Source: Segetibacter sp. 3557_3
Lineage (GTDB): Bacteria; Bacteroidota; Bacteroidia; Chitinophagales; Chitinophagaceae
Direction of reading: 5' to 3'
NCBI RefSeq assembly: GCF_004354985.1
Contig: NZ_SMSK01000003.1
Coordinates: 372,001-436,000, forward strand
DNA length: 64,000 nt
Below, piece by piece: positions 1 to 64,000 of this stretch. The position numbers and the translations under genes were made by a program. The notes under the pieces are model-generated. The model did no database searches. It saw only the letters and a program-made list of their open reading frames with translations, and had not been told where the DNA came from. Position 1 is the first letter of the stretch. The number at the start of each line of letters is the position of its first letter.

Positions 1-173
1 GTTTTGCACTGAAAAGGTCTGCATGTTTTAGTGCTGCGTACGTCCTGTAAAAGGCGGTTGAATGCGTGCAGGTTAGTGCCCCTTCCTTATCCTGACCCGT
101 AAACAAATGCCACTGCTAAGACTTACTGCTATCAGCTGTATAAGCTCGAATTTTAGACGCACACAACTTGTGA

Positions 174-848
174 TTGATTCAGCACAGCCCTTCACACCCA
201 AAAACTCCTGCTTTGAAGAAAACCTTGAAATACATACTCGGCCTTGCGGCCCTTGTATTTGTCGCTTATAATTCGGTGTACTTCAAAAAGCTTGACGCCG
301 TAAGGGCCTCAGCCCACAAACAGTTTGATGCTTCTGCTTATGCCCGGAAGTATTACGATACCCGGTTGAAACCTGCATTGAAAAATGCTGTTGAGATCAA
401 CCAATTGCTTGCACTAGCCAGGGTTGATAAAGAAGCCGCGTTTAACAGGCATTCACATGCGCTTGGTATTGGCAATATCCGTTACTTCCTGGTGCAGGGC
501 ACAGGAGAAATAACAGGGATAAATGAAAATGATGTTGCCGTGATCAGCAAAAACGATAGTACACAAAGTGCGTTGAAGATCGCAACGGAATTCGTTTTTG
601 GCAATGCCATACGCGATGCCTCCGGACTGATTAACCTAAACGAATTTTCGAGTACCGCCGATTTTAATAACGTATCAGCTGAAGTGAATAAGATTGTTCG
701 TAACGAAGTTTTGCCCGCTTTTAAATCAACCGCAAAAAAAGGCGACCGGGTTCACTTTGTTGGCGCAATCGAACTCAACAGGCAACACCTGAAACTTGAC
801 GACCTGGAAATTATACCTGTAGCGCTGAACCTGATAAAGGATAAATAA
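174..848 (+). CDS. DUF2291 family membrane-anchored periplasmic protein
   Basis: The 224-residue protein has one N-terminal hydrophobic segment (about residues 18-36) and a periplasmic body. The FGNAIRDASGLINLNEF stretch and the following ADFNNVSAEVN are typical of DUF2291. That family is of unknown biochemical function and is usually encoded beside ribose-type sugar ABC importers, as here, where the ATPase gene starts 10 bp downstream. There is no ATG in frame near the 5' end. The chosen start is TTG; a second TTG at 213 would give a 211-residue form starting just before the basic KKTLK segment and is equally plausible. The role is inferred to be an accessory of the adjacent transporter. Confidence 0.8.
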   Translation: MIQHSPSHPKTPALKKTLKYILGLAALVFVAYNSVYFKKLDAVRASAHKQFDASAYARKYYDTRLKPALKNAVEINQLLALARVDKEAAFNRHSHALGIGNIRYFLVQGTGEITGINENDVAVISKNDSTQSALKIATEFVFGNAIRDASGLINLNEFSSTADFNNVSAEVNKIVRNEVLPAFKSTAKKGDRVHFVGAIELNRQHLKLDDLEIIPVALNLIKDK

Positions 849-858
849 AAGTCTGCCT

Positions 859-2364
859 GTGCTTGCTGTAAAAAACATAACCAAGAAGTTTTCCGGCGTA
901 ACGGCCCTCAACAACGTTTCGCTTGTGCTAAATGCCGGCGAGGTAACCGCAATTATTGGTGAAAACGGCGCGGGTAAATCCACATTGATGAAAATCCTTT
1001 CGGGTGTTTATCCCGACTATGAGGGCACCATCAGTTTCAAGGATCAGGTAGTACGTTTTTCAAATCCAAAAGAAGCCCAGGAAAAAGGCATCACCATCAT
1101 ACACCAGGAACTTAACCTTGTGCCTTTTCTTACCGTAACAGAAAATATATTTCTTGGTCGTGAGATATTGACACGCTGGGGCACCCTCGACAAAAAAGCG
1201 ATGGCAGCAAAAACCAAAACATTGCTCGACAGGTTGCGGTTGACCATCTCGCCGGATACAATGGTTTATGCATTGAAGGTGGGCCAGCAGCAGGTGGTTG
1301 AAATTGCAAAAGCCTTGCTGCTCGAGTCGGACCTGATCATCATGGACGAACCGACCTCTGCGATTAGTGAAAGCGAAGTTGACGTGCTGTTTTCGATAAT
1401 TGAAGACCTGCGCAAAGAAGGTAAGGCAATCGCATACATATCCCACAAACTTGATGAGTTGTTTAAGATTGCCGACCGTTACATTATCATGAGAGATGGG
1501 CAGGTGATTGAAGACGGGCGGATGAACGGCACTGACCATGATGGGATCATCAGCAAGATGGTTGGCAGATCGGTGAACATGGTACGTAAAGCAGATGGGA
1601 TCGGCAATTCCGAGACTATCCTGGCGGTACGTGGGTTGAACCTGCAACACAGGATTAAAGAACAGGGCTTACGTTTAAAAGACATCTCTTTCACGGTAAA
1701 CCGCGGCGAGATCGTGGGCGTTTTTGGCTTAATGGGTGCAGGACGTACTGAATTGCTGGAAACCGTATTTGGATTGCACCCTAACCTTTGTTCGGGGAGC
1801 TTAACGGTTAACGGGAATGCGCTTGCTTTCAAGTCGCCGTGTGCAGCCATTGCCGCCGGGCTTGCATTGGTGCCGGAGGATCGGAAGAAAGATGGATTGA
1901 TGCTCGGCCTTAATGTTCGAAAGAACATCAGCATAACAACCCTTGAAGCACTAAGCAATATGGGTTTCCTGGATAACAAAAAGGAATGCTCTTTATCAGG
2001 TAAATACATAGACGAGCTCCGGATCAAAAGCTCATCCGACCGGCAATTAGCCGGTACGCTTAGTGGAGGCAACCAGCAGAAAATTGTATTGGCAAAGTGG
2101 CTTGCAACAAACCCAGTGTTGCTGATGCTTGATGAGCCTACGCGGGGCATTGATATCAATGCCAAAAACGAGATCTATAAACTCATCCTTAAGCTGGCAG
2201 CGGCAGGCCTGGGTATCATCATGGTATCCTCCGAGTTGCCCGAAATACTTGCGGTTTCCGACCGGGTGCTAGTAATGGCGGAGGGTTGTTTAACCGCATC
2301 CTTGCCCATCAATGAGGCCACCGAAGACAGGATACTTAAATGTGCCATTCCCAAAACCATCTGA
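859..2364 (+). CDS. Sugar ABC importer ATP-binding protein, RbsA/MglA type
   Basis: This 501-residue protein contains two fused ABC ATPase domains, the usual length and layout of RbsA/MglA/XylG. The first domain has Walker A GENGAGKST at residues 34-42 and Walker B LIIMDEPTSA. The second has a degenerate Walker A (GLMGAGRTE), a full LSGGNQQK signature and VLLMLDEPTRGID. A degenerate site in one half is normal for this family. It should energise uptake through the permease encoded 45 bp downstream. The start is GTG. The substrate cannot be read from this subunit; the neighbouring RuBisCO-like protein and kinases suggest a pentose or a sugar acid. Confidence 0.93.
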   Translation: MLAVKNITKKFSGVTALNNVSLVLNAGEVTAIIGENGAGKSTLMKILSGVYPDYEGTISFKDQVVRFSNPKEAQEKGITIIHQELNLVPFLTVTENIFLGREILTRWGTLDKKAMAAKTKTLLDRLRLTISPDTMVYALKVGQQQVVEIAKALLLESDLIIMDEPTSAISESEVDVLFSIIEDLRKEGKAIAYISHKLDELFKIADRYIIMRDGQVIEDGRMNGTDHDGIISKMVGRSVNMVRKADGIGNSETILAVRGLNLQHRIKEQGLRLKDISFTVNRGEIVGVFGLMGAGRTELLETVFGLHPNLCSGSLTVNGNALAFKSPCAAIAAGLALVPEDRKKDGLMLGLNVRKNISITTLEALSNMGFLDNKKECSLSGKYIDELRIKSSSDRQLAGTLSGGNQQKIVLAKWLATNPVLLMLDEPTRGIDINAKNEIYKLILKLAAAGLGIIMVSSELPEILAVSDRVLVMAEGCLTASLPINEATEDRILKCAIPKTI

Positions 2365-2409
2365 TCAACGTAACAGCCTTCGTTTTTACAACTAATCCGA
2401 CCAACAAAT

Positions 2410-3390
2410 ATGCAGGCCCTAACCCTGGCTAACGCCCCAAAACAACTTGCAAAGTTTCAATCGCTGATTGCACTTTTTTTTCTTTGCCTGGTGATCAGTT
2501 TACTTTCCGATAAGTTCCTGACGGTTGCCAATGGCTGGAATGTTTTGCGACAAATCTCGGTGAACATTTGTATCTCAACAGGAATGACGCTGGTTGTGCT
2601 TACAGCAGGAATAGACCTTTCTGTTGGCTCGGTGCTCGCATTGTGTGGTGCTGTTACAGCCGGGCTGTTGAAAAATGGCATTGAACTGCCCTCGGCGAAT
2701 TTGTTTATCGGCTTTACCGTATTTGGCAGCATCATATCGGGCATTGTACTCGGCACATTGCTGGGATGGTTCAATGGCTTTACCATTACCCGCTTTAAGG
2801 TTCCACCGTTTGTAGCAACCCTGGCGGTGTTGACAATAGCGCGTGGCTTAACCATGCTTTGGACAAAAGGGTTCCCGATCTCGGGGCTGGGCTCCAACTT
2901 TGCTTATGTTGGAACCGGTTGGCTGTTGGGTATACCCGTGCCGGTGTGGATTTCGGCAGTTATTGTGTTGCTTGCACATATGCTCACGCGTAAGACCCCG
3001 CTGGGCAGGTATATCTATGCCATCGGCGGAAATGAAAGCGCAGCACGTTTATCGGGTATACGAATCAATCGGGTTAAGATGTCGGTGTATGCTATTGCGG
3101 GTGCACTTGCTGCAATTGGTGGCATCATCGTAACCTCCAGACTTGACTCCGCACAACCGAACGCGGGTATCACCTACGAACTTGATGCCATAGCCGCTGT
3201 GGTGATTGGCGGAACATCACTTTCAGGTGGTCGTGGCAGCATCCTGGGCACCGTACTGGGCGCCATTATCATTGGGGTGCTAAACAATGGACTGGTGCTG
3301 TTGAACGTATCGCCCTTTTGGCAGCAAGTGGTAAAGGGACTTGTCATCCTGGTAGCCGTGATCATTGATAAAGCGAATTCGAAAGAATAG
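2410..3390 (+). CDS. Sugar ABC importer permease, RbsC type
   Basis: A 326-residue, very hydrophobic protein with the features of the BPD_transp_2 (RbsC) family. They include the GIDLSVGSVLALCGAVTAG segment near the first third, the GGNESAARLSGI loop in the middle, and the GGTSLSGGRGSILGT glycine-rich motif near the C terminus. It should form a homodimeric inner-membrane channel driven by the preceding ATPase. No periplasmic binding protein is encoded in this window, so that component must lie upstream of base 1 or elsewhere. The stop is followed at once by low-complexity DNA, so the ABC transcription unit may end here. Confidence 0.92.
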   Translation: MQALTLANAPKQLAKFQSLIALFFLCLVISLLSDKFLTVANGWNVLRQISVNICISTGMTLVVLTAGIDLSVGSVLALCGAVTAGLLKNGIELPSANLFIGFTVFGSIISGIVLGTLLGWFNGFTITRFKVPPFVATLAVLTIARGLTMLWTKGFPISGLGSNFAYVGTGWLLGIPVPVWISAVIVLLAHMLTRKTPLGRYIYAIGGNESAARLSGIRINRVKMSVYAIAGALAAIGGIIVTSRLDSAQPNAGITYELDAIAAVVIGGTSLSGGRGSILGTVLGAIIIGVLNNGLVLLNVSPFWQQVVKGLVILVAVIIDKANSKE

Positions 3391-3509
3391 AAAGGCAAAT
3401 GCAAAATGTAAAATGCAAAATGTAAAGAAAGTCAAAAGTCAAAAGTCAAAAAAGATTTCATGTGGGCGACCTGAACAAAAATCTTGTCTCATACCTCATC
3501 TCTATTATT

Positions 3510-3643
3510 CAATGTCGTTTACTTAAGTTTAGTGGTACGATTGCGGTAAGTAAAGCGATGTTGTACAAGTGAGTGACACAACGATGGAGATTAGTATTCC
3601 TTCAGCTGGTCACCAAAAAAATGCCCTTAAGTAAACGACATTG
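3510..3643. repeat. 134-bp palindromic element with 18-bp perfect inverted termini
   Basis: The arms at 3510-3527 (CAATGTCGTTTACTTAAG) and 3626-3643 (CTTAAGTAAACGACATTG) are exact reverse complements. The inside carries the core TTGTACAAGTGAGTGACACA at 3561-3580, which recurs near 30.0 kb and, diverged, near 52.2 kb. No ORF is inside. This looks like a small non-autonomous mobile or MITE-like element. The rest of the gene-free stretch 3391-3901 holds A-rich low-complexity DNA (3394-3450) and C/T-rich ATTCAACAT-like repeats (about 3650-3900). I saw no gene there. Confidence 0.75.
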
Positions 3644-3901
3644 TCTTATCATTCATCACAATCGTTCATGACGCAACACTATTGTTCATAATTCATCACT
3701 ATCTATTATAACCCATCATTATTAAATCAACCCATTAATTAATTCCCGAAACATTAAGCGTTCCAATAAGTATCAAACCCAGCTAACATCCACTCATAAT
3801 TCATAACTCTTCACCCTCGTCCTCATTCAACATTTAACATACAACATTCAAAATAATCTAACCCGACTCTCAACTCCTAACTCTTAACCCTTAACTAATA
3901 A

Positions 3902-5389
3902 ATGAGCTACATCCTCGCTATCGACCAGGGCACCAGCAGTACAAAAACCCTCATTTTTGATGCGGCTGCAAAAGTTGTTGCACGCGGGAGTGTACCCCTG
4001 AAAACACATTTTCTCGAAGGTGGTTTTGTTGAGCAGGATCCCATGGCGATTTATGAAAACGTACTGGACTCAGTCGCGGCCTGTACGAGCGACTTCAAGG
4101 CTCGCGGAGGAGACCTTTCGCAATTGAAAGCCTGTGGCATTTCAAACCAGCGGGAGACCTTTGTGGTGTGGGACAAAGATGGTAATCCACTACATAACGC
4201 GGTGGTTTGGCAATGCAAACGTTCGGTGCAGGTTTGCGAACGGCTGCGACAGCAGGGTTTGGAAGAAGTGATCCGCGAGAAAACGGGTCTTATTGCCGAT
4301 CCATACTTTTCAGGCACCAAGCTCATTTGGCTGTACGAAAACGATGATCGGGTTCGTGCAGCAATCGACAAGGGCGAAGCTTACTTTGGAACCGTAGACA
4401 CCTGGCTGTTGTTTAAACTTACCAGCGGCTTACAATACTATACCGACTACACCAATGCATCGCGAACCTTATTCTTTAATTTGAGTGACCTCAACTGGGA
4501 CCGGGCGCTGCTCGCCCGTTTCAACTTTTCTAAATTAAACCTGCCAAAAGTAAAACCCTCATCGGCATACTTTGGGCATTCGGACTTTGAGGGCCTACTC
4601 GACAAAGAGATTGCCATAATGGGTATGATCGGTGACTCTCATGCTGCAGCTTTTGGTGAAGGTTGTTTTACCCCCGGAAGCGCGAAAGCCACGCTGGGTA
4701 CCGGTTCGTCCATTATGATGAACATCGGCAGTGAACCAAAAGCATCGAAAACCGGCATGATCTCAACAATTTGCTGGAGCACAGAGGAGCGGGTAGACTA
4801 CGCGATGGAAGGCGTGATCGTTACCTGTGGTGCAACCATCGAGTGGTTAAAAAATGACCTTGGACTTTTTAAGGACAGCCGGGAGACCGAAGCAATGGCA
4901 ACCGCGGTAACGGGAAATAATGGTGTTTACATTGTTCCTGCCTTTAGCGGGCTAGGCGCACCGCATTGGGACATGAGCAGGAAAGCATCTGTCAACGGAC
5001 TTACGTTTGATTGCAACAAAAATCACGTGGTTCGTGCCGCGCTTGAGTCGGTGGCCTACCAGGTGAAGGACGTGATTGTTGCCATGGAACACGACTCAGG
5101 AATTGAACTGGCGCAACTGATGGTGGACGGTGGACTTACTGCAAACAATTTTGTTATGCAGTTTTTGTGTGACCTCCTCAACAGAACGATTGTAAACATT
5201 GGCATTCCTGATGTTTCCGCGTTAGGTGCCGCCTATATGGCCGGGTTGAAATCAGGGGTTTATAAAAACCTCGAACACCTTCAGAAACTTAATACCGATA
5301 AAACCTTTATTTCGCCACAGCCTAACGAACAGGTGTTTTTAGACTACCAGGGATGGCAAGAGGTAATCCGGCGCACAGCTTCGGCATAA
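3902..5389 (+). CDS. FGGY-family carbohydrate kinase, glycerol-kinase-like
   Basis: The 495-residue protein opens with IDQGTSSTKTLIFD, the phosphate-binding loop of FGGY kinases. It retains ISNQRETFVVWD, the YFGTVDTWLLFKLTSG region, the MIGDSHAAAFGEGC segment, the ATLGTGSS adenosine-region motif and the C-terminal MVDGGLTANNFVMQFLCDLL. The overall pattern is closest to glycerol kinases, but related FGGY enzymes act on erythritol, xylulose and other polyols. The family phosphorylates its substrate with ATP in the cytoplasm. It lies 65 bp before the RuBisCO-like gene, so a C4 or C5 polyol, ketose or pathway intermediate is a more likely substrate than glycerol. That last point is inference. Confidence 0.88.
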   Translation: MSYILAIDQGTSSTKTLIFDAAAKVVARGSVPLKTHFLEGGFVEQDPMAIYENVLDSVAACTSDFKARGGDLSQLKACGISNQRETFVVWDKDGNPLHNAVVWQCKRSVQVCERLRQQGLEEVIREKTGLIADPYFSGTKLIWLYENDDRVRAAIDKGEAYFGTVDTWLLFKLTSGLQYYTDYTNASRTLFFNLSDLNWDRALLARFNFSKLNLPKVKPSSAYFGHSDFEGLLDKEIAIMGMIGDSHAAAFGEGCFTPGSAKATLGTGSSIMMNIGSEPKASKTGMISTICWSTEERVDYAMEGVIVTCGATIEWLKNDLGLFKDSRETEAMATAVTGNNGVYIVPAFSGLGAPHWDMSRKASVNGLTFDCNKNHVVRAALESVAYQVKDVIVAMEHDSGIELAQLMVDGGLTANNFVMQFLCDLLNRTIVNIGIPDVSALGAAYMAGLKSGVYKNLEHLQKLNTDKTFISPQPNEQVFLDYQGWQEVIRRTASA

Positions 5390-5454
5390 CTTGATGAACT
5401 TTTGAAATGTTCGGTAAACACAATTACAACCCGGCAGTTTCTGCATAAACATCC

Positions 5455-6702
5455 ATGATGGAAAGAATTACAGCCCACTACTATATTGAAACCCCATTTG
5501 ATCCGGAGTCGGCAGCACAGGTGCTTGCCGGCGAACAGTCGTCGGGAACCTTTGTTGCGGTACCCGGCGAAACCGCTGAGTTGAAGGAACGCTTTGCCGC
5601 AAGGGTCGAAGCTGTTGAGCTGATGGAGTCGGTAAAAGAACCTGCGATACCGGGTGCTGTTTCAAAAACAGGTTTATACCACCGGGCAAAGGTGGCTGTT
5701 TCATGGTCGACTGAAAACTTTGGGACCAACTTGCCCGTGATGGTGTCAACCCTGCAGGGGAACCTGTACGAGATCAGGCAGTTTACCGGTTTGAAGCTGA
5801 TGGATATTGACCTGCCCTCAAGCTATGCCAACAACTTTGCAGGGCCCAGGTTTGGCGTAGACGGTTGTCGTAAACTGACCGGGGTATATAACCGGCCGCT
5901 TATCGGAACAATCATCAAACCAAGCATCGGCATGTCGCCTGAACAAACTGCCACGCTCGTGAAAACACTTGTTGAAGCAGGAATAGATTTCATAAAAGAT
6001 GATGAGTTGTTGGGCTCTGCGGCAAATTCCGGGTTCGACGACCGGGTTGACAGGATCATGCGGGTGATCAACGAACACGCAGATAAAACGGGTAAAAAAG
6101 TAATGTATGCATTCAACCTGAGCGATGAGGTGGATGCCATGCTGAGTCATTACGACAAGATTGTTAACTCAGGTGGTACCTGTGCAATGATCAGCATCAA
6201 TAGTGTAGGGCTCTCTGCGGCTAAAAAAATTATCGACCAGGGCGTACTCGCCATTCATGCCCATCGGAATGGATGGGGTATGCTCAACCGCCATCCGTTG
6301 CTCGGAATAGAATTCCCGGCTTATCAAACGATCTGGCGGCTCGCAGGAGTGGACCAGTTACACGTAAATGGAATCAAAAACAAGTTCTGGGAGTCCGACG
6401 ACTCGGTGGTACGCTCGATAAAATCCTGCCTGCAACCGCAACCGGGAGTGCCGGTCCTGCCCGTCGTTTCTTCGGGGCAATGGGGCGGCCAGGCGCCAGA
6501 AACTTATCGGCGAACAAATACTACAGACCTGTTGTACATGGCCGGCGGCGGCATACTTGCACACCCCGATGGTCCTACTGGTGGGGTAGTGGCATTGCAG
6601 CAGGCCTGGCAGGCTGCGGTAGATGGCCTGAGCATCGAAGAGGCTGCGCAGCAATATCCGGAATTTGGCAAATCGGTTGAAAAATTTGGTGGCGAAAAAT
6701 GA
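5455..6702 (+). CDS. RuBisCO-like protein, probable 3-oxo-isoapionate-4-phosphate decarboxylase (OiaX type)
   Basis: A 415-residue form IV RuBisCO-like protein. The catalytic-barrel positions are kept: K155 in GTIIKPSIG, the FIKDDE loop with K181/D183/E184 (carbamate lysine and metal ligands), H268/H270 in AIHAHRNGWG, K308 or K310 in HVNGIKNKFW, SSGQWGG near 339-345 and the phosphate-binding AGGGILAHPDG near 363-373. Retention of the metal site argues for an active enzyme, not a structural relic. The DUF1537 kinase overlaps its stop by 4 bp, the arrangement known for OiaX/OiaK in D-apiose catabolism. Other roles in this family (enolase, isomerase, transcarboxylase/hydrolase) are possible. ATG codons at 5455 and 5458 are alternative starts. 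Confidence 0.85.
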   Translation: MMERITAHYYIETPFDPESAAQVLAGEQSSGTFVAVPGETAELKERFAARVEAVELMESVKEPAIPGAVSKTGLYHRAKVAVSWSTENFGTNLPVMVSTLQGNLYEIRQFTGLKLMDIDLPSSYANNFAGPRFGVDGCRKLTGVYNRPLIGTIIKPSIGMSPEQTATLVKTLVEAGIDFIKDDELLGSAANSGFDDRVDRIMRVINEHADKTGKKVMYAFNLSDEVDAMLSHYDKIVNSGGTCAMISINSVGLSAAKKIIDQGVLAIHAHRNGWGMLNRHPLLGIEFPAYQTIWRLAGVDQLHVNGIKNKFWESDDSVVRSIKSCLQPQPGVPVLPVVSSGQWGGQAPETYRRTNTTDLLYMAGGGILAHPDGPTGGVVALQQAWQAAVDGLSIEEAAQQYPEFGKSVEKFGGEK

Positions 6703-8048
6703 TAGATAATTCTTTATTGTTGGCCTTTTACGGCGACGACTTCACGGGCTCTACAGATGCATTGGAGTTTCTCAGCAGGGCTGGGGTAAAAACCGTGCTA
6801 TTTATTGAACCCCCAACCCCCGAACAGCTGGCCCGGCATAAAGGCTTGCAGGCGGTTGGGGTTGCAGGAAAAACACGCTCGATGGCACCGGCAGAAATGG
6901 AGCAGGTGCTGATGCCGGCATTTAAGGCGTTGAAAGCACTCAATACCCGGCATGTGCACTACAAAGTTTGCTCAACGTTCGACTCTTCTCCTTCAATCGG
7001 TAGTATCGGTAAAGCAATCGACATAGGAGCCGGCGTATTTGCGGGCAGCTTTATACCCCTGCTCGTTGGTGCGCCTGCGCTCGGAAGGTATTGCGTGTTT
7101 GGAAACCTGTTTGCGCGCATGGGCATTGGCAGCCTTGGAAGGATACACCGGCTCGACCGGCATCCTTCGATGAGCAAACATCCTGTAACGCCCGCAGATG
7201 AAAGTGATATTCGCTTACACCTTGCCCGGCAGACCGACAAAAACGTTGCGTTGATAGATATCCTTGATGTTGAACGAACGTTGCCTGAGCTCCGGGAATT
7301 GGTGAATGATCACGTTGGAAATGGTGCCGAAGTTCTGCTGGTTGATGCACTTTATCCCCGGCAAATGCCGGCAATCGGTAAGCTAATCGACTCCTTTGCT
7401 GATGAAACAAGTGCGCTGTTTTCGGTGGGTTCATCAGGGGTGGAAATGGCACTTGGTGCATATTGGTCAACGGAAAACCTCCTGGCTACTACTAATGAAT
7501 GGGAGACCCCGGAAGTGGTTTCACCGATCCTCGTGGCATCAGGTAGCTGCTCACCGGTAAGCGGGGCACAGATACGCTATGCGCTATCAAAAGGCTTTGA
7601 AGAAGTGGTTATCGACACGAGCTTGTTTAATGGTGACGAAACGGATTTGGACCTTAGCGCATACGTTGAGGAAGCCACTGCTTTTATCTTACAGGGTATC
7701 AGCGTTATTGTGCATACTGGTGGGAGTGAGGTGATCTCGAACCAGCAAACACCCGCCTTTGACACGGGCTATGTTTTTGGTACCGCCCTCGGCCGGATCG
7801 TTCGGGAGGTGGCAACAAATACTGCTGTAAAGCGCGTCGTGCTTGCGGGAGGCGATACCTCCAGTTATGCCGCACGTGCAATGGGCATAGAGTCGGTAGA
7901 GATGACGGCGCCATTGTCACCGGGCGCTCCTTTGTGCAGGGCATATGCACCGGGTTCCCCCAGCGATGGGGTAGAGGTAAATTTCAAAGGCGGACAAGTC
8001 GGCAAAGAAGACTATTTCGAAATGGTCGCCCGCGGCGCCTTTGTATAG
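6699..8048 (+). CDS. DUF1537 four-carbon acid-sugar kinase, probable 3-oxo-isoapionate kinase (OiaK type)
   Basis: This 449-residue cytoplasmic kinase begins with FYGDDFTGSTD, the N-terminal DUF1537 motif. Further motifs are HYKVCSTFDSSPSIGSIG, LVDALYPRQ and LFSVGSSGVEMAL. The nucleotide-binding C-terminal domain shows ILVASGSCSPVSG and VVLAGGDTSSYAARAMGIE. The family uses ATP to phosphorylate C4 and related branched acid sugars. The ATGA overlap with the RuBisCO-like gene implies coupled translation and a shared pathway: phosphorylation followed by aldol-type or decarboxylating cleavage. The match to 3-oxo-isoapionate kinase rests on this pairing and on motif resemblance recalled from the family, not on a search. 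Confidence 0.86.
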   Translation: MIDNSLLLAFYGDDFTGSTDALEFLSRAGVKTVLFIEPPTPEQLARHKGLQAVGVAGKTRSMAPAEMEQVLMPAFKALKALNTRHVHYKVCSTFDSSPSIGSIGKAIDIGAGVFAGSFIPLLVGAPALGRYCVFGNLFARMGIGSLGRIHRLDRHPSMSKHPVTPADESDIRLHLARQTDKNVALIDILDVERTLPELRELVNDHVGNGAEVLLVDALYPRQMPAIGKLIDSFADETSALFSVGSSGVEMALGAYWSTENLLATTNEWETPEVVSPILVASGSCSPVSGAQIRYALSKGFEEVVIDTSLFNGDETDLDLSAYVEEATAFILQGISVIVHTGGSEVISNQQTPAFDTGYVFGTALGRIVREVATNTAVKRVVLAGGDTSSYAARAMGIESVEMTAPLSPGAPLCRAYAPGSPSDGVEVNFKGGQVGKEDYFEMVARGAFV

Positions 8049-8207
8049 TTTCCGGTTCACCAAGCCACACATCAACGCAATAATAATTACCATTTCACTT
8101 GATCAGTAAACATCCTTTTACCCTATCACTTCTTCACCAATCAACCAGTCAACCAATCAACCTATCAACTTACTTCCCATTACCCAATACCTAATACCTC
8201 AACTCCC

Positions 8208-8864
8208 ATGTCAAAAACACTCGGACTCATACATACCTCTGCAACCCTTGTTCCCGTATTTCAGCAACTGTGTAAAGACGCGCTACCCGGCGTTAACGTG
8301 TTTAACATTGTCGACGACAGCCTGATCAAAGACGTAATTAATCGGGGAGAGCTCACGGCTGCAACTTCAAGAAGGGTGGTCGACTATGTGGGCTCAGCTG
8401 AAGCTGCCGGAGCGGACTTTATCATGGTCACCTGTTCCTCGATTGGTGCAGCTGTCGAGGCTTCTGCAGCGCTCACCAACGTACCCGTTTTGAGGGTGGA
8501 TCAGCCTATGGCGGACCTTGCGGTACAAACCGGTAAAAAGATTGGTGTCATCGCTACGTTGCCCACCACGCTTGGTCCTACGGGTGACCTCGTTAAGCGG
8601 CGTGCAGCCCATGCCGGAAAAGAGATTGAACTTACTGCGGTACTCTGCGAGGGTGCTTTCGAAGCACTTATGAGCGGCGATGCTGCAACCCACGACAGCA
8701 AGGTTGCTGCAGCATTGAAGGACCTCTCGGGCAAAGTGGATGTCATTGTGTTGGCACAAGCCTCAATGGCCCGTGTTGTTGATACCCTCAACCCGGAAGA
8801 CAAACGCGTACCCATTCTTGCAAGTCCGCCTCTTGCGGTGCAACACCTTGCGGGAATATTATAG
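8208..8864 (+). CDS. Asp/Glu/hydantoin-racemase superfamily protein with one catalytic cysteine
   Basis: The 218 residues fit the duplicated alpha/beta fold of the Asp/Glu racemase superfamily. GLIHTSATLVPVF is at the N terminus, MVTCSSIG with the first catalytic cysteine (C76) follows, and IGVIATLPTT is near residue 112. The second half should carry a cysteine in a VIVLAC-type motif. Here the equivalent text is VIVLAQASMAR, with Q184 instead. A two-base racemisation is therefore unlikely; single-cysteine relatives include lyases and isomerases. It stands 159 bp after the DUF1537 kinase, behind low-complexity CAACCAATCAACC and ACCCAATACC repeats, and may be transcribed separately. The substrate is unknown; membership of the apiose-like pathway is inferred from position only. 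Confidence 0.8.
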   Translation: MSKTLGLIHTSATLVPVFQQLCKDALPGVNVFNIVDDSLIKDVINRGELTAATSRRVVDYVGSAEAAGADFIMVTCSSIGAAVEASAALTNVPVLRVDQPMADLAVQTGKKIGVIATLPTTLGPTGDLVKRRAAHAGKEIELTAVLCEGAFEALMSGDAATHDSKVAAALKDLSGKVDVIVLAQASMARVVDTLNPEDKRVPILASPPLAVQHLAGIL

Positions 8865-8952
8865 CAGTACTGAGTCTCGTTTGCCTCTAATTTCTGTGTC
8901 CCTTACAAGAGAACCCAACCATAACTTATCAACAACTTCGTCAATTATAGTG

Positions 8953-10120
8953 CTTAGTGGCCGTAGCGGATCTCGGTGTCCTTTGCGTTAGAAAAAAAGC
9001 TTGTTTTAGCAACCGTAGCGTTTCCCTCTGCAAGGTTTTTAAACGCAAAGAGACGCGAAAGGAATACACGCAAAGAGTGCTAAAAAAACAGTCAAGTAGA
9101 GGTCTCTACTTTTTCTAGTGGCAGGGCTGTTTGTCGGCGTGCTTTGTTGAAGCTTGCTTCCTCTGCGTGCCTGCTTGCCCGGCCATACTTCGACAAGCTC
9201 GACGACATAACCTCAGCGTTCTTGGCGGTAATCTCGGCGTCCTTTGCGTTAGAAAAGAAGCTTGTTTTAGCAACCGTAGCGTTTCCCTCTGCAAGATTTT
9301 TAAACGCAAAAAGACGCGAAAGGAATACACGCAAAGACTGCTAAGAAAACAGTCAAGTAGAGGTTTCTACTTTCCCTAATGGCAGGGCTGGTTCTCGGCG
9401 TGCTTTGCAGAAGCTTGCTTCCTCTGCGTGGCTGCTTGCCCGGCCATACTCACGATATAACCTCAGTGTTCTTCGCGAGAATCTCGGTGTCCTTTGCGTT
9501 TAAGAAAAGCTCGTTTTAGCAACCGTAGCGTTTTCCACTGCAAAGCTTTTTAAACGCAAAGAGACGCGAAAGGAATACACGCAAAGACCGCTAAGAAGAA
9601 CAGGTTCATTTCCAAGTTCTACTTTTCAATAAGGGGGCTAGTGGTTGGCTTGCTTTGTGGAAGGTTGCTTCATTTGCGTTTCTCTCCTGAATGAAAGAGA
9701 TTGCATCCTGTAAACAATTTGGTCAAAAATGCTTAGCGTTCTTCGCGAAAATCTCGGTGTCCTTTGCGTTAGAAAAGAAGCTCGTTTTAGCAACCGTAGC
9801 GTTTCCCCCTACAAAGGTTTTAAACGCAGAGGAACGTTAAGGAAATACACGCAAAGACCGCTAAGAAAACAGTCAAGTAGAGGTTTCTACTTTCCCTAAT
9901 GGCAGGGCTGGTTCTCGGCGTGCTTTGCAGAAGCTTGCTTCCTCTGCGTGCCTGCTTGCCCGGCCATACTCACGATATAACCTCAGCGTTCTTCGCGAAA
10001 ATCTCGGTGTCCTTTGCGTTAGAAAAGAGCTCGTTTTAGCAACCTTAGCGTTTCCCTCTGCAAAGGTTTTCAAACGCAAAGGCACGCTAAGCAAAGACCC
10101 GCAAAAGCCGCTAAGAAAAC
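8953..10120. repeat. Array of five 138-139 bp palindromic units
   Basis: Units lie at 8953-9090, 9212-9350, 9462-9600, 9732-9870 and 9982-10120, so the period is 250-270 bp. Each begins like CTTAGCGTTCTTCGCG and ends like CGCAAAGACCGCTAAG, which are near reverse complements. An inner pair, GTGTCCTTTGCGTT and AAACGCAAAGAGACGCG, is nested within. Each unit can thus fold into a long stem around a loop containing GTTTTAGCAACCGTAGCG. The spacers between units 1-2, 2-3 and 4-5 are themselves copies of a ~110-bp sequence with a small GTAGAGGTTTCTAC hairpin; the spacer between units 3 and 4 is diverged. Short ORFs across the array are by-products of the repeats. The gene-free stretch 8865-10272 is explained mainly by this array. 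Confidence 0.85.
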
Positions 10121-10173
10121 AATTATTAGAAGTTTCAACAATACCCGCGAAAACTGTTAGGTAAATATCTTAA

Positions 10174-10261
10174 ACAATGAAGGGAGCCTTTCTGCACAGC
10201 GCTGAATGGAAAATTAAACCAGCAAAACTGTTGCAATTACCCGCAACATTCCCTTCATTGT
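10174..10261. promoter_or_regulatory. 12-bp perfect inverted repeat upstream of the GxxExxY gene
   Basis: ACAATGAAGGGA at 10174-10185 and TCCCTTCATTGT at 10250-10261 are exact reverse complements 64 bp apart. The right arm ends 11 bp before the ATG of the GxxExxY gene. The inside also holds two AAAACTGTT copies (about 10151 and 10224). It could be an operator, an RNA hairpin in the leader, or terminal repeats of a small element. The sequence does not decide between these. Confidence 0.6.
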
Positions 10262-10272
10262 AAATAAAAACA

Positions 10273-10650
10273 ATGACTGAAAATGAGCTCTCCCATACCT
10301 TAATTGGACTTGCAATTAAGGTACACAAAGTGCTGGGTCCGGGCCTACTCGAAAGCGTTTACAAAGAATGTCTTTATTATAACATCCTCAAAGCCGGGTT
10401 GAACGCAACGAAAGAAAGGCCTATGCCAATCACCTTCGAAGAGGTAAAACTTGAGTGCGGCTACCGGATTGATATATTAGTCGAAAACAAACTGGTAATA
10501 GAAACAAAAAGCATCGACCAACTCGCCCCCATACATACTGCGCAAACACTAACGTATATGCGCTTAGGAGATTATAAACTCGGCTTACTCATCAACTTTA
10601 ATGTGCTAGTTCTAAAAGACGGAATTAAACGCCTCGTCAACCGACTTTAA
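10273..10650 (+). CDS. GxxExxY family protein, PD-(D/E)xK nuclease-like
   Basis: This 125-residue protein matches the GxxExxY family in length and in its defining motif, G24-L-L-E27-S-V-Y30. Downstream, D67 in GYRIDILVENKLVIETKS is followed by E77 and K79. This D-x9-E-x-K spacing is that of a PD-(D/E)xK nuclease core, with E27 as a possible additional helix residue. No cellular function is established for the family as far as I know. It sits directly after the palindromic array. The BASS transporter gene starts 5 bp after its stop, so the two may be co-transcribed although they look functionally unrelated. The conserved acidic and lysine residues suggest it is intact. Confidence 0.88.
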   Translation: MTENELSHTLIGLAIKVHKVLGPGLLESVYKECLYYNILKAGLNATKERPMPITFEEVKLECGYRIDILVENKLVIETKSIDQLAPIHTAQTLTYMRLGDYKLGLLINFNVLVLKDGIKRLVNRL

Positions 10651-10655
10651 AAACA

Positions 10656-11975
10656 ATGAATAACTTAAGAAAGCTTTGCCTTGCCATTGCCGCACTTGCC
10701 CTAATCTTATTATTAGCCGGCCTAATCACAGCGCAGCCCGCTTTATCCAAAACCGCTGGCCTTGTCCTTGCCATCGGCACAGCCATCGGTATCGGTGCAA
10801 TTTCATCGCTAAAAGGCTACCAGTATACCGCATGGATCATTGCCGCGGTTGTCGCGGGCATGCTCTTCCCGTCCGCTTTCCTCCGCTGGGGTGACTTCGA
10901 CCTCCGGAATAAATGGCTCATCCTGATTGTCATTCAGCTGGTGATGTTTGGCATGGGCATTCAAATGAGCCTGCACGATTTTTCCGGCCTTGCCAAAACC
11001 GGCCGCGGCGTGTTCATTGGCCTCCTGTGTCACTTCTCCATTATGCCGCTAATGGGTTACTTACTTACCCGCATCTTCCCGTTTGATAGCGAAATTGCCG
11101 CTGGCATCATCCTCATCGGCTCCTGTTCCAGTGGTCTTGCCTCCAACGTTATGGTCTATATTGCCCGGGCCAACCTGGTACTTTCCGTTACCGTAACCGC
11201 CATGGCAACCCTTGCGGCACCCTTCCTTACACCGCTGCTCATGAAGTTGCTTGCCGGCACCCTTATACAAATCCACTTTCTCGATATGATGATGGAGATC
11301 ATAAAGATTGTGATTGTCCCCATTGGCGCTGCGCTGTTGCACGACTACCTGAAAACCGCATCACCGCGCGGCAACCGGGTTGTTGCGGGCTTCACCATAG
11401 CCTCAATGGTTTGGTTACTCGCCCTGCCTTTTGGCCTTTGGGCTCTCCTCCAGGCCAACCTGAGCGCGGCGGCAATCCAATCCGCCGAACTGCTCGGCTT
11501 TTTTGCCGGCGCAATCCTCGTCGGCGTATTGTACCACCAGTTGTCAAAACGCTTCTCAAAGCTGGACGAGCTCATGCCTTATATTTCCATGTTTGGTATC
11601 ATCTATTTTACTACAGTTACCACTGCCGCGGGTCGGGAGAACCTCATGAAAGTCGGGGTGCTGCTATTTCTTGCCTCCGTCATCCACAATGCCGCTGGCT
11701 ACTTTTTCGGCTACTGGCTAAGTCGCGCCTTCAAAATCGATAAAAATTCAGCACGCACCATTGCCTTCGAAGTCGGCCTCCAAAATGGCGGAATGGCCTC
11801 CGGTCTTGCGGGCAGCATGGGCAAGCTCGGCACCGTCGGACTCGCAGCGGCAGTTTTCAGTCCATGGATGAATATCTCCGGGTCCATACTGGCCAACTAC
11901 TGGCGCCGGCACCCGGTAAAAGAAAGTGATAAGGTAAAGGATAAAGACGTACTGGTATTACCCGAAATCACCTGA
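10656..11975 (+). CDS. Bile acid:sodium symporter (BASS) family transporter
   Basis: A 439-residue polytopic membrane protein, long for the family because of an N-terminal extension of two to three helices. The BASS core starts near residue 85. It includes MFGMGIQMSLHDF, IILIGSCSSGLASNVMVYIARAN (the sodium-site crossover region) and FEVGLQNGGMASGLAGSMG (the second crossover helix). Characterised relatives move bile acids, pantoate or other organic anions with sodium. The carboxylate cargo cannot be named here, though the flanking clusters handle sugar acids. A charged, lysine-rich tail (about 418-433) ends the protein. Confidence 0.85.
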   Translation: MNNLRKLCLAIAALALILLLAGLITAQPALSKTAGLVLAIGTAIGIGAISSLKGYQYTAWIIAAVVAGMLFPSAFLRWGDFDLRNKWLILIVIQLVMFGMGIQMSLHDFSGLAKTGRGVFIGLLCHFSIMPLMGYLLTRIFPFDSEIAAGIILIGSCSSGLASNVMVYIARANLVLSVTVTAMATLAAPFLTPLLMKLLAGTLIQIHFLDMMMEIIKIVIVPIGAALLHDYLKTASPRGNRVVAGFTIASMVWLLALPFGLWALLQANLSAAAIQSAELLGFFAGAILVGVLYHQLSKRFSKLDELMPYISMFGIIYFTTVTTAAGRENLMKVGVLLFLASVIHNAAGYFFGYWLSRAFKIDKNSARTIAFEVGLQNGGMASGLAGSMGKLGTVGLAAAVFSPWMNISGSILANYWRRHPVKESDKVKDKDVLVLPEIT

Positions 11976-12035
11976 GTTATGGGTTGGGGCATTCAGCTTT
12001 CGGAATCAGGTTCCGGCATTGGTCCGGGCTTCTCC

Positions 12036-12101
12036 GGGCTGCGCTTCGCTCCGGCCCCGGCGCGAAGGCGCCGTGGCTAAACCCTCCGTATCCCGCAGCC
12101 C
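12036..12101. other. GC-rich nested hairpin element
   Basis: GGGCTGCG at 12036-12043 pairs with CGCAGCCC at 12094-12101. Inside is GGCGCGAAGGCGCC at 12059-12072, a second stem. It is much more GC-rich than the surrounding intergenic DNA and begins about 60 bp after the BASS stop. No long T tract follows, so it is not a classical terminator. It may be a dispersed structured repeat or an RNA processing or stability element. Confidence 0.55.
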
Positions 12102-12164
12102 TTCAGCCATAAATCTCTGTTGATCAGGGTTGGATTTGGGTAATGGGTATATGGTATTGGGTAT

Positions 12165-12396
12165 GGAGGAAAACCGATTAGCGAATTACGAATGAGCGGA
12201 TTGCGGATTTGAAAGGTGCGTAGCCTATTTGCCGACCGCTCTGAAGAAAGCCGATTAGCGAATTACGAATGAACGGATTACGGATCGGGAAAGATGCCTA
12301 GCCTATTAGTCCACCGCTCTGAAGAAAACCGATTAGCGAATTACGAATGAGCGGATTGCGGATTGGGAAAGATGCGTCCTGTTTGTCCATCGCTCT
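12165..12396. repeat. Three tandem copies of an ~80-bp repeat
   Basis: Three consecutive copies, starting near 12165, 12243 and 12323, share GAAAACCGATTAGCGAATTA, then CGAATGAGCGGATT, then a variable GTGCGTAGCCTATT part and CACCGCTCT. The copies differ at a few positions. The segment CGAATTACGAAT is close to palindromic. No ORF spans them. Between 12397 and the SusC start I see a plain AT-rich leader with no recognisable promoter consensus. Confidence 0.75.
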
Positions 12397-12596
12397 TACA
12401 CGATTTTGATGTATGCAGGGTCCTTAATAGCCCTGAAAACGGGTTTGCTAATCTGTCAACTATAAAAATTCACCTGCCTTGGCTTTTTACATTGCTATAA
12501 ACACGAAACTGCTATCCGAGTCGCGAATCGGGTTCACCGGGTAAGCCTCTAATAATCGTTTTAATTGCCTTCCTCTTTCAACATTAATCCCGCTAT

Positions 12597-15500
12597 ATGA
12601 AACAATTTAACGTTCAACTCAAATCCCACATGGTATTCAGAAGTACCTGCCTGCTCATCGCCTGGCTGATTTGCTGTACTTCGGCAATTGCCCAATCTGC
12701 TGTGGTTACCGGAACCGTACGCGACGACAAAGGTCAGCCCGTATCAGGCGCAACCATCGTCATCAAAGGTTCAACCTCCGGCACCAGTTCAGATGCAAAT
12801 GGCTTGTTTTCCATTAACGCCCCTGCAAATGCCACCCTACAGGTGAGCGTTGTTGGCTTTGCCACCCAGGAGATCCCGGTAAATGGACGCACCAACATCA
12901 ACGTTCAACTTGCCACCACCTCGCAGGATGTTGGTAATGTGGTGGTCGTTGCCTACGGCAATACCACGCGAAAAACATCCACCGGCGCCGTGCAGACCAT
13001 CAACAACCGGGAACTCCAGGACATTCCCGTGGCCCAAATCACCCAAAAGCTGCAGGGTCGCCTGGCAGGTGTCCAAATTTTGCAAACCACGGGACGCCTG
13101 GGTGAAGGCATGAGCGTTCGCATACGTGGTCAGGCTTCCATCTCAGCTGGAAACCAGCCCCTGTATGTGGTTGACGGTTTCCCGATATCGGGAGACCTTA
13201 GCACCCTCAACCCGGATGAAATTGAAAGCATCAGCGTATTAAAAGATGCTGCGTCCACTTCCCTCTATGGATCGCGCGCCAGCAACGGTGTCGTAATCAT
13301 TACCACTAAGCGGGCGAAATCAGGACAGTCAACCATTAGTGTAAACGCATTCTACGGGGTCCAGCAAATTCCAGGCAAAGGGGTGCCCGAAGTAATGAAT
13401 GCGCGCGAATTCGCCACTTTTCAGAAAGAGCGGCTGCAGGAAAACAACCTTCCAATCCCGGCCGAATACCAAAACCCGGATCAATATGGTGAGGGCACCA
13501 ACTGGTATAAACTTATTACCCGTACCGCACCCATACAGAACTATAGCATTACTCTTAATGCAGGGCGCGACAAGTTTAGTACATCGGCCGTCCTCGGCTT
13601 CTTTAGCCAGGAAGGGGTGTTGATCAATTCCAGTTACAAGCGCTTTACGGCGCGGATAAATTCTGACTACCGCTTCAATGATAAACTTCGGATAGGTGTA
13701 AATCTTGCCCCCGTACTTTCCATTACCGACGGCCGGCCAACCGATGGTGGTCCATTCGCCAGCGGAAGTTTATTTACAAGTGCACTGGTATCTTCGCCAC
13801 TGGCACCTGCAATCAATCCGGATGGTAGCCTTCCTGTAACTGCCATGTCCCCGGGATCATTACCAAATCCCAACTGGTATCGTGTAGCTAAGGAAGCAGA
13901 TGCGAGCACAAAAAACAGCCGGCTGCTTTCCTCCGCCTTTCTCGAATATGAATTCTTAAAGGGCCTTGCCTTTAAAACGTCCATAAATGCCGAGATCGGA
14001 CAACGACTGTTTAACAACTTCGTCCCGTCCACATCAGCAGCCGTTAACCAGGCGGTTCCCCGTGCATCGGGTGATCTTACGATTAACAACAACCAGTTCC
14101 AGACCTGGCTAAGTGAAAACACGCTGAACTACCGCCGGGCAATTGGTGACCACAATCTCGACGCCCTGGTGGGCTTTACTTCGCAACGGTATTACAACGA
14201 CATCAGCAATGTAACAGCAACCAACTTCCCTAACGATGTTGTTCGAACCCTTACTGCCGCCACAACTTTTACGCCCACCAGCGAAGTACAGGAGTGGAGT
14301 TTATTGTCTTACCTCGCCCGTGTTAACTACAACTATAAGGGGCGGTACCTGCTCAGTGCATCCATTCGCAGGGATGGCTCTTCACGTTTTGGATCAGACA
14401 ACAAATGGGGGAACTTTCCATCGGTCTCCGCCGGTTGGGTGATTTCTGACGAAGGTTTTATGGCGGGTGTTAGATCCGTTTCCTTATTAAAGTTCCGGAC
14501 CAGTTATGGGGTAACCGGGAACAATAATATTGGTAACTATACCTACTTCGCTAATGTAAGTTCCAGCAATAGCGGAAGCACAAACAACTACGTTTTTAAT
14601 AATACCCTGGCCCCAGGCAATATGGTGTCAACACTCGCCAACACCACATTGGGATGGGAGAAAACCAGGCAGTTCGACTTTGGCATTGACCTCGGCTTAT
14701 TTAAAAACAGGATTAACTTCAGCTACGACTACTATACAAAAACCACCGATGGGCTGCTGTTTAATGTGCCGGTCCCGACTTTCACCGGCTTTTCAAGCTT
14801 CCAGGCAAATATTGGCAAGATCAAGTTCTGGGGCCATGAGTTCCAGCTTAGCACTCAAAACCTTGTGAACCAATTTACCTGGAACACCGACTTCAATATT
14901 TCGTTTAACAAAAACCTCGTGCAACAGCTTGGTACGGCTAACGCCTTCCTCGGCGGCGGTACCAACCGTAACATCACCATGGTTGGACAGCCCATTGGTA
15001 TGTTGTGGGGGTACGTATTCGACGGCATCTATTTAAACAAGGCTGATTTTGATGCATCACCTAAGTTTCAGACCTCGGCTGTTGGATCAGCGAAAATGCG
15101 GGATGTGAATGGCGACAAAGTCATTACAGTGGATGACCGCGCCATAATCGGTAATCCTAATCCGGATTTCATTTTTGGGATCACCAATAGCTTTGGTTAT
15201 AAACGTTTCGATCTTTCTATTGTCGCTACCGGTTCGTATGGGAACGACATTATGAACACGGCACTGGAATATACCAACAACCTTGATGGAGTTTTCAATG
15301 TAACCCGCGACGTTGCCAATCGCTGGAAATCGGAAGCAAATCCAGGCAATGGACGTTACCCCAGCACACGGGCTGGAACAACGGGCCTCTTCCGCAATTC
15401 CAATACAACATGGGTAACCGATGGCAGCTTTTTAACCATCAAGAACATATCACTCGGTTACAATGTCCCGCTTACTTCCAAAAAGTATCTTCAAAGCTTG

Positions 15501-15662
15501 CGGCTGTATACAAGTATCCAGCAGGCCTGGGTGATTACCAAATACCAGGGTTCCAATCCCGAAGTCAACACCGGCGGTTCCGACCCCTTACAACAAGGTC
15601 TTGACCAGGGCGCTTACCCGGTACCACGGACATTTACCCTGGGATTAAACGTGGGTTTCTAG
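12597..15662 (+). CDS. SusC/RagA family TonB-linked outer membrane transporter (pair 1)
   Basis: The 1021-residue protein has a signal peptide ending near CCTSAIAQ. A carboxypeptidase-regulatory-like domain follows (about 33-115, VTGTVRDDKGQPVSGATIVIKG). Then comes the TonB plug (VVVVAYGNTTRKTSTGAVQTI, LQGRLAGVQI, IRGQASI, PLYVVDGFP, SISVLKDAASTSLYGSRASNGVVIITTK) and a long beta-barrel ending in an aromatic residue (GLNVGF). SusC proteins carry oligosaccharides across the outer membrane with TonB energy, capped by the SusD partner encoded 66 bp downstream. No sigma/anti-sigma or hybrid sensor gene adjoins it. The nearby C4-acid enzymes do not define the glycan. Confidence 0.95.
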   Translation: MKQFNVQLKSHMVFRSTCLLIAWLICCTSAIAQSAVVTGTVRDDKGQPVSGATIVIKGSTSGTSSDANGLFSINAPANATLQVSVVGFATQEIPVNGRTNINVQLATTSQDVGNVVVVAYGNTTRKTSTGAVQTINNRELQDIPVAQITQKLQGRLAGVQILQTTGRLGEGMSVRIRGQASISAGNQPLYVVDGFPISGDLSTLNPDEIESISVLKDAASTSLYGSRASNGVVIITTKRAKSGQSTISVNAFYGVQQIPGKGVPEVMNAREFATFQKERLQENNLPIPAEYQNPDQYGEGTNWYKLITRTAPIQNYSITLNAGRDKFSTSAVLGFFSQEGVLINSSYKRFTARINSDYRFNDKLRIGVNLAPVLSITDGRPTDGGPFASGSLFTSALVSSPLAPAINPDGSLPVTAMSPGSLPNPNWYRVAKEADASTKNSRLLSSAFLEYEFLKGLAFKTSINAEIGQRLFNNFVPSTSAAVNQAVPRASGDLTINNNQFQTWLSENTLNYRRAIGDHNLDALVGFTSQRYYNDISNVTATNFPNDVVRTLTAATTFTPTSEVQEWSLLSYLARVNYNYKGRYLLSASIRRDGSSRFGSDNKWGNFPSVSAGWVISDEGFMAGVRSVSLLKFRTSYGVTGNNNIGNYTYFANVSSSNSGSTNNYVFNNTLAPGNMVSTLANTTLGWEKTRQFDFGIDLGLFKNRINFSYDYYTKTTDGLLFNVPVPTFTGFSSFQANIGKIKFWGHEFQLSTQNLVNQFTWNTDFNISFNKNLVQQLGTANAFLGGGTNRNITMVGQPIGMLWGYVFDGIYLNKADFDASPKFQTSAVGSAKMRDVNGDKVITVDDRAIIGNPNPDFIFGITNSFGYKRFDLSIVATGSYGNDIMNTALEYTNNLDGVFNVTRDVANRWKSEANPGNGRYPSTRAGTTGLFRNSNTTWVTDGSFLTIKNISLGYNVPLTSKKYLQSLRLYTSIQQAWVITKYQGSNPEVNTGGSDPLQQGLDQGAYPVPRTFTLGLNVGF

Positions 15663-15680
15663 GGGATATCTCCTGCTGAA

Positions 15681-15705
15681 GGAACAGGTCCTGTTCCCCT
15701 TTTTT
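15681..15705 (+). terminator. Hairpin plus T-run between susC and susD (attenuator-like)
   Basis: GGAACAGG (15681-15688) and CCTGTTCC (15690-15697) form a near-perfect stem with a minimal loop. It is followed by C and a run of six T at 15700-15705. It lies in the 66-bp gap between the SusC and SusD genes of one operon. It is therefore more likely to adjust relative transcript levels than to end the operon completely. Confidence 0.6.
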
Positions 15706-15728
15706 CCAAACACATAAATCATTAAAAA

Positions 15729-17240
15729 ATGAGACTTATTGCCATAGCTTGCTTGCTCATCATATCGATGGGTGCATGCAAGAAAAGTTTTCTCGACATT
15801 GCCCCTGAGAACTTTATCAGCTCCACGAACTTCTTTAAAACACAGGCCGACTTTACCCAGGCCGTAAATGCTACCTATGCACCACTTAGAAATATCTATA
15901 ATACGGCGTATATCATGGGCGAAATGCGGTCAGATAACACCCACTATATTTACAACAATACCAACCGGGGAAATCTTGTTCGGGAAGAAATAGCTGACTT
16001 TATCGATAACCCTACCGCTGAGCCAACCGCAAACAAATGGACCTTCAACTATCGGGTTATTGCTTACGCAAACGAGGTGCTTGCACGCATTGATGCGGCG
16101 ACGTTTGATGAAAACATAAAGAAAAACCTAAAGGGGCAGGAACTCTTTCTCAGGGCGTTGTGTTACTTCGACCTGGTACAGTACTTCGGCGACGTTCCGT
16201 TGATGCTTACTCCTGTTGCGGGTAGTGCTGATGAGATCATCAATGTGAGATCAACAGTTGCACGTACACCAAAGGCTGAAGTATATGCTCAGATCATCCA
16301 GGATGCCAAAGATGCCATTCCCCTGCTGCTGAACAAGGCACAACAGGAAAAAGGCAGGGCCACTTCCGGGGCCGCTAAAACGTTGCTCGCTAACGTTTAC
16401 ATGGTTCAGAAACAATGGGCTGCTGCTGAAACCCTGTTGAGGGAGATTGTTTCGTCAAACGAGTATTCATTGCTGCCTGACTATAATGCGGTGTTCGACC
16501 CGGCAAATAAGAACAATGCAGAGTCCATTTTCGAGGTGCAGTACCAGGCGGGCAATCTTGGATTACAAAGCAATTTTGCCTATACGTTTATGCCCAATCT
16601 CACCAACCTGTCCCCAATTACCGGATTTACTTTCAACAACCAAAGTATAGGTGGCTGGAACATACCTACCCAGAATTTAATAGCAGCCTTTGAGCCGGGA
16701 GACCGAAGAAAGGCGGCATCAATTGCAGATGGCTATACCGCAAACAACACCTTTGTACCACAGCCATTTGTAAAAAAGTATTTTCACCTGCCCCTGCCTG
16801 CGCCAAATGGCTCAGCAGCAAATACCAACGAAAACTGGCCGGTGTACCGTTATGCGGAAGTATTGCTTTTCCTCGCTGAAGCGTTAAATGAACAAGGCAA
16901 ATCTGCTGAAGCCCTTCCTTTCCTGAACCTGGTGCGTACCCGTGCCTTTGGTGCGGGGTTAGGCCAGGTGGCAACAACCAACCAGGCGCAATTACGCGAT
17001 ATCATCCTGCAGGAGAGAAGAGTAGAACTTGCTTTTGAAAACAAGCGTTGGCTCGACCTGGTGAGGACCGAACGCGCAATCCCGGTGATGACAGCATATG
17101 GCGCAGCACTAAAGGCAAGTGGTCAATATCCAAACCTTGTAGCAAGTACCTATAACATTACACCTAACCGGCTGCTCTTTCCCATTCCTTTCCAGGAGAT
17201 CCAGGTAGATCCGAAGCTGGTCCAAAACCCTGGTTACTAA
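15729..17240 (+). CDS. SusD/RagB family nutrient-binding lipoprotein (pair 1)
   Basis: A 503-residue lipoprotein with a short signal and lipobox cysteine C17 (ISMGACKKS). It is followed by the SusD-like N-terminal region (FISSTNFFKTQADFTQAVNATYAPLRN), TPR-like helices (GQELFLRALCYFDLVQYFGDVPL) and the RagB C-terminal signature (ILQERRVELAFENKRWLDLVRTERAIPVM, then LFPIPFQEI and NPGY). It should cap the SusC barrel on the cell surface and bind glycan. Its length and organisation are normal. Downstream 17283-17345 is made of ACCCAATACC repeats. Confidence 0.94.
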   Translation: MRLIAIACLLIISMGACKKSFLDIAPENFISSTNFFKTQADFTQAVNATYAPLRNIYNTAYIMGEMRSDNTHYIYNNTNRGNLVREEIADFIDNPTAEPTANKWTFNYRVIAYANEVLARIDAATFDENIKKNLKGQELFLRALCYFDLVQYFGDVPLMLTPVAGSADEIINVRSTVARTPKAEVYAQIIQDAKDAIPLLLNKAQQEKGRATSGAAKTLLANVYMVQKQWAAAETLLREIVSSNEYSLLPDYNAVFDPANKNNAESIFEVQYQAGNLGLQSNFAYTFMPNLTNLSPITGFTFNNQSIGGWNIPTQNLIAAFEPGDRRKAASIADGYTANNTFVPQPFVKKYFHLPLPAPNGSAANTNENWPVYRYAEVLLFLAEALNEQGKSAEALPFLNLVRTRAFGAGLGQVATTNQAQLRDIILQERRVELAFENKRWLDLVRTERAIPVMTAYGAALKASGQYPNLVASTYNITPNRLLFPIPFQEIQVDPKLVQNPGY

Positions 17241-17475
17241 ATACCAGAAACATAAACGACACAAAATAGAATTCAAGCAAATAGGCTCCCTACCCAATAC
17301 CTAATACCTCCCTACCCAATACCCCAATACCCCAATACCTTATTACCCAAACCTGTGTACCTCCATTATCATCATGGAAGCGGGCAAGGTTTTCAGTACG
17401 TGTACCTATGTTTGCCGCTGAGCCTGCCGGGTAACCCGGACTGTTTTGTTAACTAAATCGAAACCAATCTTCTAA

Positions 17476-18621
17476 ATGCTTCCTTTAAGTATCCATTTTC
17501 CCGGTAAGCTCGTTTTTGACCGGGGTTGCCTGCAAAGGATCCCGGATGAAATCATCTCTTTTGGCGCTACCAGCATCCTGGTCGTCACGATCGATCCACT
17601 GCTAAATGAGCTAAAAAGCCTGTTCAACGCACTTGAAAGTTCAGGAATGACAGTAGAGGTAAATACCTCGATTGTTCAGGAACCTTCATTTGCCGAATTC
17701 AACGAATTGCTGGAAAAGTATTCCGGATTTAACCCCGATGTTGTTGTTGGTATTGGTGGCGGCAGTGTGCTTGATATTGCTAAGCTACTCGCTGCCCAAA
17801 TCGGCAACCCCCAAACGCTGCGCGACATCGTTGGTATTGGTTTGCTCAAAAGCCGGGGGAAAAAGTTGATCTGTATGCCCACCACATCAGGAACGGGTAG
17901 CGAAGTTTCGCCAAATGCAATACTGGTTGATGAAACCGACAACCAGAAAAAGGGGATCATAAGTCCGTTTCTTGTTCCAGACGTGGTATATGTAGATCCT
18001 TTGCTGACGCTTACTGTTCCCCCGGGGATTACCGCTACTACCGGGTTAGATGCACTTACACACTGCCTTGAGGCATATACAAATAATTTTGCACACCCCT
18101 TTATCGACCTTTATGCATATGAGGGAATGCGGTTGATTGGGGGTAACCTGGTTAAAGCCGTAAAAGATGGCAGCGACGAAGAGGCACGTACAGGGGTGGC
18201 CATGGGAAGTTTGCTGGGGGGTTTCTGCCTTGGCCCGGTGAATACCGCCGGGGTTCATGCCCTTTCGTATCCACTGGGTAGCACTTTTCACCTCGCGCAT
18301 GGCCTTTCAAATGCGCTCCTGCTACCTTATGTTATGGAGTTTAACCTGCTGGCTTCGCCAAAGAAATATGCGGAGGTTGCTATCGCCCTGGGCTGTTCAC
18401 CTGATGAAACCCCCGAAAAAACAGCACGAAAAGGCATCGAAAAAATCCATGATTTCATCCGGGAGTGCGGTATGCCTGCAAGGCTAAGCGAAGTCGGGGT
18501 TCCCCGGGAAGCAATCCAGGCTATGGCTGTAGATGCCTTGAAAATACAACGTTTGCTCCGGAACAATCCTCGCGTAATTACGGAGGCAGATGCTATAATG
18601 ATTTATGAGTCAGCATTTTAG
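17476..18621 (+). CDS. Iron-containing alcohol dehydrogenase family protein
   Basis: A 381-residue group III Fe-ADH. The NAD(P)-binding GGGSVLD loop is at 94-100, with PTTSGTGSEVSPNAI around 135-149. The metal-ligand pattern is D192 and H196 (TGLDALTHCLEAY), H261 and H275 (GVHALSYPLGSTFHLAHG), all retained. These cytoplasmic enzymes interconvert alcohols and aldehydes, semialdehydes or hydroxy acids. Its position before a DapA-like lyase, PdxA2-like dehydrogenase and DUF1537 kinase suggests reduction of an aldehyde or oxidation of a hydroxy acid in the same route. It lies 235 bp after SusD, so it may have its own promoter. Confidence 0.9.
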   Translation: MLPLSIHFPGKLVFDRGCLQRIPDEIISFGATSILVVTIDPLLNELKSLFNALESSGMTVEVNTSIVQEPSFAEFNELLEKYSGFNPDVVVGIGGGSVLDIAKLLAAQIGNPQTLRDIVGIGLLKSRGKKLICMPTTSGTGSEVSPNAILVDETDNQKKGIISPFLVPDVVYVDPLLTLTVPPGITATTGLDALTHCLEAYTNNFAHPFIDLYAYEGMRLIGGNLVKAVKDGSDEEARTGVAMGSLLGGFCLGPVNTAGVHALSYPLGSTFHLAHGLSNALLLPYVMEFNLLASPKKYAEVAIALGCSPDETPEKTARKGIEKIHDFIRECGMPARLSEVGVPREAIQAMAVDALKIQRLLRNNPRVITEADAIMIYESAF

Positions 18622-18795
18622 TTGCTGTCTCAAGGGGTATATAGCACACGTATTTGGTGAAGGCGCAAGTGCATGAAACGGTACCAGGCGCAACAGATAT
18701 TCCGACCTCACTTTGAGTAATAATTTGGGAATGATCCGTCATTCGCCGGAAATTACTTATTCGTAGTCCGGTATACGAGCGAAAATCAATTTCTC

Positions 18796-18803
18796 TAGAT
18801 TTG
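18796..18803 (+). promoter_or_regulatory. Possible Bacteroidota -7 promoter element (TAGATTTG)
   Basis: TAGATTTG fits the TAnnTTTG consensus of primary-sigma promoters in Bacteroidota and lies 25 bp before the ATG of the DapA-like gene. I do not see a good TTTG at -33. One motif of this length can occur by chance. If real, the lyase-dehydrogenase-kinase trio is a separate transcription unit with a very short leader. Confidence 0.35.
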
Positions 18804-18828
18804 CCATCCTTAAATGTGACAAGGAAGT

Positions 18829-19746
18829 ATGAACACCAAAAAATACCAGGGTATTGTCATTCCGGCGGTTACACCCCTAACGTCGGAGTTTTCGCTTGAT
18901 CACGGTGCTGTGGAATCCATGTTTGAAAATTTTTACGCACATAATGTGCTCCCTTTTATATTGGGCACTACAGGTGAAGGACCCTCATTGCCGCTTCCTG
19001 TCAAAAAGGACTATCTGCAAAAGGCGGGAAAGTTGAAGAAACCCGGGACGATCTTATATGCTGGTATATCGGCTAACGTTTTTAACGAAGCAGTAGACTT
19101 GGCAAAAGCAAGCTTTGATCTTGGGGCCGACGTGGTTGCTGCTACACTGCCATCGTACTTCGCATTGTCGGAGTACCAAATGCAGCAGTACTTTGAGCAG
19201 TTGGCCGACGCCATAGGTGGGCCGCTGATTATCTACAATATTCCGGCAACCACCCATATGTCCATTCCCCTGCAATTGATCGATGAGCTTAGTTATCATG
19301 ACAACATCGTTGGCACCAAAGACTCCGAACGTAGCGACGAACGGCTACAAGCGTCGATTAACCTTTGGTCCTCCCGCCAGGACTTTAGCCATTTCGTGGG
19401 CTGGGCAGGTCGGTCGGCCGTAGCCTTGCTAAAAGGCAGTGATGGCCTGATCCCAAGTACCGGTAATGTGTTCCCCGGGCTTTATGAGGAACTTGCCAAA
19501 GTTTCACGATTGGCTGACGAGAAAAGGGCCATGGAACTACAAAGACTGTCCGATGTATTTGGTGATCTCTACCAGAAAGGCCGGTCATTGGGAGAGTCCT
19601 TATGGGCACTAAAGGTGCTCATGCACGAAAAGGGCTTATGTGAAACCCATGTGATGCCGCCACTTCAGCCGGGTACAACCGAACAGGGCAGCTTGCTGAT
19701 TAATGAACTTCAACTGACACTTCAGAAAGAAGGGGTGCAGTTTTAA
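18829..19746 (+). CDS. DapA/NAL-family lyase (dihydrodipicolinate synthase-like)
   Basis: This 305-residue TIM-barrel protein has the family landmarks: GTTGEG at 46-51 (carboxylate binding), Y136 in PLIIYNIP and K164 in NIVGTKDSE, the Schiff-base lysine. The family includes dihydrodipicolinate synthase, N-acetylneuraminate lyase and 2-keto-3-deoxy sugar acid aldolases or dehydratases. Location in an acid-sugar operon, 9 bp before the PdxA2-like gene, favours a sugar-acid aldolase over lysine synthesis. Specificity is not readable. Confidence 0.88.
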   Translation: MNTKKYQGIVIPAVTPLTSEFSLDHGAVESMFENFYAHNVLPFILGTTGEGPSLPLPVKKDYLQKAGKLKKPGTILYAGISANVFNEAVDLAKASFDLGADVVAATLPSYFALSEYQMQQYFEQLADAIGGPLIIYNIPATTHMSIPLQLIDELSYHDNIVGTKDSERSDERLQASINLWSSRQDFSHFVGWAGRSAVALLKGSDGLIPSTGNVFPGLYEELAKVSRLADEKRAMELQRLSDVFGDLYQKGRSLGESLWALKVLMHEKGLCETHVMPPLQPGTTEQGSLLINELQLTLQKEGVQF

Positions 19747-19755
19747 ATACCAACT

Positions 19756-20802
19756 ATGTCAAAACCAGTCATTGGAATAACAATGGGCGATCCGGCGTCG
19801 ATTGGCCCCGAAATAGCCATTAAAGCGTTATTACGAAGTGAAATTTATGATAGTTGTCGTCCCCTGTTGGTGGGCGACGCCGGCGTTTTCAGGCATATAA
19901 TCGACCGGTTGCAGTTACAGGCAACCATCAACCCGATTAAAGCAGTCGGGGATGCCGCATTTGAATACGGAATTATAGACGTATTCGATTTGGCTAACGT
20001 GGATCTAGATCAGCTCGTATTTGGAGAAATTTCAGCTATGGCTGGAAATGCCGCGTTTGAAGCGGTGAAGAAAGTTATCGAGTTGGCGCTCGATGGCGAA
20101 CTTGACGCTACAGTAACCGGGCCGATAAACAAAAAGTCGATCAATGAAGCGGGTCACCACTATGCCGGCCACACCGAAATCTATGCGCATTATACCGGAA
20201 CGCGTAAGTATGCCATGTTGCTGGTAGAGGAACACATAAAGGTCATTCATGTTTCTACCCATGTGTCCCTCAGGCAGGCATGCGACCTGGTGAAAAAGGA
20301 TCGCATCCTGGAAGTGGTGCACCTGTTGCGCAACGGGTTGATCCAACTTGGTGAAACGAACCTGAAGATCGGTATTGCCGGGCTCAATCCACACGCGGGT
20401 GACAGCGGGCTGTTTGGTACCGAAGACGATGAAGAAATATTGCCGGCAGTAGAAGAAGCCAGGCGGCGAGGATACGATGTTGAGGGTCCCGTTCCACCAG
20501 ATACCCTTTTTGCAAAAGCTTCTACCGGGGCTTATGGTGGAGTAGTGGCAATGTACCACGACCAGGGACATATACCCTTTAAGCTTTCCGGTTTTAAGTG
20601 GAACGCCGAAAAGCAACAAATGGATAGTGTAAAAGGTGTAAATATTACCATGGGGCTGCCAATCATTCGTACTTCGGTAGACCATGGTACAGCCTTTGAA
20701 ATAGCGGGTAAAGGTGTTGCAAGCCCTGATGCGATGGTGCTCGCCATTGAGTCGGCTGTTCAACTAAGTAAATTTCGAACTAAAACAAAAGCGCCCGCCT
20801 GA
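19756..20802 (+). CDS. pdxA2: PdxA2-like 4-phospho-D-threonate/erythronate dehydrogenase
   Basis: A 348-residue member of the PdxA family. It starts with IGITMGDPASIGPEIAIKAL and has TGPINKKS. Metal-binding histidines are in YAGHTE and VSTHV and in the YHDQGHIPFK motif near the C terminus, followed by GLPIIRTSVDHGTAFEIAGKG. Classical PdxA makes vitamin B6. The PdxA2 branch oxidises and decarboxylates 4-phospho-D-threonate or -erythronate to dihydroxyacetone phosphate and is encoded beside a DUF1537 kinase. Here the kinase gene overlaps its last bases, so PdxA2 is the better call. The symbol rests on that context. Confidence 0.85.
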   Translation: MSKPVIGITMGDPASIGPEIAIKALLRSEIYDSCRPLLVGDAGVFRHIIDRLQLQATINPIKAVGDAAFEYGIIDVFDLANVDLDQLVFGEISAMAGNAAFEAVKKVIELALDGELDATVTGPINKKSINEAGHHYAGHTEIYAHYTGTRKYAMLLVEEHIKVIHVSTHVSLRQACDLVKKDRILEVVHLLRNGLIQLGETNLKIGIAGLNPHAGDSGLFGTEDDEEILPAVEEARRRGYDVEGPVPPDTLFAKASTGAYGGVVAMYHDQGHIPFKLSGFKWNAEKQQMDSVKGVNITMGLPIIRTSVDHGTAFEIAGKGVASPDAMVLAIESAVQLSKFRTKTKAPA

Positions 20803-21965
20803 TGATTGCAGTAATTGCCGATGACTTAACCGGTGCGGCAGAGTTAGCCGGAATAGGCTTGCGTTATGGCTTGAAAGTGGAAATGAGTACATTGATCAAC
20901 CCATCGCCGGAAACGGAACTCTTCGTGGTCAGTACCGACAGCCGGTCAACAGATGAGCAAAGTGCGGTTGAGATCATGCACAACTTAACCCGCCAACTGG
21001 CGGCGCTCAGGCCAACATTTATTTACAAAAAGATCGACTCGGTGTTACGCGGGCACGTGCTTGCAGAACTGGAGGCACAGTTAAATGTATTGGGTCAGGA
21101 GAAGGTAGTTGTAGTTGCCGCAAATCCCCTGTTGGGCCGGACCATAAAAAACGGCGAATACTATTTTCAAAGCCAACCTATTCACCAGAGTAGTTTCGCG
21201 CACGATCCTGAGTTCCCGATCCGGAGCTCGCGGATTACAGATATGCTGCGTGCCGACGATCACCAGGTTTATGTAAAAAGTGTAGCGGAAGATATCCCCG
21301 GCTCCGGGATCATCATTGGCGAGGTGGAAGGGGAGCATGACCTTGCGGGCTGGGCGGAATACGCGGCTGGGATGACCTTCGCTGCAGGCGCGTCCGGTTT
21401 CTTCAATGCGATATTGCATAAACGCCTTCAAACTCCAGCCGCGGTTAAACCAGCGACAGTACGGTTTGCCAATCCGCGGTTGTATGTTTCAGGAACAACA
21501 TTTCAGAAAAGTCGAGATGCTTTACAAGGCTTGCGCAGTAAAGGCAAACCCGTAAGCTATATGCCGGACGACCTGCTGAATAGTACGGATTTCACCCCAG
21601 GCATGGTTGAAAGCTGGGCCAACGACATCCGTTACCTGGTCGAAACGAGTGGCTACGCAATTGTCGCCATTGAATCCTTGCCCGGCGGAATACCCCTCGC
21701 TGCAGCAAACCTCAGAACAAAAAAAGCGCAGGCCATTGCACGCGTGCTAAAACTCGTACGGGTTAAGGAGCTCATTATTGAAGGTGGAGCCACCGCTGCT
21801 GCAATTATCGACGAGATGGGGTATGCCAGCTTTTTCCCGGTTAACGAACTTGCACCCGGGGTGGTACGCATGCGGATTGGTGATACCGACATGCATATGA
21901 CGGTAAAACCCGGAAGCTACCAGTGGCCGGAAGGGGTGTGGGAGATGGAAAAAGAAACGGCGTAA
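20802..21965 (+). CDS. DUF1537 acid-sugar kinase, D-threonate/D-erythronate type
   Basis: The 387-residue kinase opens with VIADDLTGAAELAG, then YKKIDSVLRGHV and the C-terminal nucleotide-domain motifs LYVSGTTF and LIIEGGATAAAIIDEMGY. It is shorter than the kinase encoded at 6699-8048 and belongs to a different DUF1537 branch: ADDLTGA here against GDDFTGSTD there. It overlaps the PdxA2-like gene by one base (TGATG arrangement), implying coupled translation. The expected reaction is ATP-dependent 4-phosphorylation of D-threonate or D-erythronate, supplying the PdxA2 substrate. Confidence 0.86.
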   Translation: MIAVIADDLTGAAELAGIGLRYGLKVEMSTLINPSPETELFVVSTDSRSTDEQSAVEIMHNLTRQLAALRPTFIYKKIDSVLRGHVLAELEAQLNVLGQEKVVVVAANPLLGRTIKNGEYYFQSQPIHQSSFAHDPEFPIRSSRITDMLRADDHQVYVKSVAEDIPGSGIIIGEVEGEHDLAGWAEYAAGMTFAAGASGFFNAILHKRLQTPAAVKPATVRFANPRLYVSGTTFQKSRDALQGLRSKGKPVSYMPDDLLNSTDFTPGMVESWANDIRYLVETSGYAIVAIESLPGGIPLAAANLRTKKAQAIARVLKLVRVKELIIEGGATAAAIIDEMGYASFFPVNELAPGVVRMRIGDTDMHMTVKPGSYQWPEGVWEMEKETA

Positions 21966-22170
21966 AATGTCAAGACTTAGAGGTCTGAAGTCAAAAGTTA
22001 GAAGTCAAAAGCCAAAACTCAAAACTCATAAGCTTAGCTAGATAGCAATCGAATTACCGCATAATGTCTCATCATTCTTTATCCTGGTGATGTCCTCGTT
22101 CATTTCGAATTCACTTCGCTATGATCAATTTCATAGTTCATCGTTATAGTTCATCATTCATATTCGCCTT

Positions 22171-22310
22171 GGGGGAGTAAGCGCCAGGGATTGAAGCGGC
22201 TACCCCGCTGAAGGCCCGCCGGGATGGCTTGTCGGGCGGGCATGCGGTTTAGCCTGTGGCGGAGTAATAGCGAAAAGCCCAACCCCTTGCGCAGCTTGGG
22301 GTGGCGCCCA
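22171..22310 (+). ncRNA. Strongly folded intergenic element, possible structured RNA
   Basis: About 140 bp with nested complementary segments. GCGCCA 22181-22186 pairs with TGGCGC 22302-22307 and closes the element. GGCTA 22198-22202 pairs with TAGCC 22250-22254, CCGC 22205-22208 with GCGG 22244-22247, GCCCGCC 22214-22220 with GGCGGGC 22235-22241, and ACCCC 22282-22286 with GGGGT 22298-22302. Helices are separated by conserved-looking purine loops (AGGGATTGAAG, AGTAATAGCGAAAAG). I cannot tell strand from pairing alone; + is chosen because both flanking genes are +. No Rfam family is recognised. The rest of 21966-22490 is low-complexity AGTCAAAAGT and TTCATCATTCAT-like DNA. Confidence 0.5.
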
Positions 22311-22490
22311 CCAAAATCCTAACGTGCAGGCGACGACAATCATGAGCTCATCCCTGAATACAGTGAACATCTAATCACTCGTTTGTACCCGGTAAACGTA
22401 GTCCGGCAGACTTAGCCCTGTTCCATAGGACAAATTGCGCTTCCATTTACAACTTAACATTCAACATACGTCCATTTTCTCTTCCGCCAT

Positions 22491-24065
22491 ATGACGCCTA
22501 CACTTCATGTTCTCGACTACGCCATTATCATAGTGCTCTTGCTGGTGACCCTGGCCTTTGGTTTCAGGTTTGCCCGGCAACAGAAAACAACCGAAACATA
22601 CTTCCTGGCGAAAAACCGGGTGCCATCATGGGCATTGGGTATTTCTCTCCTTGCAACCTTGATTAGCAGTGTGACTTTTCTCGGTTACCCCGGTACCGGC
22701 TATTCTTCCAACTGGATACTACTCGTGCAGGGATTGATGGTGCCGATCGTGCTTATGGGAACAATCTGGTTCATCGTGCCCTTATACCGGAAGGTTATCC
22801 GGTTAAGCACGTATGAATATTTTGAACGGCGCTTTGGCAGTTTTGCCCGATACTATAGTTCACTTGCTTTTGTATTGCGCCAGTTCTCCGGTATGGGAAC
22901 GGTGTTTTTCCTACTCGCCCTCGCCCTAACGGATATGACCGGTGGAAATACTTTTGTCATCATATCGGTTGTGGGAGCGGTCATTATTATTGTAAACCTG
23001 TTGGGAGGGATTGAAGCGGTCATATGGTTGGATGTGTTCCAGGGTTTCATGCTTTTTGCCAGCGGGATCATCTGCTTCTGTGTACTCTTGTTTTCGATAG
23101 ATGGCGGTCCGGCGGAAGTCTGGCGGGTTGCATCGGAAAACGGGCGTACCGGCTTCGGCCCATACGACTGGGACTTTACCCGGCTCACCTTTGTTGTAAT
23201 GGCGATAAACGGAGCTTTTTATGCCATACAAAAATATGGTACCGACCAAACCGTGGTACAGCGCTATCTAACGGCGAGAAGCGATAAGGCAGCTATCCGG
23301 GCTTCAATGCTTGGTATCCTGTTGACGGTGCCGATCTGGACCATGTTTATGCTGATCGGAACAGCTTTGTTTGTCTACTATTTGAGACAGCCTATACCCG
23401 AAGGCATGCGGGCAGATGCCGTTTTCCCCTACTTTATTATGACCAAGTTGCCCACCGGTGTAATCGGCTTCATTTTGTCGGCCATGATTTCGGCTGCCAT
23501 CTGTAGCCTGAGTGCCGATCTCAATTCACTTGCTGCCGTTGGGGTTGAGGATTATTACAAGAAAATGCGCCCTAACCGTTCAGACAAAGAATACCTGCGT
23601 GCCAGCCGATGGATCGTCGTATTCTCGGGCTTGCTGGCAATAGGCATCGGCGGCCTCTACCTGAACACCGGCGACGAAGGGGTATTGGGAATAGTGTTCA
23701 CCCTTTACGCGATCTTTTCCGGGGGTATTGTCGGCATCTTCCTGCTTGGGCTATTTAGTGCACGGGCTAATCGCCAGGGGGTGACCATTGGGATCATCGT
23801 TTGCATCCTGTTTACCGCCTATGCATTTCTTACCTCAACCAGGATTGGACTTGACGACAACAAAACCTTACTGCTAAATATGGGCGAGTATAATTTCACG
23901 CACCATAAATTAATGCTCGGGGTTTACAGCCACCTGATCGTTATTGGTGTTGGTTATGTTGCAAGCCTGTTTTTTCCAAAACCTGTAATCGACAAAAATC
24001 TCTTGTACAGCGGCTGGCTGGAATCGCATAGGCTTGAAAAAGCAAATGCCCGTGCTGGGTTGTAG
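22491..24065 (+). CDS. Sodium:solute symporter family transporter
   Basis: A 524-residue SSS/SLC5-family protein with about 13 membrane helices. Visible markers are the N-terminal FAFGFRFARQQKTTETYFLAKNRVPSWALGISLLATLISSVTFLGYPG region (Na+ site 2 helix), the TDQTVVQRYLTAR motif after the middle helices, and SAMISAAICSLSADLNSLAAV with its serine-rich helix 8. It should import a small organic solute into the cytoplasm with sodium. It follows the PdxA2/DUF1537 kinase genes by 525 bp, so a sugar or acid sugar is a reasonable guess for cargo. Confidence 0.92.
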   Translation: MTPTLHVLDYAIIIVLLLVTLAFGFRFARQQKTTETYFLAKNRVPSWALGISLLATLISSVTFLGYPGTGYSSNWILLVQGLMVPIVLMGTIWFIVPLYRKVIRLSTYEYFERRFGSFARYYSSLAFVLRQFSGMGTVFFLLALALTDMTGGNTFVIISVVGAVIIIVNLLGGIEAVIWLDVFQGFMLFASGIICFCVLLFSIDGGPAEVWRVASENGRTGFGPYDWDFTRLTFVVMAINGAFYAIQKYGTDQTVVQRYLTARSDKAAIRASMLGILLTVPIWTMFMLIGTALFVYYLRQPIPEGMRADAVFPYFIMTKLPTGVIGFILSAMISAAICSLSADLNSLAAVGVEDYYKKMRPNRSDKEYLRASRWIVVFSGLLAIGIGGLYLNTGDEGVLGIVFTLYAIFSGGIVGIFLLGLFSARANRQGVTIGIIVCILFTAYAFLTSTRIGLDDNKTLLLNMGEYNFTHHKLMLGVYSHLIVIGVGYVASLFFPKPVIDKNLLYSGWLESHRLEKANARAGL

Positions 24066-24362
24066 AATGATAAACTCGAAGACAAGAATGCAAAATGCAA
24101 AATGTAAAGACCAGAATGCAAAATGTAAAATGCAAAATGAAAAATTCGTTCGCGATCCAGGTAATGCTTGTGCGCTAAAATTGTGAGGGCAGCGTGCCAT
24201 TTCCCCTTCAACTCGTTACCAACCAACCCTTCAACTTTCTCCGCTTACACAACACCTCAATACCCAATACCTCAATACCTCAACCCCTCAACACCCAATA
24301 CCCCAATACCTCAATACCGAATACCTCAATACCCAATACCTCAACACCCAATACCCTCCTAC
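24066..24362. repeat. Low-complexity intergenic repeats
   Basis: Two blocks. Immediately 3' of the symporter is GCAAAATGCAAAATGTAAAG-type A-rich DNA (24087-24150). Toward the next operon is a block of CCAATACCTCAATACCCAAT-type repeats (about 24252-24360). Both families recur in other gaps of the window. A short ORF reading through the second block is an artefact of the repeat. No gene is seen. Confidence 0.7.
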
Positions 24363-24386
24363 AGTAAAATAGTCCATTATTTTAGT
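24363..24386 (+). promoter_or_regulatory. Shared 24-nt motif upstream of SusC pair 2
   Basis: The sequence AGTAAAATAGTCCATTATTT followed by TAGT differs at only three of 24 positions from 47307-47330, upstream of the third SusC gene. This copy contains a perfect 7-bp dyad, TAAAATA-gtccat-TATTTTA. It lies 659 bp before the SusC start used here, with an uncertain ORF in between. It is a candidate operator or promoter region. Confidence 0.45.
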
Positions 24387-24499
24387 CATTTAATGCATTC
24401 TTTACGGATGCACGTTCTCTTAGTTTTACTGCTGGTAATGCTGTAACATTTCCTGGTACAAAACGATTGTGGTTGCAGCACCCAAGATAGTATCGCCAT

Positions 24500-24943
24500 A
24501 TGTGCCTGCATGTAATGCACGGTGCAGTTGCTATGCGAACGCTTACAAAACATCGCCATATGAAACCGAAAAGTTTACTCAACTATCCATTGGGTTTCTT
24601 CCTTGTTCCCGCTATTCCTCCGGCTGTTGACCAACAGCGAAACCTCACCATACACGATTTACAAAAATCGTCCGTAGAATCTGCACTTTCGCAGGCTCGG
24701 CCAGCTGCCACGGCACGCAATTGCTCATCGACCAAACGTGCCCGGGTGGTTGCCGGCGATACCATGGATAAGGCCAGATTATATGCTTCAGAAAAACAGC
24801 TCCGGAGCGTAAGATCAAATAGGCCCCTGTACATTTCTGCTTGCCCGGAGTTCCTCAACGCTAAACCAGTTACGCAGGCTCAGCCAGATCAGATAATACC
24901 CCAACCGCCTAAAACGGACTGGTTTTTTCAGCACAGGCTTTAA
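24500..24943 (+). CDS. Uncertain small ORF, hypothetical
   Basis: An open frame of 147 residues between the symporter and the second SusC gene. It begins in a basic, histidine-rich stretch; an inner ATG would give MKPKSLLNYPLGFFLVPAIPP, weakly like a signal peptide. The remainder is polar, with no motif or domain I recognise. The opposite strand also has an open frame over 24583-24858. Base composition of this segment is closer to coding DNA than the repeats around it, so it may be a small exported protein or a decayed gene. I would not rely on it. Confidence 0.25.
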   Translation: MCLHVMHGAVAMRTLTKHRHMKPKSLLNYPLGFFLVPAIPPAVDQQRNLTIHDLQKSSVESALSQARPAATARNCSSTKRARVVAGDTMDKARLYASEKQLRSVRSNRPLYISACPEFLNAKPVTQAQPDQIIPQPPKTDWFFQHRL

Positions 24944-25021
24944 TCCATGTTCAACAATTTTCGTCTTCTTTAACCCGGCCCTGAACAATCACGATATACG
25001 ATGCTTAATACCTTTACACTT

Positions 25022-28000
25022 ATGAAATCTACACTATCCAAAAAGTATCCGCTTTTTGTACTGCTCATGTTAGTTTCAGTTTTCTCGTACGGCCAATCAC
25101 GAAGGGTAATCGGAAAAATTTCGGATCAAACTACTCATCAGCCACTGGCGGGTGTTACGGTATCCCTGAAAGGCGGGAGCAGTTCAGTGACCTCAACCCC
25201 GGATGGAAGTTTTTCCATACAGGTGCCATCGAATGATGCCGTGATCACCTTTTCTTATGTTGGTTATGCACCACAGGAAGTAAAGATTGGCACGCTTAAC
25301 ACCATCGATGTGCTTATGGTTGCAGGGGCAAACAGGCTCGAAGAAGTGGTGGTCATCGGTTATGGTGCGGTAAAACGACGCGATCTGACCGGGGCGGTAT
25401 CCACGATCAAAAATGAGGAGATTGTGCTGACACCCACACACAATGCTGTCGAAGCAATGCAGGGCAGGGTTTCAGGTGTCGATATTACCAGGTCGTCGGG
25501 CAGTGCCGGTGCGGGATCAAATATCCTGGTTCGCGGAACCCGGTCTATACCCGATCCTAATAATACCGACAACAACCCGAATGCTCCGTTGGTCGTTATC
25601 GATGGTTTCCAGGGAGGTAGCCTCTCCGATATCAACCCAAACGATATTGAGTCAATCGACATTTTAAAAGATGCCTCCTCTACCGCTATCTACGGTGCTC
25701 AGGGTGCGAATGGTGTAATTATCGTAACTACAAAAAAAGGTACTACCGGCAGAATGCGGGTTTCTTATGATGGATTTTATGGAACCAATGGTTATACCTC
25801 TTTTCCAAAGCCACGAATTGGCGACGACTATATCCAGCTTAGAAGAGAAGCGTATCGCAACCCGGCATCAGGTGCGCCAATATGGAACGGTCCTGCCGAC
25901 GATCCAAAGCTGTTCCCTATAGCCGAGGAGTGGAATGCAGTTCAGCGCGGACAATGGGTCGACTGGTTTGATCTCATCAACCGCAATGGTACCCAGCAAA
26001 GCCATACTGTTTCAATAAGAAGTGGTTCAGAGCGTACCAAAGCCTTTTTATCACTGGGTTATTTTAACGAAGAAGGTATGCTAAAACGAAACGATTTTCA
26101 GCGTTTTACCATGCGCTTTAACCTCGACCAGAATATATTTAAATGGGCAAAGGCAGGTATACTCAGCCAGGTAACCTATACTGATTTGAACCGCAGAAGG
26201 GATCCGCTTTCAACAGCTTTGTCCATTGCCCCATTAGGTGCCCCTTACGATTCTGCGGGTAATATCAATGTATACCCACTGGTTCCACAAGTACTAAGTC
26301 CATTAACCGATGAAAGGGGCGACCTGGTTGCACTGGATAATGAGCTTAGAACAAACGTTATGGCCAATGCTTACGTAGAACTCACCCCACTCAAAGGATT
26401 GTCTTTACGCTCCAACCTGGGAACAACACTTAACTACGGCAGGCGTGGTATTTTTAATTCTGCTACTTCTTTAACCCAGCGGGATCGCCGGATCAACTAC
26501 GCCGAAGTACGTAACGAATTCAACAGGTACTTCAACTGGGATAATATTCTTACTTACACCAGGCAAGTATCTGACCACTCCTTTACGCTAACCGGTATAG
26601 TAAGTTATATTCAAAGTGAGTCTGATAATTCATTTGCAACCGGTGAAGGTCAGTTGCTTTCTTCACAGGGGTATTTCAACCTTAATGCGGCTCAGCAAAA
26701 CAGGTCGCAAGGTTCAGAGTATTCGGGATGGAACAACCTGGCAGTAGCAGGTCGGCTTAATTATAGTTACAAGAGCAAATACTTACTTACCCTCACCCAA
26801 CGTGCTGATGGTGCATCAAGACTCGCGCCGGGCAACAAGTGGGATTATTTTCCATCTGTTGCGGTTGGCTGGAACCTTGCAGAAGAATCATTTATTGGCA
26901 AAGCCGATTGGCTGACAAACCTGAAGCTTAGGGGTAGCTGGGGTAAAGCTGGTAACTACAACATCCGGGTCTACGGAACACAGAGTGTGATTACGCCAGG
27001 CATAAATATTGGCTTTGGTGATGTGGGTGGTAACCTGTATCAATTCCGTCCTTTAACCGGTAGTAAGGAACTGGGATGGGAAGTTTCTACAACCACAAAC
27101 GTCGGGGCTGATTTTGGCATATTCAGCAATCGTGTCAGCGGGTCATTCGAATGGTATAACACCGTTACAAATGGTATTCTTTTCACCAGGCCGCTTCCAC
27201 GTTCTGCAGGACTGGGACCCCAGGGTTCAATTCTCCAGAACATCGGTGAAACTCAAAATAAAGGAGTAGAGCTTTCGCTCAATACCAGGAACATCGTGAG
27301 AACTGATTTCAAGTGGAACTCAACAATTACGTTCACAAAAAATAAGGAGGAGATCACTAAACTTCCCGACACATCAAAGATCATTATCGGCCCCGTTCCT
27401 GAAACACAATCGTTGTTATTGGGTCGCCCGGTGAATTCGTTTTACTCTTATAATAAAATGGGTATCTGGCAAACCGACAAAGCCGACCTTGCTTCAAGAT
27501 ACAGGTGGGGTGCTAACCGGTTCACGCCCGGACAAATGATGATCGAAGATGTAAACGGCGACTCAATAATTAATGACCAGGACCGGACTTATCTTGGTTC
27601 TACTGTACCTGACTTCGTACTTGGCTTCCAGAATAACTTTACTTACAAAAATTTCGACCTTGGTATCTTCCTTTTCTGGAGGTATGGACAAATGATCAAT
27701 GCTGAATTTTTAGGACGGTATAACCCTTCCGGTGAAGGAAGTGGTCCGGCAAACCTGGATTACTGGACACCGGAGAACCCGACCAATGACTTTCCAAGGC
27801 CGCGGCAGGGACAACGGTTTATCGACATTCCTGCATACCAGGCACTCTGGTTTGTAGAGGGCTCTTATTTCAAAGTAAAAAACATTACGCTTGGTTATAC
27901 TTTCCCGAAAAGAATATCAGGCAAGATTGCAGCTGAAAACATCCGGCTTTATGTTACGGGCAACAACGTTTTTACCAGGGCAAAGAGCCACCTGGTTAAA

Positions 28001-28081
28001 GATTACGATCCTGAAAGAGGTGGCGCAGAATCCTCTCCATTGAGCCGCCAATTTGTATTTGGCTTAAACCTCGGTTTTTAG
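25022..28081 (+). CDS. SusC/RagA family TonB-linked outer membrane transporter (pair 2)
   Basis: About 1019 residues from the ATG at 25022, which gives a clean signal peptide MKSTLSKKYPLFVLLMLVSV ending at FSYGQ; an in-frame ATG at 25001 adds seven residues. The N-terminal carboxypeptidase-like domain (IGKISDQTTHQPLAGVTVSLKGG) is followed by the plug (VVVIGYGAVKRRDLTGAVSTI, AMQGRVSGVDITR, NILVRGTRSI, SIDILKDASSTAIYGAQGANGVIIVTTKKG) and a barrel ending FGLNLGF. It should form the glycan channel with the SusD-like lipoprotein 40 bp downstream. The exported pectin-type hydrolases that follow suggest rhamnogalacturonan oligosaccharides. Confidence 0.94.
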   Translation: MKSTLSKKYPLFVLLMLVSVFSYGQSRRVIGKISDQTTHQPLAGVTVSLKGGSSSVTSTPDGSFSIQVPSNDAVITFSYVGYAPQEVKIGTLNTIDVLMVAGANRLEEVVVIGYGAVKRRDLTGAVSTIKNEEIVLTPTHNAVEAMQGRVSGVDITRSSGSAGAGSNILVRGTRSIPDPNNTDNNPNAPLVVIDGFQGGSLSDINPNDIESIDILKDASSTAIYGAQGANGVIIVTTKKGTTGRMRVSYDGFYGTNGYTSFPKPRIGDDYIQLRREAYRNPASGAPIWNGPADDPKLFPIAEEWNAVQRGQWVDWFDLINRNGTQQSHTVSIRSGSERTKAFLSLGYFNEEGMLKRNDFQRFTMRFNLDQNIFKWAKAGILSQVTYTDLNRRRDPLSTALSIAPLGAPYDSAGNINVYPLVPQVLSPLTDERGDLVALDNELRTNVMANAYVELTPLKGLSLRSNLGTTLNYGRRGIFNSATSLTQRDRRINYAEVRNEFNRYFNWDNILTYTRQVSDHSFTLTGIVSYIQSESDNSFATGEGQLLSSQGYFNLNAAQQNRSQGSEYSGWNNLAVAGRLNYSYKSKYLLTLTQRADGASRLAPGNKWDYFPSVAVGWNLAEESFIGKADWLTNLKLRGSWGKAGNYNIRVYGTQSVITPGINIGFGDVGGNLYQFRPLTGSKELGWEVSTTTNVGADFGIFSNRVSGSFEWYNTVTNGILFTRPLPRSAGLGPQGSILQNIGETQNKGVELSLNTRNIVRTDFKWNSTITFTKNKEEITKLPDTSKIIIGPVPETQSLLLGRPVNSFYSYNKMGIWQTDKADLASRYRWGANRFTPGQMMIEDVNGDSIINDQDRTYLGSTVPDFVLGFQNNFTYKNFDLGIFLFWRYGQMINAEFLGRYNPSGEGSGPANLDYWTPENPTNDFPRPRQGQRFIDIPAYQALWFVEGSYFKVKNITLGYTFPKRISGKIAAENIRLYVTGNNVFTRAKSHLVKDYDPERGGAESSPLSRQFVFGLNLGF

Positions 28082-28121
28082 GTTTACGAAGTTTTATTTC
28101 AATTATTAATATTCAGGCTGT

Positions 28122-29870
28122 ATGAAAAAATATATAATCCCACTAAGTTTAATTGCTTCAACCGTACTCATATCATCATGCAGAAAGCTCGATGAAATCA
28201 ACCCATCCGGTGCAACTGCCGAAGCGGTCTGGAGTACCCCTGAGGGCATGATAACCCTAATTAACGGCGCTTACAATGATCAGCGAAACTTTTATGGGAA
28301 AGAAGATGCGGTACTGTTAACCGAAGGCGGTACCGACTTATGGTTTAACCAGAATAAGGCGAGTTATGCTAACCAGATAACCAGGTACGAGGGCTTAACT
28401 GCAAGTTCCAGTGGCACAAACACCAATACTTTTACTACATTTTACAAAGCACTAAATCTTGCAAATGCGGGCATAGGAAGAATTCAGGCAATCGCTTATC
28501 CTTCCGCTGAAGAAAAGAACAGGCGCTTGGGCGAATTGCGTTTCCTGCGGGGATGGTACCTATGGCACATCGTAGAGTTTTATGGTGGAGCCAGCCTGAG
28601 AACGACTGAAACACAGGGTGCAGTAATGACCGCAACGAGAAGTACACCCGAAGATTTTTACAAGGTCATAATCGAAGACCTTGAGTTTGCAAAACAAAAC
28701 CTTCCCCTGCAGGACGACTGGGGACTGGAGTATAGTCGTGCGTCAAAAAAATCTGCTGCAGGTCTGTTGGCGAGGGTGCTGCTAACCAGGGCCTATTATT
28801 CTACCGGTGCAGAGGCCACTACCTACTTCACCCGCGCACGCGATGCAGCACAGGAAGTAATCAACAGGGCAGCCGAATTTAAAATAGCACTCTGGCCAAA
28901 CTATGCAGACCTCTGGTTGCCCGCCAATAACAAAAAGGTCGGTGCGGCCGGTGGAGAGTCCCTATACACCATCAGTAACTCCGCCAGCAATACTGCCAGC
29001 AACTATGATAATAATGCTAACCGGATGCACATGTGGTACCTGCCACAATATGCAAGCCGCATAGGTGCATTGGTGCAGAGTCTGCAATATGGCGCGGACC
29101 AAAGGAGGCTTCAACCTACACGCGCATTGTTGGACATGTACAACGAAGACATAGACGCCAGGTATGAGGGTTCTTTCCAGGAGGTTTGGCTGACGAATTC
29201 GGCTGCCAACTATATCTGGAGCGCGGCTGATGTGGCAACACATCGCAAGAACGCAAACATCGCAGGTCGTATTCTGCGTCCCGGCTTAGACACTGCACTT
29301 TATATTACCAAGCGCGGCATTTCGGGTGAGTCTGCCTTGCCATACCTCGTTTTCGATCGCGATACCATGTACAATGCAAACGGAACGATAGCAGGTGTGA
29401 ATGCATGGCCTGCGCTGATCAAGTTCGCTTATCCAAACAGAACCGCACCCAATTCCCAACCCGGTTTCAACGACATCTTCATGATCCGGTTTGCAGAAAT
29501 GTATCTGATAGCTGCAGAAGCAGAATTCCGGCTTGGCAATAGCCAGGCGGCTGCTAACTTCATCAATGTTATCCGCACAAGAGCAGCCAAGAAAGCGCCG
29601 GTAAACCAGACTGCTGCAATGCAGGTAAGGGCCGCCGACATCAATATCCAGTTTATCCTCGATGAAAGGGCGAGAGAGTTTGCAGGCGAGCAAATCAGGT
29701 GGTTCGATCTCAAGCGTTCTTTAACCCCTGACCAGTGGGTACAACGCATAAAGACCCTCAATCCCGACATTACTGCGGTTCTGCCTACCCATCGGTTAAG
29801 GCCTATCCCGCAGCAGGAGCTGGACGCATTACTAAATAAGGCTGAGTTTGGTCAAAATCCGGGATACTAG
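28122..29870 (+). CDS. SusD/RagB family nutrient-binding lipoprotein (pair 2)
   Basis: A 582-residue lipoprotein with lipobox cysteine C20 (TVLISSCRK). The SusD-like first third (AVWSTPEGMITLINGAYNDQRN, LGELRFLRGWYLWHIVEFYGG), the TPR-like middle and the C-terminal RagB signature (FILDERAREFAGEQIRWFDLKRSLTP, HRLRPIPQQELD, NPGY) are all present. At 582 residues it is longer than pairs 1 and 3, with the extra length in the middle ligand-facing region (about 300-400). It works on the cell surface with the preceding SusC. Confidence 0.94.
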   Translation: MKKYIIPLSLIASTVLISSCRKLDEINPSGATAEAVWSTPEGMITLINGAYNDQRNFYGKEDAVLLTEGGTDLWFNQNKASYANQITRYEGLTASSSGTNTNTFTTFYKALNLANAGIGRIQAIAYPSAEEKNRRLGELRFLRGWYLWHIVEFYGGASLRTTETQGAVMTATRSTPEDFYKVIIEDLEFAKQNLPLQDDWGLEYSRASKKSAAGLLARVLLTRAYYSTGAEATTYFTRARDAAQEVINRAAEFKIALWPNYADLWLPANNKKVGAAGGESLYTISNSASNTASNYDNNANRMHMWYLPQYASRIGALVQSLQYGADQRRLQPTRALLDMYNEDIDARYEGSFQEVWLTNSAANYIWSAADVATHRKNANIAGRILRPGLDTALYITKRGISGESALPYLVFDRDTMYNANGTIAGVNAWPALIKFAYPNRTAPNSQPGFNDIFMIRFAEMYLIAAEAEFRLGNSQAAANFINVIRTRAAKKAPVNQTAAMQVRAADINIQFILDERAREFAGEQIRWFDLKRSLTPDQWVQRIKTLNPDITAVLPTHRLRPIPQQELDALLNKAEFGQNPGY

Positions 29871-30015
29871 TTTTTGTGTTGAGCGTTAGTTAGGGTGATG
29901 AGTTATGAGAGATGAGATATGAGACGTGATTGGGGGTTGGGTAATTGGGTATTGGGTATTGGGAAGGACATTTAGTTGATATCTACCTTTCAAATGCGCT
30001 CACTAGAATTACCGA

Positions 30016-30157
30016 TTGTACAAGGGAGTGACACAACGATGTCGAAAGAAGATATTCCGTTCGCTACCAAAAAAACGCTAAGCCAGCGTACATTGTTTTT
30101 TTTTGGTCGCCCGCTTCTAGCCGCTTTTCAACTCCGGTTGTGTCACTCACTTGTACA
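30016..30157. repeat. Palindromic element sharing a core with the 3.5-kb element
   Basis: TGTACAAGGGAGTGACACAA beginning at 30017 and TTGTGTCACTCACTTGTACA ending at 30157 are inverted copies with very few mismatches. The left arm and the following ATTCCGTT...ACCAAAAAAA resemble the interior of the 3510-3643 element. A CTTAAACGACA stretch near 30298 resembles that element's terminus. The flanking gap 29871-30483 also holds TTGGGTATTGGG repeats (about 29940-29965) and a T-rich leader before the esterase. A 62-codon ORF through the element is not convincing. Confidence 0.65.
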
Positions 30158-30483
30158 GCATTAACCATGATGAGCTGAGCATGTACCAATGAAAACATGC
30201 TATTGCTTCTTAAGGAATTAAAAAGCAATGTCTTAATAGTAAGCAATTGAGACTGGCAATTAACAGAAGCAAGTACCAAATAGGTTAGGGGTTAGTACTT
30301 AAACGACAGCCAAAGACAATTACTTGCAACACTGCCAACACGATGAATACTTCATCTGCGATATAAATGGAGTTTACGTTGAACCATTGCACTGTTGAAT
30401 AACACTGAGCATGTTGGAGGTCGGGAATGACAGTCTTATCGTCGACGTTTTTTACTTTTTACATTTTTAATTGGCTTCGGATC

Positions 30484-31908
30484 ATGAATTTTAATAAACG
30501 ATTTTTTGGTGTTCTGGCCTTTACCTCTCTCCTGGCTACTGGTCTGCCGGTACGCGCGCAAACCTCAGATGATGCGTTTAAGAAGCCCTTAAAAGAAGTG
30601 CTTGCCGACATTGAAAAAAGGTACGACGTAAAGATCCGGTACAGTGAAGACCTGGTGAAAGACAAGGTTGTAACGTATGCCGGATGGCGCTTTCGCAACG
30701 ACGTTGAAAGTACGATGTCGAATGTGCTGGGATCGCAGGACATCACTTTCGCACCCGATGGAGAACGTAAATATAAGTTGCAGCATTTTCAATACCACCT
30801 TAAAACGCCTGAGCAGGGTAAGGAACAGCTTGATTACCTCGCAACATTGTATGCCGATAAGACTGCCTGGGAAAAACGCAAATCCGAACTAAGGCGTTGT
30901 TTGAGCAATGCCTTGCGTTTATCACCATTACCGGCTGCTCCGGCCACTAAACCGATCGTTACGCCTGTTCGCAAAATGGACGGCTATACCGTTCAGAACA
31001 TTGCCATAGAAACACTGCCAGGGTTATATATCTGCGGCTCACTGTATAAGCCGGCAACCATTAAGGGTAAGGTGCCTGTTGTGCTCAATCCCGATGGGCA
31101 TTTTGGTGATGGTCGCTATCGTGCGGATGCCCAATACCGTTGTGCGGGGCTTGCACGTATGGGTGCAATGGCCTTCAGTTACGACCTTTTTGCCTGGGGC
31201 GAATCGCTGCTTCAGTTTAAACCGGAGGACCATCGACGTGCGCTCGCACAAACTATACAGGCGCTGAATGGCATGCGAATTCTCGATTATATGCTCAGCC
31301 TAAAAGAAGCCGACCCGCAAAGGGTTGCCATTTCCGGGGGCTCAGGTGGCGGCAGCCAAACCATGTTGGTTACCGCAATTGACGATCGTATTACCCTTAG
31401 CGTTCCGGTTGTGATGACCTCATCGTATCATAGCGGTGGATGCCCATGTGAAAGTGGGATGGGGGTTCACCTTTGCGGAAACGGAACCAATAATGTAGAG
31501 ATTGCAGCAATGGCGGCTCCAAGACCGCAACTCGTGATCTCAGATGGAAAAGACTGGACCCAGCATGTACCGCAAAATGAATTTCCTTTCTTACAGCGCA
31601 CCTATGGTTTTTACGGTAGCGGTGCGGTAGTTAAGAATGTTCACCTCCCGCAGGAAGGTCACGATTATGGAGTATCAAAGAGGAAAGCCTTGTATGAGTT
31701 TATGGCGGAACATTTTAGGTTAAATCTCGCCGCAGTAGTAAAAAACGGCTTGGTCGACGAGTCGAAGATATCCATTGAGCAATTTCCTGCCATGTATGTT
31801 TTTGGCGAAAAAGGGGAGCGCCTTCCCGCAAACGCGATCAAAAGCTTTGAAGAGCTTACAAGGGTATTTGATACTGCTACAAAAAGGGTAGCTGCCATAC
31901 AGCATTAA
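30484..31908 (+). CDS. Exported alpha/beta-hydrolase (acetylxylan-esterase-like) with N-terminal STN-like domain
   Basis: The start at 30484 gives MNFNKRFFGVLAFTSLLATG with cleavage after PVRAQ; the frame is open upstream to 30427 but lacks signal character there. Residues about 30-100 (FKKPLKEVLADIEKRYDVKIRYSEDLV...VESTMSNVLGSQDITF) look like the STN/secretin-TonB short domain normally found in TonB receptors or FecR-like proteins. The C-terminal part is an alpha/beta hydrolase. Its nucleophile motif is ISGGSGGGSQT (serine near residue 287), and the histidine motif is LPQEGHDYGVSKR. It should remove acyl groups from glycans in the periplasm or at the surface. The domain pairing is unusual. 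Confidence 0.82.
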   Translation: MNFNKRFFGVLAFTSLLATGLPVRAQTSDDAFKKPLKEVLADIEKRYDVKIRYSEDLVKDKVVTYAGWRFRNDVESTMSNVLGSQDITFAPDGERKYKLQHFQYHLKTPEQGKEQLDYLATLYADKTAWEKRKSELRRCLSNALRLSPLPAAPATKPIVTPVRKMDGYTVQNIAIETLPGLYICGSLYKPATIKGKVPVVLNPDGHFGDGRYRADAQYRCAGLARMGAMAFSYDLFAWGESLLQFKPEDHRRALAQTIQALNGMRILDYMLSLKEADPQRVAISGGSGGGSQTMLVTAIDDRITLSVPVVMTSSYHSGGCPCESGMGVHLCGNGTNNVEIAAMAAPRPQLVISDGKDWTQHVPQNEFPFLQRTYGFYGSGAVVKNVHLPQEGHDYGVSKRKALYEFMAEHFRLNLAAVVKNGLVDESKISIEQFPAMYVFGEKGERLPANAIKSFEELTRVFDTATKRVAAIQH

Positions 31909-32063
31909 AACTCCTATCTGCCTGCAAAAACCGATGTTTCGTGTATGATCGTATACCTTACTGATCCGGATAGTAACGGGAGTGCGCACCAGATATCACT
32001 ATTCATTCCCAGTTGGTCTGATCTCCGGCCGGCACACCGGGCTTATGCCATCAAATTGCAAAT

Positions 32064-32966
32064 ATGAATTCCAGACAAACAGCTGCTTTTCTAACTACCG
32101 TTTTACTGATCATCGGTTGCAGCGAACTTATTATCGCACAAACGGCTTCCGGTTCGAAGCAACGTTATAAGGTCGCAGTTGTCGACCTCATGATTTTAAA
32201 ACGCCAAAAACTTGGGGCATTTCAGCTGACCAAAGAAATCGGTGCCGACGGGGTTGAGGTAGACATGGGTGGATTGGGAAACCGGCCAACTTTCGATAAC
32301 CAGCTGTTAAACGATACCATCCGGCAGCAGTTCATCAGTAAGGCTAAGTCACTCGACCTTGAGATACCTTCACTGTCGATGTCAGGGTATTATGCTCAAT
32401 CTTTTTGCCAGCGACCTGAATTCATACGCTCCGTGCAGGACTGCATTCAAACGATGCAACTGATGAATGTCAAAGTGGCCTTCCTGCCGCTGGGTGTACA
32501 ATGCGATCTCGTAAAGAGACCTGAGCTTCGGGACTCAGTGGTGAGCCGGCTTAAGATTGCAGGTATGCTTGCCGAACGTGCAGGGGTAGTCATCGGGGTT
32601 GAAACTGCATTAGACGCCAAATCAGAACTAAAGCTGCTGCGCGAGGTTAATTCGCCCGCCATCAAAAGCTATTTCAATTTCTCGAATGCCCTTAAGAATG
32701 GTCGCGACGTCAGCAGCGAATTAAAGATATTGGGCAGGAGAAATATCGTACAGATCCATTGTACCGACGATGACGGCGTATGGTTACAGAACAACACCCG
32801 TCTCGACATGCGGAAGGTGAAGGAGACCCTGGATAAAATGAAATGGAGTGGCTGGCTGGTGATTGAGCGCTCAAGAGATCAAAATGAGCCCACCAACGTG
32901 AAGAAAAACTTTAGTGCGAATACTGCATACGTGAAATCTATATTCCAGGGGAGTGATAAACCTTAG
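32064..32966 (+). CDS. Exported sugar-phosphate-isomerase/epimerase-like TIM-barrel protein
   Basis: A 300-residue member of the AP-endonuclease-2-like TIM-barrel family (xylose-isomerase-like fold). Motifs include LTKEIGADGVEVDMGG, IPSLSMSGYYAQSF, GVVIGVETALDAKSELKLL and VQIHCTDDDGVWLQ. Glutamate, histidine and aspartate residues at the barrel ends could hold a metal. The N terminus (FLTTVLLIIGC) is a signal peptide with a possible lipobox. This places it outside the cytoplasm, which is odd for a family named after phosphorylated sugars but common in polysaccharide loci of Bacteroidota. It lies 18 bp before the beta-helix gene. Confidence 0.8.
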   Translation: MNSRQTAAFLTTVLLIIGCSELIIAQTASGSKQRYKVAVVDLMILKRQKLGAFQLTKEIGADGVEVDMGGLGNRPTFDNQLLNDTIRQQFISKAKSLDLEIPSLSMSGYYAQSFCQRPEFIRSVQDCIQTMQLMNVKVAFLPLGVQCDLVKRPELRDSVVSRLKIAGMLAERAGVVIGVETALDAKSELKLLREVNSPAIKSYFNFSNALKNGRDVSSELKILGRRNIVQIHCTDDDGVWLQNNTRLDMRKVKETLDKMKWSGWLVIERSRDQNEPTNVKKNFSANTAYVKSIFQGSDKP

Positions 32967-32984
32967 CGCCTTTTTACCTTCATT

Positions 32985-35510
32985 ATGATGCCAACAAAAA
33001 CCCCCTTTGCGTTTTTAGTCTTTCTAATTATTGCTATCTCAACGGCTGGTGCAGCGGATATCTATGTGGCTACAAATGGTAACGACACCAACCTGGGCAC
33101 AAAGGAAAGGCCGTTGCTAACTTTAAATATGGCCCTTCGGAAAGCCCGGGAGATGCGCAGGCTCAGGGATCCTGCCATTAGTGGCGGCATTCATATAATT
33201 GTTGCGGCCGGAACCTATGCTTTTGATGAATCACTATTTATTCGTCCCGAGGATTCCGGAACAGCAGAAAGTCCAACAACAATAGAAGCACAACCAGGAA
33301 ACAAAACGGTTTTCAGTGGAGGTGTTCAATTGAGCGGCTGGAAAAGGACCGGTTCAGCACCCGGAGGATTACCACAGGTTGCACGTAACAAGATATGGGA
33401 AACAGATGTGCCCTATATTGGCGCAGGGGTGATGGAATTCCGGCAGCTCTGGATCAACGACCGAAAAGCCGTACGCGCCAAATTGCGGAATGGCGACAGC
33501 ATGAACAGGATCTATTCCTGGGATCATAGCGCACAAACCACCAAAGTTCCACGGTTTAAAGGCGCCGATCTTTCTGCCGTGAAGGGGATAGAGATGTTTA
33601 TTCACCAGTGGTGGGCAATTGCAACACTTCGGATCAAGTCAGTCGTAAATAAGGGCGACACCTCCGTCATCGCATTTCATCAACCCGAGAGCCGGGTGCA
33701 ATCTGAACATCCCTGGCCGGCACCATGGATTTCTTCGGAAACGGGTAACTCTGCTTTCAACCTTACCAATGCGATACAGTTTCTGGATGAGCCAGGTGAA
33801 TGGTTCCTCGACCTTCAGCGGGCAAAGGTTTATTACTGGCCACTCGAAGGCGAAAACATGGCCAACGCAAAAGTAATTGCACCTGCTTTGGAGACCCTGG
33901 TTAAGATTGAGGGCACCCCTGATAACCCGGTTTCGAATATTTTCTTCAAGGGGATATCCTTTGAACATACCGGCTGGTTACGCCCCTCCAAACAGGGACA
34001 CGTTCCACACCAGGCGGGCATGTACATGATTGACGCATACAAATTAAAAGTTCCGGGTACACCAGATAAGAAGTCCCTTGAAAACCAGGCATGGGTGGGA
34101 CGGCCGGCTGCTGCGGTTGAAGTTTCCTATGCTGATTACACCGGGTTTCAAGGCTGTCGTTTTGAACACCTGGCGTCCACCGGGCTGGACTATCATAAGG
34201 CTGTGCATAATGCAACAATCAACGGCAATCTTTTCAAAGACATCGGCGGAACGGCTATTCTTGCCGGTGTGTTTTCTGATCCGGCGGTTGAAGTACATCT
34301 TCCCTACGAGCCTAAAGACGAACGCGAAATATCAGGCGATTTGCGGATCACCAATAACCTCATCAATGATGTTACCAATGAAGATTGGGGTTGCGTGGGA
34401 ATAGGAGCCGGCTTCGTAAGAAACACCCATATTGCCCACAACGATATCAGCGATATTGCCTATACCGGCATCATGCTTGGTTGGGGCTGGACCCGCACCT
34501 TGAATGCAATGCGCAACAACCATATCGTGGGCAATCGCATCCATCATTTTGGTAAACAGATGTATGATGTTGCAGGTATCTACAGTTTAAGTGCACAACC
34601 AAATTCACTCATCAGCGAAAATTATATCGACAGTATTTACAAGGCACCCTATGCGCATCTTCCAAATCACTGGTTTTATATCTACACCGACGAGGGTACT
34701 GCTTACGCTTCTGTTACCAACAACTGGACCCCTTCGAAAAAGTACCTGCAAAATGCGAATGGACCTGGTAATACCTGGCTGAACAATGGGCCTGCAACGC
34801 ATGACTCCGTAAAGCGTACTGCAGGTTTGCAGCCTGCTTACCAAAGCCTTCTAAAAGAAAAACGACCCCTAAATACAGCCTGGAAAATCAACCATGAATT
34901 ACCGGCAATGATCGAGCTGGTTGTAGCTCCGGGTACACAGCTGGATACTCAGCGGCTGAGGGCTGTACTGGTGCAAAACAACATCAACCCGGAAGCGGTA
35001 TACCATTGGAACAACAGGTACGTAATATTTGAAAATGTTCAGGATGAGTCGGTGATACAGGGAAAGCTCCGTTCGGCATTCCCGCAGGCCAAAGTGAAGG
35101 TCTACTTTGATGTGGTGTACGAATTTAACCGGTCAAGGTGTTCCGATACGGCCACTGCGCGGGAGTGGGCGCATACCATTCTCACGGCTAATCTTGTCAG
35201 CGATCCAAAGCTGCAACGGGAATACCTCTACTACCACAACACCCAATTTGAAAAGTGGCCCGAGTTGTCGCAGGGCTTTTGCAATGCCAGCTTTCAGCAA
35301 CTGCTGATTTATAAAAGTGGGCGCCAACTCATGTTGGTCATCAGTATACCAAAAGGCGAAAGCCTCGACAAACTCAATCCGAAAACCACTGAAAACAACC
35401 CCCGAGTAGATCAATGGAACACCCTCATGAAAAAATACCAGGAGGGCATTGAAGGAACTAAGCCGGGAGAGGTGTGGGTGGAGGTAAAAAAATTAAAAAT
35501 TCAAAATTAA
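32985..35510 (+). CDS. Exported parallel beta-helix protein with C-terminal rhamnose-mutarotase-like domain
   Basis: The 841-residue protein has a signal peptide ending near TAGA. A right-handed beta-helix region follows (about 25-620; YVATNGNDTNLGTKERPLLTLNMALRKAR at the start, then IFFKGISFEHTGW and NNLINDVTNEDWGCVGIGAG), typical of pectate-lyase-like and GH141-type enzymes. From about residue 735 the text resembles RhaM/DUF718: Y747 and H751 in EYLYYH, W758-P-E in KWPEL, then QLLIYKSGRQLML and a tryptophan-rich helix. RhaM interconverts anomers of L-rhamnose. The last residues KLKIQN are encoded by the same low-complexity repeat that continues after the stop. Substrate and activity are inferred. 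Confidence 0.78.
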   Translation: MMPTKTPFAFLVFLIIAISTAGAADIYVATNGNDTNLGTKERPLLTLNMALRKAREMRRLRDPAISGGIHIIVAAGTYAFDESLFIRPEDSGTAESPTTIEAQPGNKTVFSGGVQLSGWKRTGSAPGGLPQVARNKIWETDVPYIGAGVMEFRQLWINDRKAVRAKLRNGDSMNRIYSWDHSAQTTKVPRFKGADLSAVKGIEMFIHQWWAIATLRIKSVVNKGDTSVIAFHQPESRVQSEHPWPAPWISSETGNSAFNLTNAIQFLDEPGEWFLDLQRAKVYYWPLEGENMANAKVIAPALETLVKIEGTPDNPVSNIFFKGISFEHTGWLRPSKQGHVPHQAGMYMIDAYKLKVPGTPDKKSLENQAWVGRPAAAVEVSYADYTGFQGCRFEHLASTGLDYHKAVHNATINGNLFKDIGGTAILAGVFSDPAVEVHLPYEPKDEREISGDLRITNNLINDVTNEDWGCVGIGAGFVRNTHIAHNDISDIAYTGIMLGWGWTRTLNAMRNNHIVGNRIHHFGKQMYDVAGIYSLSAQPNSLISENYIDSIYKAPYAHLPNHWFYIYTDEGTAYASVTNNWTPSKKYLQNANGPGNTWLNNGPATHDSVKRTAGLQPAYQSLLKEKRPLNTAWKINHELPAMIELVVAPGTQLDTQRLRAVLVQNNINPEAVYHWNNRYVIFENVQDESVIQGKLRSAFPQAKVKVYFDVVYEFNRSRCSDTATAREWAHTILTANLVSDPKLQREYLYYHNTQFEKWPELSQGFCNASFQQLLIYKSGRQLMLVISIPKGESLDKLNPKTTENNPRVDQWNTLMKKYQEGIEGTKPGEVWVEVKKLKIQN

Positions 35511-35668
35511 AAATTCAAAATGGGAGCACCCGGCCTGCCTAAAGAGGATGGCTGTTTTGATATGCAAAACAAACAACACCCAACATACAAGACTTAACAT
35601 ACAACATCTAACCTACGGCATATAACATCCAACATACAACATTCAACATACAACATTCAACTCCTCTC

Positions 35669-36748
35669 ATGCTAAGAATTGGAATTCTCGGACTAGGCGA
35701 AGGCCGCAGCACCATGTCGGCGGCGCTGCAAAGCGACAAACTGGAACTGGTAAAAATTTGTGATGCAAAAGAGGAATTGTGTAAACAGCGTGAGAAGGAA
35801 TTTGACTTTCACCATTATACTACCAAATACCAGGACCTGCTCAACGACCCCAATATTGATGCGATAGCAATATACACACCCGATCACCTGCATGCGAGTC
35901 ATGTAAAGATGGCGCTCGAACACGACAAACATGTTGTTTGTACAAAACCCTTTATCGATAACCTCGCGGATGCAAGGGAATTGCTTGACCTGCAACAGCA
36001 ATCGGGCAAGAAGGTTTTTATCGGGCAAAGCTCACGTTTTTTTGAACCGATGAAAAGACAACGTGCCGACTTTGAAGCGGGCCTGATCGGCGAACTGATT
36101 ACCATCGAAGGCTACTACCACGCAGACCATCGTTGGTTCCTCGACAAAGGATGGTCGCTGCAACAATCTTTCAAATGGCTGTATGGTGGTTTGAGCCATC
36201 CAACCGACTTTATTCGCTGGTACCTTCCCGATATTGAAGAAGTAATGGGTTATGGTATGCTCAGCGCAAATGGCGCAAGAGGTGGTCTCAAAAACCAGGA
36301 CACCATGCATTTTATTTTTAAAGCAACCGATGGCAGGGTAGCGCGGGTAAGCGGTGCGTATACCGGTCCCGTACAACCTGTTGTTCGCGACAGCGAGATG
36401 AGCTGTATACTACGATGCACCGAAGGTTGCAGCCAGGCCGACTATATGGACCTACGATATGCCGTAACTACCAAAACCGGCGAAGAACAACTGATCACCT
36501 GGGAGCATAAACTAAAACACTATTTTCGTTTCGAAGGCAAAAGCCACCACGCCGGCGAATACCAGAACTACCTGGAATACTTTGCCGACAGTATAGCCAA
36601 CAACACCACCGCTTACCCCGACATTAGGGAAGGCATCGGAACCATCGCACTGCTCCAGGCCATGGACCGCAGCCTGCAAACCGGCCGCCCCGTGAAAGTG
36701 AAGGATGTGCTGGCGGAAAACGGGCTGACAAACCAATTAAAAATGTAA
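35669..36748 (+). CDS. Gfo/Idh/MocA family oxidoreductase
   Basis: A 359-residue cytoplasmic dehydrogenase with an N-terminal Rossmann fold (IGILGLGEGRSTMSAALQ) and the catalytic-lysine segment HVVCTKPFIDN. The usual C-terminal alpha/beta domain includes GLSHPTDFIRWYLP. No signal peptide is present. The family oxidises or reduces sugars, inositols and derivatives using NAD(P). It precedes a sodium:solute symporter in the same orientation, suggesting uptake and first oxidation of a monosaccharide freed by the exported hydrolases. The upstream gap 35570-35660 consists of CATACAACATTCAACATAC repeats. The protein ends in NQLKM, with repeat DNA running through its stop. Confidence 0.87.
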   Translation: MLRIGILGLGEGRSTMSAALQSDKLELVKICDAKEELCKQREKEFDFHHYTTKYQDLLNDPNIDAIAIYTPDHLHASHVKMALEHDKHVVCTKPFIDNLADARELLDLQQQSGKKVFIGQSSRFFEPMKRQRADFEAGLIGELITIEGYYHADHRWFLDKGWSLQQSFKWLYGGLSHPTDFIRWYLPDIEEVMGYGMLSANGARGGLKNQDTMHFIFKATDGRVARVSGAYTGPVQPVVRDSEMSCILRCTEGCSQADYMDLRYAVTTKTGEEQLITWEHKLKHYFRFEGKSHHAGEYQNYLEYFADSIANNTTAYPDIREGIGTIALLQAMDRSLQTGRPVKVKDVLAENGLTNQLKM

Positions 36749-36853
36749 AATTAAAAATGCAAAACCGGCTCATCAACAATATGATGAATCTCGATCTATA
36801 ACCACCAACGGCTTTCTTTTACATTTTACATTTTTCATTTTGCATTCGTTCTT
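36749..36853. repeat. Inverted low-complexity blocks
   Basis: The 3' end of the preceding gene runs into AAAATTAAAAATGCAAAA. The 5' flank of the next gene reads TTTTACATTTTACATTTTTC then ATTTTGCAT. The two blocks are approximate reverse complements of each other and could form a long imperfect hairpin in the transcript. No gene is present. Confidence 0.6.
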
Positions 36854-38446
36854 ATGAACAACATTCTGGATCGCTTAACCATTTTGGACTATAGCATTAT
36901 CGTAGCGTACCTGGTGATTTTGATGGTCATAGGCTACCGGGCGAGTTTTACGAATAAAAGAAAAGATGGTGAGTCACTGTTCCTGGCGAATAAGTCACTG
37001 GGATGGGCAAGTATCGGCTTTAACATGTGGGGTACCAACGTGGGCCCGTCGATGTTGCTGGCCTTTGCAAGTATTGGCTATAGTACAGGTGTTGTTGCGC
37101 TGAACTTCGACTGGTATGCATTTGTGTTCCTGTTTTTGCTGGCCGTTGTTTTTGCGCCACGGTATATTGCCGCAAAGGTGTCCACCATGCCTGAGTTTAT
37201 GGGCAATCGCTATGGCTCCAGCACACAAACGATTCTCGCCTGGTATGCACTCATCAAAATACTCATCAGCTGGCTTTCGCTGGGTCTTTTCGCAGGCGGT
37301 TTTCTCGTTCGGCAGATCCTTGGTATTCCCATGTGGCAATCCGTTATGGTGCTTGTTTCCTTCGCTGGAATTTTTGCCTTTGCCGGCGGGCTTAAAGCCA
37401 TCGCCAAGGTCAATGTTTTCCAGATGCTTTTGCTGATTGCGGTTTCATTAACCCTTACCATACTCGGCATTAACAAAGCCGGGGGCTTATCCGCAATCTA
37501 TCATAATGTGCCTGGTGATTACTGGAACCTCATTCACCCGGCAAACGATCCCAAATATCCCTGGCCGGCCATCCTGCTGGGCTATCCTGTGGCTGCCATT
37601 GCGTTTTTCTGTACCGACCAGGCAATGGTGCAGTCGGTATTGGGTGCAAAAAACCTTGAGCAGGGACAACTGGGTGTAAACTTTATTGGCTGGTTGAAAA
37701 TCCTTTCTTTACCGCTATTCATCGGAACCGGCATCATCTGTTATATCCTGTATCCGGGGCTAAAAGATCCGGCGGAAGCGTATATGACCATGGTGACGAA
37801 TTTGTTTCCACCAGGTATGAATGGGCTTGTTATCGTGGTATTGATCGCCGTGCTGGTGGGTACCATTGGCTCTTCACTCAACTCATTAAGCACCGTGTTT
37901 ACCATGGATGTTTACGCGAAAAAGATCAATACCAATGCTACGGACAGCGACATTGTCCGGGTGGGCAGGATGACAGTAGTTGCAGGTTGCCTCTTTGCCA
38001 TAATGATGGCGCTTGCAATTGATGCCATTAAGGGGCTCAACCTGTTCGACGTATTTCAATCGGTGCTGGGTTTTATTGCACCTCCGTTGTCGGTTGTGTT
38101 TTTGCTAACTGTATTTTGGAACAGAACCACCCGGAAAGCGGTAAACACGGTATTGTCGGCGGGCTCTGCATTTAGCCTTGGTGTTGGTGTATTGTACCTA
38201 TGGGTGTTTACGCCTGATCAATACCCCATATGGCCACACTACCTGATGTTGTCGTTTTACATTTTTGCATTTCTTTTTATCGTTGCCATGGTCATTTCGT
38301 TACTCGATCCATCACCCGTTGTACATGACCAGACCAATGCCATACATGGTGGTGAGCTGGTTAAACCTACCAAACGCGTATGGACATTATGGGCCCTGCT
38401 CGCAGCAGTAATGGTGGTGCTATACGTAATCTTCAATGGACACTAA
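36854..38446 (+). CDS. Sodium:solute symporter family transporter
   Basis: A 530-residue SSS/SLC5-family permease. It starts with LTILDYSIIVAYLVILMVIGYRA and has ESLFLANKSLGWASIGFNMWGTNVGPSMLLAFAS (substrate and sodium helix), FFCTDQAMVQSVLGAKN and IGSSLNSLSTVFTMDVYAKK (helix 8 region with hydroxyl residues for the sodium site). About 14 membrane helices are expected. The context with a Gfo/Idh/MocA dehydrogenase before and a rhamnosidase-like gene after favours import of a monosaccharide. Its sequence is clearly different from the symporter at 22491. Confidence 0.92.
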   Translation: MNNILDRLTILDYSIIVAYLVILMVIGYRASFTNKRKDGESLFLANKSLGWASIGFNMWGTNVGPSMLLAFASIGYSTGVVALNFDWYAFVFLFLLAVVFAPRYIAAKVSTMPEFMGNRYGSSTQTILAWYALIKILISWLSLGLFAGGFLVRQILGIPMWQSVMVLVSFAGIFAFAGGLKAIAKVNVFQMLLLIAVSLTLTILGINKAGGLSAIYHNVPGDYWNLIHPANDPKYPWPAILLGYPVAAIAFFCTDQAMVQSVLGAKNLEQGQLGVNFIGWLKILSLPLFIGTGIICYILYPGLKDPAEAYMTMVTNLFPPGMNGLVIVVLIAVLVGTIGSSLNSLSTVFTMDVYAKKINTNATDSDIVRVGRMTVVAGCLFAIMMALAIDAIKGLNLFDVFQSVLGFIAPPLSVVFLLTVFWNRTTRKAVNTVLSAGSAFSLGVGVLYLWVFTPDQYPIWPHYLMLSFYIFAFLFIVAMVISLLDPSPVVHDQTNAIHGGELVKPTKRVWTLWALLAAVMVVLYVIFNGH

Positions 38447-38763
38447 TAAATTCAAAATGCAAAATTAAAAATGCAAAATGTAAAAAGAGCAAAACAGCTT
38501 GGGCTGGTCGCGAATACATTCTTAATTCATAATTTTTAACTCATGACTGTGTTCATTCAACATAAACCAAAGGCTCTACACTCATAACTTTCTTCATACA
38601 ACATTCAACATATAACATCCAACATAAACCAAAGACTCATAACTCATAAATCTACACTCATAACTCTCCATACAACATTCAACATATAACATTCAACATA
38701 GACCGCAAGCTCATAACTCTCCATACAACATTCAACATATAACATTCAACATAACTCTCCACC
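38447..38763. repeat. Low-complexity intergenic repeats
   Basis: TTCAAAATGCAAAATTAAAA-type DNA follows the symporter stop (38447-38487). Several CATACAACATTCAACATATA and ACTCATAACTC units (about 38560-38760) then lead into the rhamnosidase start. No gene or promoter consensus is visible. Confidence 0.7.
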
Positions 38764-40932
38764 ATGCTATCGAAACGCCTGCTCTTTTTTTACTTTTTAT
38801 TTTTGACTTTTGACTTCGCCGTGAACGCCCAAACCGCCACCTGGATCTGGTATCCCGGCGACTACGAGGTTTGGCTCGGGAATAAGATGCAAAACCGTCG
38901 TACCGAACGGGGATCATTTTTGCCACCATTTTGGAAACTCGATAACCACTATGTGTTGATCGACTTTCATAAAGTGTTTACGGTTCCCGTAGCGGAAGAA
39001 GTGGAAGTACATGTTGAAGGAACCTACAATCTTAAAATCGATGGTGCAGCCGTTACCGGTTTTCCGAAGAAAATCACTATGCCGGCGGGGGTGCATAAAC
39101 TCAGCCTCAAGGTATTTAACCAATCGAGTGTTCCGGCCATTTACATCAAAGGAAAAACCGTGGTCTCCGACTCTTCGTGGTTGCTCACGTTTGAAGACAA
39201 AGAGTGGATCGACCAATCGGGTAAGGTGTCTGATCAATCCGGTACCACCTGGCTGAAAGCGGGCAGCTGGAACTTTAACTCACCAAAAGACCTGCCTTCG
39301 AAGATACAGTTGCCTACCGTGGTACAACGTGCCGTAAAGGTTACCAAAAAACCACAATCCATGCTCGCCGACTTTGGCAGGGAAAGCTTTGGTTTTATCA
39401 GGCTGCATGGCTTAAAAGGAAAAGGTAAGGTGGGGATCTACTATGGGGAGTCTCCCGAAGAAGCCCTGTCGACCGACAGTTGTGAAACGCTGGATAACCT
39501 GGTGGTAAATGAAGTGAAAAAGCGCGACACGGTGATGGAGCTTTCAAAGGCTTTTCGTTATGTAAATATTCAATCCGATCCGGGCATGACCATCGATTCG
39601 GTATCGATGTTATACGAATACGCCGATGTAAAGGAACGTGGCGGCTTCAGGTGTTCTGATGAGGAGATGAATCGTATTTACGATGTTGCCAAATACACCC
39701 TGCACCTGAACACCCGGGAGTTTTTTATTGACGGCATCAAGCGCGACCGGTGGATCTGGAGCGGCGACGCCAACCAGAGTTACCTGATGAACTATTACCT
39801 GTATTTCGATAATCCAACTGTTGAAAGAACAATCCTCGCATTGCGCGGTAAGGACCCCGTAACAAGTCATATCAACACCATCATGGACTATACTTTTTAC
39901 TGGTTCCTGGGTATATACGACTACTACCTGTATAGCGGTGAAACCCGGTTTATCAAACAGTTTTACCCACGCATGCAGAGCTTAATGGAATACTGTTTAT
40001 CCCGCCGCAATAAAAACGGGATGATGGAAGGCCTTGCTGGCGATTGGGTATTCATCGACTGGGCAGAAGGACTGAGCAAAAAAGGCGAGGTGAGTTTTGA
40101 ACAATTATTGCTGGCGCGCAGTCTTGAGGCGATGGCGATTAGTGCGAAGATCGCTTCCGATGCGGAAGGTGCTCTCCGGTACGAAAAACTCGCTGCAGAA
40201 CTGAAGTCGAAAATATTCGCCACCTATTGGAACGAGAAAAAGCAGGCGTTGGTACACAGCAGGGTTGATGGTGTTCCAACAGATAGCCTGGTAACCCGCT
40301 ATGCAAACATGTTCGCCATTTTCTTCAACTACCTTACCGAGTCGCAAAAGCAGGGTGTAAAAACAAACGTATTGTTGAACAATAATGTGCCAAAGATCAC
40401 CACACCGTATATGCGCTTCTACGAACTTGAAGCGCTTTGTGCGATGGGTGAACAGTCGTATGTTTTAAAAGAGATGAAAGATTATTGGGGCGGCATGCTT
40501 AAGCTTGGCGCAACATCGTTTTGGGAAGAATACAATCCATCAAAGTCGGGGCGTGAACACCTGGCCATGTATGGGCGTAATTACGGAAAAAGTCTTTGCC
40601 ATGCCTGGGGTGCAAGCCCGATATACCTGCTGGGCAAGTATTACCTCGGTGTACAGCCACTTACCCCTGGTTACGCTACTTACCTGGTTGAACCGCAACT
40701 CGGCGGACTACAATGGATGGAAGGTGATGTGCCGACACCAACCGGGAAAATCTCGGTTTATGCAAGTACCAGCCAATTAAAGGTAAAATCCAATGCCGGT
40801 ACCGGCACGCTTAGGTTTACCAGTAAGTCAACGCCAACCGGTAGTGCTGCCATCAAATCAATTGGCAATAACCGTTACGAGTTACAGCTCGACAAAGGGG
40901 TACAATATGCAATCACTTACGCTGCTCAATAG
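38764..40932 (+). CDS. GH78 alpha-L-rhamnosidase-like exported protein
   Basis: A 722-residue protein with a signal peptide ending FAVNAQ, N-terminal beta-sandwich regions (about 25-280) and an (alpha/alpha)6-barrel typical of GH78. A C-terminal beta domain starts near residue 640 (PLTPGYATYLVEPQLGGLQWMEGDVPTPTGKI). The family's catalytic segment, usually D-x3-R-D-E-R-x-G-W-T-G-D, reads DGIKRDRWIWSGDA at residues 323-336. It lacks the glutamate normally assigned as general acid. It may belong to a GH78-like subfamily with altered chemistry or specificity. Its signal peptide core is encoded by the same T-rich repeat found in intergenic DNA. Six bp separate it from the serine hydrolase gene. 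Confidence 0.85.
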   Translation: MLSKRLLFFYFLFLTFDFAVNAQTATWIWYPGDYEVWLGNKMQNRRTERGSFLPPFWKLDNHYVLIDFHKVFTVPVAEEVEVHVEGTYNLKIDGAAVTGFPKKITMPAGVHKLSLKVFNQSSVPAIYIKGKTVVSDSSWLLTFEDKEWIDQSGKVSDQSGTTWLKAGSWNFNSPKDLPSKIQLPTVVQRAVKVTKKPQSMLADFGRESFGFIRLHGLKGKGKVGIYYGESPEEALSTDSCETLDNLVVNEVKKRDTVMELSKAFRYVNIQSDPGMTIDSVSMLYEYADVKERGGFRCSDEEMNRIYDVAKYTLHLNTREFFIDGIKRDRWIWSGDANQSYLMNYYLYFDNPTVERTILALRGKDPVTSHINTIMDYTFYWFLGIYDYYLYSGETRFIKQFYPRMQSLMEYCLSRRNKNGMMEGLAGDWVFIDWAEGLSKKGEVSFEQLLLARSLEAMAISAKIASDAEGALRYEKLAAELKSKIFATYWNEKKQALVHSRVDGVPTDSLVTRYANMFAIFFNYLTESQKQGVKTNVLLNNNVPKITTPYMRFYELEALCAMGEQSYVLKEMKDYWGGMLKLGATSFWEEYNPSKSGREHLAMYGRNYGKSLCHAWGASPIYLLGKYYLGVQPLTPGYATYLVEPQLGGLQWMEGDVPTPTGKISVYASTSQLKVKSNAGTGTLRFTSKSTPTGSAAIKSIGNNRYELQLDKGVQYAITYAAQ

Positions 40933-40938
40933 CCTGAT

Positions 40939-42216
40939 ATGAAACATGTGGACCTGAATAAACGACTCTTAAACCAAATCTGTTTTGGCTGGTTTTTGTT
41001 GCTGTTGCAAACGAGTATTACTGCGCAACCAACGCTTACCCGTGCAGTAACAAAAGCCACCGAATCACAGGCGAGGTTTCAACAAAGAATGGACAAGCTC
41101 ATCAATAGCTATGTGGATAGCGGTTGGATCAGCGGAGCAGTTGCACTTGTGGCAAAGGATGGCCGCCTGGTGTACGAGAAAGCCGTGGGGCTTGCTGCTC
41201 CCGGTTCAGGGGATGCTATGCGAGTGGACAATATTTTTCGCATTGCATCGCAAACAAAGGCGATTACAAGCGTTGCTATAATGATGTTGTTCGAGGATGG
41301 TAAACTCCTGCTCGACGATCCCATCTCCAAGTACATACCCACGTTTGCAAAGCCCGCTGTAGTTGACCAGTATAATGCTGCAGATACCACTTATACGACG
41401 GTGCCCGCAAAACGGGAGATTACCATCCGGGACCTGCTTACCCATACTTCAGGTATTGATTACGCCGGTATCGGTTCGGCTAAAATGCGTTCCATATATG
41501 CAAAGGCAGGCATACCATCAGGTATAGGCGATGGAACCACAATGCTAAAGGAAAAGATGGTTGCGCTTGGTAAGGTGCCCCTTGTACATCAGCCGGGCGA
41601 ACGTTACACCTATGGCCTGAATACCGACTTGCTTGGCTACCTCGTTGAAGTACTTTCCGGAATGAGCCTCGACCAGTTCTTTACCGAGCGCATCTTCAGG
41701 CCGCTTGAAATGAATGACACTTACTTTTATTTACCGGCAGATAAGCACGCGCGCCTGGTGCCTGTGAATGCTATTGTAAGTGGCAAACTTCAGTCTGCCC
41801 CTGTGCAGGCTACCAACTATCCACGCACCCGTGGCATGTATTACTCCGGCGGTGCGGGTTTGAGTTCCACCATCCGGGACTACGCTGTTTTTCTGCAAAT
41901 GATGTTGAACGGTGGTGTTTATAACAACAAAAGAATGCTCAGCAAGCGCAGTGTTGAGCTGATGACAACCAACCAGATCGGTGACCTGAATGTGGGTGTC
42001 GACAAATTCGGGCTCGGATTTCAAATTACTTCCGAGCGTGGCTTTGCCAAACTGGGCGTATCAAAAGGTTCATTTGCATGGGGCGGTTACTTTGGTACCA
42101 CGTATTGGGTTGATCCGGCAGAAAAACTGGTTTGCCTGCTTTTTGTGCAGCAGATGGGATTACGCGGCGAGGTGCACGATAAGTTTAAAGCCACGGTGTA
42201 TACGATGGTCGAGTGA
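40939..42216 (+). CDS. Exported beta-lactamase-family serine hydrolase
   Basis: A 425-residue class-C beta-lactamase/esterase-fold protein with a signal peptide (LFLLLLQTSITAQ region). The catalytic S-x-x-K is S104-Q-T-K107 in RIASQTKAITS. The Y-x-N-like element is YTYGLN, and a HTSG loop is at DLLTHTSGIDYAG. In polysaccharide loci such proteins are more often esterases or peptidases than antibiotic-resistance enzymes. The gene starts 6 bp after the rhamnosidase-like gene, so it may deacylate the same glycan. The exact activity is not determinable. Confidence 0.88.
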   Translation: MKHVDLNKRLLNQICFGWFLLLLQTSITAQPTLTRAVTKATESQARFQQRMDKLINSYVDSGWISGAVALVAKDGRLVYEKAVGLAAPGSGDAMRVDNIFRIASQTKAITSVAIMMLFEDGKLLLDDPISKYIPTFAKPAVVDQYNAADTTYTTVPAKREITIRDLLTHTSGIDYAGIGSAKMRSIYAKAGIPSGIGDGTTMLKEKMVALGKVPLVHQPGERYTYGLNTDLLGYLVEVLSGMSLDQFFTERIFRPLEMNDTYFYLPADKHARLVPVNAIVSGKLQSAPVQATNYPRTRGMYYSGGAGLSSTIRDYAVFLQMMLNGGVYNNKRMLSKRSVELMTTNQIGDLNVGVDKFGLGFQITSERGFAKLGVSKGSFAWGGYFGTTYWVDPAEKLVCLLFVQQMGLRGEVHDKFKATVYTMVE

Positions 42217-42356
42217 AAGTTGATCAGTTGATTGGTTGAGAAGTTGATAGGTTGATTAGTTGAAAGGTTGATTGGTTGTAATGTTTATAGGTTAGAACGT
42301 TAATAAGTCCCGGGTATGTTTAAAGGGGAAACTGAAGATCACCAATGGTTTGCCGT

Positions 42357-42398
42357 TGAACTGAGCCCGGCCCGCCATTCGGACGGGCTTAGTTCAAG
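42357..42398. repeat. 14-bp inverted repeat (GC-rich hairpin)
   Basis: TTGAACTGAGCCCG at 42357-42370 and CGGGCTTAGTTCAA at 42385-42398 are reverse complements apart from one mismatch, around a 14-nt GC-rich loop. There is no T run, so it is not a clear terminator. It sits between the serine hydrolase and GH2 genes, after a block of TTGATTGGTTGAGAAGTTGA repeats (42220-42290). Confidence 0.55.
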
Positions 42399-42465
42399 CG
42401 TGTAGCCGTGATTGCGCTTATGACCTGGGTGCATAGATTGTTTTATGCTTTGTATCGTCGTTTAA

Positions 42466-45795
<3,330 letters not shown>

Positions 45796-45938
45796 GTCAA
45801 AAGTCAAAAGTAAAAAGTAAAAAGTCAGCCGGTCAAGCTAACAAAAAATGAACTTGATGACCGTTAATTGGTAAGTTTATTGAAATGTAAGCCAGGCCTC
45901 GGTGAATACACCTGGTTACTCGTTAAAATATTTAAGTC

Positions 45939-46925
45939 ATGATTACGTCGCAACTGCTAATAAACCGATTTGAACTGAGGATTTTACTACTGTCGTTTGT
46001 GCTCCTGATTGGTACAACTGCTTTCTGCCAGAGCGATAATTATGGATCGAAGCGGAAGATGTTGCTTCGTGATGAAGGACTGTCCCAGGTCAGTTATATT
46101 GATCTTGCAGACTCCACGAAAAACTGGTTTGTGACGGTACCGGCCGGTCGCGACCTGCAATTGGTTGGAAATGGAGAAGTGTTGATTAGTACAGGTAACG
46201 GTTATGAAGTGCGCGAGATCAAAGGCGGTAAGCTGGTAAAACAAGATACGACCTACCCCGGAACGGTAATGGTTCGTATGTTGCGGAATGGAAATCTGCT
46301 AGTTGTAGGATTGAATGCGCAGGGCAAAAAAGGTGCCGTGCTTGCCGAAGTAAATAAATCCGGGTTGGTCAAAAAAGTATTGAATTTTCCTGAATACGAT
46401 TATGTACGTCTCGTACGTGAAACCGCAAAAGGGACTTACCTGGTAACAGCGAACAAGATGGTTTTCGAAACGGATGCCAATGGCAAGATCATCTGGAAAG
46501 CAAACCTCACCAAGGGGCCTGAGAAAACAAATGCCTGGCAGGCGCTTCGGTTGGCAAACGGCCAAACTGTTGTGAGCGGTGGATATGCAGGTTATTTCGA
46601 AGTTTTTGACAAAGCGGGTAAACCTGTTTCCACCATCACTGGTCCGCCTGAAGTAAAGCCAAACTTTTTTTCCGGCTTCCAGGTATTGCCCAATGGAAAT
46701 TATGTGGTTGCCAACTGGCAGGGCCACGGTCCTAATTATGGGGGTAGCGGTCACCAGGTACTTGAATATACCCCTGCTGGTAAACTCGCCTGGTCATGGC
46801 GTCAGTATGCACATAAGTTTTCTTCGTTGCAAGGGGTAATTGTACTGGATGGACTAAATACCAACCTGCGGTATATCGAAGGTGCGAAAGGAGTGCTTGA
46901 AGCGGGGAAGAAAATTAAAAATTAA
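45939..46925 (+). CDS. Exported beta-propeller-like protein of unknown function
   Basis: A 328-residue protein with a long N-terminal hydrophobic signal ending TTAFCQ. Repeating blades follow with the pattern G-x-L/V-V-x-G-N/D, for example MLRNGNLLVVGLNAQGKKGAVLAEVNKSG, VFETDANGKIIWKANL, YFEVFDKAGKPVSTITGP and VLPNGNYVVANWQGHG. The pattern is PQQ-enzyme-like or arylsulfotransferase-like, but I see no cofactor or catalytic signature. It may bind carbohydrate or act as a structural partner in the locus. The terminal KKIKN is encoded by AAAATTAAAAATTAAAAATG repeat DNA that continues past the stop. Confidence 0.7.
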   Translation: MITSQLLINRFELRILLLSFVLLIGTTAFCQSDNYGSKRKMLLRDEGLSQVSYIDLADSTKNWFVTVPAGRDLQLVGNGEVLISTGNGYEVREIKGGKLVKQDTTYPGTVMVRMLRNGNLLVVGLNAQGKKGAVLAEVNKSGLVKKVLNFPEYDYVRLVRETAKGTYLVTANKMVFETDANGKIIWKANLTKGPEKTNAWQALRLANGQTVVSGGYAGYFEVFDKAGKPVSTITGPPEVKPNFFSGFQVLPNGNYVVANWQGHGPNYGGSGHQVLEYTPAGKLAWSWRQYAHKFSSLQGVIVLDGLNTNLRYIEGAKGVLEAGKKIKN

Positions 46926-47306
46926 AAATGTAAAATTCAAAATGATTGGTGCTATAATGATGTGCATTCGCTTGATGAAGATTGTATGAAAGTCTAAGTT
47001 TATGTTGGCTGTCTACTGGTATGATCCCGTTAACCATTCAGCACTTGATTTAGAACGTACGCGAACTTATAGCCGAATCTGATCGGCCTCTCAACATATC
47101 AACTAATCAACTTCTCATCTACTCAACTACTCAACTTCTCCACTTCTCAACCTATCAATTAATCAACCTATCAACTTCACAACCAATACCCAATACCTCA
47201 ATACCCAACCCCCAAGCACGTCCCCATCTCTCATAACTCATCACTTCCTCTGCGTACCCTCTGCTTCTCCCATTCTCTGCGGTTCTCTTTTATCCGCCAT
47301 CCCCAT
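46926..47306. repeat. Low-complexity intergenic DNA before SusC pair 3
   Basis: The segment holds CAACTAATCAACTTCTCATC and CAACCTATCAATTAATCAAC-like repeats (47098-47180), ACCCAATACC units (47185-47205) and a CTCTGCGTACCCTCTGCTTC block near 47250. No gene is seen. Confidence 0.65.
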
Positions 47307-47330
47307 AGTAAAATAATCCATCATTATAGT
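47307..47330 (+). promoter_or_regulatory. Shared 24-nt motif upstream of SusC pair 3
   Basis: AGTAAAATAATCCATCATTA followed by TAGT matches 24363-24386 at 21 of 24 positions. It lies 124 bp upstream of the SusC start codon. Its dyad is imperfect compared with the other copy. It may be an operator read by a regulator common to pairs 2 and 3, such as the AraC protein at 56893-57801. That link is inference. Confidence 0.45.
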
Positions 47331-47453
47331 TAAACCTGCCATTGTTTACCGCGCAGCCTCAATCTACTTTTAGTACCTGAATGTTTGGTGTTAATGCACC
47401 CACTGTTGCCGGTGTAGAACATTTGCTGCTCACATAAAACTCTACGATTAGCT

Positions 47454-50400
47454 ATGAAGCATTTGCTACTTGCCATGTGCGCGGGACTCCTTGTGGGTGT
47501 CCCGGCCTATTCCACTCCGCGTTTCATAAAAGAAAAGTCGCCGAAAGTTTATTATCAAAAGCCCGTTAGCGGCAGGGTTACCAACGACAGGGGAGAACCC
47601 CTTGCTGATGTAACGGTACTTGTAACCAATGGCACAGCCTCAACCTTGACCCGGGCAGATGGTACCTTTTCCATTGCCGTTCCGGATAATGCCACCAGCC
47701 TCAGTTTTTCCTACGTCGGCCTCGAAACACAGGAAGTGCCTTTGAACAATCGCACCACCATCAACGTGCAGCTGAAATCACTTGGCAACGCGTTGGATGA
47801 AGTGGTGGTCATCGGTTATGGCACCACACGCAAAATCAACCTCACGGGTTCTGTAGCTTCCGTAAAAGGAGATGTACTTACACAACGCCCCGTTCCGAAT
47901 GTTGCCAATATGCTCGAGGGCAGGGTAGCCGGTCTGCAGGTAACACAACCTTCGGCTGAGCCGGGGCGTGATAATGCCAACTTATTAATCCGGGGACGCG
48001 CTTCGTTTGGTGCCGGTTCAGGTCCACTCGTATTGATCGATGGTGTTACCGGTAACATCAACAACCTTTCACCCGACGACGTTGAAAATATCACCGTCCT
48101 CAAAGACGCTGCTTCGGCTGCCATTTATGGCTCCCGGTCGGCCAATGGTGTAATACTCGTTACAACCAAAAAAGGACGCAGGGGACAAACCACGGTAAGC
48201 TACCGGGTAAATGTTGGCCGGCATACCCCAACAGCGCTTCCAAAGCTAATCACGAATTCCGCAGAATACATGAAAATGTATAATGCCGCAGCAAACAGGC
48301 AAGGTGTTGCATTCAAGTACCCGCAGGCTGATATTGATAAATACGAAAGTGGTTCAGATCCCGCACAGTATCCCAATTTCAACGCAATCGACTACTACTT
48401 TAATCCTGCCACCGTTACCAACCACAACCTCTCCATTTCAGGTGGTACCGAACGGAGCACCTTCAATGTTTCCATGAGTTATTTAAACCAGGATGCTATG
48501 CTGGCGGTGTATAATTTCAAAAGGTATAACGCTTTATTGAATTACACCAACCAGGTAACCAGCGGCATCAATGTGGGTACCACCATAAACATGACCTATA
48601 AGAACCGGCAGGAACCACCTTTCACCAGTGAAAATCTTGCCTTATTGGTATATGCCGCGGGACCACTTTACGGGCCATTTTTACCAGATGGTAGCGGCCG
48701 TATCGTTTCACGCGCTTACGAGCTTGAGGGACGCAACCGTAACGTACAGGAAGCATTTGAAATGGGTTACCAGAACACCAAAGAATACAACCTGAATGCC
48801 CAGGCCTATATCGACATCAAGCTGTTAAAGGGTCTTACCTGGTCGTCGAAAGTTGCCATCAACTATGTAGATGAATATTACAAGATGTACCAGCATCCAT
48901 ATTCTGCCTACTTGCTTCAGGATCGTGGCGCGAATAATGAATACCGGGCGCAATCCTTCGGACCCGACTACCTTGGCGTAACGGATCAATATTCTAAATC
49001 GATCAATCCAACGGTATATTCGGTTTTGAATTATGATACCAAGTTTGGAAACGACCATAACTTTAAAGCACTTGTTGGTTACGAACAACTCTACAACCGC
49101 AACCAGGGACTGCGGGGAAGAAGGTTGAACGGGGTGTCATCAGCAATTACAGAGATTGCCGGTTACAACGCTACGGGTGAGCAGATAAACGCCACTTATC
49201 CCCGTCTTCCAGGATTACCAGGTGTTTCTGAGTGGGCGCTGCAATCGGTGTTTGGCCGGGTAAATTATGATTACAAGGGCAAATACCTGCTTGAAGTAAA
49301 CGCCCGGTACGATGGTACCTCAAGGGTTTCACCTGAATTCCGTTGGGGCTTTTTCCCGTCGGTTTCGGCTGGCTGGCTGGTATCCAATGAAGACTTCTTT
49401 CGCGACAATGTTAGCGCGATCAGCAACCTTAAACTTCGGGCATCCTATGGTACCCTCGGCAACCAGGACATCGGAAACTATTCCTACCAAAACGTGCTCA
49501 CCGTAAGCGGGGGTTATCCTTTCGGAAACGCTGCACCGGTAAGCGCCGCCGTTTTGAATTCGTTTAAGGACCAGAGTTTACAATGGGAGTCCACCCGCAC
49601 GATTGATTATGGAATAGACCTGGACCTGCGTAAAAATGTGTTCGGGTTCACGTTCGACTGGTTCAGGAGAACAACAAGTGATATCCTCGCTGCACAGCCG
49701 GTTCCGGCTAGCCTTGGTCTTACTTCCTCAACTTTCAATAACGGGAGCATGCAGTCCCAGGGAATAGAGCTGGAACTCCGGCACCAGCAAACCATTGGTA
49801 AGGTGCATTATGGTGTTAATGCCCAGGTTTCAACGGCTAAAAACAAGGTGTTGGATATCAAAGTGCCTGGCTTCGGAAGCAGCATTAACCAGGTAGGTTT
49901 GCCTTACGGTTCGCACTACCTGTATATCTGGGATGGTATCATACAGGTCGAAGACACCGTAGCAGGGTCTAAACTGCCCAAGCATTCTTTGAATCCAAAC
50001 CCCAAAGCGGGCGATCTTAAAATGAAGGACGTGAACAGCGATGGTGTAATCGACGCAAACGACCGGGTTGTTGTTGATGGTGCTTACCCCAATTATATGT
50101 ATTCGTTCGGTTTTAATGTTGATTATAAAGGTTTGAGTTTGTCGGCATTTTTCCAGGGTGTTCAGGGTATTAAAAACCGGGTTACCGGTTGGGGGGTAGA
50201 TCCTTTCCACCAGCATTCTGCACCCTCAGAAAAGTGGCGCGATGCATGGACCCCTGCAAATCGCAGTAATACCTTACCGGCTATGTATATCCAGGGTTAT
50301 ACAGGGGTATCAGGTTATGCCGCATCTACTTTTTACCTGATGGATGCATCGTATCTGCGGTTAAAAAATGTGGTACTCTCATATTCACTACCGCGTTCGC

Positions 50401-50570
50401 TTATTGGTCGCATTAAAGCCAAAGAACTTACCGTTTATCTTTCCGGCGATAACCTGTTCACCATTACCAATTACGAAGGCAGCGATCCTGAACGTTCGAG
50501 TACTACAGGCAACTTTGCCCAATATCCACAGGCCCGTGTTTTCAATGCAGGCGTAAACATCAAATTTTAA
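47454..50570 (+). CDS. SusC/RagA family TonB-linked outer membrane transporter (pair 3)
   Basis: A 1038-residue protein with a signal peptide (MKHLLLAMCAGLLVGVPAYS) and a carboxypeptidase-like domain (VSGRVTNDRGEPLADVTVLV). The plug has VVVIGYGTTRKINLTGSVASV, MLEGRVAGLQV, NLLIRGRASF, PLVLIDGVTGNI and ITVLKDAASAAIYGSRSANGVILVTTKKG, and the barrel ends in KF. It has a near-standard SusC length. The SusD gene begins 3 bp after its stop, the tightest of the three pairs. The rhamnosidase, FucP-like permease and lactonase genes downstream suggest a deoxysugar-containing glycan. Confidence 0.95.
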   Translation: MKHLLLAMCAGLLVGVPAYSTPRFIKEKSPKVYYQKPVSGRVTNDRGEPLADVTVLVTNGTASTLTRADGTFSIAVPDNATSLSFSYVGLETQEVPLNNRTTINVQLKSLGNALDEVVVIGYGTTRKINLTGSVASVKGDVLTQRPVPNVANMLEGRVAGLQVTQPSAEPGRDNANLLIRGRASFGAGSGPLVLIDGVTGNINNLSPDDVENITVLKDAASAAIYGSRSANGVILVTTKKGRRGQTTVSYRVNVGRHTPTALPKLITNSAEYMKMYNAAANRQGVAFKYPQADIDKYESGSDPAQYPNFNAIDYYFNPATVTNHNLSISGGTERSTFNVSMSYLNQDAMLAVYNFKRYNALLNYTNQVTSGINVGTTINMTYKNRQEPPFTSENLALLVYAAGPLYGPFLPDGSGRIVSRAYELEGRNRNVQEAFEMGYQNTKEYNLNAQAYIDIKLLKGLTWSSKVAINYVDEYYKMYQHPYSAYLLQDRGANNEYRAQSFGPDYLGVTDQYSKSINPTVYSVLNYDTKFGNDHNFKALVGYEQLYNRNQGLRGRRLNGVSSAITEIAGYNATGEQINATYPRLPGLPGVSEWALQSVFGRVNYDYKGKYLLEVNARYDGTSRVSPEFRWGFFPSVSAGWLVSNEDFFRDNVSAISNLKLRASYGTLGNQDIGNYSYQNVLTVSGGYPFGNAAPVSAAVLNSFKDQSLQWESTRTIDYGIDLDLRKNVFGFTFDWFRRTTSDILAAQPVPASLGLTSSTFNNGSMQSQGIELELRHQQTIGKVHYGVNAQVSTAKNKVLDIKVPGFGSSINQVGLPYGSHYLYIWDGIIQVEDTVAGSKLPKHSLNPNPKAGDLKMKDVNSDGVIDANDRVVVDGAYPNYMYSFGFNVDYKGLSLSAFFQGVQGIKNRVTGWGVDPFHQHSAPSEKWRDAWTPANRSNTLPAMYIQGYTGVSGYAASTFYLMDASYLRLKNVVLSYSLPRSLIGRIKAKELTVYLSGDNLFTITNYEGSDPERSSTTGNFAQYPQARVFNAGVNIKF

Positions 50571-50573
50571 GTC

Positions 50574-52121
50574 ATGACCATCAAGAATAAAATACTCTCA
50601 TTTTTATGTTGCTGTATGCTCGCTCCGGCAGTATCCTGCAACAAAGATTTGCTGGACAGGAACCCGCTTGATAATGTTTCCTCAGAAATCTTCTGGGCTT
50701 CCGAGTCTGATGCCAACAGCGGTTTAGCTGGTGTATACACAAGGCTGCAATCAAATTTTCTTGGCTACGAAAGGGTGTACCTCGACGGTCTTACCGATAA
50801 CGCCTTTTTGTGGGACAATACCAACCAGGGAAGTTTTATGATCATGACCACGGGCAGTCTTTCTGCTACGCTTGGTGGCGCACTTGCGAACATGTATAGT
50901 TCACCATACCGGGCAATCACCTCATGCAACTATTTTCTCGACAACATCGATAAGGCACCGGTAGCTGAGGCAGGCAAGAATATAATGAAAGCCGAGGCTC
51001 GTTTTATTCGTGCACTTTGTTATTTCGACCTCGTGCAAAATTTTGGCGGAGTAATTATCTACCGGAATTTTCCTGCAACGCTTGAGTCAGCGAAGATCGC
51101 CAAAAGCACCAGGGAGGAAGTTTATGCTTTTATCGAAGAAGACCTTGACTTTGCCATTGCAAACCTGCCTGATAACAGGTATAGCGGGCACGCCGTTAAA
51201 GGTAGTGCACAGGGTATGAAAGGCCGGGTGCTGATTACCCAACAAAAATGGGCCGACGCAGTTGCCGTACTCCAACAGGTAACGGGCGGTGGCAAGTTTG
51301 CTTTGGCAAACAATTACGCCGGGTTGTTTAGAACCGCCGGTCAAACCAATGCTGCAGTAAACCAGGAGATCATGTTTTCCACCCAATATCTTGCTACCAC
51401 TAACCCGCAAAGAACAAGTCCGGGTGCAGCAGGTATGGATATAGAGCTGGGCTGGTATTCACTCATGCAACCCTACCAGGACCTGGTGAATGATTACGAG
51501 ATGACCGATGGTAAGCCGATTACCGAATCACCATTATACAACCCGGCTGCCCCGTTCGCAAACCGCGATCCACGGCTTGACCTGTCGGTTAAACTGCCGG
51601 GCGAAACCTGGAGGAATGCCGCCGGCGTAGCATGGACCGGTAGCTACAGTACATTCACAGGTTACCTGGTTGAAAAATATGTGGATCTTTCAAAGGCACC
51701 CTTTACAACCGCATCCGCTACAACAACCGACCAGGACTATATTCACCTTAGGTATGCCGACGTACTCCTGATGTATGCCGAAGCGAAAAATGAGGTTAGC
51801 GGCCCCGACGCTACGGTTTATGCTGCCATAAACCAGGTGCGTGGCAGGGCAGGCATAAACATGCCACCTGTAGATGAAGCAAAATACAATACCAAAGAAA
51901 AGCTAAGGGACTATATCCGCCACGAGCGCAGGGTTGAGTTTGCTTTCGAAGGGCAGCGTTACAACGACTTAAAACGATGGAACATCGCACACATCAAATT
52001 GCCAACGCTAAAAACGCCGTCAGCCGCACCTTTGGTGTTTGGAACGCAGAACTACCTGTTGCCTTTTCAACAATCGGAGTTGGATAATAATCCTGCTCTC
52101 GTACAAAATCCAGGTTACTAA
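50574..52121 (+). CDS. SusD/RagB family nutrient-binding lipoprotein (pair 3)
   Basis: A 515-residue lipoprotein with lipobox cysteine C22 (LAPAVSCNKD). It has the SusD N-terminal region (EIFWASESDANSGLAGVYTRL), FIRALCYFDLVQNFGGVIIY in the TPR-like part and the RagB end (IRHERRVEFAFEGQRYNDLKRWNIAHI, LLPFQQSELDNN, NPGY). It pairs with the preceding SusC at the cell surface. The cytoplasmic module that follows starts 286 bp downstream. Confidence 0.94.
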   Translation: MTIKNKILSFLCCCMLAPAVSCNKDLLDRNPLDNVSSEIFWASESDANSGLAGVYTRLQSNFLGYERVYLDGLTDNAFLWDNTNQGSFMIMTTGSLSATLGGALANMYSSPYRAITSCNYFLDNIDKAPVAEAGKNIMKAEARFIRALCYFDLVQNFGGVIIYRNFPATLESAKIAKSTREEVYAFIEEDLDFAIANLPDNRYSGHAVKGSAQGMKGRVLITQQKWADAVAVLQQVTGGGKFALANNYAGLFRTAGQTNAAVNQEIMFSTQYLATTNPQRTSPGAAGMDIELGWYSLMQPYQDLVNDYEMTDGKPITESPLYNPAAPFANRDPRLDLSVKLPGETWRNAAGVAWTGSYSTFTGYLVEKYVDLSKAPFTTASATTTDQDYIHLRYADVLLMYAEAKNEVSGPDATVYAAINQVRGRAGINMPPVDEAKYNTKEKLRDYIRHERRVEFAFEGQRYNDLKRWNIAHIKLPTLKTPSAAPLVFGTQNYLLPFQQSELDNNPALVQNPGY

Positions 52122-52177
52122 TTACCAAGATACAGGCGCCATGTTGGGCCATAGGATAGGAATGCTATTTGGCTTTA

Positions 52178-52199
52178 CTTGCGTCGCACTCTTGTACAG
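52178..52199 (-). repeat. Diverged third copy of the TTGTACAAG-type repeat core
   Basis: CTTGCGTCGCACTCTTGTAC, read on the minus strand, becomes GTACAAGAGTGCGACGCAAG. It is similar to the GTACAAGTGAGTGACACAAC core near 3.56 and 30.0 kb. Only one arm is recognisable here. The rest of the 52122-52407 gap is GC-rich with short complementary runs (GCCGGGCGGGC) and holds no gene I can support. Confidence 0.4.
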
Positions 52200-52407
52200 T
52201 TTGTTCTTTATTGAGCAAGAAACCTGCAACTCAATATACATTTTTACCACGAAGTTGTAAACGTGCCCGCATATGGCCCGGCTGAATTGTTTGTTGCCGT
52301 ACACGCTGTGCGACGCCCGTCCGACTGGCGCGGCCGGGCGGGCAACCGCGGCCAAATCGAGTAACAAAGGCCTGGCCCATAAAAAACCAGGCTGGAAAAC
52401 ATTATAG

Positions 52408-53559
52408 ATGTCGAAAATCGTTTTAAAAGGAATAACCTGGGGACACAGCCGCGGTATTACCCCACTGCTGGCGTATTCGCAACGGTTTAGTGAATTAAAC
52501 CCGCAGGTTGAAGTCAGCTGGACCAAACGAACCCTGCAGGAGTTTGCAGATTTTCCGATTGAGAAACTTACCGAAGAATACGACCTGCTCATCATCGATC
52601 ATCCATGGGTTGGTTGTGCCGCTGCTACAGGCTGTGTACTGCCATTGGAAGAATACCTGCCAGCCGAATACCTGGATGATCAACTGGCAAACAGCGTTGG
52701 CTTTTCTCACCAGAGTTATGAATATGGTGGTCACCAGTGGGCGCTTGCAATAGATGCGGCTACACCGGTGGCAAGCTACCGGAAGGATCTGCTGGAACAA
52801 AACGGGGTAGGGGTGCCAAAAACATGGGAGGAGGTCATCAGGCTTGCAGAACAGGGAAGGGTTGCAGTTCCCGCCATTGCCATCGACACGCTGATGAATT
52901 TCTATATGTTTTGTATCGCTCACGGCACAGTACCGTTTGCATCTGAAGAAGAGGTGATTGATGCGGCTACAGGACTTCGTGCCCTCGAAACCATGAGGAG
53001 CTTGTATGTTTTGCTGGACAAAAAGATGTTTGAACGTAATCCTATCGCAGTAGCCGAACTGATGAGTTCCGGTGATCAATTTTGGTACTGCCCATTCGCT
53101 TATGGGTACTCCAACTATTCACGGGTTGGTTATGCTGAAAACTTGTTGCACTATGATGACCTGGTTTCTTTTAATGAGGTAAGATTACGGAGCACAGTTG
53201 GTGGTACCGGACTGGCCGTTTCCGCCACTTCGAACAATGTAGCGCTTGCGGTAAAATATGCCGCGGGTATTGTGTCGCGAAAAATTCAAAGTACCTTTTA
53301 TGTACAGCATGGGGGTCAGCCCGGACATCGGTCGGCATGGCTCAATAAAAATGCAAATCTGCTCTGTAATGAGTATTTTACCCGCGTAATGCCGGCCATG
53401 GAAAATGGGTATATCCGGCCGAGGTATAATGGTTACCTGCACTTCCAGGATCATGCAGGTGACCCTTTACGAAATTTTCTTTTAAACGGTGGTACTGCCA
53501 CGGATGTTTTACAGGAAATAAACGAATTGTACAGGCATAGCTTACAACCAGCTATCTAA
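52408..53559 (+). CDS. Cytoplasmic solute-binding-protein-family homologue
   Basis: A 383-residue protein with the fold signature of family 1 extracellular solute-binding proteins: YDLLIIDHPWVG, LAIDAATPVASYRKDLLEQNGVGVPKTWEEVIRLAEQG and ALAVKYAAGIVSRKIQSTFYVQHGGQPGHRSAW. It begins directly at MSKIVLKGITWGHSRGITPLLAYSQRF, with no signal peptide or lipobox. It should therefore stay in the cytoplasm. No ABC permease or ATPase is nearby; instead two CoA-transferases follow within 10 bp. A role as a ligand-binding, carrier or enzyme subunit of the CoA-transferase module is my inference. The exact function is unknown. Confidence 0.8.
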   Translation: MSKIVLKGITWGHSRGITPLLAYSQRFSELNPQVEVSWTKRTLQEFADFPIEKLTEEYDLLIIDHPWVGCAAATGCVLPLEEYLPAEYLDDQLANSVGFSHQSYEYGGHQWALAIDAATPVASYRKDLLEQNGVGVPKTWEEVIRLAEQGRVAVPAIAIDTLMNFYMFCIAHGTVPFASEEEVIDAATGLRALETMRSLYVLLDKKMFERNPIAVAELMSSGDQFWYCPFAYGYSNYSRVGYAENLLHYDDLVSFNEVRLRSTVGGTGLAVSATSNNVALAVKYAAGIVSRKIQSTFYVQHGGQPGHRSAWLNKNANLLCNEYFTRVMPAMENGYIRPRYNGYLHFQDHAGDPLRNFLLNGGTATDVLQEINELYRHSLQPAI

Positions 53560-53568
53560 TCAAACCGT

Positions 53569-54720
53569 ATGAACAATCTACCGCTGCAGGGCATAACCGT
53601 TTTGGAGTTCAGCCAATACCTCTCAGGGCCATCGGCGGGCTTACGTCTTGCCGATATGGGTGCAAGGGTAATTAAAATTGAACGTCCAAAAGGCGGCGAT
53701 GCCTGCCGTCAGCTATCGATAAAAAACCTCTGGGCAGATGATGGTAGCAGCCTCTTGTTTCACACCATCAATCGCAATAAAGAAAGCTTTGCTGCCGACT
53801 TGAAAAACCCTGCCGACCTTGCAATGATACGCGAGCTCATTAAGGAAGCAGATGTGATCACACACAACTTCCGTCCCGGTGTAATGGATAAGGTCGGCCT
53901 CCACTACCAGGGGGCAAAAGAGATCAATCCAAAGATTATCTATGCCGAGATTACCGGTTATGGAAAAGAGGGGCCCTGGAAAGATCGCCCTGGCCAGGAT
54001 CTCCTGCTGCAATCCATGTCAGGCCTGGTTTATACAAGTGGTAATGAACACGACGACCCTGTGCCCTTTGGGGTTGCCATTGCCGATATCATCTGTGGTG
54101 CACACCTCGTTCAGGGAATACTCGGCGCTTCAATCCGGCGCCACAAAAGGGAAGTTGGTGCCTATATCGAAGTAAGCCTTATGGAGTCTTTGCTCGACTT
54201 CCAGTTTGAATTACTAACCACCTATTACGCAAACCGGCAGGTGCCTAAAAGAAGTTTTATCAGCAATGGTCATCCCTTATTGAGTGCACCTTATGGCTTA
54301 TATGCAACCAGCGATAACTTCATTGCGATCGCAATGGTTAATATTCAAAAGTTGGCTCACGCACTTGAATGTGAGCCCTTAAAAGTTTTTACCCAGGATG
54401 AAGCTTTCAGCCGCCGCGATGAAATCAAAGAGATCCTAACCCAACACCTGGTGACAAAGCCCTCGGATACCTGGCTTGAAAAGCTGGTAGGCTCAGGTAT
54501 ATGGGCAATGGGTGTATTAAACTGGTCGCAAATGATGGAACATCCTGCTTACCAGAGCCTGCAGATGCAGCAGGAAATTATCACCGCTGAGGGCAGGAAA
54601 ATTGTTACCACCCGCTGTCCGATACGCATCAACGGCGAACGGCTTTTTTCAAGCGTACCTGCACCACAGTTGGGTGAACACAACAAAAAAATCAAAGAGG
54701 GCCTACTCCAAAAAGCTTGA
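53569..54720 (+). CDS. CaiB/BaiF (class III) CoA-transferase, first of a pair
   Basis: A 383-residue class III CoA-transferase. It opens with GITVLEFSQYLSGPSAGLRLADMGARVIKIERP, has NRNKESFAADLKNP and ITHNFRPGVMDKVGL, then ITGYGKEGPWKDRPGQDLLLQSMSGL. The expected catalytic aspartate is D173 in VAIADIICGAHLVQGI. Such enzymes move CoA from an acyl-CoA donor to a carboxylic acid in the cytoplasm. The length is short-normal. The next gene starts before this one ends (ATGA overlap), and the two products are similar throughout, pointing to a duplicated, perhaps heteromeric, transferase. Confidence 0.92.
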   Translation: MNNLPLQGITVLEFSQYLSGPSAGLRLADMGARVIKIERPKGGDACRQLSIKNLWADDGSSLLFHTINRNKESFAADLKNPADLAMIRELIKEADVITHNFRPGVMDKVGLHYQGAKEINPKIIYAEITGYGKEGPWKDRPGQDLLLQSMSGLVYTSGNEHDDPVPFGVAIADIICGAHLVQGILGASIRRHKREVGAYIEVSLMESLLDFQFELLTTYYANRQVPKRSFISNGHPLLSAPYGLYATSDNFIAIAMVNIQKLAHALECEPLKVFTQDEAFSRRDEIKEILTQHLVTKPSDTWLEKLVGSGIWAMGVLNWSQMMEHPAYQSLQMQQEIITAEGRKIVTTRCPIRINGERLFSSVPAPQLGEHNKKIKEGLLQKA

Positions 54721-55868
54721 ACATGAACTTACTCGAAGATATTGTTGTCGTTGATTTCAGCCAATTCCTGTCAGGACCATCAGCCGCACTCCGGCTGGCG
54801 GATATGGGTGCACAGGTCATCAAAATTGAGAAGCCGGGTACCGGGGATATCTGCCGTGAACTTTACGTTTCCGACGTAATGGTCGAAGGGGAGTCGACTA
54901 TTTTCCATGCCATCAACCGCAACAAGCAGAGCTATGCTGCCGACCTGAAAAACAGCGACGATGTTGCTAGAGTAAAGCAACTGATCTCTAAAGCAGATGT
55001 GGTGATACACAATTTCCGCCCGGGTGTAATGAAACGCCTTGGCCTTGACTACGAAACATTAAAACCGGGGAATCCTTCGCTTGTGTACGCCGAAGTGAGT
55101 GGTTACGGCAATGAGGGCCCATGGAAAGATCTACCCGGACAGGACCTCTTGTTGCAGTCTGCATCAGGCCTGTCGTGGCTGAGCAATAACGACAGCGATA
55201 CGCCAACACCAATGGGTGTTGCAGTGGTTGACATTCTTGCCGGCGCGCATGTGGCACAGGGTATACTTGCATCGTTGTATAAACGCGCTGTTACCGGGGA
55301 GGGAGCCTTGGTGCAGGTGAGTATGTTTGAAAGTATCATTGACTTCCAGTTTGAATTACTGACCTGTTTTTTCAACGATGGTAACGAGTTACCTGTGCGC
55401 AGTTCGGTAAACAACGGTCACGCCTATATCCCCGCTCCATATGGTATTTACAAAACCGGGGATGGCTACCTTGCTCTTGCCATGGGTAATATAGTTACCC
55501 TTGCAAACCTGATAAGCTGTGATGCACTAAGCGGGTATACGGATAGCTTTGGCTGGTTTGATAAACGTGATGAAATTAAAACCAAGCTGGCGGAACACCT
55601 GGCTACAGCAACAACCGCTCACTGGCTCTCCATTCTTGAGCCGGCTGATATCTGGTGTGCGGCTGTCATGGATTATGATCACCTAACAGCTCATGAGGGC
55701 TATAAGGTGCTGAATATGGAACTGGAGGTACAAACGACTAATGGTTTAACAGTCACTACTACCCGGTGCCCGATCCGGGTGGATGGCGCCTTGTTGACCT
55801 CACCGGTGGGTGCGCCGTCGCTTGGTGAACACAATGGGCCGATTGAAAAACAGTTCTCTATTAACTAG
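54717..55868 (+). CDS. CaiB/BaiF (class III) CoA-transferase, second of a pair
   Basis: Also 383 residues and collinear with its neighbour: DIVVVDFSQFLSGPSAALRLADMGAQVIKIEKP, INRNKQSYAADLKNS, HNFRPGVMKRLGL, GYGNEGPWKDLPGQDLLLQSASGL and catalytic D172 in VAVVDILAGAHVAQGI. It overlaps the preceding gene by 4 bp. Both copies keep the aspartate, so both may be active. Typical substrates for the family are carnitine, oxalate, dicarboxylates and hydroxy acids. A sugar-derived hydroxy acid is the guess suggested by the neighbouring lactonase and dehydrogenase genes. Confidence 0.92.
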   Translation: MNMNLLEDIVVVDFSQFLSGPSAALRLADMGAQVIKIEKPGTGDICRELYVSDVMVEGESTIFHAINRNKQSYAADLKNSDDVARVKQLISKADVVIHNFRPGVMKRLGLDYETLKPGNPSLVYAEVSGYGNEGPWKDLPGQDLLLQSASGLSWLSNNDSDTPTPMGVAVVDILAGAHVAQGILASLYKRAVTGEGALVQVSMFESIIDFQFELLTCFFNDGNELPVRSSVNNGHAYIPAPYGIYKTGDGYLALAMGNIVTLANLISCDALSGYTDSFGWFDKRDEIKTKLAEHLATATTAHWLSILEPADIWCAAVMDYDHLTAHEGYKVLNMELEVQTTNGLTVTTTRCPIRVDGALLTSPVGAPSLGEHNGPIEKQFSIN

Positions 55869-55956
55869 CTATATGCATCTGCCCTGCCAGGTAAGATGAA
55901 ACTTTTTTGCGTTTGCAGGAAAGGAGTTTTATTTGCCTTGTTTAAATAACGATTGC

Positions 55957-56826
55957 ATGCCGGAACGACTCGTCGACACACATCTTCATGTTTGGAATTT
56001 CAAGCGGGCGGAATATTCATGGCTAAGGAACGATATTTCGATCTTAGGCAGGAGTTATCACATTGAAGAGATCGAGCAGGAACGAAAAGCTGCGCGTGTT
56101 AGTGAAGGTGTGTTGGTGCAGGCCGCAAACAACATGGAAGAGACTGAATGGATGCTGGAGGTTGCTGCACATACCCCATGGATCAACGGGGTTGTGGGTT
56201 GGGTACCCCTCACCGATCCCGAAGCAACTGAAGAAGCTTTAAACAATGAATACCTGGACAATCCTTATTTTAAAAGTGTGCGCCATCTTATTCACGACGA
56301 AGCCGACCCTGAGTGGTTGCTCCAGCCCACGGTTTTAGAGAGCCTGCAATTGCTTGCAGATCATAACCTGCCTTTCGATTTTGTTGGGGTGCTCACAAGT
56401 CATATCAGAACGGCCCTGGTTGTTGCTGAAAAAGTGCCCGAACTTAAAATGGTGTTCAATCACCTGAATCAACCACCCATTGCAACAGGTGAACGGTTTG
56501 GCGAATGGGGCGAACTCATGCAGGAAGCGGCTAAACACCCGCAGTTCTATGGAAAAATATCGGGGCATGGAAATACGGCAAAGAACCCGTATTGGTCAAC
56601 CTCGGTTATTGAACCTTATATCGCCTTTGCTTTAGAACACTTTGGTGAGAACCGGTTGTTTTGCGGTAGCAACTGGCCGGTAAGTCTACTGGCCGGAGAT
56701 TATGTTCGCACCTGGGATCACTACAAAAGTGTAATCAATTCCTTGTGTGATGGTGAGCAACGGCAAAAGATTTATTACAACAATGCAGCTGCTTTCTACC
56801 AGTTAGACTCCAGGCCTGCTTTGTGA
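55957..56826 (+). CDS. Amidohydrolase family 2 protein, probable sugar lactonase (COG3618 type)
   Basis: About 289 residues from the ATG at 55957. The frame is open to a TTG at 55933, but LVDTHLHVW normally lies close to the N terminus. Metal-site landmarks are HLH in DTHLHVW, H near VRHLIHDE, FNHLNQPP and FCGSNWPVSLL, which corresponds to the FGSDWPV end motif with N in place of D. Characterised relatives hydrolyse L-fucono- or L-rhamnono-lactone and similar lactones. In this cluster it would open a lactone produced by the Gfo/Idh/MocA dehydrogenase. It is the last + gene before the convergent regulator. Confidence 0.85.
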   Translation: MPERLVDTHLHVWNFKRAEYSWLRNDISILGRSYHIEEIEQERKAARVSEGVLVQAANNMEETEWMLEVAAHTPWINGVVGWVPLTDPEATEEALNNEYLDNPYFKSVRHLIHDEADPEWLLQPTVLESLQLLADHNLPFDFVGVLTSHIRTALVVAEKVPELKMVFNHLNQPPIATGERFGEWGELMQEAAKHPQFYGKISGHGNTAKNPYWSTSVIEPYIAFALEHFGENRLFCGSNWPVSLLAGDYVRTWDHYKSVINSLCDGEQRQKIYYNNAAAFYQLDSRPAL

Positions 56827-56837
56827 TATAGGAAGTA

Positions 56838-56861
56838 CAAAGTTGCTACGGTAGCACTTTA
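56838..56861. terminator. Hairpin between convergent genes, probable bidirectional terminator
   Basis: AAAGT-T-GCTAC and GTAGC-ACTTT form a 10-bp stem with one bulge, in the 66-bp gap between the convergent lactonase and AraC genes. The stem foot is A:T-rich on both sides (AAAG/CTTT), as expected for a terminator used from either strand, although the T tracts are short. Confidence 0.5.
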
Positions 56862-56892
56862 ATAACGAAAGTCTTGATATTGTTTGCCTGGG

Positions 56893-57801
56893 TTAATCTT
56901 TGTTAATGGAGCGGTATTTTTTTGGCGACATACCAATGATCTTACTAAAACGCCTGGAAAAATAATAAGGATCATCAAAACCAAAGGTCAGCGCAATATC
57001 CTTGATTGAACGATCGGTAAAATCAAGTAGCTGGGTTGCCTTTTGCATCTTCATCTGTATAAAATAGTCAATCGGAGCATAGCCGGTCTTTTGTTTAAAA
57101 AGGCTTGAAAAACGCGAAGCGGAATAGTTATAGTGTGAGCAGAGCTCGTTTAGCGTAAGGTTCTGGTGAATGTTATCCTGCATATAAAGGATCGCGCTAT
57201 CGATACAGTGAATTTTGTCTGCAGGGTTTGTTTTATAATGTTTTGCGTTGAAGATGAAAAGCGTAAGAAAATAGGTCAGGCACATGTTTGCAAACAACAG
57301 GTTGTCGATACTGTAGCCAAGTTCAAGGGTGCGATAGATCTTTGAGAATTGCGATACTATTTCGTCGGAGCTCCGGATGTGAAAAGGCTTGTAGTGTGTT
57401 TGCACCGCTTTCGACTGGTTAAAGTAGGGCAGTAGTTCACCGCCAAAATGGATCCAGTAGATCGACCATGGATTGTTCTCATCGCTGCCATAAGCATGTT
57501 CGATATTCTGCGGAAGGATAAAAAATTCATTGGGATTAACGGTGTACTTGTTTTCACCTATTTTATACCATCCCTGGCCATCAACACAGTAAAACAGGAA
57601 GTTTTCGGGCAAGCCTTTTTTACGATAAGTAAAATGATCTTTAGCCTGCGGGTAATAACCAAGGCTGCAAATATAAAACTGGCTCAACAGGCGTTTATTG
57701 TACACGCTTGACTTCAGTACGGACTTCGGGATCTCGATCCGCTGGCGGCCAAGGCCATGCCAAATGTTTTTATAGGAGCCTTCTTTTATAGTTTGTTGCA
57801 T
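56893..57801 (-). CDS. AraC family transcriptional regulator
   Basis: A 302-residue protein with an N-terminal cupin-type sensor domain (about 60-150; FLFYCVDGQGWYKIGENKYTVNPNEFFILPQNIEHAYGSDENNPWSIYWIHFGG) and a C-terminal double helix-turn-helix (about 200-300; LTLNELCSHYNYSASRFSSLFKQKTGYAPIDYFIQMKMQKATQLLDFTDRSIKDIALTFGFDDPYYFSRRFSKIIGMSPKKYR). It is the only minus-strand gene I support and the only specific regulator in the window. It is convergent with the CoA/lactonase genes and divergent from the dehydrogenase/MaoC genes. It probably senses the sugar or an early metabolite and activates both sides. Confidence 0.93.
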   Translation of the reverse strand: MQQTIKEGSYKNIWHGLGRQRIEIPKSVLKSSVYNKRLLSQFYICSLGYYPQAKDHFTYRKKGLPENFLFYCVDGQGWYKIGENKYTVNPNEFFILPQNIEHAYGSDENNPWSIYWIHFGGELLPYFNQSKAVQTHYKPFHIRSSDEIVSQFSKIYRTLELGYSIDNLLFANMCLTYFLTLFIFNAKHYKTNPADKIHCIDSAILYMQDNIHQNLTLNELCSHYNYSASRFSSLFKQKTGYAPIDYFIQMKMQKATQLLDFTDRSIKDIALTFGFDDPYYFSRRFSKIIGMSPKKYRSINKD

Positions 57802-58131
57802 ATGGTAAACAGTTCTTGCAATACGTATTTACTGCTTAAAACGATATGTTGAATGTATCTATTCTAAAGCATGTAGCGGGCGCTGTTGTCGATAAAGTTT
57901 GTTAATAAAGCAGGCGGCACGGTTGCAAATATCCGGTGCCGAAGAATACCATTCTTAAAAACTGGTTTTTACCAGGGGAATACAGGATTACAACAGGTGA
58001 CAGTTTAGATAAAGTGTGCTTTTCAGAGGCAACTTTTCAGGCGAATGTGCTGCAACCATCAGTTCACTTTTACCAGCTCCTGTTTAGGTAAGGAATTTGG
58101 AGCAGCGATAAACAAGGTTAGCGATAACAAT
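57802..58131. promoter_or_regulatory. Divergent intergenic region between AraC gene and dehydrogenase
   Basis: This 330-bp gap must hold promoters for both directions. It contains AAACTGGTTTTTACCAG (about 57958-57974), a small inverted repeat that could be an operator. I see no clear TAnnTTTG on either strand. The + frame of the dehydrogenase is open back to an ATG at 58045, but the residues it would add look noncoding. Confidence 0.45.
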
Positions 58132-59184
58132 ATGGAAATACCCTACAAACCAATCTTACCTGACACCCGGATGCCCATTGTGATCATTGGTGCTGGCGGC
58201 ATCGTTCGCGATGCACACCTTCCTGCTTACCGCAAAGCGGGATTCGAGGTAAGCGGAATTACCAATCGCACAAGAGCAAGGGCAGTAAAGGTGGCGGAAG
58301 AATTTGGTATACCTAATGTATACGATAGTGTTGCGGAAGCGGTTGCCAGTTCACAACCGAACACGGTATACGACCTTACCATAATGCCGGAACAGTTTGT
58401 TGAAACCCTGCGCTTACTGCCCGATGGCAGTGCCGTACTTATACAAAAACCGATGGGTGATTACTTCTGGCAAACCCGGGAAATACTGGAGGTATGCAGG
58501 GAGAAAAAGCTTGTCGCAGCAATCAACTGCCAGCTTAGGTTTGCCCCCTATGTATCCGCTGCGCGTTATCTTGTAAGCCAGGGATTAATCGGCGACTTGT
58601 ACGATATGGAAGTGCGGGTTACCATCAATACACCCTGGGAAATCTTCCCGCATGTAATCATTCATCCGCGACTTGAAATTCAATACCACAGTATCCATTA
58701 TATCGACCTCGTGCGTTCATTCCTGGGTGAACCCGCCAGTGTTATGGCAAAAACCCTTCGCCATCCTGCAAAAGAACTTTCCTCTTCCCGCTCGACCATT
58801 CTGTTTGATTATGGCAACACGATGCATGCGGTTATTAACACCAATCACGATCATGACTTTGGTGCTAAAAACCAGGAAAGCTATATCAAGTGGGAGGGTA
58901 CCAGGGGTGCGATTAAGGCGAAGATGGGATTGCTGATGGACTATCCGCATGGGGTTCCGGATCATTTCGAATATTGCCTTTTGGAAGAGGGTCGCGAATG
59001 GAAGACGATGGAACTTGAGGGATCATGGTTTCCCGATGCGTTTATTGGTACCATGTCGAGCCTGATGCGATTTAAAGAAGGCTCTTCCGACGTACTGCCT
59101 ACGAGCGTGGAAGACGTGGTGAAAACAATGGCTGTTGTGGAAGCAGCATACAAATCGAGCGACATCGGGGGTGTAAAAATGTAA
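58132..59184 (+). CDS. Gfo/Idh/MocA family oxidoreductase
   Basis: About 350 residues from the ATG at 58132 (MEIPYKPILPDTRMPIVIIGAGGIVRDAHLPAYRKAG). The 58045 ATG would add 29 residues lacking family similarity. The Rossmann loop is IGAGGIVRDAHLP, the catalytic-lysine segment is VLIQKPMGDYF, and HYIDLVRSFLGEP is the substrate-domain motif. It is cytoplasmic. Its expected role is NAD(P)-linked oxidation of a free sugar to a lactone, which would feed the COG3618-type lactonase on the other side of the regulator. The C-terminal GGVKM and stop are built from AAAATGTAAAATG repeat DNA. Confidence 0.87.
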   Translation: MEIPYKPILPDTRMPIVIIGAGGIVRDAHLPAYRKAGFEVSGITNRTRARAVKVAEEFGIPNVYDSVAEAVASSQPNTVYDLTIMPEQFVETLRLLPDGSAVLIQKPMGDYFWQTREILEVCREKKLVAAINCQLRFAPYVSAARYLVSQGLIGDLYDMEVRVTINTPWEIFPHVIIHPRLEIQYHSIHYIDLVRSFLGEPASVMAKTLRHPAKELSSSRSTILFDYGNTMHAVINTNHDHDFGAKNQESYIKWEGTRGAIKAKMGLLMDYPHGVPDHFEYCLLEEGREWKTMELEGSWFPDAFIGTMSSLMRFKEGSSDVLPTSVEDVVKTMAVVEAAYKSSDIGGVKM

Positions 59185-59301
59185 AATGAAAAATGTAAAA
59201 TTAAAAAGCTGCACTGTTGAACACGCAGTTCATATAGTTTACCTCTTTCGCTTCATACAACATTCAACATAATTCATCATTCATAGTTCAGCGTTACAAA
59301 A

Positions 59302-59775
59302 ATGTATTTCAAGTCAATTTTCTTCGAGGACTATATTGCGGAAAGTAAGCGGGTTACGCTCGGGCGTACAATCACTGAAACTGATTTTGTTGTTCATGCC
59401 GGCCACACCGGCGACTTCTTTCCGCATCATATGGATGCAGAGTGGTGCAAAACCCAGCCCTTCAAACAGCGAATCGCTCACGGAACCATGATATTCAGCA
59501 TCGGTATCGGGCTTACTGCATCAGAAATAAATCCTGAAGCATTCTCTAAAGGTTACGATCGCCTGCGCTTTGTAAAGCCGGTATTTATCGGGGATACCAT
59601 ACATGCTGTTGTAACCATAGCTGAAAAAACAGACTCAAAGAAGCCGGAATACGGAACCGTTATCGAGCACGTCGACATCATTAATCAACATGGTGAGGTG
59701 GTATTGGTATGTGACCACATCTTGCTCGCCAAACGAAAGCCGGAGAGTAATTCAAACGGAGACAGTCCTAAGTAG
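59302..59775 (+). CDS. MaoC-like (R)-hydratase/dehydratase
   Basis: The 157-residue single hot-dog domain matches MaoC dehydratases. [39 protein letters not shown] contains the catalytic aspartate/histidine region, and [22 protein letters not shown] is the second-half motif. These enzymes add or remove water on 2-enoyl or hydroxyacyl-CoA thioesters. A CoA-ester hydratase near two CoA-transferases, a lactonase and a sugar dehydrogenase suggests dehydration of a sugar-acid CoA ester. The gap before it (59185-59301) holds the repeated AAAATG and TTCAACAT motifs. Confidence 0.88.
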
Positions 59776-60137
59776 TAAGTAAAAAGTCAAATTAAAAACT
59801 AAATGTTAGCGGGGTTCCGATGATGATAAAGCAAAGCAAGGAAAGTAGAATCAGAAGCTGGCAATGGATGGGCTGCCCGCCCGGTATCTAATGCCCTTAG
59901 CTATTACTTTCTACCTGAAACTTCCTTCGGGATTCGTTATCCTGCATTGAACATTATTTTTCCGGTAGCTAACATTCAGCATAACTTGAGCGTGTCTGCA
60001 GGCTAAAACTATAACTCATAACTTTTGCTTCCCTAAACATCAATATGAAACATCCAACATAACACTTCCGCTTCGATCTGCGGTGCTAAACTCACCATCC
60101 AACATACAACATACATTATTCAACACAACTCCCCTCC
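59776..60137. repeat. Low-complexity intergenic DNA
   Basis: Starts with AGTAAGTAAAAAGTCAAATT after the MaoC stop and ends with ACATACAACATACATTATTC repeats before the permease. The middle (about 59830-60000) is less repetitive but has no credible ORF or promoter consensus. Confidence 0.6.
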
Positions 60138-61460
60138 ATGGCCCAACTTCCCATTGAATCTGTAGCCCAGCCAACCAATTTCAACAACGCTGCGGGCTCA
60201 CAAAAACGTTTTCTTGTTCCCTTTATCCTCGTTACAAGCCTCTTTTTTCTTTGGGGAATGGCACACAACTTCGACTCTATATTAATTCCACATCTCAAGA
60301 AAGCATGTGAGCTCAATAACCGGCAGTCTACATTGGTAGACACCTCCGTTTTCTTTGCCTATTTCATTATGGCTATTCCTGCCGGCATGTACCTTAAACG
60401 ATGGGGATACAAAAGCGGCATCATTACCGGCCTGCTGGTATTTGCTGTTGGTGCCTTCCTTTTTGTACCAGCTGCAAACAACCGCAGCTACGAGTTGTTT
60501 CTGGTTGCACTTTTTGTAATTGGCTGCGGGCTTGCTATGCTCGAAACAGCTGCTAACCCCTATGCAGCTATCCTGGGTTCTCCCGAAGGTGCAAGCACCC
60601 GGCTTAACCTTGCAGCTTCCTTTAACGGACTGGCTGCTTTTATCGCTCCCGTAATCGGAACAGCGTTTATCCTTTCAGGGGTTGAGCATACGACGGCCGA
60701 ACTTGCGGCTATGCCAACAACTGAACGCATTGCTTACCTACAAACCGAAGCATCAGCAGTAAAGTTGCCATATATTATACTTGGGGCGGTTCTGTTGTTG
60801 GTTGCGGTAATGTTCTACTTTTTCCGCTTCCCCGAAGTCAGGGACGATACCAAAGTGGCTCGCCCTGCTGAGTTTCTACGGGCATTTCGCCACCGGCACC
60901 TCACATGGGCCGTTATCGCCCAATTTGCCTATGTTGGTGCGCAGGTATGTGTAACCAGTTTTTTTATCCGCATGGCAAAGCAGGGTGGGGGCATCGATGA
61001 AAAAACCGCCGGCTATTACCTCGGGGTATACGGCTTACTGTTTATGGTTGGTCGTTTCATTGGAACATTTTTTCTCAAGTATGTCTCTTCACAACGGTTG
61101 CTTACCATATACGCGGTAATAGCAACCCTACTTTGCCTGTTGGCGATTTTAGGTAAAGGAGATTATGTCATCTATTCACTTGGTGGACTTGGATTTTTTA
61201 TGTCGATCATGTTCCCAACCATCTTCTCACTGGGGATCGAAGAGTTGGGTGCCGACACCAAGATCGGGTCGTCACTGCTCGTAATGTCGATTGTTGGTGG
61301 TGCGATATTCCCCTACATCATGGGCACTATTATCGACATGAACGGCGACAAGATCCAGGTGGGCTATATTGTTCCCCTCGTTTGTTTTTTGGTGATTATC
61401 TATTTTGGTTTGAGCGGCTACAAGGTTCGTGAACACGAAAAACAACTGGAACTGCAATAG
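60138..61460 (+). CDS. FucP-like MFS sugar:proton symporter
   Basis: A 440-residue, 12-helix MFS protein of the L-fucose:H+ symporter group: FILVTSLFFLWGMAHNFDSILIPHLKKACELNNRQSTLVDTSVFFAYFIMAIPAG, GLAMLETAANPYAAILGSPEGASTRLNLAASFNGLA and IMFPTIFSLGIEELGADTKIGSSLLVMSIVGGAIFP are typical. The acidic residues D46 (in NFDSILIP) and E135 (in MLETAANPY) match the transport residues of this group. It should import a deoxysugar such as L-fucose or L-rhamnose, or another hexose, freed by the exported enzymes. The GH106 gene follows 85 bp downstream. Confidence 0.93.
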   Translation: MAQLPIESVAQPTNFNNAAGSQKRFLVPFILVTSLFFLWGMAHNFDSILIPHLKKACELNNRQSTLVDTSVFFAYFIMAIPAGMYLKRWGYKSGIITGLLVFAVGAFLFVPAANNRSYELFLVALFVIGCGLAMLETAANPYAAILGSPEGASTRLNLAASFNGLAAFIAPVIGTAFILSGVEHTTAELAAMPTTERIAYLQTEASAVKLPYIILGAVLLLVAVMFYFFRFPEVRDDTKVARPAEFLRAFRHRHLTWAVIAQFAYVGAQVCVTSFFIRMAKQGGGIDEKTAGYYLGVYGLLFMVGRFIGTFFLKYVSSQRLLTIYAVIATLLCLLAILGKGDYVIYSLGGLGFFMSIMFPTIFSLGIEELGADTKIGSSLLVMSIVGGAIFPYIMGTIIDMNGDKIQVGYIVPLVCFLVIIYFGLSGYKVREHEKQLELQ

Positions 61461-61545
61461 TTGTCCGATGTCTTATATGGTTCCTTAATGGGTAAAATGG
61501 ACCATGCCTGTGCTGTAATACGCAGCTGAAACTTAAATCGATTTC

Positions 61546-64000
61546 ATGAGAGCTTGTGTTTTATTCTTTCTCAGACTATCCGGGTATTGGCTGCTTATCT
61601 TTTGTTTGCAGGTCTTTTCCTCAACTGCGCAAACAGTTGGTAAAACTCCCGGGGGCGCTTCATTGGACCAGCAATTTAAAAACCCGGGCAAGTCTGCCAG
61701 TCCATGGGTGTTTTGGTATTGGATGAACGGGGCTGTAACAGCAGAAGGGATCACTGCCGATCTCGAGGCAATGAAGCAGGCCGGAATAGGCGGCGCCTAC
61801 CTCATGCCCATCAAGGATACACTTACTCCGCCGTTGATAACGCCGGCGGTCAGGCAGCTATCCCCCGAATGGTGGAATATGGTTAGTCATGCTATGAAGG
61901 ACGCCAAGAGATTGGGTATCGAAATCGGTATGCATGTCAGTGATGGGTTTGCTCTTGCAGGCGGGCCATGGATCACCCCCGCAATGTCGATGCAAAAAAT
62001 TGTTTGGTCAACGAAGCAAGTTGCCGCCGGAACAAACGACATCGTTTTAGAACAGCCTGAAACAATAGAAAGTTATTACGAGGATATAGCTGTTTATGCT
62101 TATCCCACCCAGGAAGGAACCGTTGCATCTACCCGGACGACTAAGCCCATCATTACGGGCAGCAAGCCGGATAGTGCATTGCAACAGCTCGCCGATCCGG
62201 CCAATACCCGTACTTACAACGCTGATGATAAAGGTTGGATACAATATGCTTTTGACCGGCCGTTTACCTGCCGGACCATCATTATCAGAAGTCGCAACAA
62301 TTACCAGGTTAACCGGATGTTGATCGAAGTCAGCGATGATGGAATCAACTATCGTTCTCTCGGCAGGCTTGATCCGCCGAGGCATGGCTGGCAGGATTGG
62401 GATGCCAATTATACCCATTCGATACCAGCGGTTACAGCCAGGTTTTTCCGTTTTACTTACGATAAAACCGGGTCTGAACCCGGGTCTGAAGACCTGGATG
62501 CCGCTAAATGGAAACCTTCATTCAAACTTACCGGTATCGAGCTTTCTGCGGAACCCCGCATACATCAGTATGAAGGTAAGAATGGTGAAGTATGGCGGGT
62601 AAGTAAAAGGTCGACAGACAGGGAGTTACCAGCAGCGCTGTGTCTCCCATTAAACAAGATCGTGAACCTGACGGGTAAAATGGATAAATCAGGCCGGCTG
62701 AACTGGACCCTTCCAGCTGGTAAATGGACGATCCTTAGGATTGGGCATACCTCAACGGGTCATCGTAACGATACCGGCGGCGGAGGAAAGGGACTTGAAT
62801 GTGATAAGTTTGATGAACGTGCCATTCGCACCCAGTTCAACGGCTGGTATGGGCAGGTGTTCGAAAAGGTTCCTGCTGATCTCACGGCTGCTGTCCTGAA
62901 GGTATTTCATGTCGACAGTTGGGAATGCGGTAGCCAGAACTGGTCGCCCGTATTTCGCGATGCCTTTCAAAAACGTCGGGGCTACGACCTGCTGCCTTAC
63001 CTGCCGGTTTTGACCGGCCTTCCAATAGAATCAGCAGCATTTTCGGAAGGTGTATTATACGACGTCAGGCGTACCATTGCTGAACTCGTTGCCGAAAACT
63101 TTTATGTAACCCTTGCAAAACTTGCCCGCGAAAAGGGGGTGACTTTTACCGCAGAAAGCGTTGCACCAACCATGGTTAGCGACGGAATGCTGCATTATAA
63201 ACACGTTGACATACCAATGGGCGAATTCTGGTTACGCAGTCCAACCCATGATAAGCCAAATGATATGATGGATGCAATTTCGGGTGCCCACATCTATGGC
63301 AAAAACATCATCCAGGCAGAAGCGTTCACCGAATTACGAATGTCATGGGATGAACATCCGGGCATGTTGAAAACCATTGCGGACCGCAACTATGCATTGG
63401 GAATTAACAAGCTGGTATACCACGTGTTTACGCACAATCCGTGGTTAAACCGCAAGCCAGGTATGACCCTTGACGCCATAGGACTTTACATTCAAAGGGA
63501 TCAAACCTGGTGGAAACAGGCAAAAGCCTGGGTCGATTACGCAAAACGCTGCCAGGCCTTGCTACAGTTTGGCCGCCCCGCAGCGGATGTCGCCGTTTTC
63601 TCCGGTGAAGAGTACCCCTTGCGTTCGGTACTTCCGGATCGGCTGGTTGCTGCCCTGCCAGGTATATTCGGCAAAGGCACCGTTGAAAAGGAACAAGAAC
63701 GGCTAGCCAATAGGGGTGAGCCGTTGCGTACCCTTCCACAAGGGGTCGTACATTCCGCTAACATGGCTGACCCTGAAAACTGGATAGATCCGATGCGTGG
63801 ATATGCTTACGACTCCTACAATCCCGATGTTTTGTTGAACCACACAAGAGTAACAAATGGAAGAATAATAAGCACTGGTGGAAGCTATGGTGTTTTAGTG
63901 TTACCAGGTATTACGAGGCTAAATCCAAATGGATCGGTAATGAGTGTTCCCATAGCTAACAAACTCCTTAAGATGCTCAATGATGGTGCAAACATCATCA
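61546..64000 (+). CDS. GH106 alpha-L-rhamnosidase, partial (cut by window end)
   Basis: The frame opens at ATG 61546 with a signal peptide (MRACVLFFLRLSGYWLLIFC to FSSTAQ) and stays open to the last base, 818 codons. GH106 landmarks are SPWVFWYWMNGAVTAEGITADLEAMKQAGIGGAYLMPI near the N terminus, then LGIEIGMHVSDGFALAGGPWITPAMSMQKIVW, HVDSWECGSQNWSPVF and VTFTAESVAP. GH106 enzymes are usually about 1000 residues or more, so the C terminus lies beyond the window. It hydrolyses alpha-L-rhamnosyl links of pectic glycans. Together with the FucP-like permease it implies rhamnose or fucose release and import. Confidence 0.92.
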   Translation, partial: MRACVLFFLRLSGYWLLIFCLQVFSSTAQTVGKTPGGASLDQQFKNPGKSASPWVFWYWMNGAVTAEGITADLEAMKQAGIGGAYLMPIKDTLTPPLITPAVRQLSPEWWNMVSHAMKDAKRLGIEIGMHVSDGFALAGGPWITPAMSMQKIVWSTKQVAAGTNDIVLEQPETIESYYEDIAVYAYPTQEGTVASTRTTKPIITGSKPDSALQQLADPANTRTYNADDKGWIQYAFDRPFTCRTIIIRSRNNYQVNRMLIEVSDDGINYRSLGRLDPPRHGWQDWDANYTHSIPAVTARFFRFTYDKTGSEPGSEDLDAAKWKPSFKLTGIELSAEPRIHQYEGKNGEVWRVSKRSTDRELPAALCLPLNKIVNLTGKMDKSGRLNWTLPAGKWTILRIGHTSTGHRNDTGGGGKGLECDKFDERAIRTQFNGWYGQVFEKVPADLTAAVLKVFHVDSWECGSQNWSPVFRDAFQKRRGYDLLPYLPVLTGLPIESAAFSEGVLYDVRRTIAELVAENFYVTLAKLAREKGVTFTAESVAPTMVSDGMLHYKHVDIPMGEFWLRSPTHDKPNDMMDAISGAHIYGKNIIQAEAFTELRMSWDEHPGMLKTIADRNYALGINKLVYHVFTHNPWLNRKPGMTLDAIGLYIQRDQTWWKQAKAWVDYAKRCQALLQFGRPAADVAVFSGEEYPLRSVLPDRLVAALPGIFGKGTVEKEQERLANRGEPLRTLPQGVVHSANMADPENWIDPMRGYAYDSYNPDVLLNHTRVTNGRIISTGGSYGVLVLPGITRLNPNGSVMSVPIANKLLKMLNDGANII

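Follow-up and report, generated by a model that had tools for sequence, protein, structure and literature searches.

The locus described here comes from Segetibacter sp. 3557_3 (contig NZ_SMSK01000003.1 of assembly GCF_004354985.1, positions 372,001-436,000), and all coordinates refer to this 64,000-nt stretch, hereafter the window. Between 52408 and 59775, the window encodes a solute-binding-protein homologue (SBPA), two class III CoA-transferases (CaiB1 and CaiB2), a lactonase homologue, an AraC-family regulator, a Gfo/Idh dehydrogenase and a MaoC hydratase, followed by a FucP-type symporter (Table 1). A preliminary description of this DNA had placed a signal-less solute-binding-protein homologue 9 bp upstream of two overlapping CoA-transferases, and the reading frames and the 9-bp gap between SBPA and CaiB1 are as it reported. 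The 4-bp overlap between CaiB1 and CaiB2 hinges on a TTG start and would be abolished by an ATG two codons further on.

Table 1. Features of the locus, in window coordinates
Feature	Position	Strand	Basis and remarks
SusC/SusD pair	47454..52121	+	Domain profiles; close homologues adjoin the module in some relatives
SBPA, homologue of solute-binding proteins; no signal peptide, predicted to be cytosolic	52408..53559	+	ORF, PF01547, AlphaFold, Foldseek
CaiB1, class III CoA-transferase, Asp173 retained	53569..54720	+	PF02515, alignment
CaiB2, class III CoA-transferase, Asp172 retained	54717..55868	+	PF02515, alignment; TTG start, alternative ATG 6 bases later
Amidohydrolase, L-fuconolactonase homologue, Asn at 176 and 247	55933..56826	+	PF04909, NF052480, alignment
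AraC-family regulator; carries the AraC-type cupin domain for ligand binding	56893..57801	-	Domain profiles
Gfo/Idh/MocA dehydrogenase	58045..59184	+	Domain profile, conserved residues
MaoC hydratase	59302..59775	+	Domain profile, conserved residues
FucP-type sugar:proton symporter	60138..61460	+	TIGR00885

The symporter scores 384 bits against TIGR00885 (cut-off 280) and falls below the NF007524 cut-off of 427, whereas many relatives of the module carry a RhaT gene instead. SusC/SusD homologues stand beside the module in L097 (71/80%), L081 (62/71%) and L069 (62/69%). Polysaccharide genes found near the module are of a generic type. A search for operator repeats or shared promoter motifs around the AraC gene gave nothing convincing, and membership of this regulator in the conserved module was rejected since an AraC match occurs in only 4/76 loci, counting the 61 contig loci together with the 15 from the phylum sample.

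Conserved residues and predicted cellular location of the gene products

SBPA belongs to PF01547 (2.1e-11), and its AlphaFold model (mean pLDDT 93.5) has the ordinary fold of sugar-binding proteins (Foldseek TM 0.85). Neither a signal peptide nor a lipobox was detected in SBPA, and an N-terminal extension is impossible because an in-frame TAG immediately precedes the ATG; in its relatives the chosen start lies 5-11 aa ahead of the motif in 91/91 cases. The protein would thus be a solute-binding protein minus its export signal and, from its sequence, should stay inside the cell. Five residues (H13, R15, D64, D116 and R337) are identical in 93/93 aligned rows, and D64 and R337 align with positions of the trehalose/maltose protein 1eu8 that we take to be ligand-binding. 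All SBPA proteins form a single clade on a long branch; a second, apparently signal-less clade (SBPB) also adjoins CaiB2, and several alphaproteobacterial clusters contain in addition a true solute-binding protein with a signal. Using a query that was positive in 2/3 control records, a MalG-type (CUT1) permease was found at E 1e-10 in 0/16 SBPA-bearing genomes vs. 107/280 others from a sample of 296 Bacteroidota genomes, and the genome of Segetibacter sp. 3557_3 itself gave no match at E 0.001. The SBPA clade is therefore very likely not a transporter component, and an automatic label such as “extracellular solute-binding protein” would misstate both its place and its role.

Both transferases match PF02515 (4e-96 for CaiB1, 8e-94 for CaiB2), and the Asp at the catalytic position, located by alignment to solved transferases, is invariant (D173 in 68/68 rows of CaiB1, D172 in 70/70 rows of CaiB2), as the preliminary description had proposed. 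The MaoC protein retains D38 and H43 in 76/76 rows; the motif of hydratase 2/MaoC proteins is GDxNPxH, and its Asn is absent here, where the sequence reads TGDFFPHH. Judged by PF02515 with its Asp and by the Asp/His pair of MaoC, the transferases and the hydratase carry these sequence traits of their classes. In the Gfo/Idh dehydrogenase, K135, H215, H218 and D221 are kept in 72/72 rows.

The lactonase homologue is less canonical. It scores only 140 bits against the L-fuconolactonase model NF052480 (cut-off 400), and its two Asn residues stand where Asp occurs in 66/69 aligned rows, position 247 being presumably the catalytic one; it thus lacks the conserved Asp of an oxidative L-fucose lactonase. 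Neither two enolase-superfamily dehydratase queries nor one UxuA-like query matched in the window at E 1e-3, and the whole genome gave no match to an enolase-type fuconate dehydratase at E 1e-40, only distant homologues. The same genome encodes elsewhere a separate L-fucose dehydrogenase/lactonase/hydrolase cluster and a UxaA-type protein, so the module may serve a sugar other than L-fucose. The earlier suggestion of a COG3618-type lactonase, a Gfo/Idh dehydrogenase and a MaoC hydratase grouped around an AraC gene holds for the genes. No enolase-type dehydratase was indeed found in the window, but a self-contained lactone route dispensing with such an enzyme is not supported, given the lost Asp, the separate L-fucose cluster and the annotated L-fuconate dehydratase of four plasmid loci described below.

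Distribution of the module and its partner genes

Relatives of the SBPA module occur in Alpha- and Betaproteobacteria, which bears out the mention in the preliminary description of signal-less binding proteins beside CaiB genes in Proteobacteria, as well as in Chloroflexia and Phycisphaerae MAGs; no SBPA DNA match was found in E. coli genomes. Altogether 92 loci were fetched (61 contig loci, 15 loci from the phylum sample and 16 plasmid loci). A CaiB gene lies within 300 bp of SBPA on the same strand in 45/61, 14/15 and 15/16 of them, respectively, and a MaoC or crotonase (ECH) hydratase is present in 76/82 CaiB-bearing loci (crotonase without MaoC in L110, L111, L090 and L095), counts that are inflated because many loci are close kin. 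The idea of a conserved module was thus borne out across phyla by the linkage of SBPA, CaiB and hydratase in most loci. Within the phylum sample, two PF02515 genes (E 1e-20) are found in 16/16 SBPA genomes vs. 5/280 others, with a single gene in 45/280 others, and at E 0.001 the 6.75-Mb genome of Segetibacter sp. 3557_3 matches PF02515 only twice, each time at this locus. This genome-wide count and the phylum profile rule out chance neighbours.

The linkage has exceptions. Ten of the 92 fetched stretches contain no CaiB gene (8/61 contig loci: L021, L022, L027, L028, L036, L048, L060 and L077; 1/15 sample loci: L104; 1/16 plasmid loci: L091), some of them ending at contig ends. In the genome of L104 (G286) the CaiB pair lies ~60 kb from SBPA, and in L057 ~8 kb away. 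Five of the ten CaiB-less loci (L021, L022, L027, L036 and L091) have UxuA-like genes near SBPA, which argues against SBPA being strictly a subunit of the transferase.

The neighbouring genes point to deoxysugars. A fucose/rhamnose-type FAH hydrolase (E 1e-60) is found in 13/16 SBPA genomes vs. 39/280 others, alpha-L-fucosidase or its homologues lie near L085, L104 and L107, and alphaproteobacterial clusters contain, in differing subsets, a rhamnose mutarotase, an FAH hydrolase and an annotated L-fuconate dehydratase, the latter in 4/16 plasmid loci, all four alphaproteobacterial. The possibility that the module stands in for a missing L-fuconate dehydratase was not favored by the profiles, which are neutral: at E 1e-40, 2/13 FAH-positive genomes with SBPA encode an enolase-type fuconate dehydratase vs. 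10/39 of those lacking SBPA, and among FAH-positive sample genomes the presence of the module does not track the lack of the usual dehydratase.

A possible CoA-dependent route and its alternatives

We tentatively read the locus, with a confidence a little short of even, as a cytosolic CoA-dependent branch of the catabolism of 6-deoxyhexose (L-fucose-type) acids with SBPA as acid-binding partner. FucP or RhaT would import the sugar, the Gfo/Idh dehydrogenase would oxidize it and the lactone would be opened by a lactonase encoded here or elsewhere in the genome. The aldonate would then be bound by SBPA, a former solute-binding protein turned cytosolic partner that may present the acid to the CaiB1/CaiB2 transferase, which would shift CoA onto it, the donor being probably the CoA ester of the dehydrated product, by analogy with carnitine CaiB/CaiD. 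MaoC, or crotonase in other lineages, would take water across C2-C3 of the thioester, leaving a 2-keto-3-deoxy product for cleavage by a separate dehydrogenase and hydrolase. We infer the substrate, the order of the reactions, the CoA cycle and the acid-presenting part of SBPA; the hydratase of most CaiB-bearing loci is consistent with CoA loading and thioester dehydration, and to that extent the scheme first put forward in the preliminary description stands as an interpretation. It is possible, if somewhat doubtful, that a solute-binding protein was recruited to the cytosol on what appear to be two occasions (the SBPA and SBPB clades) for the CoA-thioester dehydration of sugar acids, with SBPA presenting the acid or catalyzing a step. 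The parts of the open-access literature consulted, including PMC8857213, PMC11378808 and PMC9007349, contain no description of the module and no report of CoA-thioester dehydration of aldonates.

Known sugar-acid dehydratases include metal-dependent enolase-type enzymes and others, beside which the CoA route, if true, would be a further chemistry. Moreover, a few proteins would then suffice to test what becomes of fucose-like sugars in soil Bacteroidota and rhizobia.

SBPA could itself be an enzyme, a binding fold turned catalyst that epimerizes or dehydrates the sugar acid or performs a thioester step on it, with CaiB and UxuA pairs as alternative partners. MqnA chorismate dehydratase is a precedent for such a conversion; the dehydratase partners of SBPA are unrelated (CaiB with MaoC, CaiB with ECH, or UxuA-like), so its task may exceed CoA transfer, and its five invariant residues and single long branch would also fit. 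However, the model shows an ordinary sugar-binding fold, SBPA matches no catalytic motif so far recognized and binding alone may account for the conservation, as the alignment of D64 and R337 with presumed ligand sites of 1eu8 illustrates, which leaves catalysis by SBPA unlikely. We consider it similarly improbable that the substrates of the module are modified 6-deoxysugars such as the O-methyl forms of fucose or rhamnose, or else L-galactose, with the CoA step enabling MaoC to eliminate a group that is beyond the reach of a metal-dependent dehydratase. Plain L-fucose seems already covered, given the four alphaproteobacterial loci with both an annotated L-fuconate dehydratase and CoA genes and the separate L-fucose cluster of Segetibacter sp. 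3557_3, and the UxuA-type locus L022 has two PhyH dioxygenases; yet none of the genes is proof of a methylated substrate, and the polysaccharide genes nearby are generic.

A purely regulatory part for SBPA, as a cytosolic ligand sensor or buffer acting on the operon or its enzymes, would suit the conserved cleft residues and the distance from CaiB in L057 and G286, but it is quite unlikely considering that the clusters have their own AraC, IclR or LacI regulators and that the close pairing of SBPA and CaiB genes in most loci suggests a shared function. As for an ABC-transporter component using an unusual export route, membership of PF01547 and the sugar-binding fold would allow it, but the missing signal peptide, the lack of a MalG-type permease in 16/16 SBPA genomes of the sample and the true binding proteins already owned by several alphaproteobacterial clusters make it hardly credible.

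Comparison with known systems

SBPA shares its fold (TM 0.85) and PF01547 membership with MalE/TMBP/SmoF-like sugar-binding proteins, and differs from them by the absence of a signal peptide, by its linkage to CoA-transferases and by the lack of a MalG-type permease in all 16 sampled SBPA genomes. Among heteromeric class III transferases, benzylsuccinate CoA-transferase (9fn0) is made up of two subunits and, as here, two CaiB-family proteins are encoded together; unlike in that enzyme, CaiB1 and CaiB2, which may form one enzyme, both retain the Asp. The non-phosphorylating oxidative pathway of L-fucose/L-rhamnose has in common with the module a sugar dehydrogenase, a lactonase homologue and FucP/RhaT uptake, together with FAH and SDR genes near the module in several relatives, whereas the window replaces the conserved lactonase Asp and contains CoA-transferases and a hydratase with no enolase-type dehydratase. 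Finally, in the carnitine CaiB/CaiD system a class III CoA-transferase and an acyl-CoA hydratase dehydrate a hydroxy acid as its thioester. The module shows the same linkage of transferase and hydratase (76/82 CaiB-bearing loci), although it uses MaoC rather than crotonase in most loci and combines two CaiB-type proteins with a solute-binding protein in a sugar-acid context.

The binding protein and its relatives

A candidate CoA-dependent sugar-acid module had been proposed here from seven genes, whose coordinates and family assignments were borne out by open reading frames and profile matches. The module lies downstream of a SusC/SusD pair and extends into a symporter gene that also scores 354 bits with model NF007524, below its cut-off of 427.

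Coordinates of the genes and clusters discussed
Feature	Location	Positions	Remarks
SBPA, solute-binding-protein homologue	window	52408-53559 (+)	
CaiB1, class III CoA-transferase	window	53569-54720	PF02515
CaiB2, class III CoA-transferase	window	54717-55868	PF02515
Lactonase homologue	window	55933-56826	
AraC regulator	window	56893-57801 (-)	
Gfo/Idh dehydrogenase	window	58045-59184	
MaoC hydratase	window	59302-59775	
FucP-type symporter	window	60138-61460	module continues into it; TIGR00885 384 bits, cut-off 280
SBPB	locus L081	15667-16794	beside CaiB2; separate clade
SBPB	locus L085	15436-16668	beside CaiB2; separate clade
Crotonase, aldehyde dehydrogenase	locus L110	12658-14925	
Crotonase, aldehyde dehydrogenase	locus L111	7007-9240	
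UxuA-like cluster	locus L022	8797-19804	
Fucose cluster	own genome, L124 (G000:C22)	7449-11931	
RuBisCO-like row	window	859-8864	
PdxA2-like row	window	17476-21965	

Relatives of SBPA were collected from genome contigs (63 loci, 61 with a full gene), from 15 Bacteroidota genomes besides our own in a phylum sample of 296 (16 SBPA genomes and 280 others) and from 16 loci hand-chosen among 145 matching plasmid records. The resulting alignment has 93 rows including the window, with numerous close kin and three plasmid loci from Sinorhizobium meliloti; genome G074 was kept out of the SBPA group for its weak match (31% identity over 96 residues, E 1.9e-4).

The preliminary description of SBPA as lacking a signal peptide was confirmed by an in-frame stop immediately 5′ of its ATG and by short N-termini in its relatives. 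With starts chosen by script (the closest ATG within 20 codons, otherwise the closest start), the motif G[IML]TWxHxRG or a near form was found in 91 of 92 locus rows, 5-11 residues after the start in all 91; the exception is L077, with the possible N-terminus MKKIRGITWDHARG. No alternative in-frame start occurs in the 60 upstream codons of 74/91 rows, and upstream starts would add 1-3 residues in 6 and 12-54 in 11, so that a few rows may have longer forms. True binding proteins of the same alphaproteobacterial clusters carry signal sequences evident by eye. SBPA is a conserved family with an expected cytosolic location.

An AlphaFold model built with 29 sequences (mean pLDDT 93.5) has the complete sugar-binding-protein fold, with a TM score of 0.85 to MalE3 and a trehalose/maltose protein. 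As 30 residues, including T10, W11, H13, R15, W38, D59, D64, D116, R125, Y234, Y237, Q294, Q304, W311 and R337, are identical in 93/93 rows, the cleft is probably retained for a ligand.

SBPA is without a MalG-type transporter to serve. Neither the own genome nor an SBPA-carrying Persicobacter plasmid was matched by a MalG-type permease query taken from an alphaproteobacterial cluster, which gave 11 and 12 matches in the two control plasmids from Alphaproteobacteria. At E 1e-10 the query matched 107/296 genomes of the phylum sample and 0/16 SBPA genomes, an absence due in part to kinship, Bacteroidota classes differing in such transporters.

Association with CoA-transferases and hydratases

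SBPA is associated with CoA-transferases. The two PF02515 genes of the 6.75-Mb own genome both lie in the SBPA operon, and exactly two were counted at E 1e-20 in 16/16 SBPA genomes, as against two in 5 and one in 45 of the 280 others, first-look candidates having been scored only in part in some genomes. The pair adjoins SBPA in 15 of the 16; in G286, some 60 kb of the same contig separate it from SBPA. The neighbourhood survey suggested earlier likewise revealed co-occurrence of SBPA, CaiB and a hydratase: CaiB is present in 53/61 contig, 14/15 phylum and 15/16 plasmid loci (same strand and within 300 bp in 45, 14 and 15), and CaiB-bearing loci include a MaoC or crotonase gene in 50/53, 14/14 and 12/15 cases, the exceptions being L052, L057, L068 and three Sinorhizobium loci. 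No CaiB was found in the fetched stretches of L028, L048, L060, L077 and L104 (G286), nor in those of L021, L022, L027, L036 and the Microvirga locus L091, where SBPA lies near UxuA-like genes. The L022 cluster (SBPA, two UxuA-like genes, RraA, two PhyH dioxygenases, an SSF symporter and an SDR) is a different sugar-acid cluster that shares SBPA.

Catalytic positions are retained: the CaiB Asp in 68/68 CaiB1 rows, 70/70 CaiB2 rows and 15/15 other CaiB rows, these last from plasmid loci, Asp38 and His43 of MaoC in 76/76, and Lys135, His215, His218 and Asp221 of Gfo in 72/72. The window MaoC shares 68% identity with its Roseibium counterpart and is closest among solved structures to 4ffu (1e-63), which we take to be from Sinorhizobium meliloti. 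The window lactonase homologue, with Asn at positions 176 and 247, may be inactive or altered; Asp stands there in 66/69 aligned rows and Asn in three at each position (at 247, the window, L019 and L074).

Many Chitinophagaceae share the order MaoC-SBPA-CaiB1-CaiB2-lactonase-RhaT-Gfo, from which the FucP-bearing window type differs; other loci have SBPA-CaiB1-CaiB2-SBPB-Gfo-MaoC-FucP. SBPB, a second binding protein, appears by eye to be signal-less. In a 49-row tree (midpoint-rooted, some branches long), SBPA (100/100) and SBPB (99/98) are separate clades, SBPB being closer to true fucose-cluster binding proteins. In L110 and L111, crotonase and aldehyde dehydrogenase take the positions of MaoC and Gfo beside SBPA and the CaiB pair, and neither MaoC nor Gfo was matched in the fetched stretches. 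A CaiB-SBP-crotonase trio also occurs amid other sugar genes in Variovorax and Sinorhizobium sp. K101.

Candidate substrates

Neighbours in different locus subsets are indicative of L-fucose or a closely related sugar as the substrate: FucP, RhaT, rhamnose mutarotase, an annotated L-fuconate dehydratase, FAH hydrolase and alpha-L-fucosidase. The substrate may also be a modified sugar. Fucose/rhamnose-type hydrolases occur in 13/16 SBPA genomes versus 39/280 others. Replacement of L-fuconate dehydratase by the module is not indicated, since the enolase-type enzyme is about equally rare in hydrolase-bearing genomes with (2/13) and without (10/39) SBPA, and the own genome has a separate fucose cluster with L-fucose dehydrogenase (above cut-off), SDR, KduI and two members that score under their cut-offs, a lactonase homologue (294 bits against 400) and FAH hydrolase (343 bits against 500).

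Two further rows of consecutive genes lie in the window. One combines ribose-type ABC genes and a sugar-kinase-like gene, both assigned from sequence alone, with a RuBisCO-like protein, a DUF1537-type kinase and an Asp/Glu racemase-family protein, and resembles a rare, apionate-like acid-sugar route. The other holds genes resembling iron alcohol dehydrogenase, DapA, PdxA2 and DUF1537, named by eye, and is perhaps a second acid-sugar cluster.

Proposed mechanism and comparison with known systems

Most likely, SBPA acts as an acid holder for the transferase/hydratase system. CaiB is retained where a crotonase takes the place of MaoC, in support of thioester dehydration or hydration as the common step. 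Since SBPA also occurs next to UxuA-like dehydratases, its task may be broader and may include catalysis. The components are known families, but to judge from the literature searched, they have not been described together with a binding protein inside the cell: searches of open-access papers found neither a description of the module nor any of six aldonyl-CoA names, which falls short of proof of novelty. The best parallel, likewise a transferase with a hydratase, is the carnitine CaiB/CaiD system, in which the transferase loads the acid from the product CoA ester and the hydratase then takes water off the activated acid. By analogy, SBPA would hold the acid, the CaiB-type transferase would transfer CoA onto it from the CoA ester of the product, and the hydratase would remove water from the activated acid.
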